Below are positions 1 through 28,490 of a stretch of 28,490 nucleotides of DNA, in pieces; position 1 is the first letter of the stretch; every line of letters begins with the position of its first letter. Source of the stretch: a virus; IMG/VR virus record IMGVR_UViG_3300047462_000719, positions 1-28,490 of that record. The stretch is one strand, 5' to 3'. Below the pieces are notes generated by a model that saw nothing but the letters and a program-made list of their open reading frames with translations, ran no database searches and had not been told where the DNA came from. A program made the position numbers and the translations under genes.

Positions 1-1236
1 ACCCGTGCCGGACCCGATGCCACCTGACCCGCCACATCCCGGCGTAGTGACACTCTGCCCATTGATGCTGCCGCTCACGGGGGCCGCAACAACCGGCGCA
101 CCCGTGCCGCTATAGCCCGATCCGCCACCCGTCCCGCTGATCACAACGCCGGCCGTACCAAAGCTCAGACCATTGCCGCCGCCAACACCGGATAGAATGA
201 TCGGATCACCCTGAACCGCGGTGCTTAAGCCGGCAGACCCCCCAAAATCGCCGCCAACGCCCACGTTCGTTCCGTTGCCGGCACCGCCACCCCCACCACC
301 GGTCGCCGTTGCCAGCGCGCCAAACGAGGAGTTTCCGCCCGCGCTGCCACTACCGATGCCGGCAGCCCCACCGGCCCCGATCGTCACCACATAGGATGCT
401 CCAGACGTGACGCTGACCACAGCCTCAACATATTCGCCGCCGGCGCCGCCGCCACCCACATACCCGCCCCCGCCGCCGCCCGCACCACCACCTCCCCAAA
501 TCCGCAAGCGAACCAAATTTACCATAGCTGGCACCTGCCACGTGGCCGAGGCCGGAAAGACCCGCTGCGACGAGAAACCTGGGCGAAGATGCTGCAACAA
601 AAACGGTGCGAACGGGGCACCGGCATATTGCGTGATGTTACCGCCCGAAATTGCCGTCTGCCCGGCTGCAACCGTCACGACCCAAAGTCCAACGAACCCC
701 GTGTCAGCCGCAGGCGTCGTCTGTGTGCCGCTCGGCGCCGCAATGACATTCGCTGCCGTCTGAAGCTGAACGAATTGGCGACGCACGGTATTGTTCGTGC
801 CACCTCCGTTAAGTGGGCCGGTGTATGGAACCGTCGGATTGGCCGCATCGAAGTACGGCAGCGTTATCGGATTCTCGTCTTGCTCCACAAATTGCGCTTG
901 AATGAGATAGTTGATGGAAGTGCCTGCCTCCACCGGCGCCGAAAGCGCAAGAACCGTTGGGCTGAGGTTGATACCCGTCTTGACCAGTGCATCAGACGTA
1001 TCTGCGGCGAGCGATCCATATGCTGTCGCATCCACTGGCAAAACCTGGTTGAGCGTCCCGGGTCCAATGACCACGCTGAGGCCCGTACCGGGCGTGCAAT
1101 TCAACCCCGCCGCAACCGTATTCAAACCAAATATCGACTGCATGATAAACGCATCCGATATCATTGCATTCTTATTGGTCGACAAAATATCGCCGTCTTG
1201 TGGCACCGTGCCGGGATAGACAATAACGCGATCCAT
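1..1236 (-). CDS. Tail fibre/adhesin with glycine-rich C-terminal region (3' end outside window)
   Basis: The frame is open from the ATG at 1236 to the window edge (412 codons), so the C-terminus is missing. Residues 1 to about 240 form a mixed beta-rich region. From about residue 245 onward the protein is extremely glycine-rich (runs such as GGGGAGGGGGGGYVGGGG), with motifs like GIGSGSAGGNSSFG and GTGGGSGYSGTG. This resembles the polyglycine-helix tips of phage adhesins (the T4 gp38/S16 type), which bind surface receptors. It starts 9 bp after the gpI-like gene, the normal position of the P2 H or Mu gp49 fibre, which supports a role as the tail-tip receptor-binding protein. A weak GAGG lies before the start. 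The family assignment rests on composition and position, not on a recognised domain. Confidence 0.72.
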   Translation of the reverse strand, partial: MDRVIVYPGTVPQDGDILSTNKNAMISDAFIMQSIFGLNTVAAGLNCTPGTGLSVVIGPGTLNQVLPVDATAYGSLAADTSDALVKTGINLSPTVLALSAPVEAGTSINYLIQAQFVEQDENPITLPYFDAANPTVPYTGPLNGGGTNNTVRRQFVQLQTAANVIAAPSGTQTTPAADTGFVGLWVVTVAAGQTAISGGNITQYAGAPFAPFLLQHLRPGFSSQRVFPASATWQVPAMVNLVRLRIWGGGGAGGGGGGYVGGGGAGGEYVEAVVSVTSGASYVVTIGAGGAAGIGSGSAGGNSSFGALATATGGGGGGAGNGTNVGVGGDFGGSAGLSTAVQGDPIILSGVGGGNGLSFGTAGVVISGTGGGSGYSGTGAPVVAAPVSGSINGQSVTTPGCGGSGGIGSGTG

Positions 1237-1245
1237 GAGCCTCGC

Positions 1246-1824
1246 CTAATTTGCCAACGCCGTCCACGCCCGTGAACCGGCAGGGATAACACTCGCAATC
1301 CGCGCGTAAATCTGCGCATCCGTCGCCATATGAACGCCATCGTCCGGCCGAAACGCGGTGATAAAAAACTCACCCGGCATCGCATACGAGCCATACACAC
1401 CGGCCTCGCCGTAGGCAGTTGTGCCGACGCCGTAAGCGCTCGCTGTTACCGGACTCCACGGATCTGAAATATCCGGCTCCCTCCCGGTCAAGCTGATCAG
1501 CGCGGAAATCAGCGCCTGCCGGGAGCCGGCGGACGGAAGAATATTCGCTTCAATTTCTGCCCGGAACGAGCCGTCGCCCTGACCCACCAAGCGCTGAATG
1601 TTGTAGCCAAAATAATCGTAAGCGATGAGGTCAAGCCATCCACCGGTCGCGGTGCCGATACGTGTCTGTTGACGCGCAAACGCAATAAGGGAATAGGCGA
1701 ACGACGAAACATACGCTGCCCCTTGCAAAACCACGCCCAATGTCGAAGAGCCACCGGGCACAAACCAGGGAGGTAGCAGAGCCAATAGCCGATTCGCGCA
1801 ATCCGGTTGATCGCCAGTCGCCAT
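1246..1824 (-). CDS. Baseplate wedge protein, P2 gpI / Mu gp48-like
   Basis: A 192-aa protein starting at an ATG that overlaps the J stop codon as TAATG. It sits between the J-like gene and the fibre gene, exactly where P2 gpI and Mu gp48 lie. The N-terminal third (LLALLPPWFVPGG, then a stretch predicted helical up to IAYDYFGYNIQR) and the C-terminal residues (ATDAQIYARIASVIPAGSRAW) fit the gpI/YmfQ type of tail protein, which links the baseplate wedge to the tail fibre. The middle segment contains a predicted loop rich in Gly, Tyr and Ala (SAYGVGTTAYGEAGVYGSYA). The assignment rests mainly on synteny; sequence similarity to P2 gpI itself is weak by eye. Confidence 0.65.
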   Translation of the reverse strand: MATGDQPDCANRLLALLPPWFVPGGSSTLGVVLQGAAYVSSFAYSLIAFARQQTRIGTATGGWLDLIAYDYFGYNIQRLVGQGDGSFRAEIEANILPSAGSRQALISALISLTGREPDISDPWSPVTASAYGVGTTAYGEAGVYGSYAMPGEFFITAFRPDDGVHMATDAQIYARIASVIPAGSRAWTALAN

Positions 1825-2987
1825 TACGTCAGTACCGTGACCGAGGCGGCACGAATTACCTTTTGATTCGAAACCGCAGACGTAAGGCTGAAATCCGCCG
1901 ATGCGCCGTTGATTGTGACGCCCGCAATCGAGCCAACGCCCGTCACACCAACGGCAATGGCCGACACCCCGGCAATCGACAACGTCGTTGTACCCAGGGG
2001 CAGCGAACTGACGTACGTCGTCACCGCGCTTTGCACGCTTGGCGCGACGCCGCTGTTATTATACCCAGTGGCGACCGTCAGCGTCATCGCAATGGCAACT
2101 GGCGCGTTCAAGGCCCCGAACACCGCTGATCTTATGCCACACCCCGCAACCGCTGCGACGTTACCGGCAACAGTCGTTACCAGCGCGGCCGGTGGGTCCC
2201 CGCTCCCATCGTCCACCACCACGTAAAATGAACCGGGATCATAAGCATAAGGAGACGCATAATCCTGATTCTGCGTGATCGTATAGCTGACGACGCCTGG
2301 CGTACTGCTGACGGCATAGCCGACGGCGCCGGTTGTCGCCTGCGCGCGCGTACCGATAAACGCCTGAAACCTGGTGCGCAAAGCTGCATCGCTCTCCGCC
2401 GCCGTACCGCCGGCCATTGCCACCGTATTCGTCACATAGTCAATGCCGCTGATGGGTGTCGATAAAATCGATATCAAACCAATTCCGGCGTTGCCGGCGG
2501 TGCCTGCAACGGTATTTTGTACCGTCACCATGCCGGAGGCGACGCCAGTTGGGATAATATAGGCGTTCGATACGGCACTGAAGGTGGGCTGCGTTGGGTC
2601 GGCCCGTACAAGAAAAATCTGTGTTCCGTCGGCCGACATAACCTGCGCTCCGACCGGCACCGCGGCCGCGGACGTTGGCGTATACCTCCCAAAATTGACC
2701 GCTCCCCCCGCGAACGTCGCCGCAATGCGCGAGACGCCGAAATCCGCCATCCAGCTGTCAAGGTCGCTGCCATTGCTCGTCGATGCGCGGGTCAGCGTCA
2801 AAACCTGCAAAATGAGTCCTTGCAGCCACAAACCCAGCCAGGCTGTGCTTTCAACCAGCGCACGCAATACGGAACCGATAGAAAAATCCAGTGGTGCCGT
2901 TGGATCCGCCTGAGCCTGCATGACCACCACCTGGCCGCTGACCAACGCCGAAAACCCCTGGGTCTGACCGGTTACACTTTCACTCAT
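1824..2987 (-). CDS. J: Baseplate J-like protein (wedge)
   Basis: A 387-aa protein of the baseplate J family (Mu gp47/P2 gpJ), the large wedge component that surrounds the hub and transmits the signal for sheath contraction. Family-like features are the N-terminal helical region with FSIGSVLRALVESTAWL and SNGSDLDSWMADFGVSR, the VQNTVAGTAGNAGIGLI strand region, and the GGTAAESDAALRTRFQAFI segment characteristic of J proteins (about residues 193-211). The C-terminal half is beta-rich and ends AASVTVLT. The start at 2987 is 47 bp after the W stop. Its stop overlaps the start of the gpI-like gene as TAATG, so the two are translationally coupled. Confidence 0.9.
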   Translation of the reverse strand: MSESVTGQTQGFSALVSGQVVVMQAQADPTAPLDFSIGSVLRALVESTAWLGLWLQGLILQVLTLTRASTSNGSDLDSWMADFGVSRIAATFAGGAVNFGRYTPTSAAAVPVGAQVMSADGTQIFLVRADPTQPTFSAVSNAYIIPTGVASGMVTVQNTVAGTAGNAGIGLISILSTPISGIDYVTNTVAMAGGTAAESDAALRTRFQAFIGTRAQATTGAVGYAVSSTPGVVSYTITQNQDYASPYAYDPGSFYVVVDDGSGDPPAALVTTVAGNVAAVAGCGIRSAVFGALNAPVAIAMTLTVATGYNNSGVAPSVQSAVTTYVSSLPLGTTTLSIAGVSAIAVGVTGVGSIAGVTINGASADFSLTSAVSNQKVIRAASVTVLT

Positions 2988-3034
2988 GAGATTTGCCCCA
3001 GTGCCTCATCAGGCAATTTGCGCGTTGGCCGCAA

Positions 3035-3400
3035 TCAACTTCGTATATCAAACGCCAAAACAACGGGCCCACCCGTAACAGCATCATTATAGGTCACCAG
3101 GATCGCAACGCCATTTGTTATACTGGTCACACTCACCGTTGGCGGCGGATCTTGCGCAACGACGGGTTCGAGCAGCATCTGGGACAGGACCAGCGCCTGC
3201 AATTCCGGCGGCGTCGTCAGCGATCCAACTTTTGCGGGCAGTCCGGCACCATAGTCGGAATGGGCGAAGTAATCGCCTGGGTTGGTCAGCAAACGACGCA
3301 AAACACGTTGCCGCCCAGCCTCCGAGCCGGTGGCCAACTTCAGGTCCGATGTCAAATCAAACGACAAGTCTTGCTGCCAGATCTGATATAAATCCGCCAT
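3035..3400 (-). CDS. W: Baseplate wedge protein, gpW/gp25-like
   Basis: A 121-aa protein matching the GPW/gp25 family of baseplate wedge proteins, which are lysozyme-like in fold only and join wedge to sheath. The central segment LTNPGDYFAHSDYGAGLPAKVG (residues about 38-59) is the family signature of a short helix followed by the conserved YG-G-L motif. The ATG at 3400 overlaps the V stop codon (TGATG), which fixes the start. It is about 121 residues long, as expected for P2 gpW and Mu gp46. It lies between V and J as in P2, in one transcription unit. Confidence 0.88.
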   Translation of the reverse strand: MADLYQIWQQDLSFDLTSDLKLATGSEAGRQRVLRRLLTNPGDYFAHSDYGAGLPAKVGSLTTPPELQALVLSQMLLEPVVAQDPPPTVSVTSITNGVAILVTYNDAVTGGPVVLAFDIRS

Positions 3401-3966
3401 CAGCAGGCTCTCACATTCTGCGTCAACTCCGTTTGCGTCATCTGCTGCATTGGTGGACCCGAATTTGATTCACCGGCCTCAACATTTGAATGAGTGTGGT
3501 TATTAAAAAGCTCGACCATTGAATCATGCACAAGCTGATGAAATGTTGCCCCGGACGTGCCGATTTGCACATTACCCGAAACGAGCTCCACCAGGCCATC
3601 AGAATGCAGCTTAAACGCGTTTCCATTTTTGTGCTGCAACCACATGTCCCCTGACGGAACAGACAACGGATTGTCGGCTTGGCTAAACAACTGATGCGAC
3701 ACAAACCCCACATTCGAGTCACCATCGTGATACGATACCACGACTTGCGCACCAATTACCGGAGCCATATGCAAGCCCCATCCATTTCCGGTCCAGGCTG
3801 ACCCGATGGGAACCCAGTTCGAGAGCTTTTCTTCGTCTTCGAACATAATTTTGACCGCGTGACGAGTCGGGTCGTAACTATCGACGACTCCAATCCGCGG
3901 CCAGCCCCGACGTCGTAGTGCCCGCTCGACCTCACGTTGTATAACGTCTCGCAGCCCCTCGATCAT
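3400..3966 (-). CDS. V: Baseplate spike / assembly protein V (P2 gpV, Mu gp45-like)
   Basis: A 188-aa protein that would form the trimeric membrane-piercing spike below the hub. The N-terminal part contains an OB-fold-like segment (RIGVVDSYDPTRHAVKIMFEDE, then GSAWTGNGWGLHMAPVIGAQVVVSYHDGD). This is followed by a beta-helical stalk (MWLQHKNGNAFKLHSDGLVELVSGNVQIG). Near the C-terminus FNNHTHSN contains the HxH pair that in P2-type spikes coordinates an iron ion at the tip (known for the family; assumed here). The start ATG overlaps the D stop as ATGA and the stop overlaps W as TGATG. Confidence 0.88.
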   Translation of the reverse strand: MIEGLRDVIQREVERALRRRGWPRIGVVDSYDPTRHAVKIMFEDEEKLSNWVPIGSAWTGNGWGLHMAPVIGAQVVVSYHDGDSNVGFVSHQLFSQADNPLSVPSGDMWLQHKNGNAFKLHSDGLVELVSGNVQIGTSGATFHQLVHDSMVELFNNHTHSNVEAGESNSGPPMQQMTQTELTQNVRAC

Positions 3967-5033
3967 GAGTTCATGACTTCATAAGGACTGGCATTCTTGG
4001 CCAGCACCCGCATCGAAAACCCGTGACGCTGGTCAAAACTGATATGCATCTCCGAAGTAAAATAGACCTGATCAAATCCCGTCCCGGTGCCACTTAACCG
4101 AAGGAGCGAACGGGGTGTGAGCGTGAGGTCGCCCGGCAAGTCGAATTCAATGATCCGCTCGTGTTGGGCCAGCTCCGTCAGTTTCGTGAGTGCGGTTGTA
4201 TCGGCTTGCGTCTGGGCCAGCCCCGCCTCACGAAACGTATACTGAGCCGCACGATCGCCGCCACTAGCGGTTGCGCTGTTGATTTTGTGCGCCCGGCGAG
4301 TGGATGTGATAGCAGTTTTGCGCTCATGGTTCCAGGATATCACCTTGACCAAGACATCCGCGGCGAGGCCCAGTTTGCGCCGCATCAAAAGCCGCTGCAC
4401 ATTTGAGGGGATATTTGCACCGGCATCCATGAAAAATATATCATACGGCGTGCTGTTACTTTCATTTGCCGCCGGCTGAAAATATAACACCTTTCCTTCT
4501 ACGAAAATATCAAATCCCTCGCGCTGCGCAAGATAGCTCAACAAAGCCCATTGAGAGATTTCATTTGTCACCATCGCATGATCGCTATCATAATATTTAC
4601 CGGTCAAGACCGACGTTGACGTAATTTGTGCTTGCAGTCCCTGCCGGGCAGCGAGGGTTTCCGCCACCTGGCTGCTCGTGAGGTTCTGAAACTTCTCCGC
4701 GGTCAAAGTCTCAATGAACAGGGCGGAATAGTCACGACCCGTCAGCGTCAGCGTCGACTTGGCCATGTCGACCGTCACTTCGTCCACCACACCCGAAATG
4801 ACGCCCACTGGTCCATTCTGATCCGATGTCATTGCCAGTGTCGCGTCAATCCTATTCGCCTCGCTCCATTGCGAATATCCGCCAAAGGCCGAAATACGGT
4901 TCAATGCCAGCTTTACTGAAAATCCATCCGCCGCCAGATGATTGTTCCGGCGAACCGAAGCCGCCAAGATCTCGTGAACCTCGATTCCATTCACAGTCAG
5001 AACCATACGCGGCTGGCGCCCGACACCGCTCAT
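3963..5033 (-). CDS. D: Baseplate hub protein, late control D-like
   Basis: The protein matches the gpD/Mu gp44 hub family, which forms the ring connecting tube, spike and wedges. It has the family's sequence of an N-terminal domain (VNGIEVHEILAASVRR), a central domain with LTLTGRDYSALFIET and NEISQWALLSYLAQREGFDIFVEGKVLYF, and a C-terminal beta domain (ELAQHERIIEFDLPGDLTLTPRSLLRLSGTGTGFDQVYF). I start it at the ATG at 5033 (356 aa, MSGVGRQP) because a GAGG lies 8 nt upstream and the X gene stops at 5044. The longer frame from 5078 would overlap X by 35 bp and lacks a ribosome site. Confidence 0.88.
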   Translation of the reverse strand: MSGVGRQPRMVLTVNGIEVHEILAASVRRNNHLAADGFSVKLALNRISAFGGYSQWSEANRIDATLAMTSDQNGPVGVISGVVDEVTVDMAKSTLTLTGRDYSALFIETLTAEKFQNLTSSQVAETLAARQGLQAQITSTSVLTGKYYDSDHAMVTNEISQWALLSYLAQREGFDIFVEGKVLYFQPAANESNSTPYDIFFMDAGANIPSNVQRLLMRRKLGLAADVLVKVISWNHERKTAITSTRRAHKINSATASGGDRAAQYTFREAGLAQTQADTTALTKLTELAQHERIIEFDLPGDLTLTPRSLLRLSGTGTGFDQVYFTSEMHISFDQRHGFSMRVLAKNASPYEVMNS

Positions 5034-5043
5034 AAATCTGCCC

Positions 5044-5244
5044 TCATCGACTGAATAGAATACCTCCGTTGCCGGCATTCGGATCGATGCTGGGGATTTG
5101 CAGCGTGTGCACGCCAGTCAAAAAGGGGTCTAATAAACCGTTCAGCAAAGCGATCCGATTCCATTGGGTTGCATCGCCCAATTGCGCTGCAGCAATCTGG
5201 AAAAGGTTGCCGCCAGCGACCGTTACAGTTTTTGTGCCGCTCAT
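5044..5244 (-). CDS. X: Tail protein X, LysM-like
   Basis: A 66-aa protein with a single LysM-like fold, as in the P2 gpX family: KTVTVAGGNLFQIAAAQLGDATQWNRIALLNGLLDPFLTGVHTLQIP. The pattern of N-LFQIAA--LG-A-QWNRIA-LN and the final L-IP is the LysM signature. The family is thought to act in tail completion or in hub contact with peptidoglycan; its exact role is not settled. It lies between the U-like gene (ATGA overlap) and D, as in P2 relatives. At 66 residues it is the usual length. Confidence 0.88.
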   Translation of the reverse strand: MSGTKTVTVAGGNLFQIAAAQLGDATQWNRIALLNGLLDPFLTGVHTLQIPSIDPNAGNGGILFSR

Positions 5245-6005
5245 TGTCCGATCGAGACCAAGTTTAACTTGACACGGGTCATAATAGCCACCGCAGATAC
5301 CGCCGCTGCGAGTTGCGCCATTACCGATGCCTCCGTCAGTAACGCAGCCGCCATAGCGCCGGGATTCCCCCCGGCAATGACCTGGCCTGCCGCTGCGACC
5401 GGTAAGCCGGCATCCAATGATACTTGTAAGTTACTCGCTATCGCGATAACATTGGACACTGCATCAACCACCGGCGCAACTCTCCTCGCCGTCGCCGTCC
5501 GCAGGCTACCAATTGAGCCCAGAGTTGCCGTAATAGCGACAATTCCAGACGTCAACTGTGGCACCTGCGCCGTTACGTTCTGAACATAACTTAAGTCGCT
5601 ATTGACTGCACCATCGACACTCAACGTAATATTCCGCCAAGCATCTTGCGTCAGATCCGTCAAAACCTCGAGTGTCAACTCATAGGTGATCTCATAGAAT
5701 CTTTCAAAGCTCCAAGCAAGTTTAGAAACGACGACCTGGTAGCGGTTGGTCCAATAGCCGAATACGACAGGCACCCCGACCCGCGCGAGCGTCTCGAGCA
5801 ACCGCACGGAGAGAGACGCATTCGCCCCCCGCAAGCGCCCTGAGAATTTGATTTGTTCGGGTACCCAGCCCATCACATCAATGCTCCGCCCTCCGCCGAT
5901 AAACTGATGAATCGCCAGGCGCTGACGCCCCCCACCATTGATCCGCTCTGGCACGCCCCAACTTGAAAAAGTGTAGCCACCCAGCGATACAAATGTGTCG
6001 GGCAC
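5241..6005 (-). CDS. Tail/baseplate protein, gpU-like or DNA-circulation-protein N-terminus-like
   Basis: A 254-aa protein from a GTG at 6005, two codons after the tape-measure stop and in the same frame. Residues about 5-130 (YTFSSWGVPERINGGGRQR, WVPEQIKFSGRLRG, LLETLARVGVPVVFGYWTNRYQVVVSKLAWSFERFYEITYELTLEVL) follow the gpU pattern, in which a beta-sandwich is defined by a local field transform ending in a Y-L-L strand. Mu gp43 (DNA circulation protein) has the same topology and location. The C-terminal half is Ala/Val-rich and helical (ITATLGSIGSLRTATARRVAPVVDAVSNVIAIASN). P2 gpU is a tail terminator, whereas Mu gp43 is a baseplate protein; position after the tape measure favours the baseplate role. 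The GTG has a poor ribosome site. Confidence 0.65.
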   Translation of the reverse strand: MPDTFVSLGGYTFSSWGVPERINGGGRQRLAIHQFIGGGRSIDVMGWVPEQIKFSGRLRGANASLSVRLLETLARVGVPVVFGYWTNRYQVVVSKLAWSFERFYEITYELTLEVLTDLTQDAWRNITLSVDGAVNSDLSYVQNVTAQVPQLTSGIVAITATLGSIGSLRTATARRVAPVVDAVSNVIAIASNLQVSLDAGLPVAAAGQVIAGGNPGAMAAALLTEASVMAQLAAAVSAVAIMTRVKLNLVSIGQ

Positions 6006-6008
6006 GTC

Positions 6009-7379
6009 CTATGACTCAATCGGTGTATAGGAGCGCCGCGCATCAAACGCACCATTACCGCCCAAAGGCCCGTTCATCCAGGCAATCATGCGTTCTCCGA
6101 CTGCACGACCTATAACATCTCCGTCAAGTTCGACGCTGGTATGCACAACAAGCGAAACCCCGCCGCCTGATTCCAAGTCTTCGGCCCCGCCGTTTCCCCG
6201 CGCGGTCGGCGTGGTCGCCTGAGATCCCGGTTCTGCTGCGGCTCCGCCGGAGCCGTTCAAATCCAAATATTCGTGTGGAACTGGTGGCACCATGGTCCTC
6301 TGCCAAGATGCGGGTGGCACTGCCGCATCGACGAACGATCTGAGCTCATCCGGTTCCAGGCTATGCAGCCCATTCACGGCTCCGCCGCCTATCTTCGACT
6401 CCGATTCTCGTCCAGCCTGCGCCTGAACCCCGTCAAGCCAGGTTCCGTTTGAGAGCAGGCCGGGCACGACGCCAGAGCCGGCCGTCGCCCCAGTAACGGA
6501 ACCCGCAGCATAATCAGTCAAACGCTTTACCAACTCCCCTATGGTAGAGTCTAACTGATCAAAAGCGAAAGGAGCGGCAGCACCATCACTGCCTATGGCG
6601 GTTGAAATGGCCGACGATAGATCGCCCGTGGTTCGCGAAACATCCGGCCCTTGATGGTTTACGTTTACTTCTGGGACGGTGACAACCCGCCGGTCGCTCG
6701 CGTTGGTGGAAAGACCTTCTGCGCCGCCACTTAAACCCGCCGTCTTCCAGATATCAAGGAATCCACCCATGTCGCCAGACGGAAAGGCGGCTCCTGTGAT
6801 CGCCACATCGGAAGGATTCGCAACAAATGGCGGAGCCTGCTCTGAGAACGATCTATCACTCGAGTTCTCACCAACCTTCGTTTCGGCGGACCCGACATCG
6901 GTCGTACCTCTACGCCAGGGCCCTTCGTCAGCAAATCCATTTTCGACGCTCGATGTAGACCCCGCCTTCTCGGACCGCTCGTCCACTCCCGTCAAAACCG
7001 ATGAAGATTGAGGCATCCGCACGCTCATGCCTCCGCCCAGAGGCGACAACGAGTCTTCATAGTTCGATCCGGGATCAGAATACTGTTGCCAGGATCCCTT
7101 TGCCGGGCCAATTTGGGTCGTCATCCCATAGACTGACCCTGTATCAGAGCTCGGTGGCGTCCGGCCGTGCATCGTGTCAGATATCGCAAAGCGTATCTCT
7201 TGGTCGAATTTGGGTAGATTGAATCCGCTGACGGCATTCCCAATGCCGGAAAAACGCGACTGTAGTTGCGTTATCGCGGCATCAAAACTTGCCATTTGAA
7301 CAGAAAGGGTTTTCAAGGCGGTTTCGGCGGCCGCGGTGTCTAAAGCCAAACCAACGCCAATCTCGAATGCTTCGATCAC
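6009..7379 (-). CDS. Putative short tape-measure protein
   Basis: A 456-aa protein starting at a GTG that overlaps the preceding stop (GTGA). It occupies the tape-measure slot between chaperone and U/X/D. The N-terminus (EIGVGLALDTAAAETALKTLSVQMASFDAAITQLQSRFSGIGNAVSGF) is helical, as in tape measures. The C-terminus (VHTSVELDGDVIGRAVGERMIAWMNGPLGGNGAFDARRSYTPIE) resembles C-termini seen on such proteins. The central 300 residues are odd: rich in Ser, Gly, Asp, Thr and Pro, probably disordered, with no long Ala-rich helix and no membrane segment. At about 1.5 Å per residue it would set a tail near 70 nm, shorter than P2 (known ratio, inferred here). A tape measure that has lost its central part is an alternative. 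Confidence 0.6.
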   Translation of the reverse strand: MIEAFEIGVGLALDTAAAETALKTLSVQMASFDAAITQLQSRFSGIGNAVSGFNLPKFDQEIRFAISDTMHGRTPPSSDTGSVYGMTTQIGPAKGSWQQYSDPGSNYEDSLSPLGGGMSVRMPQSSSVLTGVDERSEKAGSTSSVENGFADEGPWRRGTTDVGSAETKVGENSSDRSFSEQAPPFVANPSDVAITGAAFPSGDMGGFLDIWKTAGLSGGAEGLSTNASDRRVVTVPEVNVNHQGPDVSRTTGDLSSAISTAIGSDGAAAPFAFDQLDSTIGELVKRLTDYAAGSVTGATAGSGVVPGLLSNGTWLDGVQAQAGRESESKIGGGAVNGLHSLEPDELRSFVDAAVPPASWQRTMVPPVPHEYLDLNGSGGAAAEPGSQATTPTARGNGGAEDLESGGGVSLVVHTSVELDGDVIGRAVGERMIAWMNGPLGGNGAFDARRSYTPIES

Positions 7380-7798
7380 GCGACCGTCTCCCGGCCAGCA
7401 GTCTGATCAACCCACACCTTGATGCAGTGCTGCACCATTCCCCGTGCCACCGCCTCCGACATCTCTGCAGCTCTGGGCGCCAGAAAAGCCTCGGCGCCGG
7501 CCTCACCGAACTCAAGCCGCTTAGCAATGTCCGCGAGCTCCGGCCAGACGCCATTAGTACGAACGCCAACAACCGCTGCCGCGCCGTCGATACTCACCGC
7601 GATGGCCGCAGCAAGAGCCGCTTCGTTGCCCCTGCTCTCTCGGCTCGCTAGCGCATCACGCGAAAGCAAATCAAGTGCAATGTTGCGACGCATCTCCTCT
7701 GCTGCCTCGCTGAGGGCACCCTGCGCCGCGCGGCGCAACACGTTCTCAGAGAACCGCAGGCGACGCAAAACGTCGCTGAGGCCAATTTTAGTCGCCAT
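7376..7798 (-). CDS. HK97 gp10-like phage protein
   Basis: A 140-aa protein (start MATKIGLSDV at 7798; a longer frame begins at a GTG at 7846 but its N-terminus would overlap the chaperone frameshift region). It has an N-terminal helical region (LRRLRFSENVLRRAAQGALSEAAEEMRRN), a strand with VGVRTNGVWPELADIAKRLEFGEAGAEAFLAPRAAEMSEAVARGM, and a helical tail. The RLEFG---A--FLAPRA segment is reminiscent of HK97 gp10 proteins, which act in tail completion. Its place between the tail chaperone and the tape measure is not the usual one for gp10 proteins, so the assignment stays tentative. It overlaps the frameshift product by 11 bp and the tape measure by 4 bp. Confidence 0.55.
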   Translation of the reverse strand: MATKIGLSDVLRRLRFSENVLRRAAQGALSEAAEEMRRNIALDLLSRDALASRESRGNEAALAAAIAVSIDGAAAVVGVRTNGVWPELADIAKRLEFGEAGAEAFLAPRAAEMSEAVARGMVQHCIKVWVDQTAGRETVA

Positions 7799-8365
7799 TA
7801 ACCCCATCCCAGACCTGTCTGGTCCAGTCATACCGAAGCGGCGCACGCGCGTTCATCCCGAGTTCACCAAAAATCACGCAAGCGGCCCATTGCTCTGCCG
7901 GATCCATTTCGAAAGCTGTCTCATACGGCACCCCGCACGACACGAGGTATAACGCGGCTCGGAAGCCAGGGTGCCTCGCTAGTTTTTTGCGCGTGCCAAA
8001 ATTCGCGCCTCCCGCGCCTCACTGTTGCGGCGATATCGGACCAACAGCGCGCGCATTGCCTCATCGCCGATCCGATCAACGAGCGCCTCCACCTGAAGCT
8101 TGCTGCTCGGCATACGAATCGCTTCACCGTCGATATGGGTGACGCAGCACGCAACCGTCGCCCACAGCACCCAAACTGGATTCATTCTTGTCTCCGCGGA
8201 AAGATATTCCGACAAACCCATTTCTTCCCGAACCTTCAATACGGGTTTGGAGACGATGATCCGACCATCATCGGTCACGATCTCAAAATGCTCCGATGGC
8301 GAGTTCGCCGCCGGCGGCGGCGGCGGCGGCTCCGGTTCGGCCGGATGCATGGTCACGGTCACCAT
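7788..8365 (-). CDS. Tail assembly chaperone, -1 frameshift fusion (192 aa)
   Basis: The same start at 8365 as the 128-aa form, but ribosomes slipping -1 on A AAA AAC (7982-7988) would bypass the TAG at 7979-7981 and translate 64 more codons to the TAA at 7788-7790. The extension begins LARHPGFRAALYLVSCG and contains FEMDPAEQWAACVIFG and ends TRQVWDGVNGD, a protein-like sequence with no stop. Its end overlaps the start of the next gene at 7798. Such two-form chaperones (G/GT of lambda, E/E+E' of P2) are established for tailed phages. Here both the slippery site and the downstream structure are visible; the slippage itself is inferred. Confidence 0.85.
7943..7988 (-). promoter_or_regulatory. 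Programmed -1 ribosomal frameshift signal
   Basis: On the minus strand the heptamer A AAA AAC (7982-7988) lies in the correct phase across GCA AAA AAC, immediately before the zero-frame TAG. Downstream, GGCT-TCCG-AGCC (7956-7967) forms a tetraloop hairpin about 14 nt away. An outer CGAGG (7974-7978) can pair with CCTCG (7943-7947), enclosing it. This is the arrangement seen at established -1 sites. No other heptamer of this type was noted in the cluster. Confidence 0.85.
7979..8365 (-). CDS. Tail assembly chaperone, short (zero-frame) form
   Basis: A 128-aa protein placed between tube and tape measure, where lambda G, P2 E and Mu gp41 lie. The N-terminus has a proline-rich run (EPEPPPPPPAANSPSEHF). 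The body (IVSKPVLKVREEMGLSEYLSAETRMNPVWVLWATVACCVTHIDGEAIRMPSSKLQVEALVDRIGDEAMRALLVRYRR) is helical and fits the chaperone type, which coats the tape measure during tail-tube polymerisation. The ATG overlaps the tube-gene stop (TAATG), with AGGA about 10 nt upstream. The last codons GCA AAA AAC are followed at once by TAG, forming the frameshift signal described in the next entry. Confidence 0.8.
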   Translation of the reverse strand: MVTVTMHPAEPEPPPPPPAANSPSEHFEIVTDDGRIIVSKPVLKVREEMGLSEYLSAETRMNPVWVLWATVACCVTHIDGEAIRMPSSKLQVEALVDRIGDEAMRALLVRYRRNSEAREARILARAKN

Positions 8366-8802
8366 TACGTTACTTTCCTGCGACGGCTAGCCATTCCTTC
8401 GATTTTCATCTTCACCAGGCTGTCGCCGGTTTTCAATCCGCCATCCGCGAGTTTCAGGGTCAAATTTTCATACCGATATTGGGACGTCGATCCATCGACC
8501 TCGGCAATCGTTTCGGTCACCAGAATCCCGACATAATTCAGGCCGGCGAAATAACCGTCTTCCACCGTAGCAAAATAGTCATCGACCACAGAGGTGCTTC
8601 GGTCCAGACTGAAGGTCACCTCCCACCCCTGTGGAATTTCCGCAAAGTTGTTCGTCCCGTCCAAGCCGATAGACTGCAAACGTTTCGTCTGCTGACGGGA
8701 TTGAAAGCCGGTGATCGTCGCCCAGGCGAGAATGCCGCCATTCTGTGGATCGATGATATCAAGCACAACGTCGCGGCCGACACTGAGGCTATTGATCGGC
8801 AT
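8365..8802 (-). CDS. Tail tube protein (XkdM/P2 FII-like)
   Basis: A 145-aa protein directly downstream of the sheath, the canonical tube position. It is beta-rich: INSLSVGRDVVLDIIDPQNGG, ITGFQSRQQTKRLQSIGLDG, GWEVTFSLDRSTSVVDDYFA, and a C-terminal region YENLTLKLADGGLKTGDSLVKMKIEGMASRR that matches the pattern of PBSX XkdM-type core tail proteins. Such proteins stack as hexameric rings to form the inner tube driven through the envelope. A textbook ribosome site GAGGAGG lies 6 nt before the ATG, the best in the tail module, in keeping with a high-copy product. Its stop overlaps the chaperone start. Confidence 0.85.
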   Translation of the reverse strand: MPINSLSVGRDVVLDIIDPQNGGILAWATITGFQSRQQTKRLQSIGLDGTNNFAEIPQGWEVTFSLDRSTSVVDDYFATVEDGYFAGLNYVGILVTETIAEVDGSTSQYRYENLTLKLADGGLKTGDSLVKMKIEGMASRRRKVT

Positions 8803-8817
8803 ACCTACCTCCTCGAA

Positions 8818-10605
8818 TTAGGCGGAAAGCGCCGGCGCCACCGCCTGGCGTGTAATTTGCACGCTCTGACCGCCCTCGATCTCGGTCAGCATGTATTCGA
8901 TCACACTCTGGTATTGCACCTGGACATTAGCCTGCATGTATCCCAAAGCGACTCGCGCGGGCGGATTATTGCTGTCGTCAAGAACAATACTATACGGCTG
9001 AGTACCGTCTGCATTGCCGATAATACCCTGTTGCCAGAGATTGAAGAAAAATTGATCAAGCAACGAAAACGCCTGCCGACGGGTAGTCGGATTTTGCAAC
9101 AAGCCGACAACCTGCCCCATCCAGGCGTTTATTGTATAAGCAATAAACTGCGTCAACCTCGTATAATTGTCGCCATGTATCACTGCATTGCTGGATGCAT
9201 TTCGACCGATATTCGCACCGAAATACGCACCGCCCGGACAGGGATTGGCGATAACGTCGAGCCCCGCGGTTGCCAACACCTGAAGATCCGCTGAAGAATA
9301 GACGTTCCCGTTATAGGAAGTCTGGGTCCCCACAATCGCGCTCATCGGCTTGTTCAGCGTGCTCTGCTCAGGCGATAAATTTGCGAGCAGCCCGGCGCTG
9401 AAAGCTTGCGGCGACACCAGCCGAACATAACCGTTTGTGGTATCGTTCCAATAGACCCAGTCCCCATGGATAAGTTTCATGCTATAGCTATCGATGCCTG
9501 CTTGCGACTTCAAGTAGGGAGACCCACTCACACTCGCTGTCGAAAGAGAGGAGCCCGCCGGCGTCGTATCAACCATATAAATGCCTTCAGACAACCCGAA
9601 TGCAACCTCCGTACTCCAGGCCGTCGGATCGGCGCAATCGGCGAGCATGGCAACCGAAGCGCCGGTGTTACGAAGTGCATACATACCGGTCCGCACGGTG
9701 CCATCGCTGCCGAGCAACGTGTCGGTCGATACGCTAACAGCACCGTCGTTGCCGCCGGATGCGGTATAAACCACACCCAGCAATGGCCCGCCGGTACCAC
9801 CTGGGTTGCTGGCGATAAACAGCGCAGATGCTCCACGCTGCGGTGTCCCGTTATTGACCGCCGACTGCAACGTTTCCCATATCGCCTGACCATTCGGTGC
9901 CAAAATGTTATCGAATACTTCTGGCGTCGAAAGTAGAGGCGATGCCAGCGTGAGCTTCCAACTTCCCACCGCACTCCCCGTGGTCAGCGTCGCCGAGGCG
10001 CCATTCAGTGCCGAGCCCGTGTATTTGCCGTTCAAGGTCAGCGCACCGATTGCCGCCGAAGCACTGGCACCGCTGCCCCCGCCGCCACTGACGCTCAGCG
10101 TCGGGTTGCTGGTGTAACCGGACCCGCCAGCGGTCACGTAGATCGACGTCACAACCCCACCCGAGACCGTGCAGGACGCCGTGGCACCCGCGCCGCCACC
10201 GCCGCTGATCGTAAGCGTCGGCGTACTCGTATAGCCAGATCCACCGGCAAGATTATAAAAACTTTCGACGGTGCCAACAATGATTGCCATTGTTGCCGCA
10301 GTGTCACTTCCATCCGTCACCCGGACGCATTGAAAATTATTGCATCCTTGCTGAACGGCGATCGCGACCGCCGTCCCCATATCGTGGGACCGCGCGTTCA
10401 GTGATCCGAATTTCTGCTGATATTCGGCATACGTTCCAACGACGGTCGGTGAGTTGACCGGACCAAACGCCGCTGATCCGACCACACCCAGCGTTCCCGT
10501 CGGCACGCCATTGATGTAGGTGATTTGCGGCGGTACGATGGCAACATAATTGCCAGGAACTGAGAGTGCCGCCGTATTTACACTGCCAAGCGTAAAGACG
10601 GTCAC
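8818..10605 (-). CDS. Contractile tail sheath protein with inserted GSGYT repeat module
   Basis: A 595-aa sheath protein. The N-terminal part (YINGVPTGTLGVVGSAAFGPVNSPTVVGTYAEYQQKFG, then CVRVTDGSDTAA) and the C-terminal part (SNAVIHGDNYTRLTQFIAYTINAWMGQVVGLLQNPTTRRQAFSLLDQFFFNLWQQGIIG) follow the sheath family, whose inner domain interlocks by strand exchange and contracts. Between them, residues about 118-187 contain two copies of an AGGSGYTS-PTL-(I/V)SGGGG module. This replaces the usual short junction before LNGKYTGS. The start is a GTG at 10605, overlapping the stop of the small upstream gene. The length is greater than P2 FI (396 aa), mostly because of this module and the outer domain. 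Confidence 0.92.
   Translation of the reverse strand: MTVFTLGSVNTAALSVPGNYVAIVPPQITYINGVPTGTLGVVGSAAFGPVNSPTVVGTYAEYQQKFGSLNARSHDMGTAVAIAVQQGCNNFQCVRVTDGSDTAATMAIIVGTVESFYNLAGGSGYTSTPTLTISGGGGAGATASCTVSGGVVTSIYVTAGGSGYTSNPTLSVSGGGGSGASASAAIGALTLNGKYTGSALNGASATLTTGSAVGSWKLTLASPLLSTPEVFDNILAPNGQAIWETLQSAVNNGTPQRGASALFIASNPGGTGGPLLGVVYTASGGNDGAVSVSTDTLLGSDGTVRTGMYALRNTGASVAMLADCADPTAWSTEVAFGLSEGIYMVDTTPAGSSLSTASVSGSPYLKSQAGIDSYSMKLIHGDWVYWNDTTNGYVRLVSPQAFSAGLLANLSPEQSTLNKPMSAIVGTQTSYNGNVYSSADLQVLATAGLDVIANPCPGGAYFGANIGRNASSNAVIHGDNYTRLTQFIAYTINAWMGQVVGLLQNPTTRRQAFSLLDQFFFNLWQQGIIGNADGTQPYSIVLDDSNNPPARVALGYMQANVQVQYQSVIEYMLTEIEGGQSVQITRQAVAPALSA
10045..10254 (-). repeat. Tandem GSGYT module inside the sheath gene
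   Basis: Two repeat units in the sheath protein: AGGSGYTSTPTLTISGGGGA (residues about 120-139) with the link ATASCTVSGGVVTSIYV, then AGGSGYTSNPTLSVSGGGGS (about 159-178). Within the twenty-residue cores the two copies differ at only four positions. Related motifs occur in the tailspike gene at about 11330-11490. Low-complexity repeats of this kind are known in phage and bacterial surface proteins and are predicted to be beta-strand rich. Confidence 0.75.
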
Positions 10606-10796
10606 GCTGAAGCCCCCCCTCCAAGCAAAGACGTCGACGGCTCGGTGTTTGAGTCTTTTTCACCGTCAACAGCCGTTTTAACCACGAATAACGATCGATG
10701 CGGATCGCTGAGAATTTGTAAGACAGTTGCTTGATCAGTGATTTTCGTACCTTTGGCAAGGCCACCAAAGGGATTACGGACAACCAGGTGATACAT
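10602..10796 (-). CDS. Small phage protein preceding sheath, unknown function
   Basis: A 64-aa protein from the ATG at 10796 (MYHLVVRNPFGGLAKGTKITDQATVLQILSDPHRSLFVVKTAVDG...). A TTG-initiated extension of six residues is possible but less likely. The pattern VRNPFGGLAKGTKITD resembles the small proteins commonly found just upstream of sheath genes. A polar C-terminal tail follows (DSNTEPSTSLLGGGASA). GGGGG precedes the start at a spacing of about 6. Its stop overlaps the sheath GTG, so the two are coupled. I do not recognise a named domain. Confidence 0.6.
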   Translation of the reverse strand: MYHLVVRNPFGGLAKGTKITDQATVLQILSDPHRSLFVVKTAVDGEKDSNTEPSTSLLGGGASA

Positions 10797-10934
10797 AAGA
10801 GACCCCCAAAACAACCACGATTTTTGTCAGCAAAAACGCCGTTTCTAACACTTGCTGCAAGTTCCAGCTGTTACGTAATATCTGCCAGGTTTTATTATGG
10901 GATAAATTTCGTCGCTCATCTTGCGCTCAAAAAC
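10797..10934. other. Intergenic gap between tailspike and sheath operon segment
   Basis: An AT-richer stretch of 138 bp between the tailspike stop and the small upstream gene. The minus strand contains a near-palindrome around AAACGGCGTTT (about 10836-10846) and no gene that I can support. It is the longest gap inside the neck-to-tail run, so a promoter or processing site could lie here, but no convincing -35/-10 pair was found. Confidence 0.4.
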
Positions 10935-13067
10935 TCAAACGACATTAATAATATTTCCGCTACGCCAGATTGCGCCACCGGGAAGCCCAGTAGCACTGGT
11001 TGGCAAGTCTGCGATCGTTAGCGAACCACCTGCTCCCGGGCTGAGCGTCAGGGATGCGCCGATTTGCGCTGCTATCGTAACGTTCCCATTCGCTGAAAGC
11101 TGCAATATGGCTGCAGGATAAAAACCCGTAACCAGCCAGGCGCCACCGGTCTCAACAAGATCTACAACGGAATTTGCAACCAGGATAAGGTCGTTGGCGG
11201 TTGTGTTGAGTTGCGATGTAAACGCGCCGCTTTGCTTCATAGTTGCGCCGCCGGGCGCAAGAAGTCGTAGTTTCCGCCCAGACTGCACCGGCGTGCCGAC
11301 AACAACACTGGCCTGTGCGCCAACCCCATCGCCCATGACAACACAACTTGTACTGGCTTGGGTATAACCGCTACCATTTTCAGTCACACGAAAACCAATA
11401 ACTTCTCCGGCATACAGTATAACGGTGACCGCGGCACCACTACCGACTCCGGATATGAAGGCACTCGCGTGAGTATAGCCTGAACCTGGCGCCGTCACGA
11501 CGACAAAACTGATCTCGCCGGCAAACCTTATCAGGCTGCTGGGAACGACACTATCGAGCGTAGCGCCATCTGTCGTCACCCGAACATTGTCGAATATGTC
11601 CGGAACGACCAGAATATTCGCGTCAGTCGTCGACAGGTCAATACGGTCTAATCCGTTCCAGGTATTACCACGCAACAACGTATCGCCACTGCGCAAAACT
11701 ATGGCCTGATCGGGATTCACTGAAATATCCGAGCCAAAAACTCGGTTCTCGAGAACCGCAACACCGGTTCCACCATCAAAAACGGACACACCCGTTCCGC
11801 TATCGCTTATAATGATCGTGTTGCGTTCCACCGTCAGCCCGGACAAGGCGGCGGGGAACGAATAGCCGCTTCCATCCGTCTCCACGTCGTAAACCGTCAA
11901 AGCGGTCGTACAGCCAATCACTTTATTGTCTGTGACTGATACATATTGTGAGCCGCCCGGATTAATACCTACATTCGGGCCCACCACAATATTATGGCAA
12001 ACTTCGCAGTCGATGCATCCACCACTATCAATTCCGATATACGCGCCGGCAACATCGAGCATATTGTGACTGATCCGTGAGTACCGAGCGGTCATCACAA
12101 TCCCGCCCGCCGCCGGATTTTGCTGAACAATTTGATTGCTGTGGACATTGATATAATCGCCATAAACTTGAATTCCGTAAGATGCATTGTTCCAGATATA
12201 ATTCTCTATGACGTTTCCCTGCGAAAGAGACGGCGATCCAAGCGTGTAAACGGGCGGGGTCGCATTGCTGGGATTTATTGTTCCAATATTAATTCCATCG
12301 ACCGCGTTGTTGAAAATACGATTCCCCTTGATCAACAAAGACCGGCACATATTGATGGCGGTCGGGGTGCCATTCACCCCAACACCGATCCCGCTTCCAC
12401 CATTGCCGAAGATCCGGCTATCGCTGATGGTCACGTTGCTCGCCCGGAACACGCCGCATCCGTCCGAGCTGTTTCCTGAGAATTCGCACCCGGCGAAACA
12501 GTAAGATGCCGTTCCATCGTCGCTGCCCGGCCCCTGTATCGCCACCCCGCGCCCGAGCGCGCCGCTATTGTTCCGGAAGGCACAGTCACGAAATTCCGCC
12601 AGGCTGACTCCGGCGTCGACCAGTACGTTCCAGGTGTTCGCCTGCACCTGGCTCCCATTGGCATCGAATATCACGCCGTAAACGACAACGATGTTCGACT
12701 CAAACCCGACCCAAGCGCCGGTCGTTCCGGCTTCCATACGCAATAAACGAGAGACACCGGCATAGCCGCCAATGAGCACACGTGGCAACCCTCCGCTCGA
12801 CCACGATCCGTTGATAATGTAGGTCTTGGGCCCCAGGCAGAATGGTATGCCGCTTTGAACGGCCTTCGTGAATACGCCCGTATCATCACCACCCAAGCCG
12901 CAGACCCCAAACCATTCAATAAAAGGCGCATCCGAGAAGGCTGCGGCGAGACTGCGCGGCGTTCCACCCGTTCCCGTCGTCGCCGTCCAATAGGAGAGGT
13001 CCGCACCTGCCCCCCCAGCGGCCAGCTGTGTCGCGAACTGTGAAATTGGAATGTAGGTCCCACTCAT
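10935..13067 (-). CDS. Tailspike with parallel beta-helix (pectate-lyase-like) domain
   Basis: A 710-aa protein starting at the ATG at 13067, which overlaps the upstream stop as ATGA; the longer open frame is upstream read-through. The N-terminal region (residues about 1-80) ends with a family-like segment. Residues about 100-480 show repeating short strands and turns typical of right-handed beta-helices: VVVYGVIFDANGSQ, FRDCAFRNNSGALGRGVAIQG, FAGCEFSGNSSDGCGVFRASNVTISDSRIFGNGGSGIG, GNRIFNNAVDGINIG. The fold is used by phage depolymerases that cleave surface polysaccharide. Two GSGYT motifs follow. The C-terminus LPTSATGLPGGAIWRSG resembles those of other tail-fibre proteins. Catalytic residues cannot be named from sequence alone. 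Its place in the neck region is unusual. Confidence 0.82.
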   Translation of the reverse strand: MSGTYIPISQFATQLAAGGAGADLSYWTATTGTGGTPRSLAAAFSDAPFIEWFGVCGLGGDDTGVFTKAVQSGIPFCLGPKTYIINGSWSSGGLPRVLIGGYAGVSRLLRMEAGTTGAWVGFESNIVVVYGVIFDANGSQVQANTWNVLVDAGVSLAEFRDCAFRNNSGALGRGVAIQGPGSDDGTASYCFAGCEFSGNSSDGCGVFRASNVTISDSRIFGNGGSGIGVGVNGTPTAINMCRSLLIKGNRIFNNAVDGINIGTINPSNATPPVYTLGSPSLSQGNVIENYIWNNASYGIQVYGDYINVHSNQIVQQNPAAGGIVMTARYSRISHNMLDVAGAYIGIDSGGCIDCEVCHNIVVGPNVGINPGGSQYVSVTDNKVIGCTTALTVYDVETDGSGYSFPAALSGLTVERNTIIISDSGTGVSVFDGGTGVAVLENRVFGSDISVNPDQAIVLRSGDTLLRGNTWNGLDRIDLSTTDANILVVPDIFDNVRVTTDGATLDSVVPSSLIRFAGEISFVVVTAPGSGYTHASAFISGVGSGAAVTVILYAGEVIGFRVTENGSGYTQASTSCVVMGDGVGAQASVVVGTPVQSGRKLRLLAPGGATMKQSGAFTSQLNTTANDLILVANSVVDLVETGGAWLVTGFYPAAILQLSANGNVTIAAQIGASLTLSPGAGGSLTIADLPTSATGLPGGAIWRSGNIINVV

Positions 13068-14023
13068 AGCCGTATTTCCGGATTTCCATATGGATCGACA
13101 ATAACCTCGTTGGATTTGATATTGACGTTCAGGTCGGATGGCCGCGGCCCGACAGGCGGCCCAACATCGGTCGCAATGGTCATTGGCCCTGGCTGCCCGC
13201 CTGGAGCTCTCGGTATCAGCGCGGCTTCCATGACGCCGACCGTCGTCTCCACCATCGTCTGCATTGTCGAGTACTCTGCCTGATACAAAAGGCAACGTAT
13301 GAAATTCAGAGATTTCTGTGTCTGATCATCGTATGTCGTTCCCGAATACCGCAACATCGCCACCGTGCCATCTGTGAGCACCATGCGGGGAACCGTCGCC
13401 AGATACGCGTCTACCAATGCGGAAGCGACATCACGAAGCTCGAAATTGGGTGCAAATATTTTTACCATCAACCCAGCGGTTTGTTGGCGCGTCGGCCGTG
13501 TTGCGACGCCGGTCACCACGGATCTTGCGGTAATACGCCGCGCACCTGGAATAGTTAGCACCGCGCCATTCGCAGTCGCCGCCTGATCCACTGACACCGA
13601 AGCAGCGAGATCAGCAGCTATGGACGCCAACGTGTCATTGGTCTGAAATTGATAGGCATAGGGCTGGCCGTCGACAACGATCATAATCCCCTGTCCTGGT
13701 GTGACCGACCCGCCAAGCGTCAGCATATTACCTGACGTTGCTGTCCTAATTGTTGCTTCTGACAGTGATTGAGCCGACCAATCAGAAAAAAACCTGGTCG
13801 TCGTGCGACCAACATGCATTCGCTCATTGATCGTGACATTGATCGTGCCAGCGCGGAGATCGTCGTCAAGCTGCTTGGCGAAGGGCGTTCCCCGCATCAC
13901 CTTCGCGACAGTACCCGCCGTTGAGAGAATCGCGTTTCCGTTCGCGTCAACCGTACCGTTCGGATAAAACGACGTCGTTACGAGATCAGCAAGCGCGTTG
14001 AGCACATCGGAGATGTCAGCCAT
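13064..14023 (-). CDS. Neck/tail-connector-region protein, unknown function
   Basis: A 319-aa protein starting at the ATG at 14023 with AGGAGG upstream at a spacing of about 8, which argues against the longer open frame from 14170. The segment starting MADISDVLNALADLVTTSFYPNGTVDANG and continuing VMRGTPFAKQLDDDLRAGTINVTINERMHVGRTTTRFFSDW resembles hypothetical proteins encoded just before sheath genes in contractile phages. The middle has a LysM-like stretch (GQPYAYQFQTNDTLASIAADLAASV, residues about 113-137). The role could be tail terminator or sheath initiator; this is inferred from position. It is coupled on both sides (TAATG upstream, ATGA downstream). Confidence 0.6.
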   Translation of the reverse strand: MADISDVLNALADLVTTSFYPNGTVDANGNAILSTAGTVAKVMRGTPFAKQLDDDLRAGTINVTINERMHVGRTTTRFFSDWSAQSLSEATIRTATSGNMLTLGGSVTPGQGIMIVVDGQPYAYQFQTNDTLASIAADLAASVSVDQAATANGAVLTIPGARRITARSVVTGVATRPTRQQTAGLMVKIFAPNFELRDVASALVDAYLATVPRMVLTDGTVAMLRYSGTTYDDQTQKSLNFIRCLLYQAEYSTMQTMVETTVGVMEAALIPRAPGGQPGPMTIATDVGPPVGPRPSDLNVNIKSNEVIVDPYGNPEIRL

Positions 14024-14673
14024 TACGACGCCTCCTGCTCGGTCTCGACGCGCCAGCCCATCGCGCTCAATTCGGCTGCGATAACAACGCGTCGCAAACT
14101 TTGTTGATCGACCAGAATATCCGATCCCCGGATCTCGACACCAGATATTGCTGGCAGCAGGACCTGCCATCCGCCCATCCTCAGATCACCAGCGAGTGCC
14201 ACCTCGCCTGGGTCAGTCCGTCCCCCGATCGCCACCGAAGCCGGCCAATCGGCGAAAATCGTCGTCTCTGTTGCGAGACTGTCGCCACCTGGTGGATTCA
14301 GTCCGGCACTAGCGCCAGTGACCGGCCGCACAAGAGAAAGACTGGCATTGGTGCGGATCACCAACGGTGGCCGCAAATCCTCCAGTGACGCAATGAAAAA
14401 AGTTCCCATCGTTCCGATAAGGTAGTCACCCACGCCCAGATTCGAGGCGTTCGCAAGCAGATAGAAGGCGCTCTTGCCGACACCAATCGGACGCGAGAGC
14501 TGTAACTCGGCCTCTGAATCAAAAGCCGCCATAAAAACAGAGACGACTGCGGAGTTGTCCAGAGGGGAAAGGATATTTTGCGGGCGATATTGCGTCACCG
14601 GCCGCCCAACAACACTGGCAGCTATCCCGAGCCCGTAATTGACCCGCGCCTGAAGCAAACTGAGATCGGCCAT
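14023..14673 (-). CDS. Neck-region structural protein, unknown function
   Basis: A 216-aa protein from the ATG at 14673 (MADLSLLQARVNYGLGIAA), overlapping the upstream stop as TGATG. It is probably beta-rich: GRPVTQYRPQNILSPLDNSAVVSVFMAAFD, then GDYLIGTMGTFFIASLEDLRPPLVIRTNASLSLVRP. The C-terminal part (SDILVDQQSLRRVVIAAELSAMGWRVETEQEAS) is alpha/beta. I do not recognise the family. Its place between the connector-like gene and the 319-aa gene, with overlaps at both ends, suggests a head-tail joining component. Confidence 0.6.
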   Translation of the reverse strand: MADLSLLQARVNYGLGIAASVVGRPVTQYRPQNILSPLDNSAVVSVFMAAFDSEAELQLSRPIGVGKSAFYLLANASNLGVGDYLIGTMGTFFIASLEDLRPPLVIRTNASLSLVRPVTGASAGLNPPGGDSLATETTIFADWPASVAIGGRTDPGEVALAGDLRMGGWQVLLPAISGVEIRGSDILVDQQSLRRVVIAAELSAMGWRVETEQEAS

Positions 14674-15065
14674 CAAACCACCAGCCGGATTGCGCCGGTC
14701 GACAGACCTGGGCCGAACGGCACCCCAATAAAGCTGCAAAGCCGCCGGCGCCAGTCGTCGAACAAGGCCGTCCGGTCACGTACTTCGTCGCGATTATGTG
14801 TCCAAACTGCTGCCTTGTCCGTATCAAGATTCGCCGCTGCACCCGGCACCCCAGTCTCGAGTTGCCGCAGCGTCGCGAGATAGCCGCCAACAACCGTCAC
14901 TTCATTGCCACTCATGTTATTTAAGCGATACTCAAGCAGCCCATAGGCTTGAAAAAAGCGCCACCCCTGAAAACCCGTCGCCCCAGCACCATAGGCCGGA
15001 TAGCCGCAGTATCGCCGCACATCGACCTTGTCTGCATCTGTAATAGTGCCTGTGGTTCCGCTCAT
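14673..15065 (-). CDS. Head-tail connector-like protein
   Basis: A 130-aa protein (MSGTTGTITDADKVDVRRYCGYPAYGAGATGFQGWRFFQ...). The segment ITDADKVDVRRYCGYPAYG followed by a helical stretch (LATLRQLETGVPGAAANLDTDKAAVW) resembles small helical adaptor proteins of the phage neck, which bind below the portal. The C-terminal LFDDWRRRLCSFIGVPFGPGL fits a C-terminal arm. It is the first of three coupled neck genes; its stop overlaps the next start. The assignment rests on pattern and position. Confidence 0.6.
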   Translation of the reverse strand: MSGTTGTITDADKVDVRRYCGYPAYGAGATGFQGWRFFQAYGLLEYRLNNMSGNEVTVVGGYLATLRQLETGVPGAAANLDTDKAAVWTHNRDEVRDRTALFDDWRRRLCSFIGVPFGPGLSTGAIRLVV

Positions 15066-15132
15066 GCGAGATCTTTCAAAAGCGCTGCCGCCGACCGGCC
15101 AAAACCCGGCCGGCCGGCGCCAGTAAACGACT
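15066..15132 (-). other. GC-rich hairpin between microprotein and neck genes
   Basis: On the minus strand GGCCGGCC and GGCCGGTC around a short T-rich loop (plus-strand 15096-15118) can pair over eight positions including one wobble. There is no run of U after it, so it is not a canonical terminator. It may moderate read-through or mark a processing site ahead of the connector gene. Confidence 0.4.
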
Positions 15133-15261
15133 TTATTTGCTTCGAGTAATCCGGCAGCCCGCGCCCATGCGGATTTTGCCGCTGTCTTTGGTCACGGTAC
15201 CCTTCGCAATGCGGCAGCCAGCGCCGACGCGAATGCGCCCATTGTCTTTGGTATTTGCCAT
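15133..15261 (-). CDS. 42-aa microprotein with duplicated 15-residue motif
   Basis: ATG at 15261, preceded by GGAG at a spacing of 6, and TAA at 15133. The 42-aa product contains TKDNGRIRVGAGCRI (residues 4-18) and TKDSGKIRMGAGCRI (24-38), identical at 12 of 15 positions and linked by AKGTV. Each copy has one Cys (C16 and C36) in the same place. The repeat, good ribosome site and clean ends argue that it is a real gene, although it is short. It sits between the SGNH fibre and the connector gene. I know no family for it; a small structural, decoration or metal-binding protein is possible. Confidence 0.7.
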   Translation of the reverse strand: MANTKDNGRIRVGAGCRIAKGTVTKDSGKIRMGAGCRITRSK

Positions 15262-15297
15262 TTTCGTCTCCATGGAGTGTTCAGGCCCTCACGCAAC

Positions 15298-15320
15298 ACG
15301 CGCGAGCTCGTAACGCGCGT
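15298..15320 (-). other. Hairpin at the end of the SGNH fibre gene
   Basis: Minus-strand ACGCGCG and CGCGCGT flank a 9-nt loop, starting at the SGNH stop codon. No U-tract follows, so it is more likely to be an RNA processing or attenuation element than a terminator. Confidence 0.4.
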
Positions 15321-18300
15321 CAAAGGCGCACGAAGCTGGATGGTCGAAATGTTGGAACGGCGATTTTCAGCGCGCGACAGACGGCGCTGGCGACCCTGGG
15401 GGCGAGGAACGCATGGCCAGCCCCGAGCGGATGCACGTCACCATTGCTGTAAAGACCGTTGCTGGCATAGACGGTATTGCTTACACTTTGGCCGAGATCG
15501 ATCAGAAACGTGTTACCATCGCCAGGGTTGGTGGTGAGATAGTTGGAAACCGCCACCCTCAAGGCTGTTGCATATGTACTCATCGGCGCAGCGCCGGAGA
15601 AGAACGCAGCATTGTAGAAGGGAAACGGCATTATGACGGCAACGATCGCAGCTGGCGCGGCCGCCCGTAATTTCTGCAACACCCCATAGATCGACGTATA
15701 AAAGTCGGTCGCGAGCAACGATGTGCTCGTGTTATAGAGTGCCTCATTGGTCCCGAGGTTGAGCACGATGAAGGACGGTGGCGTCCCGGTCGCCCCGTAG
15801 GCACTGATCTGGCCGTTGCTATCAAGAATTGACACGTTGCTGTCAATGTAGTTCCAGCGCGACAGACCGGGCTGATATGTCCCGCCGGTGACGGAATAAT
15901 AGGCTGGCACGTCCGACGTATAATCGCCCGGCTTCAGCCACCCATTATACCCACAGGCACTGATGCACGTGTCATAACCGGCAATATCCAGGGCTTGCAT
16001 AAGGTAGTATGAATAATCGAGTAGAAAATTACCGCCGATATTGCTGCTGTCTGTGGCGATGCCCTCAGTGATGCTGTCGCCAACGATCAATCCCCAAGGC
16101 CGATTGCTGACAGTCGAGGCGACTGGATTTGAACCCCCATCGAGCACGATGCCGGCGACCGTTGTGTAATTGATCGGAGTGTAACCGCTCGTCACCCCAT
16201 TGAGAGATTGCCAACGGTTCGCCTGCCAGCTGGCCTGCAGGAATATCTGTAGTGTGTTCGTCTGCCCCGCAATGATACCGGCCGGGATAAGGAATTGGCC
16301 CGACGTTGGCATTGCGTTGCCGGGCTGCAGGCTGCCGTTGAGCAGATAGGCAAAGGTCGCCGTCTGCAGCGTGCCCGTTTGTGGCTGCACTGCCGTTGAT
16401 GACGGCGACGAAATCAGTATTGCCGCCGATGGGTTAGTCGCGGCTGCTGTCCACTGGCATTTGACCCACGCGCCGTTGTTCCAGCTTTGCCGATAGGTCT
16501 GCCCGGTCCGGGCAGACCCGCAGGTCCAGTTGCCCGGACTGAACTGGAATGAGGAGTTGTTGGCGTTGTAAGTCACCGGGCCGGCCGATGCGGCGAAAGT
16601 CGTGGTGATCGTGGCGAAGCCGTTCGACGCGATTGCCGTGATCGTCACACTGGCCACCGCAGCAGCCGTGTAGGTGAACGATTTGCCCGCCGTCTGACCG
16701 GCGGTGAAGCTGAGCGTCGTCGCACTCAGGCTGCCGCCGGTTGGGCTGGCAGAAATGGTGACGGTGGCGGCCGCCGGCAGTGCGCCGTTTGGTGTCACCG
16801 TGAAGGTCTGCGCCACTCCTTGCGGCCCGCCTGTGGGAGCCAAGGTAAAGTTGAACGCTGTGGCTGCTGGCGGGATGTCGGAATAAATCTGGGCGTATTG
16901 AATGACGGCCAAGTTCGCGCTCGGATCGTATGTCGCGATCCCCAGAGCGCCCGCGCCGTTTGTGGCATTTCCCTGTAGCGCCGTCGTCGTGTCAGTCACC
17001 ACCAGCGTGCCGATCAAGCTGCCGCTGCTCACTGCGCCCCCGATCGAAACCGCTGGATTATACATCGACAGTGTCAGCGTCGTGGTCGTGCTATTGCTCT
17101 GCACGACAGAAAAATCGATACTGTAAAGCACCGTGTTCGGGATGCTGGTGAGCGAACCGGTTGATGGGTATTGTCCAAGCGGGTTAAATGATCCGCCCGA
17201 AAATTTATAGATGATCAGATATCCCCCGTTGTAGCCGCCCAGATAGGCTGCCGCAGCGCTGGTCGATCCATTATGGCGGGCAACGGCAAAAATCTGGTCA
17301 ACGTAATACCCCGAGACGACGATACGGCCGTTGTAATCAGCATATCGTTCCGATCGCAGCAGCGGCGCCACCTGCACGCCTATTGAGCCCCCCGTAGAGC
17401 TGCACGCGAGCCGACCGGTCGAGGTAATCGACCACTGGCCACCGACATTGTCGATCCACCCGTTTTGCAACGTGCTCCCGGCTACGGCATTGGCCGAGAC
17501 CGGGCCAGTGAATGTGACGGTGCTGAGCTGCGGATACCATTGTGAGGCAAGCGAGGCCGTCACCAAAAGCGTGCCCGGAGAGCCGCTGACCGTTGAATTG
17601 GTTGGCGTAATCGTATGCGGGCCGAACGCGGCTGGCGTGTAATAAAACACCACAGACAAAGCAGCGCCGGCCGACACTGTGACAGAACCAACTGTCGGGC
17701 TCCCGGTCGCTGACAGGGAGAACGTCCCGCCTGCGCCATCGGAGAGTGAAATTGTCTGGTTTGCAGCGAAGACGCCGTTGGTTGGCGTGATGTAAAATGG
17801 ACCGGCGGTCACCCCAACAACTGCCGAGCTCGGCCCGGAAAACTGGTACGAGGTCGTTATAAGAGCCTGATCGGTGAACACCCCAATCGCCTGCACCACG
17901 GCTGTGCCGGCCCCGGCATAGGTTCCGATGCCAGGGACGCCCGTTGTGCTGCTGATGAGCGCGGCGGAGGTGAAGCTGCCGAGTGTCGTTCCGCTATCAG
18001 TATAACTTATGGTCTGGCTATAGGCTCCGCCTGCGGCGGTCAGAATGGATGCACTCAGAGTGGCCACGCCCGCGGTCGTGGTCACACTGAAATCAAGAAT
18101 ATAGGTGGTGCCAGGAGAAAATGCCGAGCCGTTGCCGCCATTCGGCGGCGAAACGGGCAGCGTCCCTGAATAGGCGCCATTGACGAATATCGACAGGTTA
18201 AGCGTGTTTCCGGTGCAGTTCGCCGCGTAGCACGACGCGCCGGTCGTCTGGCCGTTGTGGCGCAGCAACGCGTATGTCTGCGTATAGCCCGTCCCGGCAA

Positions 18301-18574
18301 TAAATGCCACCCGTATACGCTGATCCGCCATCGGCTGCGAGGTCAGAAGCAGCGCGCTGTCAACCGGCGGATAGCCGGTCTCGTTCGCACTGACCAGGTT
18401 GCCGGCGGAGTTGACGCTCCATACACCGCCTGAAACATCGATCCAACCGGACTGGAGCATGCTGCCCGCGACGGTGCTGCCGGAGGTCGGGATAAATCCG
18501 GGCGTTGAAGCGACCGGCGCAGTCGGACTGGCTGAGGTGTATCCGTTCTGCTGAATGCAATACCAGGTGCTCAT
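15320..18574 (-). CDS. Large fibre/adhesin with LamG-like repeats, Ig-like segments and C-terminal SGNH hydrolase domain
   Basis: A 1084-aa protein from the ATG at 18574, which overlaps the upstream stop as ATGA. The N-terminal half has two copies of a LamG-like (concanavalin-like) module: VAGSMLQSGWIDVSGGVW near residue 37 and VAGSTLQNGWIDNVGGQW near residue 360. They are separated and followed by Ig-like, Gly/Thr-rich stretches. From about residue 825 an SGNH/GDSL fold follows: block I GDSITEG with the nucleophile Ser near 834, a GYNG block II, LGTNEA block III near 943, and DVHPLGAGH with His near 1048. Such domains deacylate surface polysaccharides. The Asp lies two, not three, residues before the His, which differs from the usual DxxH. 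The protein lies among head genes rather than at the tail tip. Confidence 0.85.
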   Translation of the reverse strand: MSTWYCIQQNGYTSASPTAPVASTPGFIPTSGSTVAGSMLQSGWIDVSGGVWSVNSAGNLVSANETGYPPVDSALLLTSQPMADQRIRVAFIAGTGYTQTYALLRHNGQTTGASCYAANCTGNTLNLSIFVNGAYSGTLPVSPPNGGNGSAFSPGTTYILDFSVTTTAGVATLSASILTAAGGAYSQTISYTDSGTTLGSFTSAALISSTTGVPGIGTYAGAGTAVVQAIGVFTDQALITTSYQFSGPSSAVVGVTAGPFYITPTNGVFAANQTISLSDGAGGTFSLSATGSPTVGSVTVSAGAALSVVFYYTPAAFGPHTITPTNSTVSGSPGTLLVTASLASQWYPQLSTVTFTGPVSANAVAGSTLQNGWIDNVGGQWSITSTGRLACSSTGGSIGVQVAPLLRSERYADYNGRIVVSGYYVDQIFAVARHNGSTSAAAAYLGGYNGGYLIIYKFSGGSFNPLGQYPSTGSLTSIPNTVLYSIDFSVVQSNSTTTTLTLSMYNPAVSIGGAVSSGSLIGTLVVTDTTTALQGNATNGAGALGIATYDPSANLAVIQYAQIYSDIPPAATAFNFTLAPTGGPQGVAQTFTVTPNGALPAAATVTISASPTGGSLSATTLSFTAGQTAGKSFTYTAAAVASVTITAIASNGFATITTTFAASAGPVTYNANNSSFQFSPGNWTCGSARTGQTYRQSWNNGAWVKCQWTAAATNPSAAILISSPSSTAVQPQTGTLQTATFAYLLNGSLQPGNAMPTSGQFLIPAGIIAGQTNTLQIFLQASWQANRWQSLNGVTSGYTPINYTTVAGIVLDGGSNPVASTVSNRPWGLIVGDSITEGIATDSSNIGGNFLLDYSYYLMQALDIAGYDTCISACGYNGWLKPGDYTSDVPAYYSVTGGTYQPGLSRWNYIDSNVSILDSNGQISAYGATGTPPSFIVLNLGTNEALYNTSTSLLATDFYTSIYGVLQKLRAAAPAAIVAVIMPFPFYNAAFFSGAAPMSTYATALRVAVSNYLTTNPGDGNTFLIDLGQSVSNTVYASNGLYSNGDVHPLGAGHAFLAPRVASAVCRALKIAVPTFRPSSFVRL

Positions 18575-20091
18575 AGCCACCTGAACAGCGGCAGGCCAAC
18601 GGTAGCGGTGACATAGATCATCGCCCCGTTAGACAATGGTTCATCCCAATTGTAGCCTGTCGTGGAGTTGGAGACGACGATGGTGCTTGGCGCCGAACTC
18701 GGCGCTGTTGTCGCCACCGTGAATGTTACAGACGCTCCGGCCGGCAAATACAGCCTGGCGCCAGACGCGTTGCCCGGCAGTGTGCCCAGAGCGGTGCCGG
18801 TCGTGCTGCCGGCCGGCACGGGGCCGATCGAACCCACACCAGCATTCGGTACTGAGGAAATCGCCACTGTCCCGGCGACTGATTGTACAGCTGGCAAGTT
18901 CGCAATCGTGATCGGGCTGACAATGGTGCCCTGATTGGCGACAGAGACCGTTCCGCTCACCGTCACGGTGTTCGTCACCGAGACCGAGCCCGTCACCGTC
19001 TGTGTGCCGGCTGATGCTACGGAGACCGGCACCGTGCCCACAATAGCGACGGAACCTATGGTATTCGATCCCGCGGGCAAAGCCGGCAGGCTCAAAATAC
19101 CCACCGACCCCGCCACAGACTGCGTCCCCGGGAAATTCGTGACGCTGATGTTGCCGCCCAAGGTTCCCGGATTGGCGACCGTGACCGTGCCGCTGATGGG
19201 CTGCACAATGGGAAGATTTCCGACAACAACAGTTCCCGCAACCGCCGCAGTGCCGGCGATACTGACCGTGCCGCCTATCGTTCCGGGATTGGCGACAGTA
19301 ACGGTTCCGGAGACGGCCTGTATACTGGGCAGGTTTGCAACGGTGACCGCGCCGACGCTGAGCGACGTAAGATTAGCGACATTGACCGGGATCGTTCCGA
19401 TAATTCCGACATTTCCGATCGAGGCCGAGCCGGCCGGCAGCGCCGGCAACGCCGAGACGCCGACAATGCCTGCAACCGCCGCTGTGCCGCTGATACTGAC
19501 GCTGCCGCCAGTGGTTCCGGGATTGGCAATCGTAATCGTGCCCGCAACAGTCTGTATACTTGGAATATTGGCGACGGTAACGGTACTCGCCACACTTGCA
19601 ATGAAAGTCCCTGGATTGGCGATACTGACCGGAATTGTGCCGATGATTCCAACATTACCAATCGATGCAGCACCCGCAGGTAGACTCGGCAGCGTTACTC
19701 CGATCGTGCCCGCCACCGCCTGGACGGCAGGAAAATTTGATACCGTAACGGTGCTGGCGCTGGCAAAATTGCCTGCATTGGCAATTGTGACCGGGCCGAT
19801 GACCCCGACATTGCCGATTGATGCTGAACCGGTCGGCAGACTGGGCAGCGTTACCCCGACAGTGCCACCAAACAGAGCGAGCGTGCCGGAAACCGCTTGC
19901 GTGCCAGGCAGATTGGCAACGGTAACTGTATTCGCAACCGAGCCGGGATTGGCTACTGTAACGGTCCCGGTGACCGGCTGTACTACCGGCAGGTTGGCAA
20001 CAGTAACAATAGCAGTGGTTACTGTCGTAGATCCGCCGCCGGAGCCGCTGCCAGAGCTACCACTCGCTGGCGTGCTAAAATGGCCAGACAT
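18571..20091 (-). CDS. Solenoid-like repeat protein, probable fibre shaft
   Basis: A 506-aa protein made mostly of short repeats. Type A, (V/I)-x-V-x-N-(L/F/I)-P-x-x-Q-x-(V/I)-x-G, occurs eight times by my count (for example VTVANLPVVQPVTG). Type B, LPxLPxGxxxIGxVxxxG, occurs four times (for example LPSLPAGAASIGNVGIIG), interleaved with type A. The N-terminus is a Ser/Gly-rich arm (SGSSGSGSGGGST), and the last 75 residues form a unique globular-looking domain (LYLPAGASVTFTVATT... LPLFRWL). Repeats of this type are common in phage fibres and are expected to form a beta-solenoid trimer. The start directly abuts the upstream stop, and the stop overlaps the SGNH gene. I infer a shaft that may carry the SGNH protein. 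Confidence 0.75.
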   Translation of the reverse strand: MSGHFSTPASGSSGSGSGGGSTTVTTAIVTVANLPVVQPVTGTVTVANPGSVANTVTVANLPGTQAVSGTLALFGGTVGVTLPSLPTGSASIGNVGVIGPVTIANAGNFASASTVTVSNFPAVQAVAGTIGVTLPSLPAGAASIGNVGIIGTIPVSIANPGTFIASVASTVTVANIPSIQTVAGTITIANPGTTGGSVSISGTAAVAGIVGVSALPALPAGSASIGNVGIIGTIPVNVANLTSLSVGAVTVANLPSIQAVSGTVTVANPGTIGGTVSIAGTAAVAGTVVVGNLPIVQPISGTVTVANPGTLGGNISVTNFPGTQSVAGSVGILSLPALPAGSNTIGSVAIVGTVPVSVASAGTQTVTGSVSVTNTVTVSGTVSVANQGTIVSPITIANLPAVQSVAGTVAISSVPNAGVGSIGPVPAGSTTGTALGTLPGNASGARLYLPAGASVTFTVATTAPSSAPSTIVVSNSTTGYNWDEPLSNGAMIYVTATVGLPLFRWL

Positions 20092-20490
20092 TTAGTATTG
20101 TGTTCCATTTCCAACGGTAACAAAAATGGTTCCCGCGTTGACACTGTTGCTAATGACAGAAACGATAGTACAATACGGACCGAACGCAATTAATCTGGAC
20201 CCATTTGGGGGAACAGGAAATCCGGTGAAATCCGCAACCGTTCCGGTTCCGCCAACGGCGACGAAACAAACGTCGGTGGTGTCATTGTATACGAGTACGT
20301 TTTCGCCTTCCGAGATAATACTATAAGGATTTGCCGCCGGAACGACATTGGCCAAATTTGTTATCATTTTGTTTGCACCGGAAAAAATCGGTGCCGTTCG
20401 CACGATCGTGGCGGACTGCGCAATGACCGCATTCGCAGAGAGTGCCACAGTGGCAACTGGTTGGAACGCTTGGACGGATCCCGTGCCCAT
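20092..20490 (-). CDS. Beta-rich structural protein, unknown function
   Basis: A 132-aa protein from the ATG at 20490 (MGTGSVQAFQPVATVALSANAVI), one base after the upstream stop. The longer frame is rejected because it overlaps the preceding gene. It contains alternating strands and turns (SEGENVLVYNDTTDVCFVAVGG, FPVPPNGSRLIAFGPYCTIVSVISNSVNAGTIFVTVGNG), compatible with a small jelly-roll or Ig-like fold such as a capsid decoration or fibre-anchoring protein. It sits between the two small paralogues and the solenoid gene. No family recognised. Confidence 0.6.
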   Translation of the reverse strand: MGTGSVQAFQPVATVALSANAVIAQSATIVRTAPIFSGANKMITNLANVVPAANPYSIISEGENVLVYNDTTDVCFVAVGGTGTVADFTGFPVPPNGSRLIAFGPYCTIVSVISNSVNAGTIFVTVGNGTQY

Positions 20491-20491
20491 G

Positions 20492-20752
20492 TCAGGCGGC
20501 CACAATCGGAGCGTTCTGCTTTCCCAGCGCTGCGAGCAGGGCTGCATCGAGCTGATACGGAAACCCACTTCTGAAGCTCAACGTCTGTCCCTGCCACACG
20601 AATGAATAATTGGCGGTGAACACATACACCGGCGCTTCTGCGTTGCCATTGGCGACGGTCGCAGCTGCGGAGGCGGAGAGCTCTGAGTCGGTCGCACCCG
20701 ACACAACGTCCGCCGTGGTTGTCTGGTCGCCGTGATAAATATCACCCAACAT
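20492..20752 (-). CDS. Small phage protein, paralogue of the upstream gene
   Basis: An 86-aa protein whose ATG follows directly the stop of the preceding gene. The C-terminal half (VYVFTANYSFVWQGQTLSFRSGFPYQLDAALLAALGKQNAPIV) aligns with that of the neighbour: both have VF, F, W-G-TLS-R, a later Tyr and L-AAL. The N-terminal half is a low-complexity Ser/Ala/Asn-rich segment. A small head-associated protein is likely from the position just downstream of the capsid gene; function unknown. Confidence 0.6.
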   Translation of the reverse strand: MLGDIYHGDQTTTADVVSGATDSELSASAAATVANGNAEAPVYVFTANYSFVWQGQTLSFRSGFPYQLDAALLAALGKQNAPIVAA

Positions 20753-20971
20753 CTAACTCTCCCAGACAATATCGCGGTCAGTCGCCAGCAGCGCGGCTTT
20801 GAGCGGACTCTCAACTGCGTAGCGGGTCCGCGCGCGGTAACTGAGCGTGCAGCCCCGCCATTGAATGGCGAAATCCTGCATTGCTACAAAGACGTGCAAC
20901 CCGGCCGCCGGCGTCGGGAGTTTGGGGGCCTCCTGCCTGGCGGCTGTTTTTGTGCCGGTGCTGCTTGCCAT
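20753..20971 (-). CDS. Small phage protein downstream of capsid, unknown function
   Basis: A 72-aa protein from the ATG at 20971, with a GGAGGA ribosome site at a spacing of about 6. The longer frame from 21001 would overlap the capsid gene and is not needed. The core LHVFVAMQDFAIQWRGCTLSYRARTRYAVESPLKAALLATDRDIV is clearly related to the next gene. It lies 14 bp after the capsid stop. Position suggests a head completion or decoration role; this is inference. Confidence 0.6.
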   Translation of the reverse strand: MASSTGTKTAARQEAPKLPTPAAGLHVFVAMQDFAIQWRGCTLSYRARTRYAVESPLKAALLATDRDIVWES

Positions 20972-20984
20972 GGCTTTCCTCCGC

Positions 20985-22343
20985 TTAGCCAACGTGCTCA
21001 ATCATCACGGCACGCTTATAGGCAGCGTTGGTAGCGGTCGGTATGTTGCTGGTGCTGGTATTGATGTCGGTCGGCGCACAGTAGCCACCGATCCAGTACC
21101 AGGACTGCGCGATAATCTGCTGCAGGCGATCGAGCGGTTCGCGCGTCACCATTGCGACACCGTCAACCATGGTGATGATGCTGTCCGCCGGCGCTACCTC
21201 CGCGGCCGTCATACCGGCATAATCGCCCTCAATCAGCGCCCCCTGCCCACAGATGATCGGCCGCCGCACATTGAGATTGGCGATTGTCGGATGCGCCTGC
21301 ACATACGCCTCTGTGGTCGGCATAAACCGCAAGCCAAGGAATTCGTTGGTCATACCCTGCCGAAAAACGGCATTTGACGATGTCGCACCCTGAAACAACT
21401 GCTTGAAGTCCGGATCAGAGAATAATTGCCGTGCCGACACCGGATCGAGATAGCAGTTATAGACACCATCGATCTCCGGTACTGCATTCTGCCGCAGCTT
21501 TGCCACCGCATCGAGCAGATTGGACATCGATAGCGTATCGGTCGATTGCAGGATCGACGTGTTGCTGCGCCCGTTCGGCCGCACGATCACACTGGCGTTC
21601 GCGGCCTGCACTGCGTTGCCTGCTGCCCCGTCACTGATACTGACGCTGGTTGAGAACGTCAGCGTGCCCGAGATCCCTCCGGGCGTGGTTGAAATGTTCA
21701 CTGTGTCGGCCGTCAAGCCTATGCAGGTGTATAAGTTGCTGCCAACCGCAACCGTCAGTGTCGCACTGCTCGACACAGCAACCATCGTCGGTGAGGTAGA
21801 GCCGGTCGCAACGCTTCCCAGACCTGCAAAACCTGGCACAAACTGAAATCCACGTAGATCGTCGACCATCATCGTGGGGCCCGCGGTGGCCAGCGTCTGC
21901 GTCACCCTTGTATTGCCGCCGAAATACGCTGCAAACAGGGCGTTGCGCGCGATTTCATCCAGGCTTCGGGCCGCTTGCTCACCGTTTATCGCCGCATTGA
22001 GCAGAAATTGGCTGGCGATGCCAACGCGGCTGGTGACGGTGTTTAAATCCGTCGTTGCGGCGTATTGATTGATTGAAATCGTATACTGCTCGACCGATTC
22101 GTACGTCGGCGTCAGACCATTGTCGAGATTTGTGTTGGTCGAGGCATTCAGCGGCGTGGTAACGCTCGGTTTAAGACCTGGCCGGGTCTTGGTCAGCGTT
22201 TCACCAATTCCGATGGCAAATTCTTCCCGGTCGGCAATGGCCCGATAGCCAAGCCGCGAGCGCAGAGCGGTCTCGAACTCGCGCTCCAAAAACCCCTGCT
22301 GAATGATTGGTTGCAGTGCAAGCGGAAAATTACTGATGCCCAT
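20985..22343 (-). CDS. Major capsid protein (HK97-fold, N4-gp56-like) with beta-rich insertion
   Basis: A 452-aa protein. The N-terminal part (ALQPIIQQGFLEREFETALRSRLGYRAIADREEFA) and the core (YTISINQYAATTDLNTVTSRVGIASQFLLNAAINGEQAARSLDEIARNALF, residues about 88-138; LLDAVAKLRQNAVPEIDGVYNCYLDPVSARQLFSDPDF, 276-313) fit a HK97-fold coat protein of the N4-gp56/P22 type. Residues about 176-258 are a Ser/Thr/Val-rich beta segment that looks like an inserted domain. AAGGGG lies before the ATG. It follows portal and scaffold genes, which supports the call. Confidence 0.85.
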   Translation of the reverse strand: MGISNFPLALQPIIQQGFLEREFETALRSRLGYRAIADREEFAIGIGETLTKTRPGLKPSVTTPLNASTNTNLDNGLTPTYESVEQYTISINQYAATTDLNTVTSRVGIASQFLLNAAINGEQAARSLDEIARNALFAAYFGGNTRVTQTLATAGPTMMVDDLRGFQFVPGFAGLGSVATGSTSPTMVAVSSSATLTVAVGSNLYTCIGLTADTVNISTTPGGISGTLTFSTSVSISDGAAGNAVQAANASVIVRPNGRSNTSILQSTDTLSMSNLLDAVAKLRQNAVPEIDGVYNCYLDPVSARQLFSDPDFKQLFQGATSSNAVFRQGMTNEFLGLRFMPTTEAYVQAHPTIANLNVRRPIICGQGALIEGDYAGMTAAEVAPADSIITMVDGVAMVTREPLDRLQQIIAQSWYWIGGYCAPTDINTSTSNIPTATNAAYKRAVMIEHVG

Positions 22344-22401
22344 TGGGATCCCCTTTCATGTTTGGGAGCCCCTGGGCGTCTTGCCCCGATAGGCATTGAT
22401 G

Positions 22402-22419
22402 GCTCCGGATGTCCGGAGC
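22402..22419. repeat. Inverted repeat in the gap before the capsid gene
   Basis: GCTCCGGATGTCCGGAGC is a near-perfect palindrome (8-bp arms, central TG) in the 82-bp gap between scaffold and capsid genes. It could form a short stem-loop in the operon mRNA. There is no U-tract after it, so termination is unlikely. It may mark processing that raises capsid mRNA levels. Confidence 0.45.
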
Positions 22420-22425
22420 AGCGTC

Positions 22426-22947
22426 TCAGCGGCGCTTGATGATTTCCCGACGCGCGGTCCGCCACTCGTCAACACTCATCTCCGATGCGAGTTTGGCGCG
22501 TGGCGACTGCTCCGATGGCGGCCTGGCCGTGCTGGTGCTCGAAGCCTGGCCAAACAGCCAGGGTTTCGCCGAACGCAAACTTGCTATCAGTGACTCGGCA
22601 CCCTCGACATCGCCGGCCTCATTCAGCCGAACGCCGGACAGATCAATCAACCGCAGACCGTCCAGATCGACGATGCCGGCCTTGATCGCGTGCGCCTTCA
22701 ATTCGGCGCGCACCACGCGCTCATTGGCGACGGATTGCACACCCGCCACCAACCGCTCGCTGTCCTGTCGCGCGGCGGCAATCGCCTCATCGCGCTGCCG
22801 TTCCGCTTCAAGTGCGCGCAATCTGTGCTGCCGTGCCTCGGTACGCAATTTTTTCTCGTACGTGGTCGGCTCGCGCGGCGTATCCGCAACCTCTACCAAA
22901 GCATCTGGATCAGCCGCCTCTGGAGCGGGTCCCGTCGCATCAGACAT
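22426..22947 (-). CDS. Scaffold-like protein
   Basis: A 173-aa protein from the ATG at 22947 (MSDATGPAPEAADPDALVEV), with GGGAG before it. The TTG-initiated extension of six residues is less likely. Residues about 35-75 are a highly charged helix (EKKLRTEARQHRLRALEAERQRDEAIAAARQDSERL) with coiled-coil character, followed by AIKAGIVDLDGLRLIDLSGVRLNEAGDVEGAESLIASLRSAKPWLF, a pattern of phage scaffolding proteins. The C-terminus is basic (EWRTARREIIKRR), as expected for coat binding. It lies between portal and capsid genes. It would direct procapsid assembly and be lost on maturation. Confidence 0.75.
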   Translation of the reverse strand: MSDATGPAPEAADPDALVEVADTPREPTTYEKKLRTEARQHRLRALEAERQRDEAIAAARQDSERLVAGVQSVANERVVRAELKAHAIKAGIVDLDGLRLIDLSGVRLNEAGDVEGAESLIASLRSAKPWLFGQASSTSTARPPSEQSPRAKLASEMSVDEWRTARREIIKRR

Positions 22948-22996
22948 CAAATTCTCCCAAAACAAGTCATTTCGTTCTCGTCGAAGATTTGCCGTT

Positions 22997-23009
22997 GTGC
23001 GCGGCGCAC
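22997..23009. repeat. Hairpin between portal and scaffold genes
   Basis: GTGCGCGGCGCAC can pair over five positions around a 3-nt loop, in the 93-bp gap between portal and scaffold. It lacks a U-tract. Like the palindrome before the capsid gene it sits at a gene boundary, so a role in mRNA processing is possible. Confidence 0.35.
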
Positions 23010-23040
23010 GCTCTTCAACATACGAGGCAAACCACGACAG

Positions 23041-24501
23041 CTACAAACCAGCATGGGCGTCCAACCGCGGTTCACGATGTAAATCATTTAGCGCCGCCAG
23101 ATCGGCCCCGATCCGATGAAGCTCCCCCAAAACGTCTTCGACGTCGTAGGTCGGTGCCAATTCCTTCACTGCCGTTTCGCGGCTCATTACACCCGCTGCT
23201 GTCGCAGCGGATATCGCCTGCGCCTGCTGCATTTTGTCCGCCAAGGTCAGGCTGAACCATGGTCCCCATTTAAGTGAAAGCCGCGCATTCATCGGCAATG
23301 CCGCAATCGCTTCACCAAAAACTTTCAACTCGAATCGGTGCGAGGCCTTGATCACCATTCGCATCAGCCGCAGCAGGCCGTCCTCGCCGTAGCTGACCCG
23401 CAAGTTGTCGGCCAGGCTGATCAAGGGCGCAAACAGCAACTCCATCGCTCGACCGGACTGCGCCGCCGAAACGCGATCGGCATTGCTTCGGTTGCCGTGA
23501 ATACTCTCCAACGCCATTTCCCGCAGTGTTCTGACATATTCAATCACCGCTGATGATGCGGTGCCGCTGATCTCGAGCATCTTTGCATCGCCATCGGCGC
23601 TGACAATTATGGCTGAACTGCTCGAACGTACCAGATTTGCGTCCGAAGTTGCCGGCTCTTTGAGTAGCAAAGTTGGGTCTGAACTATATTTCAGGCCCCT
23701 ACCGGCCTGCGACAGCTGATAATCGATTTCAATATTGGTCTCGATCGCCGCGCGGAAGGTGCAAGCGCCATCGACCGCATCCCCGCCGGGCAGATTTCGT
23801 ATCCACACGATCGGGACAAATCCCAGCCGGTGCCAGACAGAGCGATCCCGGTCTTTCCGCATCGCATTATCAGTGTCACCCACCGCCCAGGGCAAATACC
23901 AGGTCTCAGAGTCCGTGTCCCACGAACGCACAAACCAGAAGTCCGTCTGTATGTCGTCATCATCAATACTATAGCCTTGTTGAATCAGCGCGCTACCCTT
24001 GACCTTACGCTGCTCCACCACTTTAGCGAGTGTGTCTGGCGCCTCGTCCTGCCATTCCGGCGTCAGATAAAGCGTATCCATCACTTCGAAAAACAGCCGG
24101 CCACGCAAGACCCGCATCACAATAACGACGGATCCGATTGATCCGCGTAAGGCCGCTTCGAGCATTACACGATTGAGCAAGGTTTCCTTGACGATGTCGC
24201 CCAATATTTTTCGTGCGGTCGGGTCGTCGACGTCAATCGTCGGGAAGCGCCCCTCGCCGAACAGCAATGCCACGCTGTCTTCAACAACCATGCGGCACAT
24301 CCCATACCGCACCGACGGCTGTCGTTCTGAGATCGGTATATACTCGCCGTCGCCACCTGTGCCGATCCGCTCTTGATGAAACTGATACGGCAGCAACTCA
24401 TATAAGGATCCATTGAGCACCCGCCGGAGGCAGTCGAGCCGCCAGGTTCGGTCGAGATAATCCTGATCCCGCGGCACCCTATTGGCTATGTTCCCAAACA
24501 T
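23041..24501 (-). CDS. Portal protein
   Basis: A 486-aa protein of the SPP1 gp6-like portal type. After the N-terminal region (RTWRLDCLRRVLNGSLYELLPYQFHQE) it has a middle of alternating strands (GSVVIVMRVLRGRLFFEVMDTLYLTPEW; YGMCRMVVEDSVALLFGEGRFP) and a C-terminal helical part (EYVRTLREMALESIHGNRSNADRVSAAQSGRAMELLFAPLISLADNLRVSYGEDGLLRLMRMVI), as expected for the stem, wing and crown of the dodecameric ring at one capsid vertex. GGGGGAAG lies before the ATG. It is 14 bp after the terminase gene, the usual order. Confidence 0.88.
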   Translation of the reverse strand: MFGNIANRVPRDQDYLDRTWRLDCLRRVLNGSLYELLPYQFHQERIGTGGDGEYIPISERQPSVRYGMCRMVVEDSVALLFGEGRFPTIDVDDPTARKILGDIVKETLLNRVMLEAALRGSIGSVVIVMRVLRGRLFFEVMDTLYLTPEWQDEAPDTLAKVVEQRKVKGSALIQQGYSIDDDDIQTDFWFVRSWDTDSETWYLPWAVGDTDNAMRKDRDRSVWHRLGFVPIVWIRNLPGGDAVDGACTFRAAIETNIEIDYQLSQAGRGLKYSSDPTLLLKEPATSDANLVRSSSSAIIVSADGDAKMLEISGTASSAVIEYVRTLREMALESIHGNRSNADRVSAAQSGRAMELLFAPLISLADNLRVSYGEDGLLRLMRMVIKASHRFELKVFGEAIAALPMNARLSLKWGPWFSLTLADKMQQAQAISAATAAGVMSRETAVKELAPTYDVEDVLGELHRIGADLAALNDLHREPRLDAHAGL

Positions 24502-24514
24502 CGCTTCCCCCGCG

Positions 24515-25930
24515 TTATCGTGCCAGTATTGGCAGGCGCAGCATCCGCGCTGGTGCGCCGCCCCCTGTCAGCATGGCAAATGCCCGGCTCAGTGCATCGA
24601 CCTGGTCGTCTTTTTCGCCGTTTGGAAACACCTGCAGCTCGTCGATAAATGCCGCATTCCACCGCGCCCGGACCACGACAAGGTTGGCGACGCCGCACTG
24701 CGCCGCAACCGGCATCGCGCGCGTCAGCTTCGGCCCGCTCTCGGGCGACGCCCTCACCTGATACCCGGCAAGCTTGCGCGTGAGGTAGAGTATTTGCGCC
24801 CGACCCGCCTGGCCCGGGTCCTGCGGCAGGCCGATCGGCACGCTCGACCCATCACGTGCCGCCATGGAGACGATGGCTTGTTCCACCTCATGCGGGCCGC
24901 CACGCAATCGCATCACGTCGAGCACGATAAATTGGCCGGAGGCCGAGCGCATCAGTTTCAACCCGACCGTCCAGTCCGGATTTCGACCGGCGCCGGAACT
25001 CGTCGCCGCCAGGTCCCAGGCGCGAACCGTCAAGCCATCGTTGACCGGTTCGACCTCAAGAAAAGCGATCCGTTCGACGGTGAAAATGCCTGCCGATGCC
25101 GGACGCGGATCCTGCTGAAACAGCGCCGACCAGGCGCGCTCACCGAGCATGTCGCGTTTACGTAACAAGGCAGCCAAATCCTCCCATTCGGGCCAAATTG
25201 GCTCGCCGGGCGACCGCCCGAGCGGATCTTCGGCCAGCGCCAGTGCCGGCAGGCAAAGGCTCCTCCAGGTTTCACTGCTTTGCAGCAAACGGCCGCCGAG
25301 ATCATCTTCATGCCATCGCGTCATAACGATAACGATTCGCCCCCTCGGCTTCAACCGCGGGATAAGTTCGGATCGATACCATGACCAGACATTGTCACGT
25401 TGACCAATACTATCGGCCTCAGACTGAGATTTTATCGGATCGTCGATGATAACCAGATCAGCGCGACGACCAACGATCGGGCCACGAACGCCGGCGCTAT
25501 GATAGAAACCCCGCCGGTCATTACGCCAGCTCATTGCATTTCGCTGGTCCGCCGCCAAAGCATATCCCAGTCGAAGCGAATGTTCTTTCACCATGTTGCG
25601 GATTTGCCGGGAGAAATGCGCCGCCAGGTCCGCCGTATGCGAGGCCCCTATTACTGAACTGTTCGGATGCTGGATAAACCACCATGCCGGAAACAATACC
25701 GATGTATAGGTGGACTTCGCCGCTCCCGGCGGCATCAGTACAATAAGGCGATCCACCTCCCCACGGCTGACAGCCTCCAACTCCTCGATCAGCTTCAGGT
25801 GATGGCGGGCCGGCTGCTGGGCGAGCGGGCTCAGCGCAAAGCGCGACCACTCAGCCAGCGAGGTCCGAATCTTCTCTCGTAACTCGTTCTCCGCACGATA
25901 GTTGTTCCAGATATCGCGCAAGCTCAGCAT
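24515..25930 (-). CDS. terL: Terminase large subunit
   Basis: A 471-aa terminase that packages DNA into the capsid. The ATPase part has Walker A MPPGAAKST (66-74), Walker B LVIIDD (159-164) and motif III MTRWHEDDLGG (203-213). The RNase H-like nuclease has the acidic residues in AWDLA (Asp306), IGLPQDPG (Asp371) and KDDQVDAL (Asp441, Asp442, Asp445). All catalytic residues visible in the family are present. The ATG at 25930 overlaps the end of the small-subunit-like gene by 80 bp. A later internal start would remove N-terminal helices, so the long form is kept. Confidence 0.95.
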   Translation of the reverse strand: MLSLRDIWNNYRAENELREKIRTSLAEWSRFALSPLAQQPARHHLKLIEELEAVSRGEVDRLIVLMPPGAAKSTYTSVLFPAWWFIQHPNSSVIGASHTADLAAHFSRQIRNMVKEHSLRLGYALAADQRNAMSWRNDRRGFYHSAGVRGPIVGRRADLVIIDDPIKSQSEADSIGQRDNVWSWYRSELIPRLKPRGRIVIVMTRWHEDDLGGRLLQSSETWRSLCLPALALAEDPLGRSPGEPIWPEWEDLAALLRKRDMLGERAWSALFQQDPRPASAGIFTVERIAFLEVEPVNDGLTVRAWDLAATSSGAGRNPDWTVGLKLMRSASGQFIVLDVMRLRGGPHEVEQAIVSMAARDGSSVPIGLPQDPGQAGRAQILYLTRKLAGYQVRASPESGPKLTRAMPVAAQCGVANLVVVRARWNAAFIDELQVFPNGEKDDQVDALSRAFAMLTGGGAPARMLRLPILAR

Positions 25931-26141
25931 CGGTCAGCAGGTTTGCCTCCGGCAACGCAGGATTTAGGGACGCGGCGGTCGCCAGTCTGGGATGCATATA
26001 TGGCGCGGCAGCACGCGCCATCTCCGCCGCGCCGACCCAATCTTTCTCCTGCCATTTCCGGCGCATCAAATTCAGCAGGACCGCCAGGGGAGTCGTTGGG
26101 GGCGGATCATCGCTCAAGGCGATTTCCCTCGATGCCGCCAT
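25851..26141 (-). CDS. Terminase small-subunit-like protein
   Basis: A 96-aa protein (MAASREIALSDDPPPTTPLAVLLNLMRRKWQEKDWVGAAEMARAAAPYMHPRLATAASLNPALPEANLLTDAELARYLEQLSCGERV...). TPLAVLLNLMRRKW and AAPYMHPRL are family-like for small proteins encoded before large terminases that probably recognise the packaging site. No clear ribosome site lies before any start; the ATGs at 26180 and 26192 would add short extensions. The start is therefore uncertain. The open frame continues upstream to 26585, but that part has no protein-like character. Confidence 0.6.
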   Translation of the reverse strand: MAASREIALSDDPPPTTPLAVLLNLMRRKWQEKDWVGAAEMARAAAPYMHPRLATAASLNPALPEANLLTDAELARYLEQLSCGERVTREDSDLAG

Positions 26142-26210
26142 GGAGGCACACCCAGAGGCGTGCCGAGAGACAATGGGCATCGCGTCGCACATCGCGTCAT
26201 CATGCCAAGA

Positions 26211-26239
26211 GTTATAGGAATTTCTGGGGCGTGTGGGAA
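26211..26239 (-). promoter_or_regulatory. Candidate sigma70 promoter of the structural operon
   Basis: On the minus strand TTCCCA (26234-26239) and TATAAC (26211-26216) are separated by 17 bp, upstream of the terminase small-subunit-like gene. The -10 hexamer is close to consensus while the -35 matches at 4 of 6. Nothing in the sequence shows regulation. Low certainty. Confidence 0.35.
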
Positions 26240-26575
26240 GGCTTTTTTTCTTATCGCAAGCAGAAAAATCTCCTATCCGATCGATGGCAAGCGCCATGAT
26301 CGGTCCGCAATGGTGCCATTCTCGATCGCTGGTAATCCGTCGCCGCGTCGCGCCATGACCGCGTGGGGCGTTGGCTTCGGCTTTGCATGTGCCGTCTCGA
26401 TGAAACGAAAGCCGTCTGAAACAAATGCGCCGACAAGAAATGTTGCCCGACAAAAGCCACGGAAAATGCAGCAGAAATAAAAAGCGTATAAAAGGTGCGG
26501 TCGCGATAGCGCCGCGCTGTCCGTGCGTTGGAAAATCTGATTGACTGGCATCGAACCGCCGCGGAATATTTCGGC

Positions 26576-26604
26576 TTGACGTCACACACGCTGTTAGGCT
26601 GTAT
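26576..26604 (+). promoter_or_regulatory. Candidate sigma70 promoter of the rlpA-like gene
   Basis: TTGACG (26576-26581) and CTGTAT (26599-26604) are separated by 17 bp, about 55 bp before the ATG. A second possibility is TTGACT (26541-26546) with AATATT (26565-26570) at 18 bp spacing. AGGAG (from 26650) gives a good ribosome site. Confidence 0.4.
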
Positions 26605-26658
26605 GTTTGCTCGATTGGCCCACGCGCCGTTCAATGAGGCCTGAGTTCAGGAGTTTGA

Positions 26659-27357
26659 ATGTTCGCTGAAACCACCAATATCGGCTTTATCAATATCGAC
26701 TGCTTGCGATCGCCGCGATACCGCCAACGAGCGAGACGTTATGGGATTTTCCTGCTAAAAGGCGCTGTGCTGTCTTTGCTCTTCCATACCGGCATTGCGC
26801 GGGCGGCCGATCATCAGCCTCACATCGTCAGCAAAGAACATCAGCCGCACGGGCGATCTGACGCATCGCGTCACACCCGGCGCCAGAGCGCAGGAGGCCA
26901 CCCCACGGCGCGTCGATATGCGCTGATCCGCCGCATCCAGCAGCCACCACGAAGGATTGAGACTAACAATTTTGTTCAAAATGTGGCAACCCAGATCCCC
27001 GTGGCTTCGCATACCACAGACGCCGATCCCCCGCGCGATCAGCAGGCCGAGCAACCGGCAACAAGAGGCGAGATTCTTGCTAAGGGGGTAGCGTCATGGT
27101 ACAGCGCCGATCGCTATAATAAGCTGACTGCCAGCGGCAGTCGCTTCGACGAAAATGCCATGACCGCTGCGCATCCCTGGCTTCCGTTGGGAACGCGGGT
27201 GCGTGTTACCCTCGAGGGGACCGCAGAATCAGTCGTCGTAACAATAAACGACCGGCTCGGTTTGCGCTCCCGGGTGATCGATCTCTCAAAGGGTGCGGCC
27301 CGAGAATTGGGTATATTATCACGTGGTCTCGCCCGCGTCATCCTCACGCGCTCATAG
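26659..27357 (+). CDS. rlpA: RlpA-family exported protein (double-psi beta-barrel)
   Basis: A 232-aa protein on the opposite strand to the phage genes. The N-terminal residues 1-30 are basic, then LLKGAVLSLLFHTGIARA (33-49) looks like a signal-peptide core with ARA/AD as a cleavage site. Residues 51-140 are a polar, His/Arg/Gln-rich linker. Residues 143-230 form the DPBB domain: GVASWYS, LTASGSRFDENAMTAAHPWLPLG, VVVTINDR, VIDLSKGAARELG. RlpA proteins are lytic transglycosylases at the septum. The Asp164, His172 and Asp198 positions are kept, but the Glu usually three residues before the Asp is Ser161, and the usual NDRGPF is NDRLGL. A host gene next to the prophage, or a phage-borne lytic factor, are both possible. 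Confidence 0.8.
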   Translation: MFAETTNIGFINIDCLRSPRYRQRARRYGIFLLKGAVLSLLFHTGIARAADHQPHIVSKEHQPHGRSDASRHTRRQSAGGHPTARRYALIRRIQQPPRRIETNNFVQNVATQIPVASHTTDADPPRDQQAEQPATRGEILAKGVASWYSADRYNKLTASGSRFDENAMTAAHPWLPLGTRVRVTLEGTAESVVVTINDRLGLRSRVIDLSKGAARELGILSRGLARVILTRS

Positions 27358-27370
27358 GCTGTCATGGTTG

Positions 27371-27407
27371 ACAAACGCCGCAGCGGCACCGTCCGCCGTG
27401 GCGTTGT
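27371..27407. repeat. Large imperfect hairpin after rlpA (possible bidirectional terminator)
   Basis: AACGCCGCAGCGG (27374-27386) pairs with CCGCCGTGGCGTT (27393-27405) with one wobble and one mismatch around a 6-nt loop. Flanking ACA and TGT can extend it. It begins about 14 bp after the rlpA stop, between convergent genes. There is no U-tract, so it is a weak terminator candidate. Confidence 0.5.
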
Positions 27408-27473
27408 CGCTCGCCAGCCCCATACTGTCCCAACCGATTGTCCAACCAACCGACCGAACCAATGACTCACCGC

Positions 27474-27573
27474 GTCATCGCGAGGCGCCCTATGGCCGAA
27501 GAAATCCAGGGCCTCCGCACCGGGGCTGGGGCCATGAATCGCTTCGGCGCAGGTAAGGGCGCCTCGCAATGAC
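27474..27573. repeat. REP-like 100-bp inverted repeat
   Basis: GTCATCGCGAGGCGCCC at the left end matches the reverse complement of GGGCGCCTCGCAATGAC at the right end, with one mismatch in 17. Further inward the arms (CGAAGAAATCCAGG on the left, and the complement of CCATGAATCGCTTCGG on the right) remain similar. This resembles the GTCATTGCGAG-type extragenic palindromes known from many bacterial chromosomes (established for that motif, from memory). It lies in the gap between convergent genes, the usual place. Confidence 0.7.
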
Positions 27574-27621
27574 ACCGATCAGGGGTTCCATCGATTGGTC
27601 TCATTCGTCATCATTTCCGAT

Positions 27622-28152
27622 TTAGCTTGGCCGTAGCCGGCGCTCATTCACCGCGCTGACAATCATATCCACGCCGAGCGCATGCCAACGCTGAACGGCT
27701 TTATGGTCGGCGCCAAGCAATCCGCCCAGCCGGCGCCAACTATAGAGATATCGGCCGGTCAGTGGATGCACAAGCGCCCGAGCCCCGACAACACGCCGCA
27801 ACACATAGCGCTCGAGCGGTATGAACGAGATCCACGCCAGAGCTTCGTCCATGCGCGTAATCTGTGCAGCCGGCGGTATCGCCGGCACCACCGTTCGCTC
27901 TCCCCACCCATATCCCTCCATCACTGACCGCACGATATCCAGTGACGAACTACGCAATTTTGTGCTGTAGCCTCTTGCCGGCAGCGCTAGCAAAGTTCGC
28001 CCCGCCTCCTCCAGGCGCACGATCGCGATCTCCCGGTCAATCAGGCCGTCCGCGAGGCGACCGCCCGCAATCTCTCCAACACGCGACCAAGCACTGTCCA
28101 TAACGGCTCCTTCCAAACGGTCTCCGGCTATATCGCAGCGGATTTTGTTCAT
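27622..28152 (-). CDS. DUF6362-like protein with C-terminal HTH-type segment
   Basis: A 176-aa protein matching the DUF6362 pattern: VRLEEAGRTLLALPARGYSTKLRSSSLDIVRSVMEGYGWGE, then AAQITRMDEALAWISFIPLERYVLRRVVGARAL, and a C-terminal WRRLGGLLGADHKAVQRWHALGVDMIVSAVN that looks like a helix-turn-helix. The family is common in alphaproteobacterial prophages near the terminase and may act in packaging or regulation; no function is established to my knowledge. Its ATG overlaps the preceding gene (ATGA). An internal ATG 17 codons in could also be used. Confidence 0.75.
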   Translation of the reverse strand: MNKIRCDIAGDRLEGAVMDSAWSRVGEIAGGRLADGLIDREIAIVRLEEAGRTLLALPARGYSTKLRSSSLDIVRSVMEGYGWGERTVVPAIPPAAQITRMDEALAWISFIPLERYVLRRVVGARALVHPLTGRYLYSWRRLGGLLGADHKAVQRWHALGVDMIVSAVNERRLRPS

Positions 28153-28490
28153 GATTTGTTCTCAAAACCTGCCGGAACCTGGCCCTTCGCGGGTCGAATC
28201 TTGGGCCAGGCGTGCGGCGGAACATAGGCTTCGCCTTCGAGTGATGTGCCGGCGGTAATCAGTCCCCATGTTGTCGGATGCCCAGGCGGCAGCGGTGGGC
28301 GGTCTGGGTCTTCGACGATTGGCGAGAGTTCCGCCACCGGCAGCCGCGCCCCGATCCGACGGCCGCGCTCAATCGCCGCGTTGCGACTGATACGCAGCGC
28401 CGCCGCAATCGCGTCCCAGGAGGCGCGGCCGGCACGCATCCGCTTAATCAACACGTCGCGAGGACCCGTCCAAACAAGTTTCTGAGGCAT
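28149..28490 (-). CDS. Small HTH protein (possibly cut at the window edge)
   Basis: A 113-aa protein if the ATG at 28490, the last bases of the window, is the start; an upstream start outside cannot be excluded. Residues about 16-48 (IKRMRAGRASWDAIAAALRISRNAAIERGRRIG) form a helix-turn-helix reminiscent of GcrA/Sigma70 region 4-type folds. The rest is Pro-rich (RPPLPPGHPTTWGLITAGTSLEGEAYVPPHAWP). It is coupled to the DUF6362-like gene by an ATGA overlap, so the two probably act together, perhaps in control of late functions or in packaging. Function is inferred. Confidence 0.6.
   Translation of the reverse strand: MPQKLVWTGPRDVLIKRMRAGRASWDAIAAALRISRNAAIERGRRIGARLPVAELSPIVEDPDRPPLPPGHPTTWGLITAGTSLEGEAYVPPHAWPKIRPAKGQVPAGFENKS

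Follow-up and report, generated by a model that had tools for sequence, protein, structure and literature searches.

Phage host-range modules are usually looked for downstream of the baseplate genes. Fibres that emerge from each capsid vertex have been described for Agrobacterium phage 7-7-1 (PMC12796354), which resembles the phage analyzed here in its contractile tail, its alphaproteobacterial host and the extra head-end fibres that we propose for ours; after its major capsid protein (MCP) gene comes a gene for a beta-rich protein of about 135 aa, and in our phage two small genes lie between the MCP gene and that of a predicted beta-rich protein. It differs in that its fibre binds flagella and its fibre gene is not known, and the text searched makes no mention of an esterase. 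Cyanophage A-1(L) bears three-protein neck fibres on a 15-mer, and its operon gp82-gp81-gp80 likewise encodes an anchor with a beta domain of about 125 residues, a repeated shaft and a larger tip; these genes lie away from the MCP gene gp4, however, and the tip is a carbohydrate-binding module instead of an esterase (PMC10966104). In DEV (Schitoviridae) gp53 is a virion fibre that lies close to the collar between head and tail and has an esterase-like domain, but this is a one-protein fibre with another anchor, in an N4-like podophage (PMC10925440). Milano has jelly-roll proteins both at the capsid (minor capsid protein gp10) and at the collar (gp13), although its collar carries no fibres (PMC10491603). 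Finally, fibre I of GP4 (gp80, PF23140, PDB 8jou) is a collar-anchored tail fibre of a Ralstonia podophage, and in several loci related to ours a fibre gene begins with this domain.

Here we describe a locus in an IMG/VR record of 28.5 kb (the window, that is, the whole 28,490-nucleotide stretch of DNA analyzed) whose product is probably an additional fibre with a sugar-deacetylating enzyme at its tip. Its parts are known and their arrangement is new among accessory phage fibres. The site that we favour for this fibre is the head end of the particle.

The phage and its structural module

The window holds a myophage structural module read on the minus strand. The genes for the large terminase (24515-25930), portal (23041-24501), scaffold (22426-22965) and MCP (20985-22343, 452 aa; PHROG 1357, major head protein, 3e-36) are found at one end; the tail sheath gene (8818-10605; PHROG 23, 7.5e-34) is followed by hub, spike and wedge genes, and baseplate J lies at 1824-2987. 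No tail tube or tape measure gene was identified by homology in the window. At the left edge, also on the minus strand, a baseplate-end tail-fibre gene matches PHROG 863, so that the fibre noticed there in a preliminary description made from the sequence is real. Three genes of 130, 238 and 324 aa, presumed to have neck or head-completion functions, lie downstream of the cassette described below. The neck label of the first (14673-15065, minus strand; hereafter neck130; 52% identical in phage phiKX1) and of another (14023-14649, minus strand) was given by position, since their products match exclusively PHROG families of unknown function (PHROG 14539 for neck130), and comparison of the presumed neck protein profiles with the PDB gave no informative relative.

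More than 500 relatives of the window MCP were found in IMG/VR and 127 in GTDB genomes, the titled hosts of the latter being mostly Acetobacteraceae. The named relatives are Komagataeibacter phages phiKX1 and phiKX2 (51% identity), from a study in which all induced phages were of myovirus type (PMC8566455). The window phage is a member of a large, mostly Acetobacteraceae-associated myophage family. Membership of a P2- or Mu-like group was rejected on the basis of these relatives, and the comparison with P2 and Mu drawn in the preliminary description does not apply.

Three coupled genes between capsid and neck genes

Downstream of the capsid accessory genes and upstream of the neck genes, the minus strand encodes p132, p506 and p1086, in this order. 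The 132-aa protein p132 (20092-20490) starts with the ATG at 20490 and its stop ends at 20092, p506 (506 aa) occupies 20091-18571, and p1086 starts either with GTG at 18580 (1086 aa) or with ATG at 18574 (1084 aa; 15320-18574) and stops at 15320. Stop and start codons touch throughout, as TAAATG at the p132/p506 junction and as an ATGA-type overlap between p506 and p1086, which bears out the tight coupling reported earlier for these three genes. A scan for promoters and terminators revealed no feature setting the cassette apart from its operon. Upstream, two small post-capsid genes on the same strand, apparent paralogues of each other, intervene between p132 and the MCP gene: p82 (20753-20971; the ORF is listed from 21001 with its ATG at 20971, and its product is 76% identical in contig L002) and p86 (20492-20752, 86 aa). 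In relatives the p86-type gene also occurs without fibre genes, either alone in the same slot (L115, L127, L128) or with p132 only (L140). At the other end, between p1086 and neck130, the minus strand contains an ORF of 42-46 aa (15133-15273) with an internal tandem duplication (KDNGRIRVGAGCRI / KDSGKIRMGAGCRI), which has no counterpart in any relative locus compared.

The third protein, p1086, ends in a GDSL esterase domain. Pfam Lipase_GDSL (PF00657) matched residues 832-1060 with 35.1 bits against a curated cut-off of 23.6, and the putative catalytic residues are Ser836, Asn945 and His1050 (numbered from the GTG at 18580). Ser836 and Asn945 lie in the motifs GDS (834-836) and GTN (943-945); the Asp before His1050 is at 1048, in a DxH rather than DxxH arrangement, a departure that counts against our reading. 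This match confirms the earlier SGNH assignment and supports the enzymatic (esterase) tip that had been proposed with it. In contrast, the LamG and Ig domains assigned to the same protein were not recovered, as it gave no Pfam match to them at E 0.1 and no internal repeat by BLAST; two similar stretches near residues 39-60 and 367-390 were seen by eye only. No relative of p1086 was found in IMG/VR and phage records. The preceding protein, p506, is an NFP/VANP-repeat protein without a match in Pfam or PHROG. Its counterparts in L003 and L004 are 42-45% identical over the matched parts, and one distant match was found in IMG/VR and phage records, on a contig with a portal-like gene. Its repeats have a weak period of 39/78 residues and its AF2 model (pLDDT 33) is meaningless, and the solenoid fold once ascribed to it was not confirmed. 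The neighbourhoods of NFP-repeat proteins in other phages are mixed, often near tail-fibre genes. It is reasonable to take p506 as the candidate stalk of a fibre and p1086 as its candidate tip.

None of the three proteins matched PHROG at E 0.01 and hence none belongs to an annotated head-fibre family there; p132 also had no match in Pfam, and neither p132 nor p1086 had a relative among PDB sequences. By these searches (PHROG for all three, the PDB for p132 and p1086), no sequence relative with a known position in a virion was found for the cassette proteins of the window.

p132 varies with the fibre type

The AF2 model of p132 is a beta sandwich of nine strands (pLDDT 83.6), in agreement with its earlier description as beta-rich, with a 30-residue insertion predicted at low confidence. 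By alignment this corresponds to an extra loop of about 30 aa (residues ~28-57) relative to a family of proteins of about 102 aa. Structure searches of the PDB gave generic jelly-roll matches (best E 3e-3, Bacillus Ena pilus subunits; VIA Z up to 8.5), and those of BFVD gave unnamed phage proteins of about 100 aa with E values down to 4e-6. The absence of A-1(L) gp82N and of the GP4 chains among the matches listed for the p132 structure carries no weight; by sequence, p132 did not match the A-1(L) neck-fibre PDB chains. A homologue of p132 (E 1e-12) is encoded in a P22-like phage, where its gene adjoins a gp10-like stabilization gene and fibre-like genes. In the p132 family the N-terminal motif M-x-x-G-S-x-Q-P-F-R-P is kept with or without a fibre, which suggests a constant partner for this end of the protein.

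Between the window and L002, L003 and L004, p132 identity is only 30%, whereas the MCPs of these contigs are 88, 86 and 83% identical to that of the window. For pairs without fibre genes whose MCPs are 85-90% identical (n=302, the pairs being non-independent observations), p132 identity averages 69% with a minimum of 38%, and among L002-L004, which have one fibre type in common, p132 is 78-81% identical. The gene is atypical in base composition, with a GC content of 0.50 (0.49 at third positions) compared with 0.58 for the window. The presumed neck protein, 73-75% identical between the window and L004 or L005, shows no covariation with the fibre type. Thus p132 tracks the type of fibre rather than the capsid. 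The simplest reading is that p132 and the fibre were replaced together, like an adaptor with its fibre, although fast evolution of one lineage could contribute to the low identity. Tracking of this kind makes p132 plausible as a fibre adaptor, and it lends indirect support to the anchor role that the preliminary description had given to this protein.

The same slot in related phages

About 220 relatives were compared overall, and for the 152 that hold both genes we measured the distance from the end of the MCP gene to neck130. A single p132-type gene of about 102 aa fills this slot in 94 of the 152, and 49 have no gene there; three have a p86-type gene only and two have p86 and p132 without a fibre. 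Phages phiKX1 and phiKX2 carry a different gene of 72 aa. Cassettes of about 5 kb were found in L004 and L005 and, in a later scan, in L246 (5.1 kb); that scan also showed in L019 a gp80-type gene and, after it, one of the p132 type. Fibre genes in the slot are restricted to a single capsid clade, which comprises the window and ten other contigs; of these, L002, L003 and L006-L009 end inside their cassettes. By this census p132 is therefore the old, standard gene of the slot in this family, and the fibre genes were added within one lineage.

The content of the cassettes differs from one contig to another. The window encodes the NFP-repeat protein p506 and the GDSL protein p1086. L003 and L004 encode an NFP-repeat protein and a protein of esterase type whose SASA domain (PF03629) scores below the cut-off in L003, and L002 is of the same type as far as its contig end. 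Three proteins are encoded in L005: one whose N-terminus is of the gp80 type but sub-threshold, one of 182 aa, and one of 815 aa with Laminin_G_3 at its end, the middle part of which was likened by inspection to the L003/L004 esterases and gave no SASA match in Pfam. L006-L009 encode gp80-type proteins (PF23140 was tested in L007 and L008), and L246 encodes a pectate-lyase-like protein (below the cut-off) and a 729-aa protein in which GDS...GN...DGTH was recognized by inspection. Four cassettes (those of the window, L004, L005 and L246) could be followed as far as the neck gene, and in all four the product of the last gene is of the SGNH/SASA type or a homologue. That one class of enzymes was chosen repeatedly tells most about the function, which we infer to be the cleavage of ester groups, O-acetyl most likely, from a surface polysaccharide.

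Synteny in the relatives, by which the preliminary description had proposed to check its reading, supports a dedicated fibre locus at the MCP-neck130 site. Judged from gene content, this slot is a genuine fibre-exchange site at which adaptor and fibre are swapped and capsid and neck genes stay. A locus adjacent to the capsid gene turns over here like tail-fibre loci, the adaptor changing with the fibre.

Genes of the gp80 or p132 type also occur between adaptor-like and gp10-like genes in three podophage-like records, C72C1 (L165), ct2t2046 (L166) and ct76p945 (L167). The annotation of the gp80 family is in conflict, PHROG 240 being named head protein and the Pfam family a GP4 fibre, and many of the 694 matching phage records are affected.

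An insertion in the capsid protein

The MCP is 452-455 aa long in all 11 carriers of fibre genes, versus 440 in nearly all other relatives. The difference corresponds to an insertion of 12-15 residues (12 in the window) at residues ~171-188, which is present in 11 of 11 carriers and in one of about 180 non-carriers. This exception, L155, has p86 and p132 without a fibre. In an MCP tree built excluding the insertion columns, a single clade (support 88/93) unites all the carriers with L155, and the insertion requires one change, the fibre two; we read L155 as a probable case of later fibre loss. Since insertion and cassette have a single origin, their association amounts to one evolutionary event and not to independent evidence, and as a hint of docking on the capsid it is suggestive only. 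The insertion was considered as strong proof of capsid docking and was downgraded for this reason.

Proposed fibre and its place on the particle

We propose that p132, a predicted jelly-roll protein whose family members are often fibre-less, acts as the adaptor, that p506 forms an oligomeric stalk and that p1086 bears the GDSL esterase at the distal end. The resulting fibre would be an accessory part of the virion, mounted at the head end, either on the capsid shell or on a collar around the head-tail junction, rather than on the baseplate, and we lean slightly towards such a location. It would keep the particle attached to the cell, where the esterase may strip surface or extracellular polysaccharide of O-acetyl (or other ester) groups and thereby help the separate baseplate fibre to reach its receptor. 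Exchange would replace adaptor and fibre jointly, with the capsid and neck genes kept. The likelihoods expressed here are our judgements and were not computed, that of the head-end location being the sum of those of collar and shell.

Collar and shell are about equally likely sites, and each is a tentative choice when taken singly. On a collar, p132 would form or bind a ring at the head-tail junction from which the fibre hangs, as in A-1(L), GP4 or DEV. The cassette comes immediately before the neck genes, and sister cassettes (L007, L008 and L019, with L005 below the cut-off) encode PF23140 in the slot. The best experimentally placed relative of any slot fibre is the collar-anchored GP4 gp80, and a gp80 relative is chain a of PDB 8jou. 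The 15-mer fibre collar of DEV has itself been likened to that of podophage GP4 (PMC10925440), the neck fibres of A-1(L) are a three-protein precedent (PMC10966104), the collar gene product of Milano is a jelly-roll protein (PMC10491603), and the p132 homologue of the P22-like phage has stabilization and fibre-like genes as neighbours. Yet PF23140 is absent from the cassette proteins of the window itself (E 0.1), the presumed neck protein varies independently of the fibre type, a profile comparison of p132 with the presumed collar protein of 7-7-1 showed no similarity, and the MCP insertion speaks for the shell. Anchoring on the capsid, as proposed in the preliminary description, with p132 (and p82 and p86) docking on its lattice or vertices, draws on this insertion in all carriers, on p132 being the usual gene directly after the MCP gene in the family, and on the precedent of 7-7-1, with a 135-aa decoration gene after the MCP gene and fibres from each vertex (PMC12796354). 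The single origin of insertion and cassette weighs against it, as does the lack of profile similarity between p132 and the 7-7-1 decoration protein (hhalign probability 0.5%). These two 7-7-1 proteins are presumed counterparts of the jelly-roll proteins of Milano. Of the capsid-anchored, esterase-tipped fibre of that description, the fibre locus, the adaptor and the enzymatic tip are supported, and the capsid is one of two about equally likely sites of anchoring. We regard as unlikely the fuller version, in which a rapidly evolving jelly-roll adaptor is swapped jointly with its esterase-tipped fibre onto a capsid whose MCP gained a putative surface loop dedicated to docking; if the capsid-shell reading were true, a temperate phage would have its host-range cassette on the head instead of the tail.

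The cassette could also encode ordinary tail or baseplate fibres, carried as cargo at an unusual genome position, which was formerly the main alternative. Gene position does not fix the position of a product in the virion, and NFP-repeat proteins lie near tail-fibre genes in other phages. But a baseplate-end fibre is already encoded at the left edge, p132 belongs to a post-capsid family and is exchanged along with the fibre, and the slot is reused in L004, L005 and L246; weakened in this way, the cargo explanation seems to us quite improbable. We give slightly less credence to a further live rival, exported enzymes that, in a lysogen or during lysis, would modify the host surface for superinfection exclusion or progeny release without being virion parts. 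Apparent Sec signal peptides, judged by inspection of N-termini, are found on the 182-aa and 815-aa proteins of L005 and on the 707-aa and 729-aa proteins of L246, where they argue against virion assembly, and in L146 and L161 a glycosyltransferase-2-like gene lies between neck genes. By the same inspection p506 and p1086 of the window and the L003/L004 proteins have no signal-peptide-like N-terminus, and the cassette is coupled to structural genes and covaries with p132. Two readings are open to us: some members of the family may secrete fibre-like proteins, or the locus may take up cargo of mixed kinds. The proteins concerned are encoded within 12172-16445 of L246 and 9354-12349 of L005; apparent signals of this sort are also seen on NFP-repeat proteins of other phages (L219, L223 and L228) and are odd for proteins assembled in the cytoplasm.

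If the product of the cassette is a fibre on the head or neck, as we favour, annotation pipelines that search only downstream of the baseplate genes would miss a class of receptor-binding enzymes. Acetobacteraceae prophages with the cassette, if found, would make the choice between capsid shell and collar directly testable.

A second fibre site in the same phages

The preliminary description had overlooked another fibre gene in the window, at 10935-13070 on the minus strand, while its observation of the cassette stands. This gene lies between p368 and the sheath gene and encodes a right-handed beta-helix fibre or spike (PF13229, 7e-15) that is 56-59% identical in L004 and L005. The gap between p368 and the sheath is below 450 bp in 115 of 118 relatives, so that these phages have here a further place where a fibre gene was inserted. 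L066 has an insertion of about 1.6 kb at this place (5697-6968), with a 326-aa ORF without a Pfam match. The glycosyltransferase-2-like genes found between two neck genes of L146 (12390-13331) and L161 (7995-8981, weak Pfam match) are possible surface-modifying cargo.
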